A stretch of DNA of 64,000 bases from Marinomonas communis (GTDB lineage Bacteria; Pseudomonadota; Gammaproteobacteria; Pseudomonadales; Marinomonadaceae), in NCBI RefSeq assembly GCF_004363305.1, contig NZ_SNZA01000001.1, positions 150,902-214,901 on the forward strand, read 5' to 3'. The notes beneath the pieces were generated by a model, which was not told the DNA's origin, did no database searches, and saw only the letters and a list, made by a program, of their open reading frames with translations. Below are positions 1 through 64,000 of the stretch, in pieces; the stretch's first letter is position 1; each line of letters begins with the position of its first letter. A program made the translations under genes and the position numbers.

Positions 1-288
1 AGAAGTAAAGCTGATATCGAGATTTTCTAGGTGTTGCTCCAACTGTTGCTTCGAGTCAGCAGAGACAGCCAGAATGTCTACGCCTGCTTCGGCAAATGCT
101 TGTTTATATGTCTCAATTTCATTTAGATATTTGGTGCAGAGCGGGCAATGTTTACCACGATAAACAAACACTGCTTGCCATGTCGTATCACCTTCAGGTT
201 TGCCTAGCTTGACTTTGGTTCCATCAAGCTTTGTTGCTTCTAATATAGGAAAAGCGTCACCCGCTTTGAGTTTTTGTGAATATGTCAT
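1..288 (-). CDS. Peroxiredoxin-like protein, partial duplicate copy
   Basis: This is the first 95 to 96 codons of a thiol peroxidase-like protein whose complete paralogue lies at 11469-12008. ATG is at 286-288, preceded on the minus strand by AAGGAACCGAG. The redox motif HCPLCTKY is present. Compared with the complete copy there are four base differences inside the gene: three are synonymous and one changes Val18 to Ala. The first three bases of the window do not match the other copy, so codon 96 differs and homology may stop exactly there; what lies further left is not visible. Upstream it is joined to a chemoreceptor fragment instead of the usual operon partners. It may be a functional second allele or a truncated relic. 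Confidence 0.7.
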   Translation of the reverse strand, partial: MTYSQKLKAGDAFPILEATKLDGTKVKLGKPEGDTTWQAVFVYRGKHCPLCTKYLNEIETYKQAFAEAGVDILAVSADSKQQLEQHLENLDISFTS

Positions 289-335
289 CTCGGTTCCTTA
301 TAGAAAGCACTGTTCTAATGCGGTAAACAGTGTTT
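4..335 (+). repeat. Left copy of ~330-bp direct repeat
   Basis: This segment matches 11724-12055 in the same orientation at a constant offset of 11720 bases. About six mismatches are visible (positions 142, 184, 202, 236, 324 and 333). It covers the 5' part of the peroxiredoxin gene and its upstream spacer. Homology fades at 333-336, inside an inverted repeat (arms AAAGCACTGTT and AACAGTGCTTT in the right copy). The two copies bracket the chemoreceptor fragment and the DMSP gene block. Confidence 0.9.
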
Positions 336-1065
336 GATAGCTTCCTGCTAATTTCTGTACCGGTTTGAAGTTATTATCGAGATTATTGCTATCGGCCAGA
401 ATAACACCAGTGTCCTCTATCAATATCAAATAGCCATCCTGACCAAAGTGCACCTTCTGTACCACTTCGGTCAGTTTGTTCAGACTAACGTCCAGTCCTA
501 TCACGCCTTCAAGACCACTTTGAGTCGTAAAGGTATGCAGGTAATCAATTAACGGTGCTTTGGTCGTCAGGTCTTAATACACCGGCGGGCGAACAATTTC
601 ACCGGGCTTGCTGATAGTCGCTTGATACCAAGGACGTTTTCTGGGGTTGTAATTGCCTAATTTGCCTTTAGGCCATTGAATATAACCCCCGGTTTCAAGC
701 CCCAGGAAAACATAGGCAAGATCTGGTCGGGCCTCACCAAAGGCGTTCATCAGAGCAAAAGCTTCCGCTTCAATATTGCCTTCCAGCTGAGAAAATGTGG
801 GCTTTTCTTCTGCAACATAGTGGTTGGTATCAGCAGTAAGGCGTTTAATCGCGGGACTCTCTGTCAGGTAGCGGGCGTCTTCTGCTAAACCATTCAGGTA
901 CAAGCTGAAAGCGTTATCAATATGCTTGATCTCAGCTTGTGCTTGTTGCTGATACTGTCCAAGCGCGTTTTCTCGTATTTGCAGTGTTATCAGAACGGTG
1001 ATCATTAACAGAGGAATGATTACCGCACAGAATAGTGATGTGATAAGTCGGGCTTTGATCGACAT
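298..1065 (-). pseudogene. Methyl-accepting chemotaxis receptor, N-terminal fragment with in-frame stop
   Basis: The fragment starts at ATG 1065 with a basic N-terminus and one hydrophobic membrane segment (about residues 8-28). An extracytoplasmic Cache sensor follows, with typical motifs YNPRKRPWYQ and FGQDGYLILIEDTGV. A TAA stop at 574-576 follows PPVY. The same frame stays open beyond it and continues the Cache domain to 298, so one CAA-to-TAA change would explain the break. The second membrane segment, HAMP and methyl-accepting signalling domains are absent, because the gene runs straight into the duplicated peroxiredoxin spacer at about 332-336. It was probably once a small-molecule chemoreceptor carried with the adjoining block; it cannot signal now. 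Confidence 0.75.
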
Positions 1066-1466
1066 GACTAGCCTTTATCTCAGATTATTTCTTTTACTGT
1101 ACTTAGCGTGGCTTTTAGCGACAGGGAAAGGCCGTAGCGATAGCTGGCCAAACCTCACTTTAATGCTGACACAGCCTGATTAACGGACAATTGATTTATA
1201 GGAATGCCAGGTCAGACAAAAACTCATCCCTGATTTATTTATGGGCCTTAACATGGGGGTTAGAGGCTAGGTTTCTCCATAACAATATCAGGCATTACCT
1301 GATGTAATGACCCAGTGATTTTTATTGGTTTCTCTTTTTTTTCCCTCTGCGTCAATCTTGCTTTCAGAGCTTAAACACAAGCTTTTTCAACCAAGCTAGC
1401 TTGAGCCGGTAACTAAATAGGTAGCTATACCGGTAACAACAAAAATCAAGAATCAGGATTAACGCT
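1066..1466. other. Intergenic region with dyad and direct repeats ahead of the aldo/keto reductase
   Basis: No convincing gene is seen in these 401 bases. A 6-5-6 dyad ATCAGG-CATTA-CCTGAT lies at 1287-1303. Two copies of CCGGTAAC lie at 1406-1413 and 1430-1437, 24 bases apart, close to the start of the next gene. They look like regulator contact sites, but no regulator can be assigned. Confidence 0.35.
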
Positions 1467-2483
1467 ATGCAATACGTACGTCTAGGCCAATCCGGCCTGA
1501 AAGTATCCCGTCTGTGTCTGGGAACCATGAATATGGGCTCTAAAGAGTGGAAGCCCTGGATCTTTGACGAAAAGGAGAGCGAACCGATTATCCGTCACGC
1601 TCTGGATAACGGCGTTAACTTTATCGATCTGGCCGATTTTTATTCCACAGGTGCCGGTGAAGAAGTGGTGTGTAACGTACTGCGCCGTATTGGTCGTCGT
1701 GATGAGATGGTTATCACGACAAAAGTGGGTTATGCCATGAGCGATGATATCAACGCTCAGGGACATTCCCGCAAGCATATTTTTGATGCGATCGATGCTT
1801 CTCTGACCCGTATGGGCATGGATTATGTTGATATCTATATGCTGCATTATTTTGATACCGAGACGCCGGTAGAAGAGACCATGGGTGCTCTGAACGATAT
1901 TGTACTGGCAGGTAAAGCCCGTTATATCGGTATCTCGACCATGACCACTGGTCAGCTGGCGAAGATTCTGATGGTGTGCGACAAAAACGGCTGGCAGCGT
2001 CCGATCAATATGCAGCTGCAGCTGAACTGTGCTTACCGTGAAGAAGAGCGTGAGATGATTCCGTTCTGTATGGATCAGGGCATCGGAGTATCTGTCTTCA
2101 GCCCGCTGGCGCGCGGTATTCTGACTAATGATCTGCAGTCAAACCGTAATCAGACCGATTTCTTCACAGCAGAGATGTACAACGATCAGGCGTCAAAAGA
2201 TATCTCTTACTCTGTTGCTAAGGTGGCTGATGCCCGTGGTGTACTGCCTGCTCAGATCGCTCAGGCCTGGGTGCTAAACAAGCCGGAAATCAGTTCTATG
2301 CTGGTTGGTGCTGATACGAAAGAGCAGGTTGATAGTGCCCTGGCTGCGGTGGAAACCAAGCTGACCGAAGAGGAAATTTATGAGCTGGAGCGCAACTACA
2401 CGCCATGTGATCTGATTAACGACTACACCGCAGGTAAGCGTATTCCGCGGACTGCCCGTCCGGCTAAAGGAGATTTTGCCTGA
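1467..2483 (+). CDS. Aldo/keto reductase, YajO-like
   Basis: This 338-residue protein is of normal length for NAD(P)H-dependent aldo/keto reductases and resembles E. coli YajO along its length (start MQYVRLGQSGLKVSRLCLGT; middle GKARYIGIST). Catalytic tetrad positions are visible: Asp and Tyr in DLADFYS, Lys in TTKVGY and His in YMLHYFD. The C-terminal part has the cofactor-binding stretch around SSMLVGADTKEQ. ATG follows AGGATTAACGCT. It stands alone with its own terminator at 2665-2689. The family reduces aldehydes or ketones; here a C3 aldehyde or a stress carbonyl is possible, but the substrate is unknown. CTG-rich codon use matches the neighbouring lyase and dehydrogenase. Confidence 0.85.
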   Translation: MQYVRLGQSGLKVSRLCLGTMNMGSKEWKPWIFDEKESEPIIRHALDNGVNFIDLADFYSTGAGEEVVCNVLRRIGRRDEMVITTKVGYAMSDDINAQGHSRKHIFDAIDASLTRMGMDYVDIYMLHYFDTETPVEETMGALNDIVLAGKARYIGISTMTTGQLAKILMVCDKNGWQRPINMQLQLNCAYREEEREMIPFCMDQGIGVSVFSPLARGILTNDLQSNRNQTDFFTAEMYNDQASKDISYSVAKVADARGVLPAQIAQAWVLNKPEISSMLVGADTKEQVDSALAAVETKLTEEEIYELERNYTPCDLINDYTAGKRIPRTARPAKGDFA

Positions 2484-2878
2484 TCAACCCCTGCGTTATT
2501 TTTTGCTATAACCTTTGATGGTGATTAGCTAGGTAAATTCCAGGTGAAGGCAGTTAAATCTCTGTTTTCAGCCCTCTCGTGCAAGAGTTTGGAAGTTTAC
2601 CTTACTTGTTAAGCCTTTTGTGTTCACTGCTCTTACAGATTGCTAAGCTGTAAGACAGTACTTTAGCCCTGCCAGAGCGGGGCTTTTTTATATCTATTTT
2701 CTTATATATATAGTGGTCTAATAAACCCGGACACCATTTTAGGTGGTAAATGAACAGTGGATGACCTCTCAAAAACTCTTATGACTTTTTTGCATACTCC
2801 TTTGTCTTTTTATCTCTTGTCCAAAACTAATGAAATCTTTTTTATAGAGTTTTTGCCCCTCTAATCAAGGACACCGGA
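2484..2878. other. Intergenic region with terminator and possible insertion-sequence end
   Basis: No gene is seen. Apart from the terminator, 2711-2760 contains the stretch GTGGTCTAATAAACCCGGAC. Read on the other strand, this resembles the termini of some IS3-family elements. No transposase codons accompany it, so at most it is a remnant. AAGGA precedes the next start codon. Confidence 0.25.
2665..2689 (+). terminator. Rho-independent terminator after the aldo/keto reductase
   Basis: The stem AGCCCTGC/GCGGGGCT (8 pairs, one G-T) has loop CAGA and is followed by six T. It lies 180 bases after the reductase stop. Confidence 0.75.
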
Positions 2879-4246
2879 ATGACTGAAGTAGTGACATCGA
2901 TACCCGCTGAAACCATCAGGGAGCGAACAGAAATTGATCTTATTGGCCCTGTTCTTGTACCCTCTAATGCACTTTATGGAGGTCAGACTCAGCGGGCACT
3001 TAATCTCTATCCCTTAAATGGTGAAAAGCCGTTATCGGATTACCCTCAGCTGATTCGAGGTATACTGGCAGTTAAAAAAATTGCGGCACTCACTAATCGA
3101 CAGACCGATGAACTCCCCTCTGAAGTTGCGAATGCCATTATTGCCAGTATTGAGTCTCTGGAGGCTAATCTTCCGTTGGATCAATTCCCGGTACATGCTT
3201 GTCACGGTGGCGGTGGTATCTCTACCAATATGAATGTTAATGAGGTGCTGGCAAATCTGGTTAACCGTGATTTCTTCCAGCAACCGTTGGGTAGTTACCG
3301 CCCGGTTCATCCCAATGATGATATCAATCTGAATAACTCCACCAGCGATGCACTCACCACAGCATGCCACTTTGCAATAATTGAGCAGTGGCAGGGTTTA
3401 CAGGTAGCAATTAAAGATTTGTCAGCTGAATTTTTACTACAGGCTGAGCAGTGGCAGCACGTACAAAAAATTTCCCGTACCTGTCTACAGGATGCGGTTG
3501 AGATCAGTTTTGCCGATCTTTTTAGTGGTTATATCAGTCTGATTGAGCGTAACCAAAAGCGGTTGGATCAAGATGTTGAAGCGCTTTATCGCATTAATCT
3601 GGGGGGCAATATTATTGGCCGTAAAGGTGACTGCTCAGAGGCGTTTTTTGCTCAGGTAATGCCGATGGTGCAACAGGTGATGGGTAATGAAAAATACGAG
3701 CATAATCCTAACCTGTTTGATGCGTCACAAAACCACGATGATCTGATTGCTGTTGCCAATCGCCTGGATCTGTTTGCCCGTGGTCTATTGAAGATCGCTA
3801 AGGATTTCCGTTTGATGTCATCAGGCCCTGCGACCGGTTTTGGCGAGCTGCATTTGCCTGCGGTGCAACCAGGTTCCTCTGCCATGCCAGGTAAGGTCAA
3901 TCCAACCATTCCTGAGTATCTGGTGCAATGTTGTATGCAGGTGTGTGGCCGCTGTTACTCCGTGCAAATGACCCAGGATCATGGTGAGCTGGATCTGAAT
4001 GTTTGGCAGGCGGTAGTGATCCACAATCTGCTGGATGCGATGAGTTGTTTGGAAAACGGTATTCGCGCTTTTACCGAGTATTGCGTCAGTGGTTTACGTC
4101 CAAATCTGGAACGCAACCAAGAGAATATTAATACTCTGATACCCGTCTTGATTCGTTTGAAACAGAAAAAGGGTTACTCGTTTGCTTCACGTATTTATAA
4201 AGAAACGGGAGGGGATTTGGAGCAGATTCTAGCTTATCTGGACTAG
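2879..4246 (+). CDS. Aspartase/fumarase superfamily lyase
   Basis: This 455-residue protein belongs to the class II fumarase/aspartase family. The superfamily signature GSSAMPGKVNP (the mobile catalytic Ser loop) is intact near residue 325. STNMNVNEVLAN and HPNDDINLNNSTSDA correspond to the conserved N-terminal motifs (GTSTNMNVNEVIAN and HPNDHVNxSQSTND in aspartases). The family eliminates ammonia, water or another leaving group from a succinyl-type substrate, or adds it back. The variant residues HGGGGIS and DDINLNN make plain aspartase or fumarase doubtful. The RBS AAGGA and ATG support the start. Its place between an aldehyde dehydrogenase and a reductase in a DddP block suggests a catabolic role on a C3 or C4 acid; that is inference. 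Confidence 0.85.
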   Translation: MTEVVTSIPAETIRERTEIDLIGPVLVPSNALYGGQTQRALNLYPLNGEKPLSDYPQLIRGILAVKKIAALTNRQTDELPSEVANAIIASIESLEANLPLDQFPVHACHGGGGISTNMNVNEVLANLVNRDFFQQPLGSYRPVHPNDDINLNNSTSDALTTACHFAIIEQWQGLQVAIKDLSAEFLLQAEQWQHVQKISRTCLQDAVEISFADLFSGYISLIERNQKRLDQDVEALYRINLGGNIIGRKGDCSEAFFAQVMPMVQQVMGNEKYEHNPNLFDASQNHDDLIAVANRLDLFARGLLKIAKDFRLMSSGPATGFGELHLPAVQPGSSAMPGKVNPTIPEYLVQCCMQVCGRCYSVQMTQDHGELDLNVWQAVVIHNLLDAMSCLENGIRAFTEYCVSGLRPNLERNQENINTLIPVLIRLKQKKGYSFASRIYKETGGDLEQILAYLD

Positions 4247-4472
4247 TCCATAGCAATCCAGTCATATACGGAACAGGCCACATTACTCTTAAAATAGGCG
4301 CTTGAATTTATAGGATGAGTTTTTTGCAGGGTTGGCATTCAGTAATGTCAATTGTGCCTGAGGGCACCTCTTTATAACATGCTTGTGTTCATTTTTGGCA
4401 GAGTGGCAGTCGATTCACTACCCTGAATTAAGTAGTCATTCTGCCTTTTATCTATGACTACAGGAAATCATC

Positions 4473-5969
4473 ATGACAACAAATAATATTCCTCTGGCTT
4501 GGGCTCGTGACTGGCTGCAACAACCAAAACAACAGTACATCAATGGTCAATGGGTTGACGGTAACAGTGATGATTGGGTGGTCAGTAATCCGGCCAATGG
4601 TGAAGAACTGTGCCGTTTTGCCATGGCGGATACAGATCAGGTTGAACAAACTGCTGTGATTGCCAATCAGAACCACGAAGCGGGTACCTGGTCGAAAATG
4701 AGCCGCACCGAGCGTGCTAATGCTCTGCGTCAAATCGCTGACCTGATCCGCAATAATGTCGAAAAGCTGGCGCTGTTGGAAACCCTACCAAACGGTAAGC
4801 TGTTTGCAGAATCCATGGCTGATGATATCCCAACCTGTGCCGATATCTTTGATTATTATGCTGGTTGGACCGATAAGTTTTACGGTGAAACCTCTCCGGT
4901 TGATGACGGTTTCCTGAACTACACCCTGAAAGAGCCCGTGGGTGTCTGTGGTCTGATCGCACCGTGGAACTTCCCGTTGTATCAAGCTAGCCTGAAGATC
5001 GCTCCGGCTCTGGCCATGGGCAATACGGTGATTATCAAACCGTCTGAATATACCCCGCTGACCATGATCTACCTGATGGAGCTGATCGACAGCGAACTGG
5101 ATCTGCCTGCTGGTGTGCTGAATATGCTGCTGACCGACGGTGTTAACGCCAATCAACTGACCATCAGCAACAATGTACACAAGATCTCGTTCACCGGTAG
5201 TACAGGTGTGGGTCGTAAGATTGTACAGAATTCTGGCGCCTCTAACCTGAAAGCGGCCACCCTGGAGCTGGGTGGTAAGTCACCTTGTATCTTCTTTGAA
5301 GATACGCCGGATCTGGACGGTGCGGTTGATCGTGCCTTTACCGTGATGTTCTCCCACAAAGGTGAGAAATGCTCTGAGCCAACCCGTTTCCTAATTCACG
5401 ACAGTATCTACGATACGGTAGTGGAAAAGCTGGTTGAGAAAGCGGAAGCGATCAAGTGTGGTGATCCACTGACTGAAGGTGTGGATCAGGGCCCGCAGTG
5501 TAATAAGGTTCAGTTCGATAAGATCATGGAGTATATCGAGATTGGTAAAACCGAAGCCAAACTGGTTGCTGGTGGTTATGCCGATATCGAAGGCGACAAT
5601 GCCAAGGGGTACTATATCCGCCCAACGATCTTCTCTGATGTGCCGGCGGATGCCCGGATCGCCCAGGAAGAGATCTTTGGCCCGGTATTGAGTTGTATCC
5701 GTTTCCACAGCACCGAAGAAGCGGTACAGATCGCGAACTCAACGGAGTACGGTCTGGCTGCAGGTCTGTATACTGCTGATGTTTCCCGTGCTCACAAAGT
5801 GGCTGAGCAACTGGATGCCGGTATGCTGTTTATCAATCGTTATGGCTGTTACGGCCTGGCCGCACCTTTTGGTGGCTTTAAACAGAGTGGCTGGGGCAAA
5901 GAGATGGCGATTCACTCCCTAGCCTCCTACACCAAAACCAAAGGCGTTTGGGTGTACTACGGGGACTAA
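4473..5969 (+). CDS. NAD(P)-dependent aldehyde dehydrogenase
   Basis: This 498-residue protein has the usual length of the ALDH superfamily and is closest in feel to betaine/gamma-aminobutyraldehyde dehydrogenases. Catalytic residues are visible: Asn166 in APWNFP, Glu265 in LELGGKSP and the nucleophile Cys300 in KGEKCSEPTR. The cofactor motif FTGSTGVG is present. It oxidises an aldehyde to an acid or, less likely, to an acyl-CoA. AGGA lies upstream of ATG, and a terminator at 6005-6028 closes the unit. In the DMSP context the substrate could be malonate semialdehyde or a betaine-type aldehyde, but it lacks the marks needed to call it a DddC methylmalonate-semialdehyde dehydrogenase. Confidence 0.88.
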   Translation: MTTNNIPLAWARDWLQQPKQQYINGQWVDGNSDDWVVSNPANGEELCRFAMADTDQVEQTAVIANQNHEAGTWSKMSRTERANALRQIADLIRNNVEKLALLETLPNGKLFAESMADDIPTCADIFDYYAGWTDKFYGETSPVDDGFLNYTLKEPVGVCGLIAPWNFPLYQASLKIAPALAMGNTVIIKPSEYTPLTMIYLMELIDSELDLPAGVLNMLLTDGVNANQLTISNNVHKISFTGSTGVGRKIVQNSGASNLKAATLELGGKSPCIFFEDTPDLDGAVDRAFTVMFSHKGEKCSEPTRFLIHDSIYDTVVEKLVEKAEAIKCGDPLTEGVDQGPQCNKVQFDKIMEYIEIGKTEAKLVAGGYADIEGDNAKGYYIRPTIFSDVPADARIAQEEIFGPVLSCIRFHSTEEAVQIANSTEYGLAAGLYTADVSRAHKVAEQLDAGMLFINRYGCYGLAAPFGGFKQSGWGKEMAIHSLASYTKTKGVWVYYGD

Positions 5970-6004
5970 TACGTTACCTGTATCCTTTGAATCAAGCAGA
6001 AAAA

Positions 6005-6028
6005 AGCGCTCTAGGGCGCTTTTTTTTG
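6005..6028 (+). terminator. Terminator after the aldehyde dehydrogenase
   Basis: The stem AGCGCT/GGCGCT has loop CTAG, is preceded by A residues and is followed by nine T. Confidence 0.8.
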
Positions 6029-6162
6029 TACCTGTTCGTCTTATACTCAAAACACACAATTGCTCAAAATTGGTTGATTTAAGATTATGTAAGATAAAGC
6101 TTTTGGGCGAAAGTAGAATAAAAATATTTTGTGATGTTCAGGGCATTCCAGGTTTAAAAAAT

Positions 6163-7032
6163 ATGCGACAACTACCTTCTTTAACCGCGTTAAGAGTCTT
6201 TGAGGTGGCTGGTAAACAGCTCAGCTTTACAATGGCAGCCAAGCAGCTGTATGTGACGCAGGGTGCCGTTAGCCGACAGATCAAGCAGCTGGAGGATTAT
6301 CTGGGGGTTCCCCTGTTTGTGCGTATGCATCACAAACTGGAACTGACCGATTCAGGTCGACAGCTGCTGCAGAAGATTGAGCAGTCCTTTGATTTAATCG
6401 AAACTGCCGTTACTGAAATTCGTGATCCCAAGTTACGGCAAAAGCTGAATATTCTGGTCCCCCCCACCCTGGCCACTCGCTGGTTAGCAAGGCGCTTAAC
6501 AGAGTTCCATAAGCGCTTCCCTGAGCTGGAAGTGTCTGTTTATGATCATCCTAGTGAGCATGTATTATTTGACTGTGAAATTCGCTTTGGTCGTATGGCG
6601 AAACCCAAGCACTTTAGTGAGATGCTTTTTCTGGAGCAGCATGTACCTGTTTGTTTACCGGATATGATCGACAGGGCACAAAACCTGACGCTGGAAGCAG
6701 GCAATTTGCTACACATATTGCACGAAGGAGAAAGGTTGCCGGTATGGCGAGACTGGCTGGAGGCAGCAGGGCTCCATCAACAAGTAGACGCAGATCGAGG
6801 CCTGTCGTTTAGTACACTGGATCAGGCCATCAGTGCATTAAAAGCGGGCACGGGTTTTGCGGTGATTGAGAAGCATATGATTAGCAGGGAACTGGAAGAG
6901 GGTCGACTGGCTCAGTTCAGTGATATCGAGGTGAGCGGCCCTTACGGCTACTGGCTGGATATTCCACCGGAGCGGCAGGGATTATCCAAGGTGGTCTTTT
7001 TTAGAGAGTGGCTGCACGAGCAGTTGGCTTGA
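6163..7032 (+). CDS. LysR-family regulator, GcvA-like
   Basis: This 289-residue regulator has an N-terminal winged helix-turn-helix (residues 5-65, SFTMAAKQLYVTQGAVSRQI) and a C-terminal substrate-binding effector domain. The start at ATG 6163 is chosen because MRQLPSLTALRVFEVAG is the normal GcvA-type N-terminus; an upstream TTG would add 31 unlike residues. It is convergent with the BCCT gene and separated from it by a strong hairpin. It may control the lyase, dehydrogenase or DddP units, with acrylate or a related acid as a possible ligand; neither is shown by the sequence. Confidence 0.85.
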   Translation: MRQLPSLTALRVFEVAGKQLSFTMAAKQLYVTQGAVSRQIKQLEDYLGVPLFVRMHHKLELTDSGRQLLQKIEQSFDLIETAVTEIRDPKLRQKLNILVPPTLATRWLARRLTEFHKRFPELEVSVYDHPSEHVLFDCEIRFGRMAKPKHFSEMLFLEQHVPVCLPDMIDRAQNLTLEAGNLLHILHEGERLPVWRDWLEAAGLHQQVDADRGLSFSTLDQAISALKAGTGFAVIEKHMISRELEEGRLAQFSDIEVSGPYGYWLDIPPERQGLSKVVFFREWLHEQLA

Positions 7033-7039
7033 TGGCAGA

Positions 7040-7067
7040 CCGTGTTCTGCTTTCCAGCAGAACACGG
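7040..7067. terminator. Bidirectional hairpin between LysR and BCCT genes
   Basis: A perfect 12-bp stem CCGTGTTCTGCT/AGCAGAACACGG with loop TTCC lies between the two convergent stops. The T tract is weak on the plus side (TTGCGTTTTT). Confidence 0.65.
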
Positions 7068-7112
7068 TTGCGTTTTTGAGAACGGTTTAAGGCCTGAACT
7101 TTAGAGGGAGGG

Positions 7113-8672
7113 CTAAGGTGCTGGCGATACTTCCTGTTGCATCGGCTCAGAGTCACTATCTGAATCGGTATCCATATCCTGTTTCTCCGCTATCAGCGCC
7201 TTGATAAAGCCAGCACACATCACAGATACGATAATCGCAAATGGGAAGCCCAGGATGATCAGGACCGCCTGAATCGCACCCATACCACCTACCATCAGCA
7301 ACAGGATGGTCACGGTAGATACGGATACCACCCAGAAAATGCGTTGCCAAACGGGGGCCAGATCACCATCCTGAGACGTCAGAATATTAATCACCAGAGT
7401 ACCCGAATCTGCTGTGGTGATAAAAAAGACAAAGATTGAGAACAGTACTAGGTAGCTAATAAATTCAACGCCTGCAAACAGCTCAAAGAATTTAAACAGA
7501 GCGGTAGATGAGTCTGCAGATACGGCTGTTGCCAGCTCAGTGATCCCTTGATTATGAATCATATCCAGAGCGGTAATACCGAAGATGGATAACCAAACCA
7601 GTGAGAAAGCGACAGGGATAATCAGCACGCCAAAGACAAACTCACGAATGGTTCTGCCACGGGAGATACGAGCAATAAAGACACCGGTTGGTGCAGCGAA
7701 GGCGATCCACCAGGCCCAGTACAGTAGAGTCCAGCCTTCAAACCAGGAAGGGTTGGTTTGCGAGTAGGTTTCAAAGGTCAGAGGTACCAGATTGCTCAGG
7801 TAATCTCCAACGCTATTGACTGTCGCGTTAAGCACATCTGAGGTATTACCTGCAAACAGGACAAAAATCATCAGGCCGATAGCCACATTGATATTCAGTA
7901 CCGACAGCTGCTTGATGCCCTTTTTAAGACCCAATAGCAGAGACAAGCAGGTCACAATACCAATACCGATAATCAAAGCGACCTGTACACCGACACCTTT
8001 AGGCACGTCAAACAGGTAATTCAGGCCGGAGTTGATCTGCATAACACCGAAACCCAGCGGTGTCACAATACCAATCACAGTTGCTAATACGGCAAAGGAA
8101 TCGACAAAATCGCCGATAGGGCCGTAGATTTTTTTGCCAATCAGTGGGTAGAGAGCAGAGCGCATCTCAATAGGTAGGTTTTTACGATAAGCCGCATAAG
8201 AGATCACTAAAGCCACAATAGCGTAGATTGCCCAGGCATTAAAACCCCAGTGAAAAAAAGTAATGGTCATGGCCTGCTCCATCGCCTGGGCCGTTTTAGC
8301 TTCGGCCACCGGTGGTGACAGATAATGCATCACAGGCTCGGCAACACCAAAAAAGACCAGGCCAATGCCCATGCCGGTGGAGAACAGCATAGCCCCCCAG
8401 GCAAAGGTACTGAACTCGGGACGTTCATGATCCTGCCCCAGACGCAGGTTACCGATTTTAGTACTCATACCACAATAGGCCAGCACCAGCATAAAACCTG
8501 CAACACTGAGCATGTAAAACCAGCCAAACTTTACTGCGATCAGATGCTGCGCCTGTTTAACCAGGGCTGTAGCACTGTCCGGGGTGACCAGGACAAATAG
8601 GATCAGAATACTCAGGACAGCGCAGGAGACTGCAGCGACCCGTTTCTTATAGTTGTTCTCTGTAGTGATCAT
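7113..8672 (-). CDS. BCCT-family betaine/DMSP transporter
   Basis: This 519-residue membrane protein has about 12 hydrophobic segments and belongs to the betaine-choline-carnitine transporters. The family core is plain: the Trp-rich YWAWWIAF and the following FIARISRGRTIREF. The motif GMGIGLVFFGVAEP contains the glycine-x-glycine pattern that, in BetP, marks sodium-coupled betaine carriers. The C-terminus is a short acidic tail. It lies 168 bases downstream of dddP on the same strand and is probably co-transcribed, so DMSP is the likely cargo (the role of DddT proteins), although glycine betaine is equally compatible with the fold. Confidence 0.85.
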   Translation of the reverse strand: MITTENNYKKRVAAVSCAVLSILILFVLVTPDSATALVKQAQHLIAVKFGWFYMLSVAGFMLVLAYCGMSTKIGNLRLGQDHERPEFSTFAWGAMLFSTGMGIGLVFFGVAEPVMHYLSPPVAEAKTAQAMEQAMTITFFHWGFNAWAIYAIVALVISYAAYRKNLPIEMRSALYPLIGKKIYGPIGDFVDSFAVLATVIGIVTPLGFGVMQINSGLNYLFDVPKGVGVQVALIIGIGIVTCLSLLLGLKKGIKQLSVLNINVAIGLMIFVLFAGNTSDVLNATVNSVGDYLSNLVPLTFETYSQTNPSWFEGWTLLYWAWWIAFAAPTGVFIARISRGRTIREFVFGVLIIPVAFSLVWLSIFGITALDMIHNQGITELATAVSADSSTALFKFFELFAGVEFISYLVLFSIFVFFITTADSGTLVINILTSQDGDLAPVWQRIFWVVSVSTVTILLLMVGGMGAIQAVLIILGFPFAIIVSVMCAGFIKALIAEKQDMDTDSDSDSEPMQQEVSPAP

Positions 8673-8840
8673 ATTAGGTTACTTCTTTTATGTTTGTGGG
8701 AAGTACCACTGAGATAGGATCATGTAGCTTCTTGCTATCCCGTGGTTGAAAGGCGCTGGATGGCATCCAGCGCTCAAGGTTTCAAGACTGTAAACTGCTT
8801 AGACAAATCTGAAACAGTGTTACAAGCCTGAAAACAGTGA

Positions 8841-10181
8841 TTATTTCAGCAGGGCCTCTTCAAACGGGTAGGTGGTCAGGTTTTCAAAACCGTTTTCAGT
8901 GATGATGACCTGATCTTCAAGCTTAACACCCTCTTTGCCGTCAACAGCGCCAACGTAGGCTTCTACACATAATGCCATGCCGGGTTCCAGTACGCCGCTG
9001 TAACCGTGACCTTCCAGATCTTCAGGGTAACGGATGGATGGGTATTCATCACATAGACCCACACCGTGCATCATCACGCCATAGCGCTGCGCGCGGAACT
9101 CTTCCGGTAAGCGCACACCGGCACGAGTGACCTCTTCAAAAGTCATGCCTGGGCGCAGAATTTCCATATTGTGTTGGATATGGTCATAAGCCACTCGATA
9201 CAGGCGTCTTTGTTCTGCCGTGGGCTCGGCATCACCAATCATCCAGGTACGGGAGATATCGGCACAGATACCATAAGGGCCGACCAGATCGGTATCGAAA
9301 GCCAGCAGTTCACCGTTTTGCACAACACGCGGGCCCGACTCCTGGAACCAGGGGTTTGTGCGTGGGCCGGAAGACAATAAGCGGCATTCAATCCATTCGC
9401 CGCCACGCTTAATATTTTCAGCATGCAATACTGCCCAGATATCATTTTCGGTAGCTCCTGGTACAGAAGCCTGCTGCATCTTAGCCATGGCAATTTCAGT
9501 GGAAGCCAGTGAGCAACGCATGGCGTTAATCTCATCCTCGTTTTTGATAGCGCGGGCCAGTTCCATCACTTCCTGACCATCGAAGGTTTCGATATTCAGA
9601 CGATCCAGCTCACGCAGACCTACGATTTCGATCTTGTCTAACGCCAAGCGGCGGTTATTGCCGCTATGCTCTTTTAGAATGGACTCGATCTCTTGAGCAA
9701 AGTGACGGGCATGTTCTGTAGTGCGATCACCTGTTTCAAAGTAGAAGAAAGAAGCTCCACCACGCAGCTCCTTAACTAGCGGTAGGTGAGCGGTGAGGTG
9801 ATCACAGTTATGGAAATCCCACAAAATGATATGGCCAGAGGCAGAAACAAAGCAGGCGCGAGCAGAGTTGTGGGTTATCCACAGCTGCATATTGGTAGAG
9901 TCCGTGGCGTAACGAATATTCAGCGGATCAAACAGAAGAATACCACCTAGGTCACGCTTTCGCAGTTCATTTACAATGCGTTGTAAACGGTACTCACGCA
10001 TACGTGCGAGGTCTGGGGCTATCAGCCCCAGGGCTTCCCACTCGTTAAAGGCCAGATCCGTTGGACCTATTTCCACTCGGTCATTTTCATTGGGAGAACC
10101 ATCGGGTTTAAAAGCGCCGCGTCGACGCGTTGGGTCGATTTTTCGGTTTGAACTTGCAATTGAAAAAGGGGACCAGTTCAT
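8841..10181 (-). CDS. dddP: DMSP lyase DddP
   Basis: This 446-residue protein has the M24 aminopeptidase fold but follows the DddP family end to end. Diagnostic stretches are IRYATDSTNMQLW, AENIKRGGEWIE and SGPRTNPWFQE. The six metal ligands known from the Ruegeria DddP structure are present, each offset by one: Asp296, Asp298, Asp308, His372, Glu407 and Glu422. The proposed catalytic base is Asp378 (HGVGLCDEYPS). The enzyme cleaves dimethylsulfoniopropionate to DMS and acrylate in the cytoplasm. GAGGT precedes the ATG. The gene is first in a likely operon with the BCCT transporter. A generic Xaa-Pro peptidase call would be wrong given this motif set. DddP is commoner in roseobacters; its presence here suggests transfer. 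Confidence 0.92.
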   Translation of the reverse strand: MNWSPFSIASSNRKIDPTRRRGAFKPDGSPNENDRVEIGPTDLAFNEWEALGLIAPDLARMREYRLQRIVNELRKRDLGGILLFDPLNIRYATDSTNMQLWITHNSARACFVSASGHIILWDFHNCDHLTAHLPLVKELRGGASFFYFETGDRTTEHARHFAQEIESILKEHSGNNRRLALDKIEIVGLRELDRLNIETFDGQEVMELARAIKNEDEINAMRCSLASTEIAMAKMQQASVPGATENDIWAVLHAENIKRGGEWIECRLLSSGPRTNPWFQESGPRVVQNGELLAFDTDLVGPYGICADISRTWMIGDAEPTAEQRRLYRVAYDHIQHNMEILRPGMTFEEVTRAGVRLPEEFRAQRYGVMMHGVGLCDEYPSIRYPEDLEGHGYSGVLEPGMALCVEAYVGAVDGKEGVKLEDQVIITENGFENLTTYPFEEALLK

Positions 10182-10544
10182 TAAGCTAACCTCATATTTT
10201 TGTTGTGTTTATTGTGATAAGCCAGCACCTGTTGAACGCTGAAGAACTACGTATCCGGTGGACTACAATCGAATGAGGTTTATTATTCGGGGGATGCTAG
10301 GATTGAACAACGCACTAAAAAACAATCTGCTATGACTTAATGTAATGGTAGATCAAATAGGCCTTCATCTTAGGTATAGAGCTTGCCTGATAAGACTGCT
10401 AATTAAGGGATTACATCGGCGATCAAAGTCTTGTCTGAAAAATCAAAGAAATATCTGTGGATTCAATCTTAATGTAATTCTGACATTAATTGGAGTGGAC
10501 CTCGTTCAGTAGACATCCTATGACTGTTATTCCATCAAGGGCTA

Positions 10545-10721
10545 GTGATCTTAACACGCTCAGATTGGCTTAAAGCAGCTGATGGAGATTATGCAGATGA
10601 GTACCAAAAATATAAGGCTGGAGTCGTTAAGGCTCATTTGCCTTTGTTATGGAAGCAGATTGAAGAAATGGCTTCAGGCCCAGAATTAAATCTAGAGTTT
10701 TTTTATGAAGTATCATCTTAA
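10545..10721 (+). pseudogene. Unrecognised 58-residue open frame, probable remnant
   Basis: This frame can start at GTG 10545 and reads to TAA 10721. Its mixed, protein-like composition includes LKAADGDYADEYQKYKAG and LPLLWKQIEEM. I do not recognise the family. There is no clear ribosome binding site and the frame is closed just upstream by TGA, so it is more likely the tail of a decayed gene than a real small protein. Confidence 0.25.
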
Positions 10722-10856
10722 CTATGCCTAACGACATGTTAAGTGAAATTAAATACCGGTGACGAGAAAAGTTAGTCGAATGGGCCGAAGAAAAATTAAT
10801 AGTACGGTCTATTAATAGAGACTTTCATGTTAGTTGTTTCAGCTAGGTATGAACTA

Positions 10857-10876
10857 GGTTACTAAAAGTATACTTA
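10857..10876 (+). promoter_or_regulatory. Putative HxlR operator copy 1
   Basis: GGTTACTAAAAGTATACTTA lies about 145 bases upstream of the HxlR start. Close copies lie at 13341-13360 (minus strand) and 13455-13474, in front of the operon and the gene that flank this regulator. Confidence 0.6.
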
Positions 10877-11021
10877 TTGCATTCAGTCTCTAGGGAACTA
10901 AAATATACCGTAAGACGCTCGCCATTAGGTAACTACGCATATTCAATAACTATGAGTGACGTTTTTATTATCAATGACGATAAACTACGTTACTTAGCTT
11001 CTTTAAATGACGAGGGGCTGT

Positions 11022-11387
11022 ATGAAAGCTAAAGTTAAAGTTGACCAAAAAGGGCGTAAGAGCGTTATTGATGCTTGTACCGAGCCTTGTGCAATCGAAA
11101 AAGGCATGAGGATTTTGGGTTCAAAGTGGAAAGGTTCAATTATCTATCATCTGAAAGATGGCCCAGTGAGGTTCAATGACCTTTCGAGAATGTTGGGTGG
11201 TGCAAGCAAGAAGATGGTTGACCAGCGCCTAAAAGAATTAGAAAGTGAAAACATGGTAATGCGTCGAGTGCTCAATGAAAAACCATTGGCGGTCAGCTAC
11301 GAACTCACTGAGTTTGGGCGCAGTGCGCTAAAAATTCTTGAAGAGTTGAGAAAATGGTCTGAAAGCAACAATGTGCAGCTTAAATAG
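11022..11387 (+). CDS. HxlR-family transcriptional regulator
   Basis: This 121-residue protein is a single winged helix-turn-helix of the HxlR/DUF24 family. It has the conserved N-terminal cysteine (EPCAIEKGMRILGSKWKG), the HTH (RFNDLSRMLGGASKKMVDQRL) and the wing ending SYELTEFG. ATG 11022 is chosen over 11007 because GAGGGG lies 7 bases before it. Family members sense quinones, aldehydes or disulfide stress through that cysteine. It is convergent with the peroxiredoxin/AhpD/quinone reductase operon, and shared operator-like sites precede its own gene, that operon and the LtrA gene, so it is probably their regulator. Confidence 0.88.
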   Translation: MKAKVKVDQKGRKSVIDACTEPCAIEKGMRILGSKWKGSIIYHLKDGPVRFNDLSRMLGGASKKMVDQRLKELESENMVMRRVLNEKPLAVSYELTEFGRSALKILEELRKWSESNNVQLK

Positions 11388-11420
11388 TGTGAGCAACATT
11401 CATCTAAGTCCTTCTTTAAC

Positions 11421-11452
11421 AAAACAAGGCAACCAATAGGTTGCCTTGTTTT
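11421..11452. terminator. Bidirectional terminator between HxlR and peroxiredoxin genes
   Basis: A perfect 14-bp stem AAAACAAGGCAACC/GGTTGCCTTGTTTT with loop AATA gives U-rich ends on both strands. It sits between two convergent stops. Confidence 0.85.
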
Positions 11453-11468
11453 GGTTCAATCGACTGTT

Positions 11469-12008
11469 TCAATAGTCTAATTTGCCACGGATTGGGTAAT
11501 CGTTAGCTGGGTTACGAATCCATGCAAAACCTCGGGTCAGAGCACCGAGCTCAGGTCTTACAAACGGATTATTGGATAGGTCAACCACGTGTAAGTTGCC
11601 GTGTTCATTGACGACAAACAACCCAGGCTCTGCAAAGTTATGGTCGGTTTCTGCTTCAGAGCGTGGTAGCGATATATAAAGTCCCAGAGTTTTCATCTGT
11701 TGCTCGGTAAGACCATAGGCGATAGTAAAGCTGATATCGAGATTTTCTAGGTGTTGCTCCAACTGTTGCTTCGAGTCAGCAGAGACAGCCAGAATGTCTA
11801 CGCCTGCTTCGGCAAATGCTTGTTTATATGTCTCAATTTCATTTAGATATTTGGTGCAGAGTGGGCAATGTTTACCACGATAAACAAACACTGCTTGCCA
11901 TGTTGTATCACCTTCAGGTTTACCTAGCTTGACTTTGGTTCCATCAAGCTTTGTTACTTCTAATATAGGAAAAGCGTCACCCGCTTTGAGTTTTTGTGAA
12001 TATGTCAT
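11469..12008 (-). CDS. Peroxiredoxin-like (AhpC/TSA) protein
   Basis: This 179-residue cytosolic protein has a thioredoxin-like redoxin fold. The resolving/peroxidatic region is HCPLCTKY near residue 48, a CxxC rather than the classic TxxC motif. It probably reduces peroxides or transfers thiol electrons. It is the last gene of a three-gene operon (quinone reductase, AhpD-like, this gene) and starts at ATG after AAGGAACCGAG. Its first 95 codons and its leader are duplicated at the left edge of the window. Expression probably follows the HxlR regulator. Confidence 0.85.
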   Translation of the reverse strand: MTYSQKLKAGDAFPILEVTKLDGTKVKLGKPEGDTTWQAVFVYRGKHCPLCTKYLNEIETYKQAFAEAGVDILAVSADSKQQLEQHLENLDISFTIAYGLTEQQMKTLGLYISLPRSEAETDHNFAEPGLFVVNEHGNLHVVDLSNNPFVRPELGALTRGFAWIRNPANDYPIRGKLDY

Positions 12009-12055
12009 CTCGGTTCCTTATAGAAAGCACTGTTCTAATGCGGCAAACAGTGCTT
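11724..12055 (+). repeat. Right copy of ~330-bp direct repeat
   Basis: This is the partner of 4-335, offset by 11720 bases. It is embedded in an intact operon, so it is probably the resident copy. Confidence 0.9.
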
Positions 12056-12056
12056 T
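12024..12056 (-). other. Intercistronic inverted repeat in the peroxiredoxin leader
   Basis: The arms AAAGCACTGTT and AACAGTGCTTT (11 bp) flank an 11-base spacer between the AhpD-like stop and the peroxiredoxin start. It could be an mRNA hairpin that tunes downstream expression. The duplicated segment of the left repeat ends inside it. Confidence 0.55.
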
Positions 12057-12085
12057 AAGTTGTGTTTGCTTGTTCTTGACTGAGT

Positions 12086-12652
12086 TTAACGCTCGCTAGG
12101 ATGCGTCCACGCAAACTTCTGGAATGGCGCATCGGTTTCAGTATGTGCCAGTGCATTCGTGAAGTTTGAGATAAGCTTAGCAGACAAGCCAGTCAGCACT
12201 TCCAGCGCTTGACGTTTGGTAAAACCAGCGTCTAGGAATGCTTGCAGTTTTTCATCACCGATATGACCACGGTTATCAAGCAGTGCCTTGGTAAAATCAT
12301 GCAGTACTTGTAGCTTCGCATCAGGAATGGCAGTACCTTCACGTAATGCTTCAATCACCTCATCTGGCATTTTGCCCGCCTTCATCATCCATGTATGACC
12401 AGGAACACAGTAGTGACAGTTATTCTCAAAGTTAGCGGTCATAAAGACCACTTGTTGCTCCAATGGACTGAACGTTGTGTTTTTCATAAACAGGTCAAAG
12501 ACCGTGTTGTATGCTTCGTAGGTAGCCGGTGCTTCAGCAAGAACCGCGTGCAAGTTTGGTAGCATACCGAAGCCTTTTATTGACTGAGCTACCAGTTCTT
12601 TAGACTCTTCAGGAGCCGTTTCTGCATCGTAGTAAGTAAATTCAGTGCTCAT
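12086..12652 (-). CDS. Carboxymuconolactone decarboxylase-family / AhpD-like protein
   Basis: This 188-residue protein has the alpha-helical AhpD/CMD fold. The redox pair and proton-relay histidine are visible in NCHYCVPGH. Such proteins act as alkylhydroperoxidase partners or disulfide reductases rather than true decarboxylases. AAGGAGG precedes the ATG. It is the middle gene of the stress operon, 10 bases after the quinone reductase gene. It probably works with the downstream peroxiredoxin. Confidence 0.85.
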   Translation of the reverse strand: MSTEFTYYDAETAPEESKELVAQSIKGFGMLPNLHAVLAEAPATYEAYNTVFDLFMKNTTFSPLEQQVVFMTANFENNCHYCVPGHTWMMKAGKMPDEVIEALREGTAIPDAKLQVLHDFTKALLDNRGHIGDEKLQAFLDAGFTKRQALEVLTGLSAKLISNFTNALAHTETDAPFQKFAWTHPSER

Positions 12653-12662
12653 AGATACCTCC

Positions 12663-13247
12663 TTAGAAGTGTGTGTCTAGGTGTGTTTCAAAGCGAACAA
12701 AGTCGTTTTCAATGTTTGCGTTCTTCATAACGTCGTAGCACGCAAATGTTGGTAGTGCTGACATGCCAAAGAAGCGGAAATTGACGTGCATGTGAAACAT
12801 CAAATCATCTACACTGCGGCCTTGGAATAGGTATTCTCTATCATCATTAAATGATTCTTCTGGTGCATTAAGTGTGAGCGAAAGCATGTATTTAGTATTT
12901 GTACGAGTACCGCCTGTTCCATAATTTTTCTTTGGTTCTTCTGCCGTTCGGCCATCAAAAGCACAAAGCGCACCCCCCATTCCTGCAGTGAAGACTTCAT
13001 CCATGTATTTTTTGAAAGACCATGGGATAGTCATCCAGTTGACAGGCGACTGAAGAATCACTCTCTCTGCCCATTCGAAATTCGCCAGCTGCTCATCAAC
13101 TACGATGTCATCTTGCATTGTAACTACACGAACTTCGTGGCCCTTTGATTCTAACTGGGTGCGAGCTTTCTCAACTAAAGTCGCATTTAATTTTCCCTCT
13201 GAAAAAGGAGATGGTTCGTGCGCGTTAATGATTAGAACGTTACTCAT
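12663..13247 (-). CDS. NAD(P)H:quinone oxidoreductase, MdaB-like flavodoxin-fold
   Basis: This 194-residue protein has a flavodoxin-like fold and matches E. coli MdaB in motif order: start [22 protein letters not shown]/active-site region [20 protein letters not shown], then [10 protein letters not shown]. It makes a two-electron reduction of quinones, which avoids semiquinone radicals. It is first in the operon. An operator-like element lies about 95-115 bases upstream on the minus strand. HxlR control of quinone reductases is well known in other bacteria. Confidence 0.85.
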
Positions 13248-13340
13248 GATATTAACCTTTCAATAATTGGTTGTTTTACAGAGCGAATAATGATTTCGCC
13301 GTCTTGCGGTTTATTATGGTTACCTGCATTTCTAGTTCAA

Positions 13341-13360
13341 TTAGTTAACTTTTAGTAACC
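13341..13360 (-). promoter_or_regulatory. Putative HxlR operator copy 2
   Basis: On the minus strand it reads GGTTACTAAAAGTTAACTAA, 16 of 20 bases identical to copy 1, and lies upstream of the quinone reductase operon. Confidence 0.6.
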
Positions 13361-13454
13361 ACCATGAGAGTTGAATGAGATGGAGATAAAACTATGTTTA
13401 TTATGAATTTTATTTTTTACATTGAAGTGTTTATACGAAGAGGCAGGTGCTTAA

Positions 13455-13474
13455 AGTTACCAAAAGTATACTAA
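13455..13474 (+). promoter_or_regulatory. Putative HxlR operator copy 3
   Basis: AGTTACCAAAAGTATACTAA differs from copy 1 at three positions and lies about 80 bases before the LtrA gene. Confidence 0.6.
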
Positions 13475-13551
13475 TTGAAATTATTGCTGGAGTTAGCATA
13501 CTGAACAAAACATGCGGCTTAGCGCAGTGATTATGTAAAGGACATAACGAT

Positions 13552-14763
13552 ATGGATTTAGCCAAGAAACATCCATTGTGGCGCAAGCCCAAGCATCATC
13601 TAGATGTGGAGACCAGCAATGATCATGTGCACTGGATAGAACTTTTTTACGACTTGGCTCATGTTGTATCAATTTTCGTGCTGGGAAATTACTTGAGTTA
13701 TCACCTAGGCTTTACTGGATTCACCGTTTTCGCGCTGCTATTTATCGTGATTTGGTTCGCTTGGTTTGATATAAGCCTTTTTAACTCGATTTATGTCAGC
13801 ACGGATGTACAACATCGCTACATTATGGCGGCTCAGATTGTCACCATTATGATTATGTCATCCGCTATCGTTCACATTGGTGGTGCTGGATGGATGTACT
13901 TTGCTATAGGTTATGCATTAAATCGAGCGATAATCTCGTTGCTCTATTTTAGGGCTAAAACGGTAGAAGAAAGTAAAACATGCTTACCAAGTCATATGTT
14001 TCGATGCTTTGCGATTGCAGCTGTCATTTTCTTAATCAGCGCGTTTCTGCCTGCTCCATATAGTTATATGGTGTTCGCTGGAGGTATGGTAGTTTTAGCA
14101 GCTTTGTATGTCGCCCCGAAAGTTGGTGCTGTCTTTCAACAGCGCTTCTTACCACGATTTGGGCATATGTCTGAGCGCTTTGCGCTGCTTTTATTGATCG
14201 TTGCAGGTGAAGGCTTCTTTAAGCTGGTTATCACTTTAGCAGAAAAAGGCATTGATAATGTGGTTGGCGACGTACTAGTAAACTACGCGTTTGGCGGCCT
14301 ATCAGTTTTCGTTTTGTGCTGGATATATTTTGATTTTGTTGGCAACGGCAAGCCGCGAGACAATGAGCCTGCCACATTCGTCAAGTGGACGATTGCTCAC
14401 CTTCTGCTGATGTTATCTGCTGTCACGATAGGCGTTGCATTGTCAGCAGAGGTCAAAATAGGATTTATAGATCAATATCCGTTCAAATATGCATTGATTG
14501 GCTGTTTGGGCTTAGCGGCATACCTGTATTGCCTACTTAAGATTCAACATGTTATCGAGCGTCGTACCGCCCATCGCTTTGCCACTGCGAACGTTCGTTA
14601 TATGGGGATCATGCTTTGTTTCGTGACCCTAATTATCGTTCCTTTTGTTCCTTCAATCGTGGCTAATATGGTGTGGGGGGCAGCATTGTTCTCTCAGATT
14701 TTGGTTCCTGTAAGAACCGCATTCAAAACTCTGACTCGAGAAGCGAATCAAGCGCTCGACTAA
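13552..14763 (+). CDS. LtrA-family (low temperature requirement A) membrane protein
   Basis: This 403-residue protein has about ten hydrophobic segments and the family start HVHWIELFYDLAHVVSIFVLG. The mid-protein charged pattern RFALLLLIVAGEGFFKLV is also typical of LtrA proteins. The biochemical role of the family is not established; Listeria ltrA was linked to growth in the cold. AAGGACATAACGAT precedes the ATG. A copy of the shared operator upstream suggests it responds to the same electrophile/quinone signal as the neighbouring operon. The ion channel gene follows 51 bases later. Confidence 0.8.
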   Translation: MDLAKKHPLWRKPKHHLDVETSNDHVHWIELFYDLAHVVSIFVLGNYLSYHLGFTGFTVFALLFIVIWFAWFDISLFNSIYVSTDVQHRYIMAAQIVTIMIMSSAIVHIGGAGWMYFAIGYALNRAIISLLYFRAKTVEESKTCLPSHMFRCFAIAAVIFLISAFLPAPYSYMVFAGGMVVLAALYVAPKVGAVFQQRFLPRFGHMSERFALLLLIVAGEGFFKLVITLAEKGIDNVVGDVLVNYAFGGLSVFVLCWIYFDFVGNGKPRDNEPATFVKWTIAHLLLMLSAVTIGVALSAEVKIGFIDQYPFKYALIGCLGLAAYLYCLLKIQHVIERRTAHRFATANVRYMGIMLCFVTLIIVPFVPSIVANMVWGAALFSQILVPVRTAFKTLTREANQALD

Positions 14764-14814
14764 GCCGTTTTAATTTATACGTTAGCTCTGTTGAACTTCT
14801 AATGGTTTGCCACT

Positions 14815-15555
14815 ATGTATCGACCCAAAGTAACGGAACACATTACGAGCTTTCAACTGGCAGTATTAGTACTATCCGTATTTGTTGTTTTCTCTCTGGT
14901 AATTGAACTTGTCTTTAACTTGCCACCTGACGTCCTGCAGATTCTGATCTATGTAGATACATTTATTTGCACAATCTTCTTTATTGATTTTGTTCAGCAG
15001 TACCGAGCTGCGCCGTCTAAGCTTGAGTATATGAAATGGGGCTGGCTTGACCTTATTTCTTGTATTCCATTAATGGAGATGAATCAATTTGCACGTTTAA
15101 TTCGAGTTTTTCGTCTGGTCCGTGCGATCAAGTCGATCTCAATGATTTCTCATGCACTTAATGAAAACAAGGTTTCAACGTCACTGCACTTCATGGTAGT
15201 GACCGCACTAATGATGATGCTGTTTGGCTCTATTTACATTCTCTATCTCGAGAAGGATATGCCGGGAGCTAATATTCACAACGCTGGCGATGCATTTTGG
15301 TGGACATTCGTCACTATCACAACGGTTGGCTACGGTGACTTCTTCCCAGTGACATTGGAAGGTCGCATTGTTGCCATAATATTGATTACAACTGGCGTTG
15401 GCATGTTTGGGAGTTTTACCGCAGTTTTGGCCTCATGGATTATGGATGTCTCTGACGAGCGAAAGATGGAAATTCAGATTCTAGAAGAGGTGCATACTCT
15501 AAAAGCAGAGCTTAGGGATATGAAAAAGCTGCTGAAGAAGCAAAAAAATGAGTAG
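14815..15555 (+). CDS. Voltage-gated-type ion channel (potassium selectivity filter)
   Basis: This 246-residue membrane protein has about six transmembrane segments, an S4-like basic helix (RLIRVFRLVRAIKSI) and the pore signature TTVGYGDFFPVT, which indicates K+ selectivity. A short C-terminal coiled coil (about residues 212-246, rich in Glu and Lys) probably drives tetramer assembly. It lies 51 bases after the LtrA gene on the same strand and may be co-transcribed. No ligand-binding RCK or cyclic-nucleotide domain is present. Confidence 0.85.
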   Translation: MYRPKVTEHITSFQLAVLVLSVFVVFSLVIELVFNLPPDVLQILIYVDTFICTIFFIDFVQQYRAAPSKLEYMKWGWLDLISCIPLMEMNQFARLIRVFRLVRAIKSISMISHALNENKVSTSLHFMVVTALMMMLFGSIYILYLEKDMPGANIHNAGDAFWWTFVTITTVGYGDFFPVTLEGRIVAIILITTGVGMFGSFTAVLASWIMDVSDERKMEIQILEEVHTLKAELRDMKKLLKKQKNE

Positions 15556-15901
15556 CTAGCTATTTTGCAACTAGCATTTGTAATGCTTGTCATTCTTTAG
15601 GGGCTATTTTAAACCATGTGTAACACATCTGATTAATATCAAGTTAGCTATTGCGTGGATTTCATTTAAGTGACTGAATTAGAAGGATCTAATGCTTTAT
15701 CCTTTATGCATTAGTAACAGGTTATAAAAGCACTTAATCATCTGTTTTATCAAGAGTTGGTTGAGCTTCACGGTGCGAGGTACTGTTTGAAATAATGGTT
15801 TAGTGAGATCCGCAAAAATATCTTGGTTTTGCAGTGCAAGTTGGACGATACGCGCAGTAAATAATGTTAGACTTCGCGCCATATTGAGTTAGAGGTCCAG
15901 C
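15556..15901. other. Intergenic region before ycaO
   Basis: No supported gene is seen in these 346 bases. A 61-codon open frame on the minus strand (15697-15882) has no recognisable family and no clear RBS. GAGG lies just before the ycaO start. Confidence 0.4.
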
Positions 15902-18097
15902 ATGGAAATCAAGGTAAATTTTTTAGACAATCTTCGCTTAGAAGCCAAGTTCGACGACTTCACGGTCGTAGCGGATCAACCCATTCGTTACAAAGGGGAT
16001 GGTTCTGCGCCAAGCCCATTTGACTACTTCTTGGCTTCGTCTGCGCTCTGTGCTGCCTATTTCGTAAAGGTTTACTGTAAGGCCCGTGATATCCCTACAG
16101 AGGATATTCGCCTATCGCAAAATAACATTGTCGATCCTGAAAACCGTTACAACCAGATTTTCCAAATTCAAGTAGAGTTGCCTGAGTACATCAGCGATAA
16201 AGATCGCCAAGGCATTTTACGTTCTATTGACCGTTGTACCGTTAAAAAGGTGGTACAAGAAGGCCCTGAATTTAAGATCGAAACGGTTGAGGACTTAGAC
16301 GCAGGCGCGTCGCTTATGGCGATGGCGCAGCCTGACGGTGCTGAGAAAACGGTAATCTTGGGTAAAGATCTACCGCTAGAAGATACCATCGCCAATATGT
16401 CTGGTTTGTTGGCAGATCTTGGTATGAAGATCGAAGTGGCGTCTTGGCGTAACATCGTGCCAGGTGTTTGGTCTCTTCACCTGCGTGATGCCGCGTCGCA
16501 CATGTGTTTCACCAACGGTAAAGGGGCAACCAAAGAAAGTGCGTTGTGTTCTGCGCTAGGTGAGTTCATTGAGCGCGCTAGCTGTAACTTCTTCTACAAC
16601 GATCAGTATTTTGGTGAAGAATTAGCGAACGCGGAGTTCGTGCACTACCCAACAGAGAAATGGTTCCCGCTGACCGAAGACGATTCTCTTCCACAAGGTC
16701 TGCTTGACGATTACTGCTTGGATATTTTTGACCCTGAGCAAGAGCTTCAAGGCTCACACCTGATCGATACCAACTCTGGCAATATCGAGCGCGGTATTTG
16801 TGCGATCCCTTACGTGCGTCAATCTGACCAAGAAACGGTCTACTTCCCATCAAACCTGATCGAAAACTTGTTCTTAAGTAACGGCATGAGCGCAGGCAAC
16901 ACGCTACCAGAAGCCATGGTGCAGTGTTTGTCTGAGATCTTTGAGCGTGCTGTGAAGAAACAAATCATCGAGCAAGAAATTGTCTTGCCTGATGTGCCTA
17001 TGTCGGTCTTGGAAAAATACCCAGGTATTTTGGAAGGCATTAAAAGCCTAGAAGAAAACGGTTTCCCTGTGGTAGTGAAAGACGCGTCTTTGGGCGGTCA
17101 ATTCCCTGTGATGAACGTGACGCTGATGAACCCGCGTACCGGTGGTGTGTTTGCCTCCTTTGGCGCGCATCCAAGCTTTGAAGTGGCGTTAGAGCGAAGC
17201 CTAACTGAGCTGCTGCAAGGTCGTAGCTTCGAAGGTCTAAACGATGTGCCGCTGCCAACGTTTAACTCGTTTGCGGTACAAGAGCCGAATAACTTTGTTG
17301 AACACTTTATCGACTCGACCGGTGTGATTTCTTGGAAGTTCTTTAGCGCCAAAGCAGATTACGAATTCTGCGAATGGGATTTCTCAGGCACCACAGAAGA
17401 AGAGCGTGATGGCCTAATGGGCATCCTCGAAGACATGGGCAAAGAAGTCTACATGGCGGTATTCGATGAGCTAGGTGCTAACGCTTGTCGAATTTTGGTG
17501 CCAGATTACTCAGAAGTGTATCCTGCAGACGATTTGATTTGGGACAACACCAACAAAGCTTTGCTTTTCCGTGAAGACATTCTCAACATTCACTCTCTAG
17601 ACGACGAAGCGCTAGAAGCATTGCTTGAGCGTTTAGAAGAAAGCGAGCTGGATAACTACAACGATATTCGTACCTTGATCGGTGTTGAGTTCGATGAAAA
17701 CACCCCATGGGGCCAGTTGGATGTAGGTGAGCTCAAACTCTTATTGTTCCTCGCGCTGCAAATGCACGAAGAAGCGAAGGATCAAGTGCAGGAATTCCTA
17801 AGCTACAACAACAATACCGTAGAGCGTGGTTTGTTCTACCAAGCAGTCAGCGCCGTGTTGGAAATCGCTTTGGATGATGAGCTTGAACTCGAGGATTTCC
17901 TACCCAACCTATCGCGTATGTTTGGCAAAGAAGTCATGGAAAACGTCGTGGGTTCCGTGAATGGTACGGTCAAGTTCTACGGCCTGGCACCAACGAATAT
18001 GAAACTTGAAGGGCTAGATCGTCACTTGAAACTGATCGATAGCTATAAAAAGCTACACGCATACCGTGCAAAGAAGCACGCTGAGGCGTCTAAGTAA
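15902..18097 (+). CDS. ycaO: OsmC domain / YcaO domain fusion protein
   Basis: In this 731-residue protein, residues 1-140 form an OsmC-like peroxidase domain with both redox cysteines (SALCAAYF and SIDRCTVKKVV). From about residue 155 the protein follows E. coli YcaO closely: FTNGKGATKESALCSALGEF, NGMSAGNT, FASFGAHPSFEVALER, then the helical C-terminal domain. YcaO proteins activate amide carbonyls with ATP; E. coli YcaO assists RimO-dependent methylthiolation of ribosomal protein S12. The gene is isolated, with no precursor peptide or dehydrogenase nearby, so a peptide-antibiotic role is unlikely. The OsmC fusion adds a thiol/peroxide function of unknown purpose. Confidence 0.92.
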   Translation: MEIKVNFLDNLRLEAKFDDFTVVADQPIRYKGDGSAPSPFDYFLASSALCAAYFVKVYCKARDIPTEDIRLSQNNIVDPENRYNQIFQIQVELPEYISDKDRQGILRSIDRCTVKKVVQEGPEFKIETVEDLDAGASLMAMAQPDGAEKTVILGKDLPLEDTIANMSGLLADLGMKIEVASWRNIVPGVWSLHLRDAASHMCFTNGKGATKESALCSALGEFIERASCNFFYNDQYFGEELANAEFVHYPTEKWFPLTEDDSLPQGLLDDYCLDIFDPEQELQGSHLIDTNSGNIERGICAIPYVRQSDQETVYFPSNLIENLFLSNGMSAGNTLPEAMVQCLSEIFERAVKKQIIEQEIVLPDVPMSVLEKYPGILEGIKSLEENGFPVVVKDASLGGQFPVMNVTLMNPRTGGVFASFGAHPSFEVALERSLTELLQGRSFEGLNDVPLPTFNSFAVQEPNNFVEHFIDSTGVISWKFFSAKADYEFCEWDFSGTTEEERDGLMGILEDMGKEVYMAVFDELGANACRILVPDYSEVYPADDLIWDNTNKALLFREDILNIHSLDDEALEALLERLEESELDNYNDIRTLIGVEFDENTPWGQLDVGELKLLLFLALQMHEEAKDQVQEFLSYNNNTVERGLFYQAVSAVLEIALDDELELEDFLPNLSRMFGKEVMENVVGSVNGTVKFYGLAPTNMKLEGLDRHLKLIDSYKKLHAYRAKKHAEASK

Positions 18098-18103
18098 GCT
18101 TTT

Positions 18104-18133
18104 ACCCGAGCGCAAAGGGAATTGCGCTCAGGT
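18104..18133. terminator. Hairpin between convergent ycaO and AraC genes
   Basis: ACCCGAGCGCAA/TTGCGCTCAGGT forms a 12-position stem with one mismatch and a six-base loop. It lacks a strong T tract. Confidence 0.5.
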
Positions 18134-18145
18134 AATAAACCTTCC

Positions 18146-19027
18146 TTAAAAGAAGCTAATTGGCAGGTAAAACTCCAAATCGAAGCTTTCGTCTTCCGTT
18201 AAGAATTGGTTATGATAATACTGCACGTAGCCTGGAGTAGAGCGCAGTTTAAACTTCGAGCTGGGCAACCAAGTTTCCAGAACTTGGCTGATTTTAGGTA
18301 GCAGTTCCCCGTATTTTCCCTGTAAGTGAAACACCGCATGCAAACCTGCAGGTATCACCAGTTGGCTGACTACGGAATGTCTCGCCACAGGCCTATCGAT
18401 TTCTAAACACGCCACATAGCGACACCGATTAAGCTCTACCCACGCCGGATTAGAATGATGCAAACCAAATTGTTTATCCGTATCTCGCTGTTCTGTATTG
18501 GCCCAAGCCATCAATGTCATCCACGCTTCTTTGATTGAACGGTTATAACCTTGATGGCGCTTGTAGGCGACCAATCGAGCAGGGCACTCTTGAATGCATG
18601 GTGTGGGAAGCGGGCAAATGGCGACGGACTCATAACCACGCGCCACATCGGGATCTTTTAGGTAGGGCTTTTTCAACGTTGGACTTTCTTGTTGTCGCCA
18701 AGCCGATGGCGCACAGTGGAAGGTGCTTTTAAACGCTTTGTTAAAAGAAGAAGCCGAGCTAAAACCACAGCGATTGGCGATATCGATAATAGAGGAGTGG
18801 TTATCGAACATAAGTTGATTGGCGGCGTATTCCATGCGAACACGACGAATGTATTGATGAATAGACTCTCCCACAACACTTTTGAATAAGCGATGGAAAT
18901 GCTGCTCAGAGTAGGCCGCGACCTCTGCTAGCTCTTTCGCCCCCAAAGTCCGACTGATGTCTTGGTGAATGTAGAACAAGACTTCATTAATACGGTTCTG
19001 ATGTTGCTGCATAGAGAGCGAAGACAT
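18146..19027 (-). CDS. AraC-family regulator with GyrI-like effector domain
   Basis: This 293-residue protein has two N-terminal HTH motifs (ELAEVAAYSEQHFHRLFKS; IIDIANRCGFSSASSFNKAF) and a C-terminal GyrI-like ligand domain (from CPARLVAYKRHQGY). The start at ATG 19027 is preferred over an upstream codon at 19096, because the extra residues would be read through a tandem operator-like repeat. It is divergent from an aminotransferase gene and probably controls it and itself. SoxS/Rob-type GyrI-domain regulators bind small amphipathic molecules; the ligand here is unknown. Confidence 0.88.
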   Translation of the reverse strand: MSSLSMQQHQNRINEVLFYIHQDISRTLGAKELAEVAAYSEQHFHRLFKSVVGESIHQYIRRVRMEYAANQLMFDNHSSIIDIANRCGFSSASSFNKAFKSTFHCAPSAWRQQESPTLKKPYLKDPDVARGYESVAICPLPTPCIQECPARLVAYKRHQGYNRSIKEAWMTLMAWANTEQRDTDKQFGLHHSNPAWVELNRCRYVACLEIDRPVARHSVVSQLVIPAGLHAVFHLQGKYGELLPKISQVLETWLPSSKFKLRSTPGYVQYYHNQFLTEDESFDLEFYLPISFF

Positions 19028-19060
19028 AGTCAATTCACCAAGTTTGAAAGACTTAAAATA

Positions 19061-19096
19061 GCATAAATGGACAAAAGCTATCGCATAAATGGACAA
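19061..19096. promoter_or_regulatory. Tandem operator repeat between AraC gene and aminotransferase
   Basis: GCATAAATGGACAA occurs twice as exact direct repeats (19061-19074 and 19083-19096), 22 bases or two helical turns apart. This is the geometry used by AraC-type proteins. Confidence 0.65.
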
Positions 19097-19159
19097 TTAA
19101 TATTGTATTTGAATTTGTAGGATAGTGTTTCCAAAAACAATACAAATGGATGCCTAACC

Positions 19160-20305
19160 ATGCAAACCGCTGCTTCTCTTGATCGTATGAAGTCTTCTTT
19201 TATCCGTGAAATCCTTGCCGCTGCCAGTGACCCAGATATGATCTCGTTGGCTGGTGGTCTGCCCGATGAAAAGACGTTTCCTATTGAATTGCTAAAACCA
19301 ACGATTGCGCAGTTACACAACGACATATCGTTGTTTCAATATGGTCCCACTCAAGGGTATGCACCGCTGGTTAAGCATTTGAATCAGTTGTACCAGTTAC
19401 CTGAACACCACAAACTACTGGTGACCACAGGCTCTCAACAAGGATTGGACTTAATTGCACGGGCTTACATGAACCCTGGTGATGGGGTGGCGATGGAAGC
19501 ACCCAGCTATTTGGGCGCGATGCAGGTATTTGATTTTGTGCAAGCCTCGATTCTACCTATTGCGCAGTTAGCGGATGGCCCTGACTTAGAGGCATTGGAA
19601 CGATGCTTTGCAAACGACAAGCCAAAGCTCTTTTATGCCGTGCCAGATTTCCATAACCCAACAGGCGTGTGCTGGTCTTTAGCGACACGACAGGCGGTGG
19701 CCAAGCTTTGTATTGAATATGACGTCACGCTTTTGGAAGATGCGCCTTATCGACCGCTGCGCTTTTCTGGTGAGGCATTACCTATGGTATCGAGCTTCTG
19801 CCCTGATCAGGCGTTGGTGTTGCGCTCGTTTTCAAAAATTGCCTCGCCAGGCCTTCGCATTGGGGTTGTGTCCGGTCCAGCGCAATGGATTGAACCTTTG
19901 ATCAAGGTAAAACAAGGCGCGGATCTACATTCTAATGTTCCAGCACAAGCCATGTTGTTAGGGCTGTTGGAACATCCAGAATTTGAACAGCACATCGCCA
20001 AAGTGTGTGACTTATACCATGGCCGTTATCAAGTTTTGCTGAAGGCTTTGGAGCAACTAGAACCGTTTGGATGTCAGGCACAACCTGTTGCTGGGGGGAT
20101 GTTTGTCTGGCTGACTTTGCCTGATTGTGACAGCTTTGCATTCGCAAAATACTTGATTGAGCAAGGTGTTGCGACGGTGCCTAGTGACGTGTTTTATTCT
20201 GCTGAGAAAGGCGTATCGGCGCTGCGTTTAAACTTTACCAATGCAACGCCGGATATGTTGCAAGAGGCGGTGTCGAGGTTGGCGCAAGCATTGGCGACGC
20301 GATAA
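19160..20305 (+). CDS. PLP-dependent class I/II aminotransferase
   Basis: This 381-residue enzyme resembles 2-aminoadipate/aromatic aminotransferases of the MocR-like group without the HTH domain. The PLP lysine lies in RSFSKIASPGLRIG. The YDVTLLEDAPYRPLRF and DFHNPTGVCW motifs are standard for fold type I. It transfers amino groups between an amino acid and a 2-oxo acid; the substrate cannot be fixed. The divergent AraC regulator with the tandem operator implies inducible expression. Confidence 0.87.
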   Translation: MQTAASLDRMKSSFIREILAAASDPDMISLAGGLPDEKTFPIELLKPTIAQLHNDISLFQYGPTQGYAPLVKHLNQLYQLPEHHKLLVTTGSQQGLDLIARAYMNPGDGVAMEAPSYLGAMQVFDFVQASILPIAQLADGPDLEALERCFANDKPKLFYAVPDFHNPTGVCWSLATRQAVAKLCIEYDVTLLEDAPYRPLRFSGEALPMVSSFCPDQALVLRSFSKIASPGLRIGVVSGPAQWIEPLIKVKQGADLHSNVPAQAMLLGLLEHPEFEQHIAKVCDLYHGRYQVLLKALEQLEPFGCQAQPVAGGMFVWLTLPDCDSFAFAKYLIEQGVATVPSDVFYSAEKGVSALRLNFTNATPDMLQEAVSRLAQALATR

Positions 20306-20311
20306 TAAAAA

Positions 20312-20340
20312 AGCCAGAATGCAAAGCATTCTGGCTAAAA
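20312..20340. terminator. Bidirectional terminator, aminotransferase / TonB receptor
   Basis: A perfect 11-bp stem AGCCAGAATGC/GCATTCTGGCT with loop AAA has A/T runs on both sides and lies between two convergent genes. Confidence 0.88.
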
Positions 20341-20365
20341 AGGGAACCGTTAGAACTGATAGATT

Positions 20366-22456
20366 TTACCAGTTGTGGTTAAGCGTCAATTTGATGTCAC
20401 GACCAGGGTTGTAGAAGTCCGCAGAACCAGAGCCCGCGACATATTCTTTATCCAGTAGGTTACTAACATTCATTGTCAGTTGTGTTTGTTTAGAAATGTC
20501 ATAACCAAATGATGCATCGACGATGATGGCAGATTCGCTTTTCGCTGTGTTGGTGTTTGCGAAGTAGTAAGAACCTATGTAGCGAGCACCAAGACCCACT
20601 GACATGTCTTGGCGTGGCAAGGTGTAGTGTCCCCATACAGAAGCCGAGTGCTCAGGCACATACGCGATGGTGTTGCCTTCGTAGTTATCGTCTTCTGTGA
20701 TTTTTGGTTCCATGTACGAGTAGCCACCAGAAATAGTCAAGCTGTCAGTAATCTCTGCACGTGCTTCTAGGTCGACACCTTTAACGCGGTTTTTACCGAT
20801 CGTTTCACGAAGAATGCTGCCATTTTGTTGGAAAGAGGCTGTTTCAACGTTGCTCTTTTGTAGATCGTAAACCGCTACGGCGAATAGGGCATTCATGTTA
20901 CTTGGTGCGTATTTAGCGCCCACTTCAATCTGTTCACCACGTACGATTTTCGTACTAGTCGATGGTGGTGATACCGACTCAACTTGGCTAATGTAGGCCG
21001 ACACTTCTTCGTTAAACTTATACGTAAACGCTGAGCGGAACGTATTTTCAGAGAAATCGTTAGATGAGCTGGTGCTGGTTACATAGTTAAATTGGTCCAC
21101 ATTGATGTCATCGTGACGTGCACCGATGGTCAAGATGTACTTATCGTCCCATGCGAAGTTCTGCTGAATTAACGCTGCCTTAGTTTGGTAGTCATTTTTG
21201 GTGTTTCCGTACAGCGGGAAGCTACCTGTGACACCAGAATAAACCGGGTTGTTAATATCGATACTAGTACTATTGCCGTAATAAGACGCGGAATCCGTCG
21301 TTGAGTTTTGGTACTCCACGCCAAACACTGTGCTGCTGTCTAGGCGACCAGCAGAGAAGTCATATTGACCCAATAAATTACCGTTGAATTGCTCAACCTC
21401 AGAGCTTTGGCCGTAGTAATCACGACCCATTGTGCTACCAGAGGTATCAGCAGAGTATTTGCTTAGGTAAATGTAGCCAAAGCCATCTTCTGCTTCGCTG
21501 TAACGAAGGTTAGACAGTACTTTAAAGTTGTCATTTACATAGTGGGTAACTTGGGCGCTGATGTTAGTTCGCTCAACGTCATGGAAATTGTAGTCTGGTT
21601 CGCCATAGAAAATGCTCGCATCGTAATCTTTGCCAGCTGGGTAACCGCCGCTGTTCGGGCTGCTGTCAGTTTTTAAATAATCCACGACTAAGCTTGCGCT
21701 GGTGTCATCGTTTGGTTCCCAAGTTAAGCCAGCCATCAAGAATTGAGAGTCGTCTTTTGAGTAGTCGTATTCACGGTCAGCGTCTTGCACTTTACCCGTT
21801 AAGCGATAAGCAAGTGTTTCGTCTTCATTAAGTACATCGCCCACGTCAATGCCAACTTCTTTATGGTCATTTGCGCCATAGGTAATGTGTGCATTACCGA
21901 ATTGTTCAAACTTAGGTCGCTTGGTAACGAAGTTAATAGAACCACCAGGGTCTGCAGGGCCAAATAGTGTCGAGTTCGCGCCACGAATCACTTCTACTCG
22001 CTCGTATGCGTACGCGTCTTCTCGAATGCCACGCATAGAACCCAGTGTTAGGCCATCACGGTATGTGGTAGCACTGAAACCACGGATGTTGAAATAATCG
22101 TTGCGATCGTCAGTAGCGTAGTAGCCAGTCAGGGTGCCCGGAGTGTATTCCAGTACTTCTTCCGTCGTGGAGGCGCCACGTTGCTTGATCTCTTTTTCAG
22201 TAATAACAGAAACGGAAGCAGGGGTATCTTGAATGCTCGTGGCTACTTTACCGCCTACCCATAACTCTTTGGCAACAACCGACTCAGAATCATTGTCTTC
22301 AGATTCGTATGAGTCATTGACTAGGATAGGAGAAAGACGAAATGCTTCTGTATCCGTGTCTGCGAAGGCACTAATCGGCGTGATTACTGCGTAGCAAAAT
22401 AGTGTTGCTGTAGCGTATTGGCTCTGTTTAGCGGAGAGCTTCATGCGTTTCTTCAT
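20366..22456 (-). CDS. TonB-dependent siderophore receptor
   Basis: This 696-residue outer-membrane receptor has a signal peptide ending near ISAFADTD and a plug domain (about residues 55-165, TPASVSVITEKEIKQRGAST). A 22-strand barrel ends with the terminal aromatic residue in LTLNHNW, needed for Bam recognition. The GxxSTLFGPADPGGSINFVTKRP motif is typical of FhuE/FpvA-type ferric-siderophore receptors. No extended N-terminal signalling domain is present, so it does not control a sigma factor. It is last in the uptake locus and has its own Fur-like box. Confidence 0.9.
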   Translation of the reverse strand: MKKRMKLSAKQSQYATATLFCYAVITPISAFADTDTEAFRLSPILVNDSYESEDNDSESVVAKELWVGGKVATSIQDTPASVSVITEKEIKQRGASTTEEVLEYTPGTLTGYYATDDRNDYFNIRGFSATTYRDGLTLGSMRGIREDAYAYERVEVIRGANSTLFGPADPGGSINFVTKRPKFEQFGNAHITYGANDHKEVGIDVGDVLNEDETLAYRLTGKVQDADREYDYSKDDSQFLMAGLTWEPNDDTSASLVVDYLKTDSSPNSGGYPAGKDYDASIFYGEPDYNFHDVERTNISAQVTHYVNDNFKVLSNLRYSEAEDGFGYIYLSKYSADTSGSTMGRDYYGQSSEVEQFNGNLLGQYDFSAGRLDSSTVFGVEYQNSTTDSASYYGNSTSIDINNPVYSGVTGSFPLYGNTKNDYQTKAALIQQNFAWDDKYILTIGARHDDINVDQFNYVTSTSSSNDFSENTFRSAFTYKFNEEVSAYISQVESVSPPSTSTKIVRGEQIEVGAKYAPSNMNALFAVAVYDLQKSNVETASFQQNGSILRETIGKNRVKGVDLEARAEITDSLTISGGYSYMEPKITEDDNYEGNTIAYVPEHSASVWGHYTLPRQDMSVGLGARYIGSYYFANTNTAKSESAIIVDASFGYDISKQTQLTMNVSNLLDKEYVAGSGSADFYNPGRDIKLTLNHNW

Positions 22457-22496
22457 TACTGTTCTACCTTTTGATTTTAGTGATGTTAGTAAAGTT

Positions 22497-22515
22497 GTTA
22501 ATGATTATTGATATT
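22497..22515 (-). promoter_or_regulatory. Putative Fur box upstream of the TonB receptor
   Basis: AATATCAATAATCATTAAC on the minus strand matches about 13 of 19 positions of the classical Fur consensus, 40-60 bases before the receptor start. Confidence 0.5.
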
Positions 22516-22550
22516 GGAATAAATTTTTTTTGGTTGCCTAGTCGGGTGAA

Positions 22551-23351
22551 TTAGGCTTGTTTATAGCGCCCAATTGGCAGCACCATGGGCGTTTTGGATA
22601 TTGGGTCACTGATGACTTTGTTATTGAGGCCGAACACCGAATGAACGGTTGGCTCAGTCATCACATGCTGTGGCGAGCCTTGGTCGAATACGCGCCCTGA
22701 TTTCATGGCGATCAAATGATCAGAATAACGGGCGGCCAAGTTCAGGTCGTGTAACACTAAAATGATCGTAGTGCCGCGGTCCTGATTCAGCTCCACCATC
22801 AAATCTAGGATTTCGATCTGATGGGCAACATCTAAATAAGTGGTTGGCTCATCCAAGAGTAAGATGTCTGTTTCTTGTGCTAAGGCCATGGCAATCCAGA
22901 CACGCTGGCGCTGGCCACCAGATAGCTCGTCAACATCTCGATCGATTAATTCTGCTGTGTTGGTGGCTTTTAATGCACTGGTAATGGCCACATCGTCCGT
23001 CGAACTCCACTGGGAGAAGAGCTTGTGATAAGGGTGTCGTCCGCGGCTTACTAAGTCGCCGACCGTAATGCCTTCAGGGGCAATCGGTGATTGGGGCAGT
23101 AGCCCTAGGAGCTGAGCTAAGTCTTTTGTCGCCATCTTATGAATTGAGCGGCCATCCAACAGCACTTGCCCTTGATGCGGTGTGAGCAGGCGAGACATAG
23201 TTCTTAGCAAGGTCGATTTACCACAGGCGTTCGCACCGATAATAGATGTGATTTGGCCGGTTGGAATTGTGATATCAATACCATTGAGAATGGAGGTATC
23301 ACCATAGCCAGCACTGAGTTGCCTAGTCGAAAGTGTGTGCCGTGCGGTCAC
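22551..23351 (-). CDS. Ferric-siderophore ABC transporter ATPase, FepC-like
   Basis: This 266-residue ATPase has Walker A GANACGKSTLL, signature LSGGQRQR, Walker B ILLLDEPTTYLD and H-loop LVLHDLN. It powers inner-membrane import of an iron chelate. It starts at GTG 23351, which overlaps the upstream permease stop (GTGA), showing translational coupling. Its companions are two FecCD permeases and a binding protein. Confidence 0.92.
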   Translation of the reverse strand: MTARHTLSTRQLSAGYGDTSILNGIDITIPTGQITSIIGANACGKSTLLRTMSRLLTPHQGQVLLDGRSIHKMATKDLAQLLGLLPQSPIAPEGITVGDLVSRGRHPYHKLFSQWSSTDDVAITSALKATNTAELIDRDVDELSGGQRQRVWIAMALAQETDILLLDEPTTYLDVAHQIEILDLMVELNQDRGTTIILVLHDLNLAARYSDHLIAMKSGRVFDQGSPQHVMTEPTVHSVFGLNNKVISDPISKTPMVLPIGRYKQA

Positions 23352-24391
23352 AGTGAGCCTCCTTTACGGTTAGTTCGGATCATAAGATAGATTAAGTAAG
23401 GGGCGCCGAGAGCACCGGTAACAACACCTACTGGATAGCGATTGGGAAGTAGGAATTGACCAATGTAGTCGCCCCCCATCACTAAGCAGGCTCCGATCAG
23501 TCCAGCAGGCAAAAGGGCAGAGCCAGTATTACTAATTAAACGAACGGCGATAGGTCCCGAAAGAAAGGCCACAAATGCAATGGGCCCTGTGGTGGCGACT
23601 CCCACAGCAATCAGGCCAACCGCGCTTAACATGACGACTAAGCGAGTTTGATTGACCCTGACTCCCAGAGCTTGAGCGGTTTCATCACCAGTTCTAAGCA
23701 CTTCTAAGTCTTTGCTTCGAGATAACAATAGACTGCCGAAAACGGCTACCGATATGCATAAAAGTGGTACTTGCGTAAGTTGTGCTGAGTTAACGCTGCC
23801 TGTTAGCCAGCGCATGGCTTCTTGTAGGTCCCAAGATTGGGCTTGGGAAAGCAAATACGCGATAACACTTTCCAGCATGGCGGCCATACCAATACCGACC
23901 AGTATCAAACGAGTGCCTGCAGACCCATGTTTAAACGACAGACCAAAGACTGTTAGCGTCACCATCAGTCCAGCGAAAATAGAGAATACGGCAACACTTC
24001 CACCTGACATGTTCAGCATAATGATGGCAAAAACGGCGGCAGCGCTGGCCCCAGAGCTAACGCCAATGATGTCAGGGCTGGCTAATGGGTTGCGAAGCAT
24101 GATCTGAAAGGCGGCTCCCGCCAAACCAAAGCTCGTCCCTACCAACAACGCGACCAGTACTCTTGGTAAACGTAATTGTCCCACCACGAAAGAAGCACCA
24201 GGCACTTGCTCTCCGAGTATGACTGCGACAACCTCTGACAGAGGCGTAATAGATTGCCCGACACTGAGCGTCAGTAGGAGCAAGGCAATTACTAGGATCA
24301 AAAGGAAGCCGACAACACGATACCAACGCCATGCACGTTGCTTTCTGGCCTGTTTTAGGCGTTGTTCGATGGGATTGATTGCTGTCGTCAT
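23348..24391 (-). CDS. FecCD-family siderophore permease 2
   Basis: This 347-residue protein has about nine to ten transmembrane segments. The family motifs are GxxxGxxGAxxQ-like (SFGLAGAAFQIMLRNPLASP) and the cytoplasmic coupling loop ALGVRVNQ. The start at ATG 24391 is preferred to a longer upstream frame, because it gives the usual ATGA overlap with the preceding permease gene and a normal N-terminus (MTTAINPIEQRLKQ). Confidence 0.88.
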   Translation of the reverse strand: MTTAINPIEQRLKQARKQRAWRWYRVVGFLLILVIALLLLTLSVGQSITPLSEVVAVILGEQVPGASFVVGQLRLPRVLVALLVGTSFGLAGAAFQIMLRNPLASPDIIGVSSGASAAAVFAIIMLNMSGGSVAVFSIFAGLMVTLTVFGLSFKHGSAGTRLILVGIGMAAMLESVIAYLLSQAQSWDLQEAMRWLTGSVNSAQLTQVPLLCISVAVFGSLLLSRSKDLEVLRTGDETAQALGVRVNQTRLVVMLSAVGLIAVGVATTGPIAFVAFLSGPIAVRLISNTGSALLPAGLIGACLVMGGDYIGQFLLPNRYPVGVVTGALGAPYLIYLMIRTNRKGGSL

Positions 24392-25410
24392 AGTGCTTTG
24401 ACCTTCTGACGTCTGACAATCCAGATAAAGAATGGCGCACCAATAAACGCGGTGACAATTCCCACCGACAATTCGCTGGGGCGAGCCAATATACGTCCTA
24501 AAACATCTGCTGCTAGCAGCAAGTTCGCGCCGCATAATGCGGACAACGTCATCAACCAACGATTATCGATACCGACTAATAGACGGCAAAGGTGCGGTAC
24601 GACCAAGCCAACAAATCCTATAGGACCGCAAGCCGCTGTTGTTGCCCCAGCTAACAGAACCGCAGCAAGCCAAGCGTGAATGCGTATGCGAGTAACGCTT
24701 TCACCTAATCCCATAGCAACATCATCGCCAAGTGCAATCGTATTAAGCTTTCGCGCTACGGTTAGGCTTAACAAACCACCAATGAGCAAGAAGGGCAGAA
24801 TCAAGGTAATACTGCCATAGGTCGCCCCGCCGACACCGCCAATCTGCCAAGACTGGACGCTGCCAGCGATATCGTTGCGTGGTAGTACAACGGCCATAAT
24901 GAAAGAGGATATAGCGATAGAGGTGGCAGCACCCGCTAGGGCGAACTTTAAAGGTGTAGCACCGTCGTGTCCGATAGCGCTAATCACATGAACAAATAGA
25001 GCGGTCGTTGCAGCGCCAAAAATGGCTAACCAAACATAATGCGACATTTGGGACAGGCCAAACCAAACTAAGCCGATTACTACGAAGAACGACGCGCCAA
25101 TGTTGACCCCCAATAGACCTGGATCCGCTAAAGGATTTCGAGTAACGCTTTGCATGATGGCACCTGAAATCCCCAGCGCACTACCAGCAAGCAGTGCAAG
25201 CAACGTTCTAGGGAGTCGCATAGCCACAGAGGCCTCTTCCATGGTTGCAACGCTCCCCATCAGTCCATTAATAATGTCCTGCCAAGCAACAACCCGTGTA
25301 CCGATGGAAATCGACAAAGTACACATGATGATCAATAGCACCGCACTACAACCGATTAACATCATCGGTGGAAAGCGATTGGCAGAGAAATAGGTACAAA
25401 GAAACTTCAT
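24388..25410 (-). CDS. FecCD-family siderophore permease 1
   Basis: This 340-residue multi-pass protein has SALGISGAIMQSVTRNPLADP, the hallmark of FecCD permeases, and the ATPase-contact stretch ALGDDVAMGLGESV. It forms a heterodimer with the next permease. It overlaps the binding-protein stop by four bases. Confidence 0.9.
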   Translation of the reverse strand: MKFLCTYFSANRFPPMMLIGCSAVLLIIMCTLSISIGTRVVAWQDIINGLMGSVATMEEASVAMRLPRTLLALLAGSALGISGAIMQSVTRNPLADPGLLGVNIGASFFVVIGLVWFGLSQMSHYVWLAIFGAATTALFVHVISAIGHDGATPLKFALAGAATSIAISSFIMAVVLPRNDIAGSVQSWQIGGVGGATYGSITLILPFLLIGGLLSLTVARKLNTIALGDDVAMGLGESVTRIRIHAWLAAVLLAGATTAACGPIGFVGLVVPHLCRLLVGIDNRWLMTLSALCGANLLLAADVLGRILARPSELSVGIVTAFIGAPFFIWIVRRQKVKAL

Positions 25411-26393
25411 TTTGACTTACGCGCCGCTTCTGCTAACGCTTCTAAATAGCTATCCAGTACCCAAGAGATCGATAACGGCGTTGGGTTGGCAGCAGTAGCG
25501 ATCTGCTGGTTACCAAGCATGACAATAGCTCCGTTTTTTATGGCGCGCATTTTCGATAGCAAGGGATTAGCGTTCACAGGATCAAGTAGTGTTTTATTGC
25601 CGTAGGTAACGAAAATATCGACATCATTGAAATCATCTATTTGCTCTACACTGCTTTCACCGGAAAATTGCCCGCTTTGGCTAATACGCTTAACGCTATC
25701 GGGCGAATGCATACCTAGGTCTTCGAAGAAACTCACTCGGGTATCATTGGCAGTATAAAAACGAATAACACTCAAATCTGTTGGGTCAAGATGGGTAATA
25801 AACATGGCTGTTTTTCCCTTAAGTTCGGGGAAATGAGCGGCTTTTTCAGCGATTTCGTTCTCTAGACGCTGGATCAGCGCTTCGCCTTCTTTGGCCATGC
25901 CTAGGCCCAAGCTGTTAAGGCGAATCATGTCTCTCCAGCTGGTAGACCAAGGTGTGCTTGGGTACGCGACCACTGGAGCAATTAGGCTAAGAGTATTGTA
26001 GTCGGATTGGCTTAACCCTGAGTAAGCCGCCAAGATGACGTCGGGTCTGGTCGCCGCGACGGCTTCGAAATCAATGCCATCACCTTCATCAAAAAGAACT
26101 GGTGTTTGAGCGTTTAAACTGTCTAATTTTTCAGAGACCCAAGGCAACACCCCGTCTTGGTCATCATCACCGAATGACGCTGCAGCGAAGCCAACTGGCA
26201 CAACCCCAAGGGCAAGAGGGACTTCATGGTTGGCCCAAGCAACCGTTGCAACGCGTTCAGGCTTTTTAGTAATAATGGTTGTGCCAAACGCATGTTCAAT
26301 CTTGATTGGGTAATGGGTACTGTCTGCCCAAGTTAAGGCTGGCATTACGCTATAGATAATGCTGGTGAAAATGATTATCAATGATTTGTTCAA
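25407..26393 (-). CDS. Periplasmic iron-siderophore binding protein
   Basis: This 328-residue protein has a signal peptide (MNKSLIIIFTSIIYSVMPALTWADS) and two lobes of the FhuD/FecB type. Motifs include PERVATVAWANHEVPLALGVVPVG and the helix-linker features of iron-chelate binding proteins. The start is a TTG at 26391-26393, preceded by AGGGA 10 bases upstream; the first ATG (codon 17) would remove the signal peptide. A Fur-like box overlaps codons 3-9. It is the first gene of the importer operon. Confidence 0.88.
   Translation of the reverse strand: MNKSLIIIFTSIIYSVMPALTWADSTHYPIKIEHAFGTTIITKKPERVATVAWANHEVPLALGVVPVGFAAASFGDDDQDGVLPWVSEKLDSLNAQTPVLFDEGDGIDFEAVAATRPDVILAAYSGLSQSDYNTLSLIAPVVAYPSTPWSTSWRDMIRLNSLGLGMAKEGEALIQRLENEIAEKAAHFPELKGKTAMFITHLDPTDLSVIRFYTANDTRVSFFEDLGMHSPDSVKRISQSGQFSGESSVEQIDDFNDVDIFVTYGNKTLLDPVNANPLLSKMRAIKNGAIVMLGNQQIATAANPTPLSISWVLDSYLEALAEAARKSK
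26367..26387 (-). promoter_or_regulatory. Putative Fur box overlapping the start of the binding-protein gene
   Basis: On the minus strand ATCATTGATAATCATTTTC contains the core GATAATCATT and matches 14 of 19 Fur consensus positions. It lies inside the first codons, which is unusual. Confidence 0.45.
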
Positions 26394-26497
26394 TTTAAAA
26401 TAATCCCTGAAACTTTAAGTTCTTAAAATCGTGTAAGCACTGAGTTAAAGGCGTTGTAACGCTCAGATAGGGTCAAAAAGACCGAGCTATCATAGGA

Positions 26498-27247
26498 CTA
26501 TTTTTTTGAAGATAATTGTATAAATCGGTCACTTTTATCGTGAGCCAACTGCTTTGGGGTCAAGCTAGAGTATTTTTTGATGAGCTTAATGTAGTGAGAT
26601 TGGTCGTTGAATCCATCCTCTGGAAACAGTTCGCCTTCTTTTAGAGAATCAAAACTGTGACGGAATCTGAGGATATCGCAGTAGCTTTTTAAGGGTAATC
26701 CTAGCCATTTATTAAAATAGCGATTGATTTGTCGACTGCTCCAGTTCGCAGCTTCTGCAATATTGCTCACCGTGATGGCGCCGTTCGTTTCATAGATCAT
26801 ATCCGACATGATGCGTTTACGTGGATCCACACGCTCGTCTAATAGTGCTAGAAAATAGGACTCCAGCTTTTCGACAAACGATGGGAAATCCTCTAGATCA
26901 CTGGATGATATATCTGCAAAGCCCCGATCTAAGGTGATGCGATCATTTAGTAATTCGGCTACGGGCTGTTTTAAAAGAAACTCCGCCGCCAGCAACTTTA
27001 AACGCACACCAAACAGAACCGACTGCTTAGGCATATAAGCCGATTGCGAGTGAGTCTCCAAGCCCACCAACGATGTGTGGATCGGAACCTCAGCATTGCG
27101 AAAGAAATACAGATCAATACCGCCATCAGGGAATGTAATTACCTGCTCATCAAGATCCGTTGGATTTTTCATCATCCAAAAGCTCTCAACAAAAGGCGCT
27201 AGCGATTCGCAAGGTTGGGCTGAAGCTGTGTTTAAAGCATCCGACAT
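26498..27247 (-). CDS. AraC-family regulator upstream of the siderophore importer
   Basis: This 249-residue protein has an N-terminal ligand domain of the type found before AraC HTH (QPCESLAPFVESFWMMKNP; FPDGGIDLYFF) and a C-terminal AraC DNA-binding domain (ITVSNIAEAANWSSRQINRYFNKWLGLPLKSYCDILRF). It lies on the same strand 104 bases before the binding-protein gene. It probably activates the uptake operon when the ferric siderophore is present, as YbtA/PchR-type regulators do, though it belongs to a different AraC subgroup. Confidence 0.82.
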   Translation of the reverse strand: MSDALNTASAQPCESLAPFVESFWMMKNPTDLDEQVITFPDGGIDLYFFRNAEVPIHTSLVGLETHSQSAYMPKQSVLFGVRLKLLAAEFLLKQPVAELLNDRITLDRGFADISSSDLEDFPSFVEKLESYFLALLDERVDPRKRIMSDMIYETNGAITVSNIAEAANWSSRQINRYFNKWLGLPLKSYCDILRFRHSFDSLKEGELFPEDGFNDQSHYIKLIKKYSSLTPKQLAHDKSDRFIQLSSKK

Positions 27248-27508
27248 CGTTGTCTCATATGGGCATCGTAATGGAAAAACGATGGCATTTTACTCAGCAT
27301 GGCAGGTTAGTTCCAGAATGTTGAACTGATCATATGCATTCATGATGGCTGAGTTACTAGGTCAAAATACACTGTCACGGACATTTCTTACTCAAGAGTG
27401 GTGAACTTTTCAGTATAAAATACTACTAAGTAGTTAGCAGCAATTGAAATTATGTGCGCTGTTTGTTTATAGTAGCCAAATTATTGATCCCGAAGCAGCT
27501 TTTATTTA

Positions 27509-27904
27509 ATGATTGAATTAAGTATTAATAGAAAACAATTGGTAGCGATGGCATTCGTGCTGTTTGCTGTATTATTGTCTTCAATTAATTCGGTTAATGC
27601 TGCGATCATGTCTTTGGATATGACGTTCTCTGCTGCTTCACAACACAGCTCTGATGAGCATGACTCGTCTCATAGCTCCCATTGTGTTGAAACAACTAGT
27701 GCTTCGCATTGTGAATCAAGTCCTGATCAACATGATCATGCGCAATGCAGTGAATTGCACTGCAGTAGTGTTTCATACCCAGTCTCCACCGCGTTGCAAG
27801 ATATTTTTCCCCCATCCAGTCATGTGATCATGTCTGTTTCGTCGATCTATTCCTCAGTTCCAAAGGCATCGCCCTATATGCCTCCAATAGTCGCGATTAA
27901 ATAA
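27509..27904 (+). CDS. Small His/Cys-rich exported protein at the head of the copper efflux operon
   Basis: In this 131-residue protein, residues 1-32 are a signal peptide (ending SINSVNAA). The middle (45-90) is packed with His, Cys, Ser and Asp (SSDEHDSSHSSHC, DQHDHAQCSELHC), fit for metal binding. It has no catalytic motif. It precedes the CusC/B/A-like genes by 54 bases and is probably co-expressed. I recognise the layout (short His/Cys periplasmic peptide ahead of copper resistance genes) but not a specific named family. A periplasmic copper or silver buffer is the inferred role. Confidence 0.7.
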   Translation: MIELSINRKQLVAMAFVLFAVLLSSINSVNAAIMSLDMTFSAASQHSSDEHDSSHSSHCVETTSASHCESSPDQHDHAQCSELHCSSVSYPVSTALQDIFPPSSHVIMSVSSIYSSVPKASPYMPPIVAIK

Positions 27905-27958
27905 CGTCTAATGTGCCCTTTGTAGGGCGTTTCATTTGTTATTTTTTGAGCGATTTTT

Positions 27959-29299
27959 ATGACTTTTTTAAAAATTGGATCTCTACGTGTATCGTCACGT
28001 GGGGTAAACGGCCGCTCGGTGATGTCAACGAGTGGGGCGGTCAGCCTTTTGCTAATAGGCCTGAATGCGCCAATTTTACATGCGCAAGCTTTGACCTTAG
28101 AAAGTGCCATTGAGTTGGCTATACAGAATGACCCTTGGCTTAAATCAAACCTGTTTCAAGAGCAAGGTTTTCGGGCGAGCGCTGTCTCGGCTAATCAACT
28201 GCCTGATCCTAAACTAACGCTTGGGTTGGCGAATTTACCGACCGACAGCTTTGACTTTCATCAAGAAGCTATGACGCAGGCTGTTCTGGGAGTCAGTCAG
28301 TCATTCCCAGCAGGCAAAACATTAGAGCTGGGTAGCGAAAAGCTATCAACCAAAGCCGATCAAACTTTTTATGCGAGAGAGAATCGAGTCGCGCAGCTTC
28401 GTCAAGCCATCTCTCAAATTTGGGTTGAGATGTATCGTTACGAGCATACCCTTAGTGTTCTCTCCGTAAACAAAACGCTTTTAGAAAGCTTAAAAGAATC
28501 TTTATCGAGTAGTTACAGCGCAAGATTGAATCGCGTGAACCAACAGGCTCTAGTCAACAACGAGCTGGAAATCGCAAAGATCGATGAACGAGCTATTCAA
28601 ATTCAGCAATCCCTTCAACAAGCAAAAGCAAAGCTGAGTCAATATTCCACCGCTTTCCAAAACGTTGAGCAGCTTCAATTTGTTGCTCTGACGACAGAGT
28701 TACAAGCGGTTAAAGAGCTTGATGTTAGTCCTGACTCTCTTGCTCAGCATCCTGCCGTACAGTGGTGGAATCTTCAGCAGGATATCTATGAAATTGATCA
28801 ATCTTTGGTAGAGCAACAATTTAAGCCTCAGTGGACACTAAACTTGGGGTATGGATACCGAGGAAGCGATCTTTCTGGGCGTGAAAGAGCAGATTTAGCG
28901 TCTGTCTCAGTCAGCATGAATCTACCTTTTTTCTCCCGCCAGCGCTTGGATGCTGATACTAAAGCAGCCATTTCATCTCAATCTTCAGCAGGCCATGAAC
29001 GAGATCTAAAACTCAACGAGCTTAGTGCTCAGTTACAGTCCGTACAATCAGACCTAATGCTACTAGAGCAGCGGGTCAAGCTTTATCAAAACACTTTGCT
29101 GCCAGGTTACCGCAAAAGTTATGAAGTGGCTTTGAATGCTTACCGCTCAAGCGAGTCAAGTTACCGTGATGTTATGTTGTCCAAAATTATGGAAATGAAT
29201 GCTCGTATTGAGCTCATTCAGCTGCAATCAGACCAGTTCAAACGACTCACTGATCTTCAATATTTAGCCACTCAATCTTTAGAAGGAGCTCAATCATGA
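27959..29299 (+). CDS. cusC: TolC-family outer-membrane efflux protein, CusC-like
   Basis: This 446-residue protein has an export signal (hydrophobic stretch about residues 25-42, AVSLLLIGLNAPILHAQA). Two TolC-type coiled-coil repeats follow, with DPWLKSN and KLTLGLANLPTDSF typical of heavy-metal CusC-like members. It forms the outer-membrane channel of the tripartite pump. It overlaps cusB by four bases (ATGA). Confidence 0.85.
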   Translation: MTFLKIGSLRVSSRGVNGRSVMSTSGAVSLLLIGLNAPILHAQALTLESAIELAIQNDPWLKSNLFQEQGFRASAVSANQLPDPKLTLGLANLPTDSFDFHQEAMTQAVLGVSQSFPAGKTLELGSEKLSTKADQTFYARENRVAQLRQAISQIWVEMYRYEHTLSVLSVNKTLLESLKESLSSSYSARLNRVNQQALVNNELEIAKIDERAIQIQQSLQQAKAKLSQYSTAFQNVEQLQFVALTTELQAVKELDVSPDSLAQHPAVQWWNLQQDIYEIDQSLVEQQFKPQWTLNLGYGYRGSDLSGRERADLASVSVSMNLPFFSRQRLDADTKAAISSQSSAGHERDLKLNELSAQLQSVQSDLMLLEQRVKLYQNTLLPGYRKSYEVALNAYRSSESSYRDVMLSKIMEMNARIELIQLQSDQFKRLTDLQYLATQSLEGAQS

Positions 29300-30837
29300 G
29301 TGTTAGTCGTTATGCTTTAGCGATGATCGTTGGCGGTGTAGCAACCTATGGGGCACTGAACTTCTTTCCTGTATTGAATCATGATGTTTCCGCTGGTGTC
29401 AGTGACACCTCATCGACAACACAGGAACCGTTGTATTGGGTTGCCCCGATGGATCCTAACTACCGCCGAGATAAACCCGGAAAATCGCCCATGGGCATGG
29501 ATTTGATTCCATTCTATGGTGATGATGCTCAGCAAAACTCGCCAGGCACGGTTGCCATTTCACCTGAGGTGGTCAACAACTTGGGAGTGAGTACTACCCT
29601 TGTAAAAGACAGTGTTCTTCAACAAACCATCAGCACAGTGGGTTATCTGCAGTACAACTCAGATCGTTTAATTCACATCCATGCGCGAGTAAATGGTTGG
29701 GTCGAGAAAAGCTTCATTACGGCGAATGGTGATGCGGTCGCAAAAGGTGACCCACTGTATGACGTTTACTCCCCAGAATTAGTGAATGCGCAAGAGGAAT
29801 TGATCTTTGCTTTAAATCAGAAAGACATGGGACTGATCTCAGCAGCAGAAGAGCGTCTTCGTTCACTACAAGTCCCGGAAACCTTTATCAGTCAGTTAAA
29901 ACGTCAGCGAAAAGTGTCGCAAACCGTACGATTTTTTGCTCCACAGAATGGTGTAGTCGATAACCTTGGGGTTCGTGAAGGCTTCTATATCACTCCTGGT
30001 ATGACGTTGATGTCGATTGCTGATCTAAACGAGATTTGGCTGGAAGCGGAAGTATTTGAACGTCAGGCACACCTACTAGATGTTGGTCAAAAAGTGGAAG
30101 CGAGGACGGACTTTCTACCCGGAGAAGTACTGCAAAGCGAAGTAAGCTTTATTTACCCAACTATCGATGAAAAGACGCGTACCGTTCGAGTCAGAGTCCG
30201 TTTAGACAATCATGATTTACGTCTTAAACCGAACATGTTCGCCCATCTAACGATTGATGCAAAAGAACACCAATCGACGCTGGTGATCCCAAAACAAGCC
30301 TTAATCCGCGGTGCTAAACAAGACCGTGTTGTACTTGCACTAGGGGAGGGTAAGTTTAAATCGATTGCTGTGACGACTGGCCGCTATGGTGATGATGACG
30401 TTGAAATTCTTTCTGGGCTCAAGCGCGGTGATCTGGTTGTTACGTCGGCTCAGTTCTTATTGGATTCTGAATCCAGTAAATCTTCAGACTTTATGCGAAT
30501 GGCGCCTTTATCAGATGACTCTGCTGACATGGACCACTCTGCTCACAGCCCCATGTCGGCCGAGACAGAAATGTCCGATAGCAAAGCATTAGAACCTGCA
30601 AAAAACGTTTGGGTTGCCGCTCGAATCAATCGCGTGGATTTACCAGCCCGTAAGGTAAACGTTGACCACAGTGCTATCCCAGATTGGAAATGGCCAAAAA
30701 TGACGATGGATTTTACCGTAGCAGAATGGGTTGAGATGTCAGAACTTCCGATTGGCAAAAACATTCAATTAGAAATCACCAAAGAGAGTTCAACGAAATT
30801 CTCAGTGACCGATTTCTATGATGCGGATGCGCAGTAA
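29296..30837 (+). CDS. cusB: CusB-like periplasmic adaptor with fused metal-binding and CusF domains
   Basis: This 513-residue protein has an N-terminal anchor and then a heavy-metal-binding YHS-like segment (residues 46-75, YWVAPMDPNYRRDKPGKSP). The hairpin/lipoyl/beta-barrel adaptor core follows (about 95-400). A C-terminal CusF domain (about 433-510) keeps all four Cu/Ag ligands: His in VDHSAIP, Trp in KWPKMTM and the two Met. CusF normally is a separate chaperone, so this adaptor can load its own pump. GAAGGAG precedes the ATG. Confidence 0.9.
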   Translation: MSVSRYALAMIVGGVATYGALNFFPVLNHDVSAGVSDTSSTTQEPLYWVAPMDPNYRRDKPGKSPMGMDLIPFYGDDAQQNSPGTVAISPEVVNNLGVSTTLVKDSVLQQTISTVGYLQYNSDRLIHIHARVNGWVEKSFITANGDAVAKGDPLYDVYSPELVNAQEELIFALNQKDMGLISAAEERLRSLQVPETFISQLKRQRKVSQTVRFFAPQNGVVDNLGVREGFYITPGMTLMSIADLNEIWLEAEVFERQAHLLDVGQKVEARTDFLPGEVLQSEVSFIYPTIDEKTRTVRVRVRLDNHDLRLKPNMFAHLTIDAKEHQSTLVIPKQALIRGAKQDRVVLALGEGKFKSIAVTTGRYGDDDVEILSGLKRGDLVVTSAQFLLDSESSKSSDFMRMAPLSDDSADMDHSAHSPMSAETEMSDSKALEPAKNVWVAARINRVDLPARKVNVDHSAIPDWKWPKMTMDFTVAEWVEMSELPIGKNIQLEITKESSTKFSVTDFYDADAQ

Positions 30838-30846
30838 GGTGACATT

Positions 30847-33800
30847 ATGATTGAAGCTGTGATTCGATGGTCCATCCATAATCGGTTTATGGTGTTGCTA
30901 GCCAGTGCCATGCTAGTTGGTATAGGTCTATTTTCCTTGAAAGAAACGCCTGTGGATGCGATTCCTGACTTATCTGACGTGCAGGTCATCATAAAAACAA
31001 GCTATCCCGGTCAGGCACCGCAAGTGGTAGAGGATCAAGTGACATATCCGCTGACCACGGCCATGTTGTCAGTACCCGGAGCGCAGACAGTACGCGGTTA
31101 TTCTTTTTTTGGTGACTCATACGTCTACGTGATTTTCGATGAAAACACAGACATGTATTGGGCTAGAAGTCGAGTGCTTGAGTACTTGAGTCAAGTTGCC
31201 CCTTCATTACCTGATAATGCAAGAGCGCAGCTAGGCCCCGATGCGACAGGGGTTGGTTGGGTATATTTATATGCTTTAGTGGATCGGACGGGACAACACG
31301 ATTTAAGTCAATTACGCTCCCTGCAAGACTGGTTTTTAAAGTATGAATTGCAAACAGTACCCGGTGTGTCGGAAGTGGCTCCCATTGGCGGTATGGTCAA
31401 GCAATATCAAGTACGAGTGAACCCAGATAAGTTGCGGGCACTCAACATGCCTTTGACGCATATTCAGAACGCCATACGTCGAGGGAACCAAGAAGTTGGT
31501 GCGTCTGTGATCGAAATGGCAGAAGCTGAGTACATGGTCCGGGCTACGGGCTACATCCAAAGCGTTGAGGACATTGAAAGCATTCCACTTGGTGTCAATG
31601 ACAAAGGGATTCCCATCACACTAAAAGATGTTGCTGACATAGGCATCGGCCCACAGATGCGCCGTGGTGTCGCTGAACTCAATGGCGAGGGCGAAGCGGT
31701 TGGTGGTGTAGTGGTTATGCGCTTTGGAGAAAATGCCCAACGGACCATTGATGGCGTGAAGGCAAAGCTAGAAGAGCTGAAAAAAGGTCTACCTGAAGGT
31801 GTCGAAGTCGTTACTGCTTATGATCGATCAGGTCTGATTGATCGTGCGGTGAACAACTTATGGACCAAGCTTTTAGAAGAGTTCGTAGTCGTTGCTTTGG
31901 TCTGCATTGTCTTTCTTTTTCATGTGCGCTCGTCTTTGGTGGCGATCATCAGCTTGCCAGTGGGGATTTTAACCGCATTCATTGTCATGCATTGGCAGGG
32001 GATCAACGCCAACATTATGTCACTTGGCGGTATCGCGATTGCCATTGGTGCCATGATTGATGGGGCCATTGTGATGATCGAAAACCTCCACAAGCATATG
32101 GAACGGGAACCTCTGACTCGTGACAATCGATGGCAGGTGGTGGCTCGTTCGGCATCCGAAGTAGGCCCTGCATTGTTTTTCAGCTTGCTGATCATCACGG
32201 TAAGTTTTGTGCCTGTGTTTACCTTAGAGTCCCAAGAAGGCCGAATGTTTGGGCCTCTGGCTTACACCAAAACCTACGCCATGGCGGCGTCTGCAGCGCT
32301 AGCGATTACATTGGTTCCTGTTCTGATGGGATACTTTGTACGAGGCAAGGTACTACCAGAGCATAAAAATCCAGTAAACAGACTGTTAATTGCTGGCTAC
32401 ATGCCTTTACTAAAAAGCGTTTTGAAATACCCCAAAACAACGCTATTACTGGCGTTAGTTGTATTGGCGGTTGGGATGTGGCCATTGGATAAGCTGGGCA
32501 GTGAGTTCATTCCAAGCTTGGACGAAGGTGATCTCATGTACATGCCAACGGCTTACCCAGGAATCTCCATTGGTGAAGCTCGTCGGGTTTTACAGCAAAC
32601 CAACAAGTTGATTGCGACGGTGCCAGAAGTGGAATCTGTGTTCGGTAAGGTAGGGCGAGCTGAAACCGCCACGGATCCAGCACCACTAACCATGATTGAA
32701 ACGTTTATTCAGCTTAAAGACCATTCTGAATGGCGTCCAGGTATGACGACCGATAAGCTGAAACAAGAGTTGGATGGCTTGGTACAAATCCCCGGCATCA
32801 CGAATGCTTGGGTTATGCCCATTAAAACTCGTATTGATATGCTGGCAACAGGTATTAAAACGCCTGTCGGGATAAAGATTGCTGGACCAGATTTGAATGT
32901 CATTCAAAACATAGGTCAACGCTTGGAGAAAGTACTAGGGCCAGTTCCAGGGACGGCATCGGTTTATTCTGAAAGGGTAGCGGGTGGGCGCTACATTAAA
33001 GTCGATATCCAACGACAAAAAGCAGCTCGATACGGTTTGAATATTCGAGATATTCAGGAACTGATCGCCTCAGTGGTCGGTGGTGTCAATGTTTCAACAT
33101 CTGTTGAAGGCCTTGAGCGCTACCCGATTAATATTCGTTATCCGCAAGAGTACCGTGATTCCCCTGAACAACTGGCACTTTTACCTATTGTGACGCCAAC
33201 TGGCCAAAGTATTGCTTTGGGTGACATTGCTAATGTCTATGTTGAGGACGGTCCTCCAGGCCTAAAGAGTGAAAACGCTCGCTTAAATGGTTGGACGTTT
33301 GTTGATATCGAAGGCATGGACATAGGCCGCTATGTCGCTAATGCCAAAGAGGTGGTTGCACAACAAGTGGATATTCCTGCGGGATATTCTGTTACCTGGT
33401 CTGGACAATATGAGTATATGGAGCGGGCCAAGGAGAAACTGACCTATGTAGTGCCTCTAACCCTGCTGATCATCATTGTGTTGCTGTACCTAAACTTCAA
33501 GAACATCGCCGAAGTTGCCATCATCATGGGTACTTTGCCTTTGGCAATGGTCGGTAGTGTGTGGTTAATGTATCTCCACGGCTTTAACTTTTCTGTGGCG
33601 GTAGGAGTCGGTTTTATTGCTCTTGCTGGTGTTGCGGTAGAAATTGGCGTCATCATGTTGGTCTATTTAAACCAGTCATGGCGTGATACTCAGCAAACGT
33701 GTGCCGAGAAAGGTGTTGAGCCTAGAGAAGAGACGCTTAAGCATGCAGTGCTGCATGGAGCAGGAATGCGTGTTAGGCCCGTCATGATGACTGCAGCGGC

Positions 33801-33996
33801 AGTGATTGTGGGTTTACTGCCTATTTTATATGGCTCCGGTGCGGGTTCAGAAGTAATGAGTCGGATCGCCGCACCTATGGTTGGTGGCATGATTAGCGCC
33901 GTAGTGCTGACATTATTGGTATTACCCGTTGTGTATTTCTTATGGAAACGCTCCACCCTTGCCAAGACGGCGAGCACGAAAGAATTAGCTGAATAA
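30847..33996 (+). CDS. cusA: CusA-like heavy-metal RND efflux pump
   Basis: This 1049-residue inner-membrane pump has twelve transmembrane segments and two large periplasmic loops. The HME-RND proton-relay motif GAMIDGAIVMIEN lies in TM4. The start MIEAVIRWSIHNRFMVLL and the segment LGPDATGVGWVYLYALVD are typical of CusA/SilA. It exports Cu(I) or Ag(I) from periplasm and cytoplasm with the adaptor and CusC-like channel. Nine bases separate it from cusB. A hairpin (GGTGCTC/GAGCACC, 34006-34034) follows its stop. Confidence 0.92.
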   Translation: MIEAVIRWSIHNRFMVLLASAMLVGIGLFSLKETPVDAIPDLSDVQVIIKTSYPGQAPQVVEDQVTYPLTTAMLSVPGAQTVRGYSFFGDSYVYVIFDENTDMYWARSRVLEYLSQVAPSLPDNARAQLGPDATGVGWVYLYALVDRTGQHDLSQLRSLQDWFLKYELQTVPGVSEVAPIGGMVKQYQVRVNPDKLRALNMPLTHIQNAIRRGNQEVGASVIEMAEAEYMVRATGYIQSVEDIESIPLGVNDKGIPITLKDVADIGIGPQMRRGVAELNGEGEAVGGVVVMRFGENAQRTIDGVKAKLEELKKGLPEGVEVVTAYDRSGLIDRAVNNLWTKLLEEFVVVALVCIVFLFHVRSSLVAIISLPVGILTAFIVMHWQGINANIMSLGGIAIAIGAMIDGAIVMIENLHKHMEREPLTRDNRWQVVARSASEVGPALFFSLLIITVSFVPVFTLESQEGRMFGPLAYTKTYAMAASAALAITLVPVLMGYFVRGKVLPEHKNPVNRLLIAGYMPLLKSVLKYPKTTLLLALVVLAVGMWPLDKLGSEFIPSLDEGDLMYMPTAYPGISIGEARRVLQQTNKLIATVPEVESVFGKVGRAETATDPAPLTMIETFIQLKDHSEWRPGMTTDKLKQELDGLVQIPGITNAWVMPIKTRIDMLATGIKTPVGIKIAGPDLNVIQNIGQRLEKVLGPVPGTASVYSERVAGGRYIKVDIQRQKAARYGLNIRDIQELIASVVGGVNVSTSVEGLERYPINIRYPQEYRDSPEQLALLPIVTPTGQSIALGDIANVYVEDGPPGLKSENARLNGWTFVDIEGMDIGRYVANAKEVVAQQVDIPAGYSVTWSGQYEYMERAKEKLTYVVPLTLLIIIVLLYLNFKNIAEVAIIMGTLPLAMVGSVWLMYLHGFNFSVAVGVGFIALAGVAVEIGVIMLVYLNQSWRDTQQTCAEKGVEPREETLKHAVLHGAGMRVRPVMMTAAAVIVGLLPILYGSGAGSEVMSRIAAPMVGGMISAVVLTLLVLPVVYFLWKRSTLAKTASTKELAE

Positions 33997-34005
33997 GCTG
34001 AGATC

Positions 34006-34034
34006 GGTGCTCGCCAACCATTGAGGTGAGCACC
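34006..34034 (+). other. Hairpin between cusA and the CopC-like gene
   Basis: The arms GGTGCTC and GAGCACC enclose a 15-base loop. There is no T tract, so attenuation or mRNA processing is more likely than full termination. Confidence 0.45.
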
Positions 34035-34059
34035 TTATATTGAATGAATGAGGTGAAAC

Positions 34060-34407
34060 ATGAAAAAACAATCTTTCCTATTAGGCTCTTTTGCACTTGT
34101 GGCATCAGCGAATGCTTTTTCCCATGGCATGATGAGTATGATGTACCCAGAAGATGGGGCAATGATGATGAGCCAAGCTGAACGTGTAGAAATGCACTTC
34201 AAAGCACCTGTTAAATTAGTAAGTTTGAAGGTTGTTCCTGAAGGTGGCGCACCATTGCCTCTATCAATTGACCGCTCTGCGCCAGCAACCGAGCATATTA
34301 TGGTGAAACTTCCACAGCTAACACCAAATAACTATACGGTCCATTGGAAAGCCATGGGGACTGATGGGCATATGATGAGCGGTTCATACGGCTTTATGCA
34401 GCATTAA
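34060..34407 (+). CDS. copC: CopC-like periplasmic copper-binding protein
   Basis: This 115-residue protein has a signal peptide ending SANAFSHG and a beta-sandwich CopC domain. The family end DGHMMSGSYGFMQH corresponds to the usual DGHPVSGEYxF. The mature N-terminus is unusually Met-rich (HGMMSMMYPEDGAMMM), suggesting Cu(I) binding. AGGTG precedes the ATG. It is followed directly by the CopD-like gene. Confidence 0.87.
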   Translation: MKKQSFLLGSFALVASANAFSHGMMSMMYPEDGAMMMSQAERVEMHFKAPVKLVSLKVVPEGGAPLPLSIDRSAPATEHIMVKLPQLTPNNYTVHWKAMGTDGHMMSGSYGFMQH

Positions 34408-34420
34408 TTAAGGAGGTGGC

Positions 34421-35314
34421 ATGTTATCGTCGTGGGAGGTGTTGCAGTTTATAAGCCGCTGGGGACTGTACTTATCAATATCAGGTACGGTTGGCGGCAT
34501 TGGCTCCATGCTCTTGCTACGACAATGTGCCACCGAATTAACCACCAAAATTGAGCGTTATGTTTGGCTAAGTAGCGCAGCAGGATTCGTTTTAAATTTG
34601 CTGTATTTCTGGGCATTTATCGGTGGAGCGCTTGATGCATCATTTCAGCAATCATTTGATAGTGAAATGGCGACGTTTCTCTTGAGCACTCCAGTGGGCA
34701 GCTTTTTTAAGTATGGTGCGTTAGGCTATGGAGGGATCTTTATTCTGCTCAGCTTAAGCAGAACTTACCCAACGAGTATTTCGCTTTGGCGATCTTATTT
34801 AGGCATCATCAGCCTGGTCTTTTTGAGCGTATGGATAGTATTAGGTTTTGCCCAAATTGGTCATTCAGTATCACAGCATTGGCTTATTTCTTTAACTCTG
34901 GTGCTTCATATTCTTGTTGCCTCTTGGTGGGTTGGAAGCTTGCTTCCACTGATATGGTTATGTAAGGGCGAATCAATGGTTAACACCAAATCAGCACTTG
35001 ATCAATTTGGGAAAGTTGCTGCGGCCCCCGTCATTTTGTTGTTGGTTTGTGGAACCCTAATGGCCATAATTTATATGCAAGGCAATTCATGGTTTCGCTT
35101 CGAATACGGTCAATTTCTATTGGTAAAAGTGACTATTGTATTGATGCTGCTACTGCTAGCGTTTCATCACAAAATACATCGAGTACCAGCTATAAAAAAT
35201 CTGAGCACCTTAGTGAAAATGAGAATTTCAATATATGTAGAGCTTGCAGTCTGTCTGATAATTTTCCTTTTAACAGCCTACTTATCTACATTTATAGGAC
35301 CTCCGGGGCATTGA
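34421..35314 (+). CDS. copD: CopD-family copper resistance membrane protein
   Basis: This 297-residue protein has about eight transmembrane segments with conserved membrane histidines (IGHSVSQHW, LVLHILVASWWVGSLLPL), as in CopD. It pairs with CopC, probably moving copper across the inner membrane. AAGGAGGTGGC precedes the ATG, and the gene lies 13 bases after copC. It is the last gene of the copper operon. Confidence 0.85.
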   Translation: MLSSWEVLQFISRWGLYLSISGTVGGIGSMLLLRQCATELTTKIERYVWLSSAAGFVLNLLYFWAFIGGALDASFQQSFDSEMATFLLSTPVGSFFKYGALGYGGIFILLSLSRTYPTSISLWRSYLGIISLVFLSVWIVLGFAQIGHSVSQHWLISLTLVLHILVASWWVGSLLPLIWLCKGESMVNTKSALDQFGKVAAAPVILLLVCGTLMAIIYMQGNSWFRFEYGQFLLVKVTIVLMLLLLAFHHKIHRVPAIKNLSTLVKMRISIYVELAVCLIIFLLTAYLSTFIGPPGH

Positions 35315-35317
35315 TTT

Positions 35318-35491
35318 CTTTCACAAGACTTTTGCAGCTACTATGACGGAAGGAAATCAATAGCTCGTTTCAACGATGCTAAAAAACAAGAACAGGCTTA
35401 CGCTGACGGTTACTTTGATAATAAAGGTCGATTGCTTCCTTCCAATGTTGGAAGGGAATTTCTTCCGGTTTGCTCAAAACAGATTGCTTGA
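35318..35491 (+). pseudogene. Unrecognised C-terminal gene fragment
   Basis: An open frame without a start codon reads through DFCSYYDGRKSIARFNDAKK and GYFDNKGRLLPSNVGREF to TGA 35491. The amino-acid mix looks protein-like but I cannot place the family. It is probably the tail of a degraded gene between the copper operon and the GntR gene. Confidence 0.3.
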
Positions 35492-35508
35492 GTAGCGGCC
35501 ATATATCT

Positions 35509-36195
35509 TTACTTAGAGTCTGGGGGCAAAAACTCTAACAAAGAGCGTTTTGCATGTTTCACATGTTGGAACATTAGCTCGGCTGCTCCCGCGGCATCCT
35601 TTGCACGGCACAGTTCAATTAAGGTGTGGTGTTCATCTACTGCGCGATCCGCTCCATTGGAAAAAGACAGCTGGGCGCGTAAATATCGCTCTGTTCGGTC
35701 ATAGATGGTGTTCAATACACTCAAATGGAAAGTCATATCTGAAGCCTGGAATAGGGCATGGTGTAACTTTCGATTCGTGTCCGTCCAATCTCCAGACGTT
35801 TTTGCGCTAGCAAACTCAAGACAGTATTTCTCCGCCTCATCGATCTGATCATCGGTGAGGTTTGGCACCGCTTTTAACATCACCTCACGCTCCATTAACG
35901 CTCGCAGATCGAACATTTCCTCTACTTCTTTTAGAGAAATGCTAGCAACCACAGCGCCTTTATAGCGAATGGTTTTGACTAAACCTTCTTGTTCGAGGCG
36001 GTTGATCGACTCACGAATGGGGATACGACTAGTACTGAATTTCTTCGCCAACTCCTCTTGTTTCAATGGCGTACCGTCTTTCAGTTCTCCAGTAATGATC
36101 GCTTGTTTAAGCGTTTCAAACACAATACTCGAGGCTGAGCCTGCTTGAGAGACATCAATGCCTTGGAAGTGGTGAAGGGAATCGGATTTGGCCAT
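35509..36195 (-). CDS. GntR-family regulator with FCD domain
   Basis: This 228-residue protein has an N-terminal winged HTH (SRIPIRESINRLEQEGLV) and an FCD all-helical effector domain (residues 90-220). The family's metal-ligand pattern is visible (Asp in DLRALMERE; His in LHHALF, QHVKH). Such regulators usually repress a neighbouring catabolic gene until an acid ligand binds. It is divergent from the proline-racemase-family gene, and a perfect 12-bp palindrome lies between them. Confidence 0.88.
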   Translation of the reverse strand: MAKSDSLHHFQGIDVSQAGSASSIVFETLKQAIITGELKDGTPLKQEELAKKFSTSRIPIRESINRLEQEGLVKTIRYKGAVVASISLKEVEEMFDLRALMEREVMLKAVPNLTDDQIDEAEKYCLEFASAKTSGDWTDTNRKLHHALFQASDMTFHLSVLNTIYDRTERYLRAQLSFSNGADRAVDEHHTLIELCRAKDAAGAAELMFQHVKHAKRSLLEFLPPDSK

Positions 36196-36282
36196 GAATC
36201 AATGCTTTAGCTCGTGAAATCAAAGAAAGCATTTTATTGAACCAGAAAGGCAATGTATATAAATGAAAATTGGTTATTGTAG

Positions 36283-36294
36283 ATTGGATCCAAT
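36283..36294. promoter_or_regulatory. Putative GntR operator
   Basis: ATTGGATCCAAT is a perfect palindrome in the divergent GntR/proline-racemase promoter region, with the size and TTGG-AT-CCAA symmetry common for FCD-type GntR operators. Confidence 0.5.
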
Positions 36295-36363
36295 ATTGTT
36301 AGGTTTCGCTTTATTGTGTTTGTCACAACAACAAATCAACTTATTTCACAAAAGGAAACTTCA

Positions 36364-37398
36364 ATGAGAACCACAAAAGTCGTGCATGTTGTGTCTTGCC
36401 ACGCAGAAGGCGAAGTCGGTGATGTGATCGTCGGCGGTGTTCAACCTCCTCCAGGTGAGACACTTTGGGAGCAGCGTGAATGGATTCATCAGGATCAGAC
36501 ACTGCGTAACTTCGTTTTAAACGAGCCCCGTGGCGGTGTCTTTCGTCATGTAAATTTGCTGTTGCCTTCTAAGCATCCTGAAGCCAGTTACGCGTGGATT
36601 ATTATGGAGCCAGAAGATACTCCCCCCATGTCAGGCTCAAACAGTATCTGTGTTTCAACCGTGCTGTTGGATACTGGCTTAGTGCCAATGGTGGAACCTG
36701 TCACGACAATGACGCTAGAAGCGCCAGGTGGCTTGGTGAATGTCCGTGCGGAGTGTTCTGACGGCAAGGCACAACGAATCTTCGTTGAAAACGTACCGTC
36801 ATTTGCATGCGAATTGGATCAAAAGCTAGAAGTGCCAGAAGTAGGTACTTTAACGGTCGATATTGCCTACGGTGGTGACAGCTTTGTAGTGGTTAACCCA
36901 GAACAACTATGCATTGAATTGGATGCCATCAACGCGGATAAATTGGCCAAAATAGGGGCGGAAATCACTGACGCGGCTAACGACCAATTGGTGTTTAACC
37001 ATCCCGAAAAAGATTGGAAACACTTCTCTTTTTGCTTGTTTGCAGGGGCTTTAGCCAAAACAGAAACAGGTTACGAAGCGCTGTCGGCAGTATCGATTAA
37101 ACCAGGCAAAATTGACCGCTCCCCGACGGGGACGTCCGTTAGTGCACGTATGGCTATCCTTCACCAGCGTGGACAAATGGCGGTAGGGGACACGTTTAAG
37201 GCTGTCTCATTAATCGGTTCAACTTTTACAGGCAAGATTCTTCGTACCTGTAAAGTAGGCGAACTTGATGCCATTGTGCCTGAAATCTCAGGAAGAGGCT
37301 GGATAACAGGTACTCACCAACACATGTTAGACCCATCAGATCCTTGGCCAGAAGGTTACCGTCTAAGCGACACATGGCCGAACCATAAACAGAAGTGA
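36364..37398 (+). CDS. Proline racemase superfamily protein, probable hydroxyproline dehydratase
   Basis: This 344-residue protein has the two-domain proline-racemase fold. At the first catalytic position the usual MCGH is MSGSNS, so Ser replaces Cys. At the second, SPCGTG is SPTGTS, so Thr replaces Cys. Thr at the second site is known from trans-3-hydroxy-L-proline dehydratases, which eliminate water instead of racemising; the Ser/Thr pair rules out normal racemase chemistry. The start at ATG 36364 follows AAAAGGAAACTTCA. It is divergent from GntR. Likely role: hydroxyproline or related imino-acid catabolism. Confidence 0.8.
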
Positions 37399-37423
37399 AG
37401 TCTAAAATAATAGAGCTTATGCA

Positions 37424-37458
37424 AGCGGTGCTGCTTTAGGTGGCACCGCTTTTTTTTA
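37424..37458 (+). terminator. Terminator after the proline-racemase-family gene
   Basis: The stem AGCGGTGC/GCACCGCT is followed by eight further T. Confidence 0.85.
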
Positions 37459-37546
37459 AATTAAATCAATGCATTCATTCAATGAATTGTGAAAATAATT
37501 TAAAATTATAAAAAAATAAAATCATTAAGTTAGCGAATACATTTCA

Positions 37547-38467
37547 ATGCATAATCACTTCCTTTTACTCGATAAATACCGAAAACACGAGCGCACCATA
37601 CGAGATCTGTTGGCTTCGATCACTACCAGTTTAGATTCCATGGCATTGCTTAAAAGTGAGCAACAGCAGATTGCGACAATCAATGATTTGAGTCGTTCCT
37701 ATCCGTTTATCGAACTGATGTATAGCCTCGATCAACATGGAATTCAGCAGTTTGAGACGGCTTTAAGTAAAGGCGTGACGGCGGCCAAGAAGCGTCACTT
37801 CAGTAAAGGCACGGATCGCAGTCATCGACCTTATTTTTTAGAAGCACAAAACAGTTCCAATTCAACTGTGGTGACTGCGCCATATTTATCGTCAGCGACG
37901 CACACGCTTTCATTATCGTCAGTGCAGCATTTGGTGGACGAAGAGGGCAATGATCAAGGCTACTTGGTGATTAACTTTAATCTGCCTAAGTTAGTAGCTT
38001 ACTTGTTAGGTAACGTGCGTCAAAATGCATTACATCCCTTCTTTCAGAGCATATATGCTTTGATTGGTGCCTCGCTTATTGGGGTTGCCATCTGGTTGCT
38101 TGGTGCATCGTTCTATAGCTTCTTAAATGTGTTTGATGAACAACGCAGCGCGCCGGATATTTCCTTTGGCATTGTGGTCATGTTGACCTTGTCATTAGCG
38201 ATATTTGATCTTGGTAAAACCATCCTCGAAGAAGAAGTATTGTCGAGTAAGGACATTAACCACTATCAGTCTTCACGTAGAACCATTATGAGGTTTATGT
38301 CCGCGATCATTATCGCGGTAACCATCGAAGCTCTATTGTTGATGTTTAAATCGGTGTTGAGTGCGAACGTGCAGAATATTCAATTTGGCGTCTGGATGCT
38401 GCTTTCAGGAGTTGGTTTGTTAGCAGGGCTTGGTGCGTATCTGAGGTTAAGCCGTGAAGACGGTTAA
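37547..38467 (+). CDS. PDC-sensor membrane protein without output domain
   Basis: In this 306-residue protein, residues 1-160 resemble a PDC/Cache-type sensor (DRSHRPYFLEAQNSSNSTVVTAPYLSSAT) with no preceding membrane segment. After residue 165 come about four transmembrane helices (SIYALIGASLIGVAIWLLG; ISFGIVVMLTLSLAIFDLG; two more to the end). No kinase, GGDEF, EAL or chemotaxis output is present. I know of similar general-purpose annotations but no function. No Shine-Dalgarno is evident. It is convergent with the following LysR gene. Confidence 0.7.
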   Translation: MHNHFLLLDKYRKHERTIRDLLASITTSLDSMALLKSEQQQIATINDLSRSYPFIELMYSLDQHGIQQFETALSKGVTAAKKRHFSKGTDRSHRPYFLEAQNSSNSTVVTAPYLSSATHTLSLSSVQHLVDEEGNDQGYLVINFNLPKLVAYLLGNVRQNALHPFFQSIYALIGASLIGVAIWLLGASFYSFLNVFDEQRSAPDISFGIVVMLTLSLAIFDLGKTILEEEVLSSKDINHYQSSRRTIMRFMSAIIIAVTIEALLLMFKSVLSANVQNIQFGVWMLLSGVGLLAGLGAYLRLSREDG

Positions 38468-38491
38468 TATTAGGCAACGCTCAAACCCTTA

Positions 38492-39379
38492 TTAGGTCTG
38501 AGCATTAAAAGAGTAGTCACCATTAAACGGTGTTTTTATTATCAGCTCTTCGATTAAATCGACCAGGGCGGAGCGTTTATCTTCTGCTGGGCTTTTGAAT
38601 ACAGCTATCTCCAGAGCGGGTAGTGTTGGCAGTGCCTTATGGTTCACCAGGGGTAAGCGTTCAGGTACAGAGCATTTGGTCAACATGGATAGTGCTATGC
38701 CGCTTTGTGCGGCGGCGATCTGACCTGCAATGTAGGCGCTACTGTAAATGATTTTATAGCCGCCTTTTAATTGATCGAGAACTCCGGTGATTTTCTTGCG
38801 TGCTTCGCTGCCAAATTCATACATAGCGACAGGAAGAGGCTTGGATTCATCCCATTGGTAAGGAATATAGCCAGCCCAGACAAGTGGTACGGTCGCTATT
38901 TTTACGCCTCTGTCAGTTCTGTCTTGGGTGATAATGCCTATGTCTATTTCACCTTTTTCGATCCGTGGCACTAGGGTAGAAGAAGGCTCGCAGACAAAAC
39001 TAATTTCGATTTGAGGGTAGGCCTCATTTATAGCTCTTAATATGGCCGGAAAGAAACTCACCGCATAGTCGTCTGGAATGCCCAAGCTGATTTTCCCAGT
39101 TAGGTCTTGTTCTTTCGCCATGACAAGGGCAGAGCGATGGGCTTTTAAAATATTGTCAGCATGGATCAGAAACTCTTGTCCCAACGTGGTCAATGTAAGG
39201 CGTCTGACTTCTCGATGAAATAACTCGCCATCTAGAACGGATTCTAAGTTTTTTATGTGCATGCTGATGGCAGACTGGGACCGATTCAGCAAGGTGCTGG
39301 ACTTGGTCATGGAACCTGTTTGGGCCACCGATTTGAAGGTTCGTAACCACTGGATTTCTAAGTCTCGTTCAACATTCAC
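38492..39379 (-). CDS. LysR-family regulator
   Basis: This 295-residue protein has an N-terminal HTH (MTKSSTLLNRSQSAISMHIKNLE) and a C-terminal periplasmic-binding-like effector domain. The start appears to be GTG 39379 (VNVERDLEIQWLRTF). It is divergent from an EamA transporter gene, 107 bases away, which it probably regulates; the effector is unknown. Confidence 0.85.
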   Translation of the reverse strand: MNVERDLEIQWLRTFKSVAQTGSMTKSSTLLNRSQSAISMHIKNLESVLDGELFHREVRRLTLTTLGQEFLIHADNILKAHRSALVMAKEQDLTGKISLGIPDDYAVSFFPAILRAINEAYPQIEISFVCEPSSTLVPRIEKGEIDIGIITQDRTDRGVKIATVPLVWAGYIPYQWDESKPLPVAMYEFGSEARKKITGVLDQLKGGYKIIYSSAYIAGQIAAAQSGIALSMLTKCSVPERLPLVNHKALPTLPALEIAVFKSPAEDKRSALVDLIEELIIKTPFNGDYSFNAQT

Positions 39380-39486
39380 AATGATGGTCCATTTATCTAT
39401 TCGATTTTCGGGTAGAGTATGGTTGTATTATGCATTTTACGGGACGAAAAAACGCTGCTATTGTCACTTTTTTTAGGGAGTGCTAA

Positions 39487-40347
39487 ATGACAACAACGAA
39501 AAATCACGCAGTTTTACTGGTTCATTTGAGCACAGCGTTATTTGCGTTATCGGCCGTATTTGCGAAAAACATGGAGGTTTCTGTAACCAATATTGTTTCC
39601 ATGAGAGCTCTGCTGGCGGCGTTAGCGTTGGGTCTGGTGTTGGCTTTCTTCAAGAAGAATCAGTGGCGCAGACTGAATGTAAAGGAGTGGGGCCATTTAA
39701 TTACGCTCGGTGGGCTTTTGGCGTTGCACTGGCTGTGCTTTTTCATCGGCGTTATAGAAGCCGGGATCGCTGTAGGGACATTGGGCTTTGCTTGTTTCCC
39801 AGTGTTTGTCGCACTAATCAATAAAACACTCTACGGGCCCATCATTTCTAAATACGAATGGCTCTGTATCAGCGTGATTATTGTCGGCTTATCCATCTTA
39901 TCGCTTGATAGCTTCTTAGATTCCGACAGCCTGCTGGCACTGGCTTGGGCGATCGCTTCAGGGGCTTCCTATGCGGTCATACTGGTTTACAACCAAAGAG
40001 TGTCAGTAAAGGGTTCAGCGATACAATCATCGTGGATACAGTTTGTCAGTTGTGGATTATTCGCATTGCCATTTGGAGTCAGCTCTTTGCCTGCCATCAA
40101 TGCCGACGATGTTGTTGCACTGATCGTAATTGGCTTTTTGTGCACGGGTGTTGCTTACACAGTACTCACCAAAGCACTGCAATCTGTGCCATCGTCCAAA
40201 GCCGCTGTTGTGATTACTCTTGAGCCAGTTTGGGCGATTCTATTTGCGGCGCTATTAGGTACTGTGCCAACCGTAAGCGTTTTGATCGGTGGTGGACTGA
40301 TTATCGCCGCAGTGACGGCGAGAACATTAAAAGTGTCGGATGTTTAA
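39487..40347 (+). CDS. EamA-family (DMT) transporter
   Basis: This 286-residue protein has ten transmembrane segments in two EamA repeats (ALSAVFAKNMEVSVTNIVSMR; the second from SLLALAWAIASGASYAVILV, ending LEPVWAILFAALLG). It exports a small metabolite or amino acid by drug/metabolite-transporter logic. TTAGGGAG precedes the ATG. It is divergent from its probable LysR regulator. Confidence 0.85.
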   Translation: MTTTKNHAVLLVHLSTALFALSAVFAKNMEVSVTNIVSMRALLAALALGLVLAFFKKNQWRRLNVKEWGHLITLGGLLALHWLCFFIGVIEAGIAVGTLGFACFPVFVALINKTLYGPIISKYEWLCISVIIVGLSILSLDSFLDSDSLLALAWAIASGASYAVILVYNQRVSVKGSAIQSSWIQFVSCGLFALPFGVSSLPAINADDVVALIVIGFLCTGVAYTVLTKALQSVPSSKAAVVITLEPVWAILFAALLGTVPTVSVLIGGGLIIAAVTARTLKVSDV

Positions 40348-40382
40348 AATGTTTTATAGCTCATAGGATTAAAGCTCATATT

Positions 40383-40449
40383 TAATCGCCAGTCGCATAG
40401 TAGCATTACTGTAGACACTATAGTTACTCTACTATGTTACTGGCGATTA
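40383..40449. repeat. Long imperfect inverted repeat between two EamA genes
   Basis: The arms TAATCGCCAGT/ACTGGCGATTA and CATAGTAG/CTACTATG are separated by a 2-base mismatch. They continue inward to ACTGTAG-ACA-CTATAGT, so 67 bases can fold almost end to end. The right arm includes the last codons and stop of the downstream minus-strand gene. No U tract follows on either strand. Confidence 0.6.
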
Positions 40450-41324
40450 GGATTCCGGGTAGCAACCCAGCCAAGAATAGAACCAAAGCTAACCATCAAA
40501 GCCCCCATCCAAAAGCTTTGGTTCAGTTGTGTGCTGAGATAGATGGATGCGAAGACCGAGGAAAGCACAGGCGTAAAGTACGAAAGCCCCGCTAGCAGCG
40601 TGACATTTCCTCGTTGTAAGCCAATATTCCAAAAGGCGTACCCCAATCCAATCGCCAATGAGGCACAGGTAATTTCAATAAGAACACCAAGGCTTACTGA
40701 AAAGGCGGGCGCATCCTCAAGAAAGTATTTTGTCCATAAAACGATGGCCGTTGCGGCAAAGAAAGCCGTCACGCTTGAGGATTTTCCTTGGGTCAGTGTT
40801 GGTGTTGCTACACAGTAAAGTGACCAGAAAATAGCACCTAGAAAAGCCAATAAATACACCGTTGGATGACTGGCAATGCGTTCTGTTACCGCGCTGAGGT
40901 CAGGTGCCGCCGTGCCTGACAATACGGTATAAACACCCCACAATGAGCAAAATAGCCCGGGCCAAAGTAACCATTTGGCAGGCTTTTTCAGCACAAACAC
41001 CGCTAAAACCGCCGTCAGTGGTGGCCATAGGTAATTTAAAATACTGACCTCAATGGCTTGTGTCGGACTGCTTGATTGGCCAATGGCTAATGCCAAGCAG
41101 ACTTCATAGCTGACAAACAGCGTCCCGCCGATAATAAAGTAACGCGGTGTGATTTTTCTAAGGCCTAGCCCTCTGCCATGAATCATCAACAGCACAGCGG
41201 CGAAGGAATAAATCAGAGCGGCGCCAGCGGTTGCTCCCACTTGATCGGTAATGCTGCGAATGAGCCCGACAACCACGCTCCATAACACGATAGCAAGTAC
41301 ACCAATAAACGTTGCTTGATTCAC
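40437..41324 (-). CDS. EamA-family exporter, YddG-like
   Basis: This 295-residue protein has ten hydrophobic helices and resembles YddG-type aromatic amino-acid exporters in layout (FIGVLAIVLWSVVVGLIRSI; later GLAYAFWNIGLQRGN-like GLGYAFWNIGLQRGN). The start is GTG 41324 with AAGGA eight bases upstream. It is monocistronic and convergent with the other EamA gene. The substrate is inferred only. Confidence 0.82.
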   Translation of the reverse strand: MNQATFIGVLAIVLWSVVVGLIRSITDQVGATAGAALIYSFAAVLLMIHGRGLGLRKITPRYFIIGGTLFVSYEVCLALAIGQSSSPTQAIEVSILNYLWPPLTAVLAVFVLKKPAKWLLWPGLFCSLWGVYTVLSGTAAPDLSAVTERIASHPTVYLLAFLGAIFWSLYCVATPTLTQGKSSSVTAFFAATAIVLWTKYFLEDAPAFSVSLGVLIEITCASLAIGLGYAFWNIGLQRGNVTLLAGLSYFTPVLSSVFASIYLSTQLNQSFWMGALMVSFGSILGWVATRNPNRQ

Positions 41325-41407
41325 AAATGCATCCTTTCAGTGAGATGTTTAGGACTGTTCTCTATACAGTGAGCATGGAGTTTAACTTTACCTTATTAAA
41401 AAATACA

Positions 41408-42427
41408 TCAATCACCTAAGGCTTGAGACCAGCTGTTTAGAAACTGCGTTTTTTTGTGTTGATCTAAATACAACAAAAGCTCGGGAGCTAGGCGAATGGG
41501 GTGAAAGTTGGTGCTGCTGTTGAGCTGATTTTCGGGATCGTTATGAGAGCCTAGCGTCCGATCTAATGGCATTAAAGCCGTGTTGTTGGCGATGGTTTGC
41601 TGGCCTGCTGGGGATCTTAAGTAAGCAATAAAGTCCGCACCCAGTTCTGCCGCCTTAGCGTCACGATGCACAAAGGCAGAGCGCACAATCACCAAAGCGT
41701 AGTCCTCAGGAACAATCACGCCAATGTGTTCATTGTTCATGGCTTTTGCCATGGCATAAGAGCCCAGCAAGTTGTAGCCAAATACCAAATCACCGGTTGT
41801 CAGTCGAGTTAGTAATAAAGACGTACAGCAATGAATATCCGCCCGTGCTCGACCTAAGCTTTCCTGTAGACGCCCTGTAAGGCTAAACGTGACCTCATCT
41901 TGAGAGGCAACCAAATAACCTAACCCTGAACTGGCGGCGTCATAAGTTCCAATGCGTCCTTGGTAAAATTTCGCCTGTTCCCTTAGCTGCTCAGCTAATG
42001 CTTCATGGGTATGGGGAATGGATCTGTTTTGAAACGACTCTTTATTGTAAACGAATACAATTGGTTCATAGGTAAAGCCAAACAGTTCGTTGCTCCATTG
42101 TGCCCAAGGTTGGTGGCTGGAAACATTCGGCACGTCGTAAATAGGTTGTGCAAAGCCATCATTGACTAGTTTTACTTGTAGATCTGAAGCCGAGCTGATC
42201 ACCACATCAGGGGGCGGCAATATCGGATCGAGCAATTCATCATAGAGTTCTTGGGTATTAAACTCCCGATACAGAATGGTGGCCTCAGGGTTTAAGGTTT
42301 CAAACTCATGCAGCAATGGGCGAATCGCACTGATGTCCGTGGCACTGTAGATTCGTAGATTCGATTCTTGTGCCATCAGCGGCAACGAAGAGAAGAATAA
42401 ATAGCATACAAAGGCGATTCTAAGCAT
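41408..42427 (-). CDS. ABC-type extracellular solute-binding protein (iron/phosphoglycerate-regulator type)
   Basis: This 339-residue protein has a signal peptide (MLRIAFVCYLFFSSLPLMAQ). Its bilobal fold is of the Fe3+/thiamine-type binding family (LRIYSATDISAIRPLLHEFE; LVFGYNLLGSYAM). No permease or ATPase accompanies it. It overlaps the histidine kinase gene by eight bases and is third in a response regulator/kinase/binding protein operon. This resembles PgtC in the Salmonella PgtABC system, so it may present a ligand to the kinase. Confidence 0.83.
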   Translation of the reverse strand: MLRIAFVCYLFFSSLPLMAQESNLRIYSATDISAIRPLLHEFETLNPEATILYREFNTQELYDELLDPILPPPDVVISSASDLQVKLVNDGFAQPIYDVPNVSSHQPWAQWSNELFGFTYEPIVFVYNKESFQNRSIPHTHEALAEQLREQAKFYQGRIGTYDAASSGLGYLVASQDEVTFSLTGRLQESLGRARADIHCCTSLLLTRLTTGDLVFGYNLLGSYAMAKAMNNEHIGVIVPEDYALVIVRSAFVHRDAKAAELGADFIAYLRSPAGQQTIANNTALMPLDRTLGSHNDPENQLNSSTNFHPIRLAPELLLYLDQHKKTQFLNSWSQALGD

Positions 42428-43862
42428 CGTTAGCGTCCATTATATGAGGGAATGAAAAACACACAGCGAGTCCACCTAGTTCGCTTTTAGATAGCAAGAG
42501 TTGGCCTCGATGGGTTAACGCAGCACTTTGTGCGATAGCAAGCCCAAGACCAGATCCCTGAGTGTTACGGCCTACTTTAACGAAACGCTCTAACGCTTGG
42601 CTCATCATACTTTCCGGTATACCAGGACCATTGTCTTCCACCCATACTTGATGATTTTCCTGCCTATAATGGAGACTGATGCGGATGATCGCTGTCGTGT
42701 TTGAAGTATGGGAGCCATGCTGGACAGCGTTATCAATGACGTTTCGCAAGGCTTCTTTTAACACTAACTCGTCACCTAATATCTGCACATCGTTGTGCGG
42801 CGGAACGTATTCGAACTCTATATCCGTATGGGCGTAGTCCCGCACGGCCTGAGTGATGACGTCTTGCAGGATCTTTTGCATGGTCAATACAGAAAATGTT
42901 TGACGATCACCGCGATGAACGATGGTGGCATGGGCCAACAGCTGATTGGTTAATCGGGTAAGCTTGGTATGGTCTTTATAAATCTCGTTAATGGTATTTT
43001 TATCAATTTGCTCGTTATCTGAGGTGAGAGCAATTTCTAGCTGTGCTTTCGTGGTGGCTTGTGCGGTTCGGATTTGATGAGAGGCATCGGCAATAAAATC
43101 ACGCATAGCCGCCAATGCACTCAGCCATTGTTGACGATAGTCGTTGATGGCTTGAGTTAAGGGCGCAACTTCAAGCATCTGGGTTGTCGGTAGGTTTTGC
43201 TTATCCATTGGCGATTGAGTTTTGAGCTGGGAAGACAGCCAATTCAAAGGGGACAATGCGCGATTGATGGCGATCCACATCACTAACAAAGCCGTGCCCA
43301 TTACCACCATTAGCGTTGTTAGAGCGGCGTAAAGTGTGTCCCGCATCTGAGCGTCTCTTGCTAGGGTTGTTTGGCCCAAAATAATAGTGACATTGCCTGC
43401 CACTGAACGCTCACTCAGGCGTTTTTGGCGAACGATAAAACGCACTTTCTTCCCTTTATAGGTGTGCAAGGCGTAATGAGGTTCGATTAGATCCGCTTGT
43501 TGGTCAGTTAGCTTTACGGGCAGGTCAAAATATCCACTGAGAAAATCAGCGTTAGGCCCGTAAATGGCGTAGTAGACCTTATCGTCTGGGGCCAGTTGTA
43601 AAATTTCGAACGCGGAATAGGGTAAGTCGATATGAACCTGATTTTTGGCCACATTAATGCCGTCTAGCATGGTGACGCTTGCACTGGATAACAGTCGATC
43701 ATAGGAATAGTCTGCGCTGGTATTCGCGTAATGCCAAACGCCCACACTCAGTATGGCTAGAACGGTACACATAAACAGCGCCGTTCTTGTCAACATTCGC
43801 TGGCGTAAGGAATACTCCTCAGAGGATGAAATCAGAGCGAGTATTTTTTCAATCGTGGACAT
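42420..43862 (-). CDS. Sensor histidine kinase, TctE-like
   Basis: This 480-residue protein has TM1 (about residues 25-45), a periplasmic 2CSK_N-type sensor (50-170), TM2 (175-200), and dimerisation and HATPase domains (DNAVQHGS, VEDNGPGIP, GSGLGLAIAQSA). The phospho-acceptor His lies in DASHQIRTAQATTKAQ; the usual Pro after Arg-Thr is missing, a mild oddity. It overlaps the response regulator gene by 14 bases. It probably senses a carboxylate, given the divergent TctCBA genes. Confidence 0.88.
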   Translation of the reverse strand: MSTIEKILALISSSEEYSLRQRMLTRTALFMCTVLAILSVGVWHYANTSADYSYDRLLSSASVTMLDGINVAKNQVHIDLPYSAFEILQLAPDDKVYYAIYGPNADFLSGYFDLPVKLTDQQADLIEPHYALHTYKGKKVRFIVRQKRLSERSVAGNVTIILGQTTLARDAQMRDTLYAALTTLMVVMGTALLVMWIAINRALSPLNWLSSQLKTQSPMDKQNLPTTQMLEVAPLTQAINDYRQQWLSALAAMRDFIADASHQIRTAQATTKAQLEIALTSDNEQIDKNTINEIYKDHTKLTRLTNQLLAHATIVHRGDRQTFSVLTMQKILQDVITQAVRDYAHTDIEFEYVPPHNDVQILGDELVLKEALRNVIDNAVQHGSHTSNTTAIIRISLHYRQENHQVWVEDNGPGIPESMMSQALERFVKVGRNTQGSGLGLAIAQSAALTHRGQLLLSKSELGGLAVCFSFPHIMDANDA

Positions 43863-44517
43863 GCGCTAAATACCCCAGACCACGGACAGTCTTAATGATT
43901 AATGTGGAGCCTTGAAGTTGTTTTCGTAACCTCGTCAGTGTCTGTTCAACCGCGTTAGGGGTGTAAGCTTCATCGAAATTGTAGAGCCGATTTGCGATGT
44001 CATCTTTGGTCAGCATGCGATCAAGATGGGTTAAAAACAGCTCAAGCATTTGTACTTCTCTAGGGCGAAGCTCAATGATCTCTTGGTTGACCTTGACGAC
44101 TTTGGTCGCACTGTTAAAGCTTAAATTACCGCAATGAATTTCATTATCGGACTTGCCTCGCTCCCGACGAACCAGTGCTCGACAGCGCGCCGCCAGCTCT
44201 CTTAAATCAAACGGTTTGACCAAATAATCATCGGCGCCTAAGTCTAGCGCACTGACCCGATCATCGACTTCGGCACGGGCGGTTAGAATTAAAACAGGAA
44301 TCGAGTTTTTTCTTGATCTAAGTGACGTTAGCAGCTCAAAGCCACTTTTTCCTGGCAAGTTCACGTCAAGAATCAATACTTCGATGGTGTCATGAGCCAA
44401 GATGGATTCCGCTTTTTCAGCACTGTCTACCCAATCAATGGCATGTCCCATTTCAGAAAAATACTGGACAATGGATTGTGCTAGTCCTTGGTTATCTTCA
44501 GTGAGCAACACTCGCAT
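43849..44517 (-). CDS. OmpR-family response regulator, TctD-like
   Basis: This 222-residue protein has a receiver domain (phospho-Asp in VLILDVNLPG, Lys in DYLVKPFD) and a winged-helix OmpR domain (IELRPREVQMLELFLTH; TLIIKTVRGLGYLAHV). It is first in the operon and divergent from tctC, with 119 bases between them that must hold both promoters. It probably activates the TctCBA importer. Confidence 0.9.
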   Translation of the reverse strand: MRVLLTEDNQGLAQSIVQYFSEMGHAIDWVDSAEKAESILAHDTIEVLILDVNLPGKSGFELLTSLRSRKNSIPVLILTARAEVDDRVSALDLGADDYLVKPFDLRELAARCRALVRRERGKSDNEIHCGNLSFNSATKVVKVNQEIIELRPREVQMLELFLTHLDRMLTKDDIANRLYNFDEAYTPNAVEQTLTRLRKQLQGSTLIIKTVRGLGYLAHVHD

Positions 44518-44636
44518 ATTCGCTACTCTTTTTTGTTTTTTTATTCGGTGTCAGTTTGATGTCAGTTTCAACGCTTACTTTTACGCTACTGCGTTTTTGG
44601 GCGCAGAACAATAACAACAAAAGTGGAGCTTTGTTA

Positions 44637-45614
44637 ATGAAGACTTTCAAAAAATCCTTACTTGCTATTTCAATCATTGGTCTAACGTCAACGGCGTTCG
44701 CCTACGAACCTTCCAAACCGACGTGTATCGCCCCAGCGAAACCGGGTGGCGGTTTTGACTTAACTTGTCGTGTGGTATCAACGGGGTTCGAGCGTGCTGA
44801 ATTGTTGCAAAAGCCAATGGCGGTAACATTTATGCCGGGTGGTGTTGGCGCAGTTGCTTACAACCACATCAACAAAGTGAATCCAGATGATGGCGATGCG
44901 TTGGTTGCTTTTAGCTCTGGCTCACTGCTTAACCTAGCGCAAGGTAAGTTTGGCAAAGGCCTAGATGAGAACGATGCCCGTTGGGTGGGCACAGCCGGTG
45001 TGGATTACGGTGCCATTATGGTCAAGTCTGATGCTCCTTGGCAGACCTTAGGTGAGTTGGTGGAAGACATGCGCAAAGACCCATCGGCTTTCGTATTGGG
45101 CGCTGGCGGTGGTGTTGGTAGCCAAGATTGGATGAAAGCAGCAATTCTGATGAAAGCCTCTTCTATTGATCCGAAGAAAATGCGCTACGTAGCCTACGAA
45201 GGTGGCGGTGAGGCGGTAGCCGCGCTGATGGGGGGACATATCAAGGTTTACCCAGGTGATATCGGTGAAATGAAAGGTCAACTGGATGCCGGCAAAGTTC
45301 GTGTGCTAGCAGTGATGTCTCCAGAACGTTTAGAAGGCGAGTTTGCCTCGATCCCAACTGCCCATGAGCAAGGCTTTGATGCGGAATGGACCATCATGCG
45401 TGGTTACTACCTAGGGCCAAAAGTGTCCGATGAAGCGTATCAATACTGGTCAAACAAGTTTGCAGAAGCCTACAAAACGGATGCATTCAAACAAATCGTG
45501 GCGGAAAAAGGGCTAATGCCATTTTACATGCACGGTGCGGCGTTAGATGAATACGTAAAAGTTCGAGTTCAGGACATGCGTGAGCTTGCTAAAGCAGCTG
45601 GTTTGATCAAGTAA
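44637..45614 (+). CDS. tctC: Tripartite tricarboxylate transporter substrate-binding protein TctC
   Basis: This 325-residue periplasmic binding protein of the Bug family has a signal peptide (KKSLLAISIIGLTSTAFA) and then APAKPGGGFDLTCRV, the standard carboxylate-contact region. The start ATG 44637 begins at the signal peptide; an upstream in-frame start would add 27 unlike residues. It delivers a carboxylic acid to TctAB. Confidence 0.9.
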   Translation: MKTFKKSLLAISIIGLTSTAFAYEPSKPTCIAPAKPGGGFDLTCRVVSTGFERAELLQKPMAVTFMPGGVGAVAYNHINKVNPDDGDALVAFSSGSLLNLAQGKFGKGLDENDARWVGTAGVDYGAIMVKSDAPWQTLGELVEDMRKDPSAFVLGAGGGVGSQDWMKAAILMKASSIDPKKMRYVAYEGGGEAVAALMGGHIKVYPGDIGEMKGQLDAGKVRVLAVMSPERLEGEFASIPTAHEQGFDAEWTIMRGYYLGPKVSDEAYQYWSNKFAEAYKTDAFKQIVAEKGLMPFYMHGAALDEYVKVRVQDMRELAKAAGLIK

Positions 45615-45625
45615 TGAGGCTTTTT

Positions 45626-46060
45626 ATGTTTGACCGCCTATTTGCTGGCGCTCTGTTAGGTTTGTCCGGGCTTATTGCCTGGACAGCTTATCACTTTGAG
45701 GTAGCGTTTCAGTATGAACCCCTTGGGCCAAAGGCCTTCCCTCTAATTTTATCTGCTGTCTTAGCAGTGTGTTCTGTTTGGTTAATCATTAAGCCGAGTG
45801 CAAACAAGTGGGCACCCACGGGTGCTGTGCTGGTCAAGTTAATCAGCGGTGTTTTGTTGATGACTGGTTACGCATTTCTGTTTGAGAAAGCCGGATTCAT
45901 TATCTCGACAGCCATTGTGGGTACGGTTTTTTGCGTGCTGTTCGGTGAGCAAACCAAACGCGCGGTGCTGTACTCAGTGACGTTAAGTGTTGTGAGCTAT
46001 TTTGTTCTGAAACATGTTTTACAGTTAAACGTACCGACCGGTATGTTATTCGGAGGTTAG
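45626..46060 (+). CDS. tctB: TctB small membrane subunit
   Basis: This 144-residue protein has four transmembrane helices (FAGALLGLSGLIAWTAY; the GPKAFPLILSA motif is typical of TctB). The start ATG 45626 is preferred, because GAGG lies seven bases upstream; an ATG 12 bases earlier overlaps the tctC stop. It is one base from tctA. Confidence 0.87.
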   Translation: MFDRLFAGALLGLSGLIAWTAYHFEVAFQYEPLGPKAFPLILSAVLAVCSVWLIIKPSANKWAPTGAVLVKLISGVLLMTGYAFLFEKAGFIISTAIVGTVFCVLFGEQTKRAVLYSVTLSVVSYFVLKHVLQLNVPTGMLFGG

Positions 46061-46061
46061 T

Positions 46062-47555
46062 ATGGAAACACTCGACTTTTTAGCGACGGGTTTTTCTGTG
46101 GCTCTCGCTCCTATGAACCTTGCCTTGGTGCTGATCGGCTGTTTTGTCGGCACACTGATTGGTTCGTTACCGGGTATCGGCCCAATTAATGGTGTGGCCA
46201 TTCTATTACCATTGGCTTATGCCATGGGCTTTCCTCCAGAATCGGCGCTAATTCTATTAGCAGGGGTCTATTACGGTGCTGAGTACGGTGGTCGTATCTC
46301 TAGTATCCTGCTTAATGTCCCAGGTGATGCAGGGGCCATTATGACTACCTTAGATGGCTATCCTTTGTCGCAAAAAGGGGAAGGTGGAAGAGCGTTGGCG
46401 CTATCTGCGGTTGCCTCCTTTATCGGAAGCATGGGCGCATTGATCCTGATCGTGCTGTTTGCGCCTTTGCTAAGCGAACTCGCACTTAAGTTTGGCCCGA
46501 GTGAATTTGTTTGGTTGATGGCGTTTGCCTTTACCTGTCTTGCTACCATGGTTGGTAGCCGCCCTTTAAAAACAACCGTTGGGGTTGTCATCGGTTTATT
46601 GTTGGCCACTGTGGGTGTGGATTCAGGCACCGGCGTGTTGCGCTTCACCATGGATATTCCGAATTTCTATGATGGTGTGGATTTCTTGGTGGTTGTCATC
46701 GGCATGTTTGCGATCAGTGAAGTGCTGATTTTGCTGGAAAACTGGCTGAAAAATGACATGAAGCTCACGCCCGTTGGCAAAAGCTTTGTCTCAATGAGCG
46801 ACTTGATTGCGGTGAAATGGGTTGTGCTTCGCTCTACTTTGATTGGTTTTGTCATCGGTGTTTTACCAGGTACTGGGGCGTCAATTGGTAGTGCGGTGGC
46901 GTACGGCACGGAAAAGCGTTTTGCTGAAGGTAACGATGATCAATTTGGAAAAGGAGATATCCGTGGTTTAGCGGCTCCTGAAGCGGCCAACAATGCATCA
47001 GCCGCAGGCTCCATGTTGCCTATGTTAACTCTGGGCATTCCTGGTAGCGGTACAACAGCGATTTTATTGGGTGCGTTGCTGATGTTTAACATCACACCTG
47101 GACCGCTTTTGTTTGAACAGCAGCCAGAAATCGCGTGGGGTCTGATAGCATCCATGTTTGTCGGCAACATCGCTTTACTGGTTATGAACTTGCCTTTGAT
47201 CGGTATGTTTGTGCGATTGCTTTCGATTAAGCAGTCTTATCTAGTGCCTATTATCGTGATGCTGACCTTTATCGGTATCTATTCGATCCACGGTGATAGC
47301 TTTGATCTGTACTTCATGGTTTTGTTAGGCGTCTTTGCATTCATCTTGCGTAAACTAGGTTTTTCTTTAGCGCCAGTGATTTTAGGTCTGGTACTGGGTG
47401 AGGTGTTAGAAGAAAACCTTCGTCGAGCTTTGTCTATCAGTGGCGGCGAATGGAGCATTCTGTTTAATGGACCGATCTCTATTTCGCTTGCGGTGGCGAC
47501 CCTAGTTGCTGCGACAGGGCCTTTTATCTACAAGGCATTAAAGCCGAAACAATAA
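46062..47555 (+). CDS. tctA: TctA large membrane subunit
   Basis: This 497-residue protein has about twelve helices and the TctA signatures GSLPGIGPINGVAILLPL and GVLPGTGASIGSAVAYG. It forms the proton- or sodium-driven channel of the secondary carboxylate importer. GGAGG precedes the ATG. It is the last gene of tctCBA. Confidence 0.92.
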   Translation: METLDFLATGFSVALAPMNLALVLIGCFVGTLIGSLPGIGPINGVAILLPLAYAMGFPPESALILLAGVYYGAEYGGRISSILLNVPGDAGAIMTTLDGYPLSQKGEGGRALALSAVASFIGSMGALILIVLFAPLLSELALKFGPSEFVWLMAFAFTCLATMVGSRPLKTTVGVVIGLLLATVGVDSGTGVLRFTMDIPNFYDGVDFLVVVIGMFAISEVLILLENWLKNDMKLTPVGKSFVSMSDLIAVKWVVLRSTLIGFVIGVLPGTGASIGSAVAYGTEKRFAEGNDDQFGKGDIRGLAAPEAANNASAAGSMLPMLTLGIPGSGTTAILLGALLMFNITPGPLLFEQQPEIAWGLIASMFVGNIALLVMNLPLIGMFVRLLSIKQSYLVPIIVMLTFIGIYSIHGDSFDLYFMVLLGVFAFILRKLGFSLAPVILGLVLGEVLEENLRRALSISGGEWSILFNGPISISLAVATLVAATGPFIYKALKPKQ

Positions 47556-47581
47556 ACTTTACGAACACAAGTTCATCATTT

Positions 47582-47617
47582 AAGCCACTGATCTAGACGG
47601 TCAGTGGCTTTTTAATT
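47582..47617. terminator. Bidirectional terminator after tctA
   Basis: A perfect 10-bp stem AAGCCACTGA/TCAGTGGCTT with nine-base loop and T-rich tail lies between tctA and the convergent XRE gene. Confidence 0.85.
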
Positions 47618-48202
47618 TGATCTCACTACAACCGCATTACGAATAAAGCGAGCAGGGGAGGTTTGTTGATTAACATAGCGATAGCGTTGATCACTCGGGT
47701 AGCTGATAGATTGGCCAGCCTGAAGGACATGGGTTTGATCGCTAAGTTCTAGATGTAAGACACCTTCGATGATGTAAAGCATTTCATAGAAGCCTTGTGG
47801 GTCTGGCTCTGCCTGGTAACAGTCGCCTGCAGCAAGTTTCCATGACCACAGTTCCACTTCATTTTGCGAGATGACTGAGCAGCCTAAATAGGCTTCACTG
47901 CCAGCTTTCGCACCTTTCCAAGTCAAAATCTGCTCTGGCTGGGTCGTGTTGTCGATAGCAGGACGAACAATTTCAGAGAACGTCACGCCAAGCACCATGG
48001 CCAGTTGGTTTAATTTTGCGAGGCTGATGTTGGCTTGACCATTTTCAATGGACGCCACCATTCTGCGGCTAACCTCAGATTGGTCGGCCAGTTGTTGCTG
48101 GGTCAATTGGCGCTCGTTACGAAGGCGCTTTACATTTTCAGCCACGAACTCCAAGACAGCAGGAGTTTCGGCAGGGTTTGAGTCGGACAAAGCAAACTCC
48201 AT
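47612..48202 (-). CDS. XRE-cupin transcriptional regulator
   Basis: This 196-residue protein has an N-terminal Cro/CI HTH (RLRNERQLTQQQLADQSEVSRR) and a C-terminal cupin (about residues 110-190) that senses a small ligand. The start ATG 48202 is preferred over 48238, because the longer form would be encoded across a palindromic operator. It is divergent from an EamA exporter gene with two matching operators between, so it probably regulates both. Confidence 0.85.
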   Translation of the reverse strand: MEFALSDSNPAETPAVLEFVAENVKRLRNERQLTQQQLADQSEVSRRMVASIENGQANISLAKLNQLAMVLGVTFSEIVRPAIDNTTQPEQILTWKGAKAGSEAYLGCSVISQNEVELWSWKLAAGDCYQAEPDPQGFYEMLYIIEGVLHLELSDQTHVLQAGQSISYPSDQRYRYVNQQTSPARFIRNAVVVRSN

Positions 48203-48213
48203 AAAAATTGCAT

Positions 48214-48229
48214 GTGCAGTATATTGCAC
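48214..48229. promoter_or_regulatory. Putative XRE-cupin operator 1
   Basis: GTGCAGTATATTGCAC is a near-perfect 16-bp palindrome. A second copy lies 39 bases away. Confidence 0.65.
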
Positions 48230-48252
48230 AATATGCAAATGAGTGTTAATTT

Positions 48253-48268
48253 GTGCACTATATTACAC
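48253..48268. promoter_or_regulatory. Putative XRE-cupin operator 2
   Basis: GTGCACTATATTACAC shares 14 of 16 bases with operator 1 and lies just before the EamA gene. Confidence 0.65.
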
Positions 48269-48290
48269 AAATCAATAAGAGTTAACAGCT

Positions 48291-49229
48291 ATGTTTCAAA
48301 ACACAGTATTGCCATGGTTGGCCCGTTGGATAGGCCCTAAAACCGCTTTGCTTATGGTGACAGTGGTCTGGGGGGGGACGTTTGTGGTGGTGAAATTTGG
48401 CCTGACTTTGAGCTCTCCCATGTTTTTTGTGGCGTGCCGGTTTCTTGTAGCCGCTTTGGCGATTGGACTGTTGTCCTATCAGTCGCTAAAACGCACCACC
48501 AAAGCCGACTTAATAGCGGCCATGGCCATTGGTTTGTCTATTACAGGTGGCTACGGCGCACAGACCGTGGGTATGCAGTACATCACCAGTAGTGAGTCGG
48601 CGTTTATTACGGCTCTATATGTTCCTTTGGTGCCATTTATCTTGTTTCTGGTGTTCAAGAAAGTCCCTCATTACATGACCTGTATCGGTGCCTTGGTCGC
48701 CTTTATGGGATTGGTAGTGTTATCTGGCGGCGGTTCCAGTTCTCAAACTATGAATTTTGGTCACATCATCACGGCGCTCAGCACCATCGCGCTGGCGATT
48801 GAGATTATTTTAATTAGTCACTTTGCACCCAACGTGAACCTTAAAAACGTCACGATCTTACAATTGTTCTTTGCAGCGGTGTTTGCCTTTATCAGCATGC
48901 CAATCGTCGGTGAAACAGAGCTTCCTGAGTTCTCTTGGGCGTTAGTGGGCATCATTGGCGGATTGAGTATGGCCAGCGCCATTATTCAGCTCACCATGAA
49001 CTGGGCACAACGCAGTGTGGATTCTTCTACTGCTGCCATTATTTATGCGGGCGAACCGGTTTGGGCTGGCATCATTGGACGTATAGCGGGAGAGCGACTA
49101 CCTGCGATGGCATTACTAGGCGGTGTATTGGTAGTGATTGGACTATTGCTTAGCGAGCTTCGACCAAAGCGTAAAAAAGCCTTGATCGAAACCCCAGCAG
49201 AGCAAGTCAACGACGCATTAGAAAAATAG
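48291..49229 (+). CDS. EamA-family transporter
   Basis: This 312-residue protein has ten transmembrane helices and the DMT core (LLMVTVVWGGTFVVVKFGL; AIIYAGEPVWAGIIGRIAGERL). It exports or imports a metabolite recognised by the XRE-cupin regulator. Its last 12 bases overlap the convergent rcnA-like gene. Confidence 0.87.
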   Translation: MFQNTVLPWLARWIGPKTALLMVTVVWGGTFVVVKFGLTLSSPMFFVACRFLVAALAIGLLSYQSLKRTTKADLIAAMAIGLSITGGYGAQTVGMQYITSSESAFITALYVPLVPFILFLVFKKVPHYMTCIGALVAFMGLVVLSGGGSSSQTMNFGHIITALSTIALAIEIILISHFAPNVNLKNVTILQLFFAAVFAFISMPIVGETELPEFSWALVGIIGGLSMASAIIQLTMNWAQRSVDSSTAAIIYAGEPVWAGIIGRIAGERLPAMALLGGVLVVIGLLLSELRPKRKKALIETPAEQVNDALEK

Positions 49230-50012
49230 TACGCTGGCACCGTGCCAACACATGTAAACGCCGACAACACAGATCAGTGCGCCTGATAGATAGGGCGCGC
49301 GGGTCGCAATGCGATTAAGCCCTGACCAGCGTTGTTGGGCTTTACGAGCGCCAATCGCCGCAATGACTCCGACCGATACTAATGTCAGAGCCAGTCCTAT
49401 GCTGAAAGACAAAACCATGGTTGAACCAAGGGCAACTTCTTTCAATTGAAGACAGATCAAAAGCACTGTTACTGCGGCAGGGCATGGAATAAGCCCACCC
49501 GTCAGGCCGAAAATAAGAATCTGCAGGTTAGTCGCAGGTTTGTTTTCAAAACGCTGTTTGATTTCCATTGCATGGGCACGCTCATGGTCATCAAAGTAGA
49601 TTTCCTCTGGCACATGACTATGATCGTGGTGGTCATGGTCATGGTCATGGTCATGTGAATGATGGTGATGATGTGCTTGGCTGCGCTGAGTTCGCCAAAT
49701 CATCCAGCTACCCATGATCAAAACAATCCCTCCTGAGAGCAACTGAATCCATGGTTCAACATGGGTGGCGGTGAGTTGATTACTGACATATAAACCGCCT
49801 AAAGCAATCAACCAAACCACCAATGTATGTGAAATCGTCGCCGCCAATCCGAGCATAATGGCTTGTTTGACGGTGCCGTGAATCGCCACAATAAATGCCG
49901 CCATCATAGTTTTTGAGTGACCAGGCTCTAAGCCATGCAAAGCCCCCAACAGGATCGCGCTAGGGATATAGAGCCATGCATTGCCATTTTGTAGAAGTGA
50001 AACAAAGTCCAT
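49218..50012 (-). CDS. rcnA: Nickel/cobalt efflux protein RcnA
   Basis: This 264-residue membrane protein has about six helices and the RcnA/NicO motif LHGLEPGHSKTMMAAF. The cytoplasmic loop is dense in His and Asp (AHHHHHSHDHDHDHDHHDHS). It pumps Ni2+ and Co2+ out of the cell. The divergent rcnR and paired G-tract operators confirm the call. The repeated CAT/GAC codons produce a local tandem repeat at 49618-49670. Confidence 0.92.
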   Translation of the reverse strand: MDFVSLLQNGNAWLYIPSAILLGALHGLEPGHSKTMMAAFIVAIHGTVKQAIMLGLAATISHTLVVWLIALGGLYVSNQLTATHVEPWIQLLSGGIVLIMGSWMIWRTQRSQAHHHHHSHDHDHDHDHHDHSHVPEEIYFDDHERAHAMEIKQRFENKPATNLQILIFGLTGGLIPCPAAVTVLLICLQLKEVALGSTMVLSFSIGLALTLVSVGVIAAIGARKAQQRWSGLNRIATRAPYLSGALICVVGVYMCWHGASVLFF

Positions 50013-50045
50013 AGAAAAGTCTTTTAAAGTAAATGTTGAGAAAAC

Positions 50046-50084
50046 TATACCCCCCCTTAGTATAAAATACTATGGGGGAGTATA
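50046..50084. promoter_or_regulatory. Paired RcnR operators
   Basis: TATACCCCCCCTTAGTATA (50046-50064) and TACTATGGGGGAGTATA (50068-50084) are inverted copies of the TACT-G-tract-AGTA element bound by RcnR, between rcnA and rcnR. Confidence 0.8.
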
Positions 50085-50143
50085 ATTATCCTGCTATCTT
50101 TGCCAGTACAATAGGCACTGTTCATTCATCAATAGGTTTGGCT

Positions 50144-50416
50144 ATGTCGCATACGATAAAAGACAAAAAGAAGTTGCTTGCACGTGTTAGTAAGATCCAA
50201 GGCCAAATGAATGGTTTGAAAAAAATGCTAGAGGAAGACGGCGAATGTGAAGCCGTATTACAACAAGTGGCCGCAGTAAAAGGTGCGGTGAATGGCGTGA
50301 TGCGTGAGCTGATCAAAGGGCATTTGGTGGAACACATCGCTGAGCAAGAAGACGCTCAAAAACGCGAACAGGATATGCAAGTCATCCTAAAAGTATTGGA
50401 TTCTTACATTAAGTAA
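50144..50416 (+). CDS. rcnR: Nickel/cobalt-responsive repressor RcnR
   Basis: This 90-residue protein is nearly collinear with E. coli RcnR ([21 protein letters not shown] ends in LKVLDSYIK like the E. coli protein). The metal ligands are visible: N-terminal Ser-His, Cys in GECEAVLQQ and His in IKGHLVEHI. The start ATG 50144 gives the exact family length. It represses the divergent rcnA until Ni or Co binds. Confidence 0.95.
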
Positions 50417-50421
50417 TGATG

Positions 50422-50457
50422 TAACGCCCCTTAACCAATCAAAGCTAAGAGGCGTTA
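50422..50457. terminator. Hairpin between rcnR and bdhA
   Basis: TAACGCC-C-CTTA pairs with TAAG-A-GGCGTTA around a 12-base loop, between convergent genes. No long T tract. Confidence 0.5.
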
Positions 50458-50468
50458 GTTATGGGTTA

Positions 50469-51242
50469 TTATTGGCAGGTATAGCCGCCATCAATCACAA
50501 CGGCTTGACCAGTGATGCCTTTCGCGGAGGCGCTGGTCAAATACAAGCAGTAGTCCGAGATCTCTTCCACCTCCAGTAATCGTTTTTGCGGTACCAAAGG
50601 CCAGATGACCTCTTCTAAAACTTCCTCTAGAGCGACACCGCGGGTACTGGCTAAGTCTTTAAGCTGATTACGAACCAAAGGAGTGTCAACGTACCCTGGA
50701 CAAAGAGCATTGACGGTCACACCATAAGGGGCTGCTTCTAAAGCCGCAACTTTAGTCAAACCAATGACCCCATGTTTTGCCGAGTTGTAGCCCGCTTTTC
50801 CAGCGAAACCGATTAGACCGTTGATTGACGCCATATTGATAATACGGCCAAAGCCTTGTTCCTTCATTAATGGCATCAGTTTCTTAATGGCCACGAAAGG
50901 GGCAATTAGCATGATATCGATTAACTGGCGATAACGCTCAGTAGGGAACTCTTCGATCGGTGCCACATGTTGAATACCTGCGTTATTGATCAAAATATCT
51001 ACTTTGCCAAAATGCTCAATTGCTCGATCCATCGCATTTTCAAAATGCACTTCATCCGTGACATCACTCTGCAATAAACAAAGCTGTGTGGAGAAACGGG
51101 TCAGGTCTTTAGCGACTTGATCCAAAGCAGTTTGGTTAAAGTCGATAATGGCAACATTGGCGCCTTGTTTAAGAAACGCTAGTGCGATTTCAAGGCCAAT
51201 TCCGCTGGCTGCGCCAGTAATTAAAACGGTTTTATGTTTCAT
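50469..51242 (-). CDS. bdhA: 3-hydroxybutyrate dehydrogenase
   Basis: This 257-residue short-chain dehydrogenase has cofactor motif TGAASGIGLEIA, catalytic Ser in INMASINGL and YxxxK in YNSAKHG. The family-specific NNAGIQHVAPIEEFP with GKAGYNSAKHGVIGLTKVAALE marks bacterial D-3-hydroxybutyrate dehydrogenases. It oxidises (R)-3-hydroxybutyrate to acetoacetate. It is the last gene of the TRAP operon, 15 bases after dctM. Product acetoacetate would feed the CoA-transferase at 57101. Confidence 0.9.
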   Translation of the reverse strand: MKHKTVLITGAASGIGLEIALAFLKQGANVAIIDFNQTALDQVAKDLTRFSTQLCLLQSDVTDEVHFENAMDRAIEHFGKVDILINNAGIQHVAPIEEFPTERYRQLIDIMLIAPFVAIKKLMPLMKEQGFGRIINMASINGLIGFAGKAGYNSAKHGVIGLTKVAALEAAPYGVTVNALCPGYVDTPLVRNQLKDLASTRGVALEEVLEEVIWPLVPQKRLLEVEEISDYCLYLTSASAKGITGQAVVIDGGYTCQ

Positions 51243-51257
51243 AACGATTCTCTTAAA

Positions 51258-52622
51258 TTAATTCCCATACATCGATTGAGGCAGCCACAGCACAATATCA
51301 GGGAAGTAAAACACCAAACTGACCGCTAAAAGCTGAATTAAAATAAATGGGATGACGCCTTTATAAATATCAAGGGTGGTGACATTTGGCGGTGCGACAC
51401 CTTTCAGATAAAACAGTGAGAAACCGACCGGAGGCGTTAAGAAAGAGGTCTGTAGTGCCAGCGCAAACAAAATCACAAACCAGACCAAGTCAAAGCCCAA
51501 CTCGACCACAACAGGGCCTACTAATGGCAGTAAAATTAAACTGATTTCTAACCAATCTAAGAAGAAGCCTGCCACGAACGTGATTAGCAAAATCACGATC
51601 ACAATCCCCGCCGCTGACAACGGGATACTTTGTAGCATTTCACTGATGAACTCATCACCACCAAGGGTACGTAGCACCACAGCAAAGGCGGTTGCCCCTA
51701 GGAAGATACCGAATACAAACGCCGTAGTGACTGTGGTTCGACGACAAACATCGGCCAACATTTCAAACGAAAAACGCTTATTCACGATCGCGAGAAGAGT
51801 GGCCCCCAAAGCACCAACGCCTGCCGCTTCGGTAGGAGAGACAATGCCAAGGAAAATGGAGCCAAGCACCGCTAAGATCAAACCTAAAGGTGGTAATACC
51901 GCAAGCAAGGTTTCTTTAATAAGCCCCCAAGTAACAGGCGGTAAATCCGTGGGTAACTCACAAGATTTAGGGTTCAGAAATGCGCTAGAAATGACGTAAG
52001 CAATGTACAAAAAGCCCAGCATCAATCCTGGCATCAAGGCTCCCATAAAGAGGTTGCCAACGGAAAGCGACAGTTGATCCGCCATAATAATCAACATAAT
52101 ACTAGGGGGGATCAAAATCCCCAGCGTGCCGGAAGAGGCGACAATGCCACTGGCAAAGGATTTAGAATAGTTCTGTTGCAGCATGACAGGCATAGACAGC
52201 ATCGCAAGCAGCACCACGGATGCACCTACGATGCCAGTGGAAGCGGCGAAAAGAATGCCAATCAAGATAACGGAAACGCCTAAACCACCACGAAAACGGC
52301 CAAACAGTCGAACAAAGTTGACCATTAACTTTTCGGCAACACCGGAGCGTTCCAGCATCAGTCCCATAAAGATAAACATGGGGAGTGCCACCAGTACCCA
52401 ATTACTCATTTGTGCGTAGATACGTTGAACAAAGGTGCCGTATATACGCCAATTGGTCATGTAGTAAGTGTCCCAATCAAGGTATTCGTAGCCAATAATG
52501 CCTACACAACTAAAGACCACGGCTAACCCAGCCAAAATCCAGGCAACAGGAAAACCGGTGAAGATTAGGGCAATGAAGCTTCCTAGCATTGCCATAACAA
52601 GAATTTCATACGTTTCAAACAT
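51258..52622 (-). CDS. dctM: TRAP transporter large permease DctM
   Basis: This 454-residue permease has about twelve helices and TRAP-M signatures (LGILIPPSIMLIIMADQ; LTPPVGFSLFYLKGVAP). It belongs to the larger-M, mannitol/chloroaromatic-type group. It imports an organic acid with Na+; 3-hydroxybutyrate is the likely cargo from context. It lies nine bases after dctQ. Confidence 0.9.
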   Translation of the reverse strand: MFETYEILVMAMLGSFIALIFTGFPVAWILAGLAVVFSCVGIIGYEYLDWDTYYMTNWRIYGTFVQRIYAQMSNWVLVALPMFIFMGLMLERSGVAEKLMVNFVRLFGRFRGGLGVSVILIGILFAASTGIVGASVVLLAMLSMPVMLQQNYSKSFASGIVASSGTLGILIPPSIMLIIMADQLSLSVGNLFMGALMPGLMLGFLYIAYVISSAFLNPKSCELPTDLPPVTWGLIKETLLAVLPPLGLILAVLGSIFLGIVSPTEAAGVGALGATLLAIVNKRFSFEMLADVCRRTTVTTAFVFGIFLGATAFAVVLRTLGGDEFISEMLQSIPLSAAGIVIVILLITFVAGFFLDWLEISLILLPLVGPVVVELGFDLVWFVILFALALQTSFLTPPVGFSLFYLKGVAPPNVTTLDIYKGVIPFILIQLLAVSLVFYFPDIVLWLPQSMYGN

Positions 52623-52631
52623 GTTTGGCTC

Positions 52632-53225
52632 CTACGCAGACGTTCGTGAGTGAGATTGACGTAGGAAGGCAAGACAGCGCAGCCAACGAGAAAATGCCGC
52701 TAATGCCAGCAGTACAAATGCCACGACAATGGTCGATTTGATCAACCAACGCATGGGTAATCCGCCGGGGGCAGAGGACACTTCATTTAGTTGATACGCC
52801 CGAGAAATAAAAGGGATGGCGTAATCAATGACGATAAAGCAAAACGGGAATAGCAGCAGAGTTAAGCCAATCAGCTCGATGATGGCCCGTGTGCGTAACT
52901 GACTGTGCTCAACTAAGGCATCGACACGCACATGACCGTCGTGGATTAAGCAATAAGAAAGGCCAATCATGAATCCCACAGCGTAAAGGTGCCATTGCAA
53001 TTCTTCTAATGCGATGAAATTGACGCTGAAAAAATAGCGCATCAGAGCGTTAGCCACGATTAACAACATTAATAGAATCCAAACAAACGAAATATTACGT
53101 CCAATGGTTTCGATAACCTGTTCAATGCGTCGGCTTAATGTTGTGTGTGGTAGGGCAGACCAAGTAGTGTCTGATAATTTTGCTTCGATCTCTTCCAGAT
53201 CAAGGCGGTTATCATGATTCGACAT
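52632..53225 (-). CDS. dctQ: TRAP transporter small permease DctQ
   Basis: This 197-residue protein has four transmembrane helices. FIALEELQWHLYAVGFMIGLSYCLIHDGHVRVD holds the conserved EEL-W and GHVRVD features of DctQ. The N-terminal soluble stretch of about 35 residues is longer than usual. It partners DctM. Confidence 0.87.
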   Translation of the reverse strand: MSNHDNRLDLEEIEAKLSDTTWSALPHTTLSRRIEQVIETIGRNISFVWILLMLLIVANALMRYFFSVNFIALEELQWHLYAVGFMIGLSYCLIHDGHVRVDALVEHSQLRTRAIIELIGLTLLLFPFCFIVIDYAIPFISRAYQLNEVSSAPGGLPMRWLIKSTIVVAFVLLALAAFSRWLRCLAFLRQSHSRTSA

Positions 53226-53256
53226 ACTAGAATTCCAAATCAGAAATGAGCGAACA

Positions 53257-53276
53257 AGGCCAGCGTAGGCTGGCCT
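53257..53276 (-). other. Intercistronic hairpin dctP-dctQ
   Basis: A perfect 8-bp stem AGGCCAGC/GCTGGCCT with four-base loop follows dctP and precedes dctQ. It probably stabilises or partly terminates the dctP message, giving excess binding protein. Confidence 0.55.
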
Positions 53277-53307
53277 CTTACAACGACGTTACACAGTGTT
53301 GTGTGGC

Positions 53308-54366
53308 TTAGTTATTGCCCCAATCACGTGGTAAGTAGCCGAATTTCTTCCATGAGCTGTGCTCTTTTTGGAATGCTTTCATGGAAGCGTAAATATCACC
53401 AAAAGCTTTATCGCTTGCTGAGCGGCGAGCCATTACTTTTTGCGTCGCTTCTTCAAACGCCATTAGGATTTCTGGTGAGTACTGGTGCAGTTGAACACCT
53501 TTCTCTTCAAAGTCAGATAACACAGCGCCTTGCATGGCTTCTGCTTTGGCGATAGACAAAGTGTTTGCGGCCATACAGGTGTTCTCAATCAGTGATTGAG
53601 TCTGCTTGTTTAGACCATTCCAGCTATCTAGATTGATGTATAAAAATTGGTTCGTACTAGGTTGGTGCCAGCCTGGCAGGTAGTAGTGTTTGGCCACTTG
53701 ATAGAATCCAAGTTGCTGATCCACGGTTGGGATCGAGAACTCAGTACCATCTAGGACGCCTGTTTCAAGCGCTTGATACAGTTCACCGCCAGGTAGAACC
53801 GTTACCGACATACCTAGTTCTGACATGATTTCACCACCCACACCAGCGGCACGGAACTTAAGCCCTTTCATGTCTTCAGGGGTATTAATTTCATTTCGGT
53901 ACCAGCCCGCTGCTTCTGGGCTGATTGTTCCACAGAGAATAGGGTAAACATTATGTGGTTTGAAAAGGTCTTTAAGCATTTCATTGCCGCCATGGAAATA
54001 CATCCATGCGGTGAATTCGCTAGACTCTAAGCCAAAGGGGGTTGCGCCAAATAGGGCAGAGGCTGGTACTTGTCCCCATTCATAACCCATCCAAGAATAG
54101 CCAGCGTCAATGGTACCGCTACTGACGTTTTCAAAAACGCCCAAGGCTGGAATGACGGTATTGGGCTCAAAGACTTGCAGTTTGACTCGACCGTCACTGG
54201 CATCACTTAGCATTTTAGAGACTTCTGGCATAGTGTCGCCAAGAGCCGTGAGAGTAGAAGAGAAGGACATCGGTACTTGCCAGCGAATCTTATCGAAGTC
54301 TGCATAAGTTGGAGCAGATAGGGCAAGCGCTGACGCGCATGACAGTGCGACAAGAGTTTTCTTCAT
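53308..54366 (-). CDS. dctP: TRAP transporter substrate-binding protein DctP
   Basis: This 352-residue protein has a signal peptide (KKTLVALSCASALALSAPTYA). DctP features include WQVPMSFSST, the carboxylate-binding Arg in GLKFRAAGVGGE, and the GGELYQALETGVLDGTEF stretch. It is first in the TRAP/dehydrogenase operon. A sigma-54-like promoter and three upstream dyads precede it. Confidence 0.9.
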   Translation of the reverse strand: MKKTLVALSCASALALSAPTYADFDKIRWQVPMSFSSTLTALGDTMPEVSKMLSDASDGRVKLQVFEPNTVIPALGVFENVSSGTIDAGYSWMGYEWGQVPASALFGATPFGLESSEFTAWMYFHGGNEMLKDLFKPHNVYPILCGTISPEAAGWYRNEINTPEDMKGLKFRAAGVGGEIMSELGMSVTVLPGGELYQALETGVLDGTEFSIPTVDQQLGFYQVAKHYYLPGWHQPSTNQFLYINLDSWNGLNKQTQSLIENTCMAANTLSIAKAEAMQGAVLSDFEEKGVQLHQYSPEILMAFEEATQKVMARRSASDKAFGDIYASMKAFQKEHSSWKKFGYLPRDWGNN

Positions 54367-54446
54367 AATGAGATCCTGTAGTTATTGTTGTTTTAGTGCC
54401 TGAATGCATTCCAATGCAGAGGCAATTATCTAGCGGAAGTTTCTAT

Positions 54447-54463
54447 ATCAATAAAGATGCCAA
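54447..54463 (-). promoter_or_regulatory. Sigma-54-like promoter of the dctPQM-bdhA operon
   Basis: On the minus strand TTGGCATCTTTATTGAT has the -24 TTGGCA and a -12 TTGA in place of TTGC, with GG-N10-GA spacing. It lies about 80 bases before dctP and just downstream of enhancer-like sites. Confidence 0.55.
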
Positions 54464-54536
54464 TTGGTAAAAATCATTTAAAAACAATTGCTTATGGTTT
54501 TTATGGTGTTTGGTTTAGATTTTTTTCACAGATATA

Positions 54537-54627
54537 GTCCGAGAAATCGAACGCTTTGTGATGGTTTGTTAATCAAAAATGATAATTGAGGTGTCCGAAT
54601 AATCGGACGGCGTTCGATTATTCGGAC
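54537..54627. promoter_or_regulatory. Three enhancer-like dyads for the sigma-54 activator
   Basis: GTCCGAGAAATCGAAC (54537-54552), GTCCGAATAATCGGAC (54593-54608) and GTTCGATTATTCGGAC (54612-54627) share GTYCGA-N4-TCGRAC. The last two form a 17-bp inverted repeat with one mismatch. They lie 75-180 bases upstream of the sigma-54-like promoter. Confidence 0.7.
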
Positions 54628-54642
54628 AAAATGCATGATATT

Positions 54643-56073
54643 TTAGGCTATCTGATGCTTGCTCAGCTTTTCATAGAGGGTGGATTTGCTAATGCCTAAC
54701 TGTTTTGCTGCCAGTGTTCTGTTGCCAAACGCTTGACTAAGTGCTTGTTTGATAGCTGTTTTTTCAGCCCGATCCATTTGTTCTTTGAGAGTACCTGTTG
54801 TTGTGTAGACTGATGTTGTCGCGCTTTCGTTACTTTGTTCAACGGACGTTTCTAACTGGGTATGATTACGAACATTCGAAGGTAACAGTGACAAGGGGAT
54901 CTTACGATCTTGTGCCGTGAAAAATGCTGCTTCCATGATATTTTCTAGCTCACGTATGTTACCAGGCCAATGGTATTCCAGTAGTGCGGTCATTGCCTGC
55001 GCTGTTAGCTTAGGGGCGCGACGGCCAGTTCGACGTGACAAGGCTTGTAAGAAGTGCTCAGCCAGCTTGGCAATGTCTTCTTGTCTTTCACGAAGTGGTG
55101 GCAGTGAGACATTGACGACATTAATGCGGTAATAAAGGTCTTCGCGAAATTTCCCTTCTTTGATCAGAGTCTCTAAAGGGCGATGCGTAGCGGTAATCAA
55201 GCGGATATTGACGGGACTGGGTGATGTGCTGCCCACAGCCTCAACTTCTCGCTCTTGAAGAACGCGCAGTAACTTCGCCTGCATAGATAAGGGCAAGTCG
55301 CCAATCTCGTCCAAGAACAAGGTGCCACCATGGGCCAACTGAAACTTACCGGCTTTACCGCCTTTTTTGGCCCCAGTAAACGCGCCTTCTTCATAGCCGA
55401 ACAGTTCACTTTCTAAAAGATTCTCAGGAATAGCAGCGCAGTTTACTTTAATAAACGGTGCATCGGCTCGCTCTGAAAGTTGGTGAATGGCATGAGCATA
55501 AAGCTCTTTCCCTGTCCCTGACTCACCTCTTAATAGGACGGTGACATCGCCCGATGCGACTTGCGTAATGGTTTGATTCAGCTCTTTAATGGCTTTGCTG
55601 TCGCCGACGATATCGGCTAAGCGATAATGACTGCTGGTAGGTAATTCTGGGGTGTTTTTGTCTTGTGCGCGAAATTCATGCTCTGCAAGTAGGGCTTTAA
55701 TATGGCTGTTAATTCGCTTCCACTCATAGGTATCGTGGAAAATAACCGTACCCACAGCACCGATGACTTTGCCTTGATCCGTAATCGGAAAGCGGCTGGC
55801 GATCATATTGCTACCGCGAATTTTCTGGATGGATAAGCGCTCGGCTACACCTTTTTCAATGGTGATATGCATTCGTGTGTTTTCGATGACATCAGTGACT
55901 TTCTTGCCTTTTACATCATCCGCATTAACCCCTAAAAAGCGTGCGTATGGACGGTTCAAGAAGAAGATCCGCGCGTTGTGGTCCACCACGACCACCCATT
56001 CTTCAAGGGCATCTAAAATGGTGCGATAGGTATCCGCCGCTTGGCGTAGTTTCGATGTCGATGATGTTTTCAT
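54643..56073 (-). CDS. PAS-type sigma-54 enhancer-binding protein
   Basis: This 476-residue protein has an N-terminal PAS domain (about residues 15-120), a central AAA+ domain (Walker [15 protein letters not shown] loop, Walker [13 protein letters not shown], Arg finger region [11 protein letters not shown]) and a C-terminal Fis-type HTH ([20 protein letters not shown]). It drives RNA polymerase-sigma54 open complexes. Its gene overlaps the LysR stop by four bases. The dyads just downstream of its stop point to dctPQM-bdhA as the target. Confidence 0.92.
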
Positions 56074-56981
56074 GAGTCTGACTCACTTTGTTTAATCGGT
56101 TGAGCAAAGGCATCCATTAAGGTGTCGAGCATAGCGGCTGCGGCTATAGATAACATGGATCGTGGCTTACAAATGACGCCGACCGTCCTTTCTATAGAAG
56201 GGGAGGTAATGGTTCGTTCAACCACGTTCTGTTCGCGAATTTGTTGTCGGCAGGTGGCTGGAACCACCGCCACCCCCATGCCTTCACTGACCATGCGAAT
56301 CACAGTAGTTAATTGGTGAGCATCAAAGGCAACGGTCAAATCAATATTGGCGTCCTTGAGCGTATTTTCTATCATCTTTCGGACACTGGAGGGGCGCTGT
56401 AGGGTGATGAAATTGTGTTGTAACAAAGTCGTCCAAGTGACTTCTTGTTGGGATGCTAGTGGATGTTGTTTCGGTAGAATGGCAATAAATTCATCGTTAT
56501 ACAGAGGATAAAACGTCAGACCTTCCGAATGTTGAGGCTCAAAGGTGACACCCAGTTCAACACTGTTGTTGGCAACTCGTTCTACCACGATATCAGAGAG
56601 CACATCGTCTATGGCAACTTGAATATTTGGAAAGCGCTGATGGTATTGTTGAATCGCTTTAGGGAGCAATGATCCAGCGAATGAAGGCATGGCTGCAATA
56701 GAGATCTTCCCCAGTTGCAGAGCGAAGCGTTGCTTCATTTCGTCTTCCGCATCTTGCCACTGTGCTAACAAACGTTTGGCAATCGGAACGAGGGCATCCC
56801 CTTCGGGCGTTAGCGCAATGGTTCGAGTCGTACGGGTTAGCAGTTTCCCGCCCAAAGCTTCTTCAAGCCCTTTGATAGCAAGGCTTAGGGCCGGTTGAGA
56901 TAAGTGCAGTTGATTAGCGGCTTGAGCAAAGCTTAACGACTCTGCGACGGACAAAAAGGCCTTCACTTGCTTGATATTCAT
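56070..56981 (-). CDS. LysR-family regulator of the acetoacetate genes
   Basis: This 303-residue protein has an N-terminal HTH ([25 protein letters not shown]) and a C-terminal effector domain. It is co-transcribed with the enhancer-binding protein (ATGA overlap) and divergent from the CoA-transferase operon, with 119 bases between them that include the palindrome AAAATTAATTAATTTT. It probably regulates the latter. Confidence 0.87.
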
Positions 56982-57100
56982 TTGTTTTTCTTATTAATAA
57001 ATATGAAAAATAAAATTAATTAATTTTTACCAATAAGTCAAACTGTTTGCCATACATCCCAGACAGCATTAATCACACAATAATAATTAGGAGTGGCGTG

Positions 57101-57799
57101 ATGGCGGGTTTTGACAAAGTAGTCGTATCCTACGAAGAGGCCATGTCAGGTCTAGAAGATGGTATGACCATCATTGCCGGTGGCTTTGGCCTCTGTGGCA
57201 TTCCAGAAAATCTCATCGCAGAAATCAAGCGCCGCCAAACCAAGGGCCTCACCGTTGTGTCGAACAACTGTGGTGTCGACGGTTTTGGTTTAGGCATCTT
57301 ATTAGAAGATAAGCAGATCAAGAAAATGATTGCCTCTTATGTGGGCGAGAACGCATTGTTCGAGCAGCAACTGCTGAACGGTGAGTTGGAAGTTGATCTC
57401 ACCCCTCAAGGCACCTTAGCGGAAAAGATGCGTGCAGGTGGGGCTGGTATCCCTGCTTTTTACACGGCTACAGGTGTTGGTACACCCGTCGCCGAAGGCA
57501 AAGAAACACGCAGCTTTCATGATCGAGAATACCTTTTAGAAGAGTCCATTACCGGAGACTTTGCCATCGTGAAGGGCTGGAAAGCCGACCGCTTTGGCAA
57601 CGTGATCTACCGTCATACAGCTCAAAACTTTAATCCGCTGGCTGCAACAGCAGGCAAAATCACCGTGGTTGAAGTTGAAGAGATCGTCGAAGTGGGCGAA
57701 CTTGAGCCGTCTCAAATCCACACACCAGGTATTTATGTGGATCGTGTCATCCAAGGCTCATTTGAGAAACGCATTGAAAAAGTCACCGTTCGTTCTTAA
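57101..57799 (+). CDS. scoA: 3-oxoacid CoA-transferase subunit A
   Basis: This 232-residue protein carries the CoA-binding start [13 protein letters not shown] and the ScoA-type GRHDREYL-like [13 protein letters not shown]. With subunit B it activates acetoacetate using succinyl-CoA or acetyl-CoA. The start ATG 57101 follows AGGAG; a longer frame to 57047 lacks an RBS. It is first in the operon. Confidence 0.9.
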
Positions 57800-57835
57800 C
57801 GGTTTCTCCTAATCCAACAATAATAAGAGGTTGCT

Positions 57836-58495
57836 ATGGCTCTTTCACGAGAACAAATGGCACAGCGCGTGGCACAAGAACTGCGCGACGGGTTTTACGT
57901 AAATTTGGGTATCGGCATTCCAACCTTAGTGGCGAACTACGTCCCTGAAGGTATGGATGTCATGTTGCAGTCAGAAAATGGTTTGCTAGGCATGGGAGCG
58001 TTCCCGACAGAAGAAACCTTAGACGCTGACATGATCAATGCAGGCAAACAAACGGTTACCGCAGTCGCTGGCGCATCCATTTTCTCATCCGCAGAATCCT
58101 TTGCCATGATTCGCGGTGGTCACGTGGACTTAACCGTGTTGGGGGCTTTTGAAGTGGATGTAAATGGAAACATCGCTTCATGGATGATCCCTAATAAACT
58201 GGTAAAAGGAATGGGCGGCGCCATGGATCTTGTGGCTGGCGCAGACAACATCATTGTCACCATGACACATGCTTCTAAAAGTGGCGAATCAAAGCTGCTA
58301 TCTAACTGCTCTTTACCATTGACGGGTAAAGGCTGCATCAAGAAAGTCTTAACCGATCTGGCTTGGTTAGAAATCGAAAATGGTTGCTTCGTTCTTAAAG
58401 AACGTGCGCCAGGGGTTTCTATTGAAGAGATCAAAGAGAAAACGGCCGGTGAGTTGATCGTTCCTGATCATGTGCCGGAAATGACGTTCGCATAA
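57836..58495 (+). CDS. scoB: 3-oxoacid CoA-transferase subunit B
   Basis: This 219-residue protein contains the catalytic Glu in QSENGLLGMG, with GIGIPTLVANYVP typical of the beta subunit. It works with scoA, 36 bases upstream. Product acetoacetyl-CoA goes to the thiolase that follows. Confidence 0.92.
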   Translation: MALSREQMAQRVAQELRDGFYVNLGIGIPTLVANYVPEGMDVMLQSENGLLGMGAFPTEETLDADMINAGKQTVTAVAGASIFSSAESFAMIRGGHVDLTVLGAFEVDVNGNIASWMIPNKLVKGMGGAMDLVAGADNIIVTMTHASKSGESKLLSNCSLPLTGKGCIKKVLTDLAWLEIENGCFVLKERAPGVSIEEIKEKTAGELIVPDHVPEMTFA

Positions 58496-58577
58496 GGCTT
58501 GAAATCTCGTTTGGTACGGGAGACATTCACGGCTTTATTTTTCTTATGATCATGGTTTAAGACAAGAGGAATACATT

Positions 58578-59759
58578 ATGAAAGCGGTAATCGTGGCAGC
58601 AGGACGAAGTGCAATCGGGGCATACCAAGGGGCGCTATCACCACTCAGTGCGGTAGACATTGGCACTCAAGTATTACAAGGATTATTAGACAAGCAGCCT
58701 TCGTTAGCAGAACACATTGATGAGGTGATACTTGGTCAAGTGTTAACCGCAGGCTGTGGCCAAAACCCTGCACGTCAAACGACTTTAAACGCTGGACTTG
58801 GCAATCATGTTTCAGCGATGACCATCAATATGGTCTGTGGTTCAGGCTTGAAAGCCGTTCAGCTCGCGGCTCAAGCCGTTCTGAATGGTGATGCCAAAGT
58901 AGTGGTAGCAGGTGGACAAGAAAGCATGAGCCAAGCGCCTCATGTATTGCCACAAAGTCGCACGGGCAAAAAAATGGGCCATTGGTCAATGCTGGATACG
59001 ATGATCACTGATGGCTTATGGGATGCGTTCCACGATTACCATATGGGACAGACTGCGGAGAACATTGCAGATCAATGGCAAATCAGCCGTGCTCAACAAG
59101 ATGACTTCGCAGCAGCTTCACAGCAAAAAGCGGCCAAGGCACAAGAAGCAGGGCGTTTTCAGGATGAGATCATCCCTATCACCATTCCACAGCGTAAGAG
59201 CTCACCCATCGTTGTGGCAGAAGATGAGCAGATTCGTCCTTACACCACGGCTGAGTCTCTCGCGAAATTGCGTCCAGCCTTTACTAAAGAAGGCAGTGTT
59301 ACTGCGGGCAATGCCTCCACTTTAAACGATGGCGCTGCCATGGTTGTGGTGACCACAGATGCAGAAGCGAAGCGCCTAGGCCTGCCTGTGCTAGCCACCA
59401 TTGAATCGTCTGCAACCTCGGGTGTAGATCCGAAAATCATGGGAACAGGCCCGATTACTGCCACCCAAAAAGCGATGCAAAAAGCCCAGTGGCAGGTTGC
59501 GGATTTAGATTTGGTTGAAGCTAACGAAGCCTTCGCTGTGCAAGCACTGTGCGTGGGGCAAGAGCTTGGGCTCAACCCTGAACGAGTCAACGTCAATGGC
59601 GGTGCGATTGCCTTAGGCCATCCGATCGGTGCCTCTGGATGCCGTGTATTGGTGTCACTTATTCATGAAATGCAAAAACAAAAAGCTGAAAAAGGATTGG
59701 CGACTTTGTGTATCGGCGGAGGCATGGGCGTTGCCATGTTGATCAGTCAATCACACTGA
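58578..59759 (+). CDS. atoB: Acetyl-CoA acetyltransferase (thiolase)
   Basis: This 393-residue thiolase has all catalytic residues: nucleophile Cys in NMVCGSGLKAV, His in GGAIALGHPIGASGCR and the second Cys in LCIGGGMGVAM. It cleaves acetoacetyl-CoA to two acetyl-CoA. The RBS AGAGGAATAC precedes the ATG. Confidence 0.93.
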   Translation: MKAVIVAAGRSAIGAYQGALSPLSAVDIGTQVLQGLLDKQPSLAEHIDEVILGQVLTAGCGQNPARQTTLNAGLGNHVSAMTINMVCGSGLKAVQLAAQAVLNGDAKVVVAGGQESMSQAPHVLPQSRTGKKMGHWSMLDTMITDGLWDAFHDYHMGQTAENIADQWQISRAQQDDFAAASQQKAAKAQEAGRFQDEIIPITIPQRKSSPIVVAEDEQIRPYTTAESLAKLRPAFTKEGSVTAGNASTLNDGAAMVVVTTDAEAKRLGLPVLATIESSATSGVDPKIMGTGPITATQKAMQKAQWQVADLDLVEANEAFAVQALCVGQELGLNPERVNVNGGAIALGHPIGASGCRVLVSLIHEMQKQKAEKGLATLCIGGGMGVAMLISQSH

Positions 59760-59835
59760 GTTCGTTCAGTAAAAGCAAGTGGTAAAAATAGGGCCACAAG
59801 CCCTACCTAAAATAACTATAAAATCGGGAAAACAT

Positions 59836-61212
59836 ATGTCTCATTCAATGACTCAGAAAACCGCTTTACAACGGATAAGCTACTTCTTCGTAACGCTATT
59901 ACAACGTTACTTACCGGATCCATTCATTTTTGCGATTGTCCTAACACTAGTGGTGTTCGCATTGGTGATGCCCAGTACTGGGCAAGGCCCTGTTCAAGTG
60001 GTTGAAGCTTGGGCAGGTGGCTTTTGGAAGCTGCTCAGTTTCTCCATGCAAATGGCCATGGTTGTAGTGACAGGTCATGCCATGGCCAGTGCGCCTGCGT
60101 TCAAACGTAAACTTGCCATTATGGCAGGCATTGCCAAAACACCAGGCCAAGCCATCGTATTGGTGACAGTTGTCAGTGCCATTGCCTGCTGGGTCAACTG
60201 GGGCTTTGGCTTAGTTGTTGGTGCCATTTTTGCTCGTGAACTTGCCGCTAAAATACGCGGAGTGGATTACCGTCTATTAATCGCCTCTGCTTACAGTGGT
60301 TTCTTGTTTTGGCACGCGGGTTTGTCTGGCTCGATCCCATTGGCAATCGCAGGTGGTGCGAACATTGAGACTGTAACGAATGGTGCAGTGACCGCAGCGA
60401 TCCCCACGTCGGAGACGATTTTTTCACCGATGAACATCACTATATTGTTGGTGATGCTGGTGACCATTCCCCTATTAAATCGCTTAATGCATCCAGCGCC
60501 GCAAGATACGATCGAATTCGATACCTCAGAATTATTAGAGTCGAATGCCGCTGAGTCGATCGATAAAGCGTCCATGACACCTGCAGAACGCATGGAAAAT
60601 AGCCGTGTGCTTTCTGGTTTAATCGGTCTAATGGGCTACGTATTTGTCGTGTACTACTTTGTTCAGAACGGCTTTGCACTGAATCTTAATATCGTGAACT
60701 TCACCTTTTTGTTCACCGCCATCTTGTTACACGGCACACCGAAAAGCTTACTAAACGCTGTATCCGATGGCGCGAAAAACTGCTCAGGTATCTTACTTCA
60801 ATTCCCGTTCTATGCAGGGATTATGGGGATGATGACAGCAGTGGGTAGCTCTGGTGACAGCTTGGCAAGTCTTATTTCTCAAGGCTTTGTGGCGATTTCC
60901 AATGAAACCACTTTCCCACTATTTACCTTCCTAAGTGCTGGCATAGTGAACTTCTTTGTACCATCGGGTGGCGGACAATGGGCAGTGCAAGCTCCGGTCA
61001 TGATGCCGGCTGGCGCTGAGTTGGGTGTGGACGCTGCGAAAACCGCCATGGCAATCGCATGGGGGGATGCTTGGACCAACATGATCCAACCTTTCTGGGC
61101 ACTACCTGCCTTGGCTATCGCAGGGCTTGGAGCAAAAGATGTGATGGGGTACTGCCTACTTGCTCTACTTGGTTCAGGCGTCATCATCGGTCTAGGTTTA
61201 ATGATTTTCTAA
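59836..61212 (+). CDS. atoE: Short-chain fatty acid permease AtoE
   Basis: This 458-residue membrane protein has about ten to twelve helices and matches the AtoE family: FVTLLQRYLPDPFIFAIVLT near the start, NFFVPSGGGQWAVQAPVMMPA and WGDAWTNMIQPFWALPALAIAGL. It imports acetoacetate or short-chain fatty acids. The start ATG 59836 omits 19 unlikely upstream residues. A terminator follows. Confidence 0.9.
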   Translation: MSHSMTQKTALQRISYFFVTLLQRYLPDPFIFAIVLTLVVFALVMPSTGQGPVQVVEAWAGGFWKLLSFSMQMAMVVVTGHAMASAPAFKRKLAIMAGIAKTPGQAIVLVTVVSAIACWVNWGFGLVVGAIFARELAAKIRGVDYRLLIASAYSGFLFWHAGLSGSIPLAIAGGANIETVTNGAVTAAIPTSETIFSPMNITILLVMLVTIPLLNRLMHPAPQDTIEFDTSELLESNAAESIDKASMTPAERMENSRVLSGLIGLMGYVFVVYYFVQNGFALNLNIVNFTFLFTAILLHGTPKSLLNAVSDGAKNCSGILLQFPFYAGIMGMMTAVGSSGDSLASLISQGFVAISNETTFPLFTFLSAGIVNFFVPSGGGQWAVQAPVMMPAGAELGVDAAKTAMAIAWGDAWTNMIQPFWALPALAIAGLGAKDVMGYCLLALLGSGVIIGLGLMIF

Positions 61213-61242
61213 CGAAGTTATTCCGCTCCTTCGTTAAGCAAG

Positions 61243-61267
61243 CGCCCGAGAAATCGGGCGTTTTTTT
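61243..61267 (+). terminator. Terminator after atoE
   Basis: The stem CGCCCGA/TCGGGCG has loop GAAA and seven T. It closes the sco/ato operon and abuts the convergent isomerase stop. Confidence 0.88.
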
Positions 61268-62099
61268 ATGAGCTGACTTCCTGCCAGATCTCTTCCGCCA
61301 TCTGCTTGAGGCGCAATGAGTCTTGCCAGCGATCGTTGATATCGTGGCCGTCTGCTCCGGTGATGGCGTAGGGACGTGTGCCCAGTTCACAGGTAAAGGA
61401 CAGAGTGTCATTCTTGTTCGCACGTTCAAGCCAGTTTTGAAAGCCCCAACGCCACAGGGAGCGAAACGCCTCAACCCATACTTGGTGCTGTGGGAAGCCA
61501 AGCGGGATTTGCACTTGCTCGCGGCTGGCAACACGACCATGGTAGGCATGACAATGACGCATGATGTGTTGCAGTTGCTTGATTTCCTCATCGGCACCTT
61601 CATCAAAGGGGATTTCATGGCCGACCACATAATGGGAGAGATCCCCGAGCAGCTGTAAATTTGGCAGTTCTTTCAGGATCTCTAGGGTAAACAGCAGATC
61701 ATTGGTTAAGCGGTAACGGTGGGTTTCAATATAAACTGGCACATCAATTTGCTCCACTAACCGTTGCCAGCCTTCTAGTAATGCCATTGCTTGTTTGAGG
61801 TCATGGGTGCGCACATTCGGTTGAATGGTCACATGGTGGGGACGAAATTCTGCCGCCAGCTCCAGCGTGGGTTGTAACGCGTCCACACTGGTAGGGAAAC
61901 ATTGCCCCTCCATCGTTAGCCCATGGGCTTTTAATTCTCGTATCAGTGGCAGTACCTGCTGTCGTTGCATCATATGATCTGTGACACCCTGAAAGCCGTG
62001 CGCTTTAATCTGTGCAATGGCGTCAGGCATAGGCAGTGTTTCACTGTTGGGCAGGATATTTTCCATTGCCCACATGGACTGCAATATTACTAAACTCAT
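61266..62099 (-). CDS. TIM-barrel sugar phosphate isomerase/epimerase-like protein
   Basis: This 277-residue protein is of the xylose-isomerase-like AP-endonuclease 2 superfamily. The metal-binding Glu/His/Asp pattern is suggested by PVYIETHRYRLTND, LLGDLSHYVVGHE and HCHAYHGR. It starts at ATG 62099, which overlaps the reductase stop by four bases and has AAGGAG upstream; a GTG two codons earlier is possible. It is last in the oxygenase operon. MocC of rhizopine catabolism is in the same superfamily; the substrate is unknown. Confidence 0.8.
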   Translation of the reverse strand: MSLVILQSMWAMENILPNSETLPMPDAIAQIKAHGFQGVTDHMMQRQQVLPLIRELKAHGLTMEGQCFPTSVDALQPTLELAAEFRPHHVTIQPNVRTHDLKQAMALLEGWQRLVEQIDVPVYIETHRYRLTNDLLFTLEILKELPNLQLLGDLSHYVVGHEIPFDEGADEEIKQLQHIMRHCHAYHGRVASREQVQIPLGFPQHQVWVEAFRSLWRWGFQNWLERANKNDTLSFTCELGTRPYAITGADGHDINDRWQDSLRLKQMAEEIWQEVSS

Positions 62100-63349
62100 G
62101 CGCACTCCTTAGCTCGCTTTAATAAGCTTTTAAGTGGCACGTTTACATCCCCCAAAGTGGTGATATCGACTGTGCTGTTTTGGTTAATAAGGCGCTCGAT
62201 GACCTTAATATCCTTGGCGACACTGTTGCCTGGTCCAATAGCGCAAGCGCATAAAATTTGCTGTTGTTCATTGAGTTCCACATAAAGGCGTGTTCGCTCA
62301 TCGTAACGTCGCTCTAGCCTAGTTACCGGATTGATCGACAAACCAACAGATTGCAGTCCTAAATCGTATTGATCGGACCAGAACCAAGGGGCTTGCTCAT
62401 ATTGAGCCCTATGACCGAGCATATTGAGCGCAGCGATTTCCGCTTGCTCCTGCGCACAACGCCAGGATTCCAGTCGCACTTGAGTGCCATAACGGGAGAG
62501 GGGAAAGTTACAGACATCGCCAGCAGCATAGATATCAGGGTGGGAGGTTTTCATCGCGGCAGTCACTTTAATGCCATTTTCAAGGGCCAAGCCAGCTTGG
62601 TTGGCTAAGTGAATATTTGGCTCTGCACCAATGCCCACCACAAGCCAGTCGGCGGTAAGGCGGGTTTGTCCAACAAGATCGACTTCAACCACATGATCGA
62701 GTCGAATATCCTCAATCTGACAGTTTAAGCGGATATCAACACCCTGATCGGCATGGGCCTGTGCCAACACCTCTGCGATAGGGGCAGGCACGGCACGTTG
62801 TAGAATACGTGCTTGAGACTCAAGCACGGTCACCTTTAAGCCTTTACTGCGAAGACTGGCCGCAAGCTCCAAACCAATAAACCCTGCACCGACCAAGACC
62901 ACATGTTGCCCCGCTAAGGCGTGGGCACGAATACGCTGACAATCAGCAGCGCTTCGCAATGAAAACAGTAAAGGGTGTGAATCCAAGCCTTTTTGTTGCA
63001 GCAAAGGCAATGCCCGTGCTTTGGCGCCAGTGGCGATGAGCAGTTTGTCAAAAGCCAGATATTGCCCATTGGATAGATGAACTTGCTTAGACGCAGGCAA
63101 TAACTCGTCCACATAGGTGTCACTATGATAGTGAATCGACAACTGCGTTAACTCTTCTTCAGAGATAATGAGCTGGCGCGTAAACGCTTCGTCCAATAAG
63201 GCACTTTTGGAAAGGGGCGGGCGTTCATAAGGCAGGCCATTCTCGCGCTCAAACAGATGAATCTCGATGTCTGGGCTATGCTGACGCAGGGTGCGAGCGG
63301 CCCTTACGCCCGCTTCGCCTGCGCCAATGATCACCATTGTCTGACTCAT
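62096..63349 (-). CDS. FAD-dependent ferredoxin reductase
   Basis: This 417-residue protein has an N-terminal FAD-binding motif (MVIIGAGEAGVRAARTLR), an NAD-binding motif (VVLVGAGFIGLELAASL) and the family's second FAD motif with DIYAAGDVCNFP. It is typical of class I ferredoxin/rubredoxin reductases that serve Rieske ferredoxins. It overlaps the mocE-like gene by four bases. Its job is to pass electrons from NADH to the ferredoxin and then to the desaturase-like oxygenase. Confidence 0.9.
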   Translation of the reverse strand: MSQTMVIIGAGEAGVRAARTLRQHSPDIEIHLFERENGLPYERPPLSKSALLDEAFTRQLIISEEELTQLSIHYHSDTYVDELLPASKQVHLSNGQYLAFDKLLIATGAKARALPLLQQKGLDSHPLLFSLRSAADCQRIRAHALAGQHVVLVGAGFIGLELAASLRSKGLKVTVLESQARILQRAVPAPIAEVLAQAHADQGVDIRLNCQIEDIRLDHVVEVDLVGQTRLTADWLVVGIGAEPNIHLANQAGLALENGIKVTAAMKTSHPDIYAAGDVCNFPLSRYGTQVRLESWRCAQEQAEIAALNMLGHRAQYEQAPWFWSDQYDLGLQSVGLSINPVTRLERRYDERTRLYVELNEQQQILCACAIGPGNSVAKDIKVIERLINQNSTVDITTLGDVNVPLKSLLKRAKECA

Positions 63350-63663
63350 GGCGCTACCTCAATGTAGATGGTGTCGTTTTCTATTTTGGTCGCGAAGGTT
63401 TTTAAATGCTCGCATACTGGCGCACCTTGGGCTTGGCCATTTTTATAGTTAAAGCGGCCATTGTGTTTCGGGCATTCAATGATGTCATCCATCACTAAGC
63501 CATCGGCAAGGTGAATGCGTTCATGGGTGCACAGTCCGCTGGTGGCAAATACATCCCCTTCGGGACAACGGTAAATGGCGTAGGTGTGACCTGCGTGATC
63601 AAACGGCACCACATCTTCTTCGTCAATTTCATCTAGGGCGCAAACTTCGATCCAATTCGACAT
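63346..63663 (-). CDS. Rieske [2Fe-2S] ferredoxin, MocE-like
   Basis: This 105-residue Rieske ferredoxin has both cluster motifs: CTHERIHL (Cys-x-His) and CPKHNGRF (Cys-x2-His). It resembles MocE-type ferredoxins that feed membrane di-iron oxygenases. It lies between a desaturase-family gene and a reductase gene in one operon. Confidence 0.9.
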   Translation of the reverse strand: MSNWIEVCALDEIDEEDVVPFDHAGHTYAIYRCPEGDVFATSGLCTHERIHLADGLVMDDIIECPKHNGRFNYKNGQAQGAPVCEHLKTFATKIENDTIYIEVAP

Positions 63664-63713
63664 AACAGTCTCCTTTATTATTGTAATGGTGCGTGTCTCT
63701 TGAGTAGTAAGTG

Positions 63714-64000
63714 CTAAGCGGTTTGAGCCGCCATGGTGGTGGTTGCGATATCTTCTGCTGGATTCTGAGGTGGCTCGCGACGCACATAGTGTTCAGGGTC
63801 TTTTCGCTGTCGCCACATGGCCGTCACCACTTCTTTAAAGGCCGACCAAGTGCTGCGATACACTGGAGGGCAATCGTGCTTCATTAATTGATGCAACGCT
63901 GGAAGCTGGTGATAAGGCACCATCGGAAACATGTGATGCTCGATGTGGTAATTCATATTCCAGTACAAGAAACGGAACACGGGATTCATGTAAATAGTTC
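63714..64000 (-). CDS. Fatty acid desaturase-family oxygenase, C-terminal part (MocD-like)
   Basis: Only the last 95 codons are in the window; the frame stays open through the right edge. The third His box NYHIEHHMFPMVPYHQLP identifies the membrane di-iron desaturase/hydroxylase family. With the MocE-like ferredoxin and reductase it should form a three-component oxygenase or demethylase, as MocD does in rhizopine breakdown. The first two His boxes are outside the window. Confidence 0.82.
   Translation of the reverse strand, partial: TIYMNPVFRFLYWNMNYHIEHHMFPMVPYHQLPALHQLMKHDCPPVYRSTWSAFKEVVTAMWRQRKDPEHYVRREPPQNPAEDIATTTMAAQTA

Follow-up and report, generated by a model that had tools for sequence, protein, structure and literature searches.

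Six genes with intact reading frames lie together at the left of a 64,000-nucleotide stretch of the Marinomonas communis genome (contig NZ_SNZA01000001.1, positions 150,902 to 214,901; hereafter the window). They encode DddP, a BCCT transporter, an aldo/keto reductase (AKR), an aspartase/fumarase-superfamily lyase, an aldehyde dehydrogenase (ALDH) and a LysR regulator, and the cassette that they form is bracketed by direct repeats:

4–335 (−): direct repeat, left copy, the 5' part of an AhpC-type gene; 98.2% to 11724–12055
1467–2483 (+): AKR, 338 aa; Pfam Aldo_ket_red, E 8.6e-63
2879–4246 (+): aspartase/fumarase-superfamily lyase, 455 aa, predicted to release fumarate; Pfam Lyase_1, E 6.2e-57
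3482–3484 (+): codon of lyase Cys202, at the AspB His188 position in alignments
4473–5969 (+): ALDH, BADH-like; TIGR01804, 475 bits, below the cut-off of 668.6
6070–7032 (+): LysR-type regulator, GcvA-like; Pfam, with best NCBIfam model PRK11139 at 232.9 bits, below the cut-off of 288
7113–8672 (−): BCCT transporter, 519 aa, predicted DMSP/onium importer; Pfam BCCT, E 1.4e-173
7698–7700 (−): codon of BCCT Phe325, at the third box Trp position in the alignment with BetP 4ain
8841–10181 (−): dddP, predicted DMSP lyase, 446 aa; NCBIfam, PDB match, residues and tree
11007–13247: right-hand block of putative HxlR-like, AhpC-type peroxiredoxin, carboxymuconolactone-decarboxylase-like and MdaB-like genes, named by reading
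11724–12055 (−): direct repeat, right copy; 98.2% to 4–335

Identity of DddP

The original prediction identified the 446-aa product as a DddP lyase from its residues, and this identification held throughout. All seven functional residues are kept (iron ligands D296, D298, D308, H372, E407 and E422, and catalytic D378), and the family stretch IRYATDSTNMQLW begins at residue 89. The protein scores 637.7 bits against the DddP equivalog NF043017 (cut-off 600), a model that some protein matches in 11 of 14 control genomes, in none above the cut-off. Among PDB chains its best match is 4rzy (E 2.3e-161), far ahead of the best non-DddP chain, 7k3u (E 1.1e-14). In the PDB sequences 4s01 and 4s00, Asn and Ala respectively stand at the places of window D378 and Y367.

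A 98-row tree took four DddP-like M24 proteins as its root and had no rows for Xaa-Pro peptidases, roseobacter DddPs of solved structure or O. doudoroffii sequences; in it, the window protein fell within a 24-row clade (SH-aLRT 98). This clade is mostly gammaproteobacterial (Vibrio, Photobacterium, Marinobacterium, Oceanimonas, Psychrobacter), and the protein thus groups with DddP, apart from the root proteins. Clustering with Xaa-Pro peptidases, the outcome that would have spoken against a lyase, was not seen against PDB chains or NCBIfam peptidase models. The window DddP is therefore predicted to cleave DMSP. The 825 bases above dddP contain small open reading frames, none of which proved informative. 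An AcuI/YhdH-type gene lies elsewhere in the genome (444.7 bits, cut-off 297.25), as in eight of nine genomes searched, which also pass.

The original prediction called DddP best known in alphaproteobacteria; its occurrence in gammaproteobacteria was already in print. The portions of these papers available to us name dddP in Vibrio orientalis and Oceanimonas doudoroffii (PMC3338564, 2012) and describe three vibrio DddPs >79% like the O. doudoroffii protein, itself listed with EC 4.4.1.3; the function of the vibrio proteins is, according to their authors, yet to be determined (PMC10819757, 2023).

The BCCT transporter

The predicted BCCT gene follows dddP on the same strand after a gap of 168 bases, with an intact frame and the expected GMGIG motif at residue 100. 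Its product matches the Pfam model almost from end to end (residues 12–494 on model positions 1–483 of 485), and its nearest solved chains are the BCCT 8ybq, the choline transporters 9vbn and 9vbp, and the trimethylamine transporter 8zw8. The substrate box reads W321, W322 and F325 followed by AAPTG, where Phe325 occupies the third box Trp position, which we take to be BetP W377. This remodelled box, WWIAFAAPTG, is common to the cassette BCCTs; AAPTG occurs in all 10 of them and in none of 14 other BCCTs. At the BetP Na1 positions T246 and T250 the alignment places Thr and Ile, not the two hydrophobic residues of the DddT type. The window BCCT is predicted to import DMSP. Its sequence does not fix the substrate, because two DddT-like BCCTs that were tested did not carry DMSP, according to the part of PMC13270143 available.

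A six-gene unit in ten genomes

The six genes occur together in 10 genomes, comprising the window, a congener (G046), six Vibrio and two Photobacterium, in four gene orders. The pairing of dddP with bcct proposed at the outset is thus correct as adjacency but too narrow as a description of the unit, which is the six genes. AKR adjoins dddP in G046, Vibrio and Photobacterium, and in a Priestia cluster a zinc alcohol dehydrogenase takes the place of AKR. The ALDH carries its Cys and Glu motifs (GEKCSEP and LELGGKSP), and LysR homologs in the nine other cassettes are 43–68% identical to that of the window. Pfam identified no CoA transferase or enoyl-CoA hydratase among the six proteins. LysR-type palindromes upstream of cassette genes at five loci revealed no common motif by eye, no Rfam family was found in positions 1–20000, and no tRNA within the window.

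Across 227 Vibrio genomes, dddP and the lyase (at least 45% identity) each occur in seven and both in six (p = 2.7e-10, with kinship ignored). DddP was found in three of 390 genomes drawn from the order, and among 369 drawn from the class the lyase (E ≤ 1e-105) appeared only in M. communis itself; neither sample was informative on gene context. Among 80 named dddP loci, many of which end at contig edges or lie far from the window clade, a single one (L017) holds the lyase–ALDH–AKR trio. Within the window clade, dddP genes of Psychrobacter, Oceanimonas, Aliamphritea and Vibrio G607 have no trio nearby.

A fumarase-superfamily lyase with an intact clamp

The lyase has the GSSxxPxKxN loop of its superfamily, including the catalytic Ser (GSSAMPGKVN, residues 332–341), and retains the dicarboxylate clamp T201, M336, K339 and N341; loop and clamp are common to AspB, FumC and CreD. 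It falls short of the curated cut-offs for aspartate ammonia-lyases and class II fumarases (391.9 vs 510, 321.6 vs 664.75, 315.1 vs 681.2, 300.5 vs 876 and 264.6 vs 840 bits). Relative to AspB it has Cys202 for the His general acid, Ser156 for Asn142 and Ile114 for Thr101, the number of this last position, T101, being our assumption. Across 136 lyase rows of at least 40% identity, S333, S334, T201, K339, N341 and C202 are invariant, with Asn at the N142 position in 46 rows, Thr at the T101 position in 13, and a differing residue at the M321 position in 24. Loss of His188 does not by itself point to an onium leaving group, because a Phaeobacter aspartase also lacks it, with Gln in its place.

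Two candidate activities were set aside. The loop reads SSAMPGKVNP, without the KRN found in nitrating lyases, and departs from the nitrosuccinate lyase consensus SSxMPxKRNP, the loop alone being compared. As for acrylate, AspB was made to use it by replacing the dicarboxylate clamp (PMC11744663, from the part available); the window lyase has not lost its alpha-carboxylate clamp in this way. The retained clamp, together with Cys at the leaving-group His position of AspB, therefore argues against acrylate as the lyase substrate.

The trio apart from dddP

The lyase, ALDH and AKR genes also occur without linked dddP, next to other transporters, in three Marinomonas genomes (G003, G022 and G042) and on an Ensifer plasmid. 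V. pelagius (G539) keeps the trio, and downstream of its AKR, in the place of the dddP and bcct of its relatives, lies an ISL3 transposase. Photobacterium carries a second, different BCCT next to AKR, and a single reading frame in Peribacillus encodes the lyase together with a BCCT that is 49% identical to that of M. algicola (G003). Two of the Marinomonas genomes do have a DddP relative along with the trio: G003 and G022 hold a DddP-like gene (46–48%) at a distant place. G042 alone has neither DddP nor a DddP-like gene, leaving four of the five lyase-bearing Marinomonas genomes with DddP or a DddP-like gene.

Elsewhere the trio stands with an FGGY kinase, an SDR and an alkyl-DHAP-synthase-like flavoprotein, or with GMC, ALDH and an MR_MLE dehydratase. 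The flavoprotein upstream of the V. pelagius trio has alkyl-DHAP synthase as its best solved match. These modules, upstream of the trio, would suit glyceryl ethers.

Origin of the cassette

A compositional contrast with the genes to the right had been read as a sign of acquisition. The contrast is real and modest: GC is 0.509 for dddP and 0.486 for bcct against 0.427–0.460 for the next four genes, or +1.6 SD and +0.6 SD from the mean of 50 window genes. It lends no support to acquisition of the cassette, because the odd composition is that of the foreign right-hand block. This block also adjoins the cassette in Vibrio sp. SCSIO 43135, to which it is 86–92% identical, and no protein in the genus's 47 other genomes is more than 60% like its AhpC-type protein.

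Acquisition itself is plausible on other grounds, namely the patchy distribution, the different loci in two congeners and the bracketing direct repeats. DddP of >80% identity was found in two of 48 congener genomes, and blastn detected no similarity when the sequences flanking the cassette in the window were compared with those in G046. Fourfold-site identity led us to reject Vibrio as a recent source of the cassette. For the six genes it is 0.15–0.31 to two Vibrio genomes, 0.30–0.44 to Photobacterium and 0.28–0.35 to G046, unlike the right-hand block, which shows 0.40–0.62 to Vibrio, with its second MdaB-like copy at 0.31.

Discussion

We favour, with moderate confidence, the reading that a predicted DMSP-cleaving DddP and a predicted importing BCCT sit in a cassette of six genes, the remaining enzymes of which probably serve to degrade another onium osmolyte. 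Two substrates are proposed because the trio occurs without linked dddP, beside other transporters. The BCCT would take in DMSP with Na+, and DddP, whose family includes proteins of known structure and assayed activity, would split it into dimethyl sulfide and acrylate; the AcuI/YhdH-type gene outside the cassette could take care of the acrylate. In the second half, AKR and the BADH-like ALDH may convert homoserine betaine into aspartate betaine by oxidising its alcohol group, and from this product the lyase would eliminate trimethylamine to leave fumarate, and the LysR protein may regulate this second half.

A single pathway would explain why the six genes travel together. Here the acrylate from DddP would be carried on by lyase, AKR and ALDH, through hydration to 3-hydroxypropionate and on to malonate semialdehyde and malonate, or through amination to beta-alanine. 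The position of AKR beside dddP in G046, Vibrio and Photobacterium could mean such a common route, the four of five lyase-bearing Marinomonas genomes with DddP or its relative fit it, and the exchange of AKR for a zinc alcohol dehydrogenase suits alcohol oxidation. We nevertheless hold it improbable, since the lyase retains T201, K339 and N341, part of the clamp that had been replaced in the AspB that aminated acrylate, and the stretches around the trio in Marinomonas G003, G022 and G042, Ensifer, Priestia and V. pelagius contain no DMSP lyase. The constant linkage would also suit six genes serving one substrate other than DMSP, such as an algal betaine cleaved by this DddP branch through beta-elimination, and two other Marinomonas genomes place DddP-like M24 genes in a betaine-catabolism setting, with a BCCT, a BADH-like ALDH and a GbcA-like Rieske oxygenase (130.7 bits, below the cut-off of 670). 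That account is unlikely in view of the fully conserved DddP active site, the same-clade dddP genes that lack a nearby trio, and the likeness of vibrio DddPs to an enzyme of EC 4.4.1.3, as given in the available part of PMC10819757.

The neighbours might instead form a general aldehyde and electrophile detoxification set that guards against acrylate and has no catabolic role. The right-hand block, with its HxlR-like, peroxiredoxin and MdaB-like genes, has the look of a response to electrophile stress, and two Vibrio genomes likewise carry all or part of it next to the cassette. It was not seen there in G046, Photobacterium or four of the six Vibrio genomes, and lyase, ALDH and AKR also keep company with transporters and catabolic enzymes where dddP is not linked, which makes a protective set very unlikely.

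The two-substrate reading invites a more tentative extension. Possibly, the cassette combines DMSP cleavage with an undescribed homoserine betaine route (AKR or alcohol dehydrogenase, BADH-like ALDH and a Cys-type lyase yielding trimethylamine and fumarate) that in other bacteria would be fed by glyceryl-ether enzymes, completing breakdown of the betaine-lipid (DGTS) head group. Homoserine betaine is a measured marine exometabolite, as the available part of PMC13403184 reports, and our literature searches on it and on the betaine-lipid head group found no bacterial catabolic route. The betaine-lipid link is not directly applicable to M. communis, because neither an MR_MLE (E ≤ 1e-60) nor an alkyl-DHAP-synthase-like gene (E ≤ 1e-30) was found in its genome.

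DMSP is among the main sources of dimethyl sulfide, a climate gas, and DMSP-cleaving bacteria are often judged by gene counts. The locus offers a gammaproteobacterial version of DddP with its own transporter type and shifting loci. Its linked enzymes suggest a candidate route, open to experimental test, by which homoserine betaine and the betaine-lipid head group might be degraded; phytoplankton make these lipids under phosphate limitation. If the proposal is true, a single set of genes would account for the release of dimethyl sulfide as well as trimethylamine from osmolytes of algae.

The solved DddPs 4rzy and 4b28, which we take to be those of R. lacuscaerulensis and R. denitrificans, and the O. 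doudoroffii enzyme share with the window protein its full length, iron ligands and catalytic Asp and Tyr; the window DddP differs in its gammaproteobacterial branch and its place in a six-gene cassette. DddT of Psychrobacter sp. D2 is likewise a BCCT, in the available part of PMC13270143, and both proteins have a non-Trp aromatic residue at the third box position (Phe in the window BCCT and, from the W-W-x-x spacing, probably Tyr324 in DddT). The window BCCT is set apart by its AAPTG loop, by its score (201 bits to DddT, 426 to 8ybq) and by its BetP Na1 positions, which hold Thr and Ile, one of them as in BetP, against Ile and Ala in DddT. A DddP homolog in a four-gene Vibrio cluster was noted earlier (PMC7876524, 2021); that cluster presumably belongs to the window-type cassette, and the part of the account available mentions neither lyase nor ALDH. 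The Halomonas-type ddd/acu cluster (dddD, dddT, acuN, acuK, acuI; PMC3338564, in the part available) likewise joins a DMSP-cleaving enzyme to transport, regulation and later catabolism, but with another lyase and other neighbours.

The DddP-BCCT pair and its six-gene cassette

The lyase and transporter genes are intact and share a strand, as had been noted:

8841-10181, minus strand: dddP, intact ORF of 446 aa
7113-8672, minus strand: BCCT transporter gene, intact ORF of 519 aa

All residues and motifs originally cited for the two proteins proved correct on re-check. NCBIfam NF043017 identifies the lyase as DddP (637.7 bits, cut-off 600), and clustering with Xaa-Pro peptidases was not seen in comparison with PDB chains and NCBIfam models, the peptidase and ectoine hydrolase models scoring 62.3 bits or below. 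In a PDB search, the closest solved relatives were 4rzy, 4s01, 4s00 and 4b28 (E 1.1e-151 or better), followed after this DddP set by an aminopeptidase P family protein (E 1.1e-14). In pairwise alignments, D378 faces Asn in 4s01 and Y367 faces Ala in 4s00. Changing D295, D297, D307, H371, E406 or E421 is reported to abolish DddP activity (PMC10989825); these numbers equal our iron-ligand numbers minus one. Across 99 aligned DddP and DddP-like proteins, D296, D298, D308, H372 and E422 are identical throughout, E407 in 98 and D378 in 97, being absent only from DddP-like proteins of two other Marinomonas genomes (L118 and L119). Four such genomes (L116-L119) encode a DddP-like M24 family at 39-48% identity, under the DddP cut-off; its genes adjoin BCCT genes in three, two loci also hold a GbcA-like Rieske oxygenase and a BADH-like aldehyde dehydrogenase (ALDH), and two proteins lack the catalytic Asp.

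In a 98-row tree, the nearest partner of our DddP is that of another Marinomonas genome, G046 (87% identity, support 96). Both sit within a 24-row clade (support 98) of largely gammaproteobacterial proteins (Marinobacterium jannaschii, Photobacterium atrarenae, Vibrio, Oceanimonas, Psychrobacter, Aliamphritea, Leucothrix), two rows being labelled alphaproteobacterial (L014, L016). DddP in a gammaproteobacterium is no novelty, the occurrence being already in print (PMC3338564, PMC9327192, PMC10819757). Evidence for dddP transfer into Vibrio orientalis and Oceanimonas doudoroffii dates from 2012 (PMC3338564), and Marinobacterium and Pseudomonas isolates are listed with dddP (PMC9327192). Three vibrio DddPs are given as >79% like the O. 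doudoroffii enzyme, with the vibrio function described as yet to be determined (PMC10819757), and a Vibrio DddP homolog was noted "within a four gene cluster" (PMC7876524). The pair is a sound finding, but its kind is already known in gammaproteobacteria. The part worth testing is a cassette of six genes (dddP, bcct, an aldo/keto reductase [AKR], an aspartase/fumarase-superfamily lyase, ALDH and LysR), with its apparently dedicated BCCT type and Cys-type lyase.

We compared 17-20 kb around dddP in G046 and seven dddP-bearing Vibrio, and around the lyase gene in two Photobacterium. All six genes occur in the window, G046, six of the seven Vibrio and both Photobacterium. The window has AKR-lyase-ALDH-LysR forward and DddP-BCCT reverse; G046 has lyase-ALDH-AKR-DddP-BCCT forward and LysR reverse; Vibrio has ALDH-lyase in one direction and LysR-AKR-DddP-BCCT in the other; Photobacterium has AKR-DddP-BCCT, LysR reversed, then ALDH-lyase. 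Because linkage is kept though gene order changes, selection has likely acted on the six genes together. G607, the remaining dddP-bearing Vibrio (DddP at 71-72%), lacks the rest. Among 227 Vibrio genomes searched, seven carry dddP and seven the lyase (at least 45% identity), six of them both (p 2.7e-10, kinship ignored). Among 48 Marinomonas genomes, dddP (>80%) occurs in two, the lyase (>50%) in five and both in two (p 0.009).

Origin and possible rearrangement

Acquisition had been proposed from a compositional contrast. Against the mean of 50 window genes, DddP is 1.6 SD high in GC and BCCT 0.6 SD, and several genes to the right of the cassette are low outliers. Fragments in and beside the window are these:

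4-335 and 11724-12055: direct-repeat copies, fragments of the right-hand block, 98.2% identity
-388 to -190, -191 to -96 and -541 to -392 (left flank): further pieces of that block
574-1065: chemoreceptor-like fragment (dCache_1, under the Pfam cut-off), early stop, pseudogene-like

Direct-repeat fragments (88-100%) flank the cassette on both sides, at window 4-335, 11015-12055 and 15719-15868 and at G000:C1:150360-150805 in the left flank; they are a rearrangement footprint. The right-hand block, from HxlR to MdaB, is likely foreign, since its genes are 86-92% identical to cassette-adjoining genes of Vibrio sp. SCSIO 43135 and its AhpC-type protein reaches at most 60% in 47 other Marinomonas genomes. 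By blastn, the G046 cassette flanks gave no match to the window flanks. Taken together, repeats, likely foreign block, chemoreceptor fragment and unmatched flanks suggest that the cassette was inserted or rearranged in the M. communis genome. The donor lies outside the sampled genomes: at fourfold sites, the cassette genes share only 0.28-0.35 identity with G046, 0.30-0.44 with Photobacterium and 0.15-0.31 with Vibrio.

A Cys-type lyase and its partners

The lyase alignment comprised 138 rows (window, contexts and the 120 matches listed), and residues were counted over the 136 with at least 40% identity. Both serines of the loop, along with T201, K339 and N341, are unchanged in all 136, and Cys occupies the AspB His188 position in every one. 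At the T101 position, 109 rows have Ile, 14 Val and 13 Thr; at the N142 position, 76 have Ser, 46 Asn and 14 Ala; at the M321 position, 112 have Met. The alpha-carboxylate pocket of AspB consists of T187, M321, K324 and N326 and was replaced for acrylate amination; His188 and Asn142 also contact the amine (PMC11744663). That histidine is assigned leaving-group protonation and is missing in nitrite-releasing CreD (PMC13411527). With the carboxylate clamp kept and Cys at the His188 position, the lyase would most likely act on a substituted succinate, yielding fumarate and releasing a group other than ordinary ammonia.

A BADH-like ALDH and a fumarate-forming lyase, accompanied by BCCT partners and by either AKR or an alcohol dehydrogenase, would suit a route from homoserine betaine through aspartate betaine to fumarate and trimethylamine, which makes homoserine betaine a candidate substrate of this part. 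The compound has been measured as a marine exometabolite (PMC13403184); no report of its bacterial breakdown appeared among the literature matches listed.

One substrate or two

The lyase-ALDH-AKR trio also occurs without linked dddP. In three Marinomonas (G003, probably M. algicola; G022; G042) it neighbours a different BCCT (30-32% to ours), a choline-dehydrogenase-like GMC protein, a second ALDH, an MR_MLE dehydratase and an IclR regulator; LysR lies within the G003 and G042 stretches, and none was found in the G022 stretch. An Ensifer plasmid has the trio beside a LysR gene and an ABC importer. The cluster on a Priestia plasmid contains a Zn alcohol dehydrogenase instead of AKR, and genes for an FGGY kinase, an FAD protein and an SDR lie close by. 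Vibrio pelagius carries AKR-LysR-ALDH-lyase plus FGGY-FAD-SDR genes 52-66% identical to those of Priestia; its FAD protein best matches alkyl-DHAP synthase among solved structures (163 bits versus 109 for the next type). These FGGY kinase, alkyl-DHAP-synthase-like and SDR genes (L162:15662-19376 in V. pelagius, L159:1733-5522 in Priestia) cluster close to the lyase in both and are possibly a glyceryl-ether cleavage set. In V. pelagius an ISL3 transposase (L162:5991-7184) adjoins AKR, at the site of dddP and bcct in relatives. In Peribacillus sp. R9-11, a single 852-aa ORF (L160:9998-12556), annotated only as a BCCT transporter, joins lyase to a BCCT 49% identical to that of M. algicola. The lyase end and BCCT start are missing, so the join may have arisen by deletion, but it does suggest once-neighbouring genes.

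Conversely, dddP lacks a nearby trio in Psychrobacter, Oceanimonas, Aliamphritea and Vibrio G607, and Photobacterium carries two BCCT types. Since the halves occur separately and these types coexist, we favour two substrates for the cassette. A single pathway for all its genes seems improbable; the main points for it are that AKR adjoins dddP in three lineages and that two of the three dddP-less Marinomonas trio carriers (G003 and G022) have a DddP-like gene (46-48%), distant from the trio, with none in G042. In both cassette-bearing Photobacterium (L169, L170), a second locus carries GMC, MR_MLE, ALDH and IclR genes that resemble their counterparts in the M. algicola lyase cluster.

The transporter box

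Linkage to dddP points to DMSP as the cassette BCCT substrate; PMC13270143 states that substrate is not deducible from BCCT sequence. Among solved chains, the closest are not DddT but BCCT 8ybq, choline transporters and a transporter of trimethylamine. All ten cassette BCCTs contain WWIAFAAPTG. None of 14 other BCCTs of the same loci has AAPTG, and one has Phe at the third box position (L118, adjoining a DddP-like gene). The simplest reading of these motifs is that cassette BCCTs would have a dedicated substrate site. The DddT box contains Tyr324 (PMC13270143). BetP and the choline and trimethylamine transporter chains carry Trp at the third box position, whereas the cassette BCCTs carry Phe.
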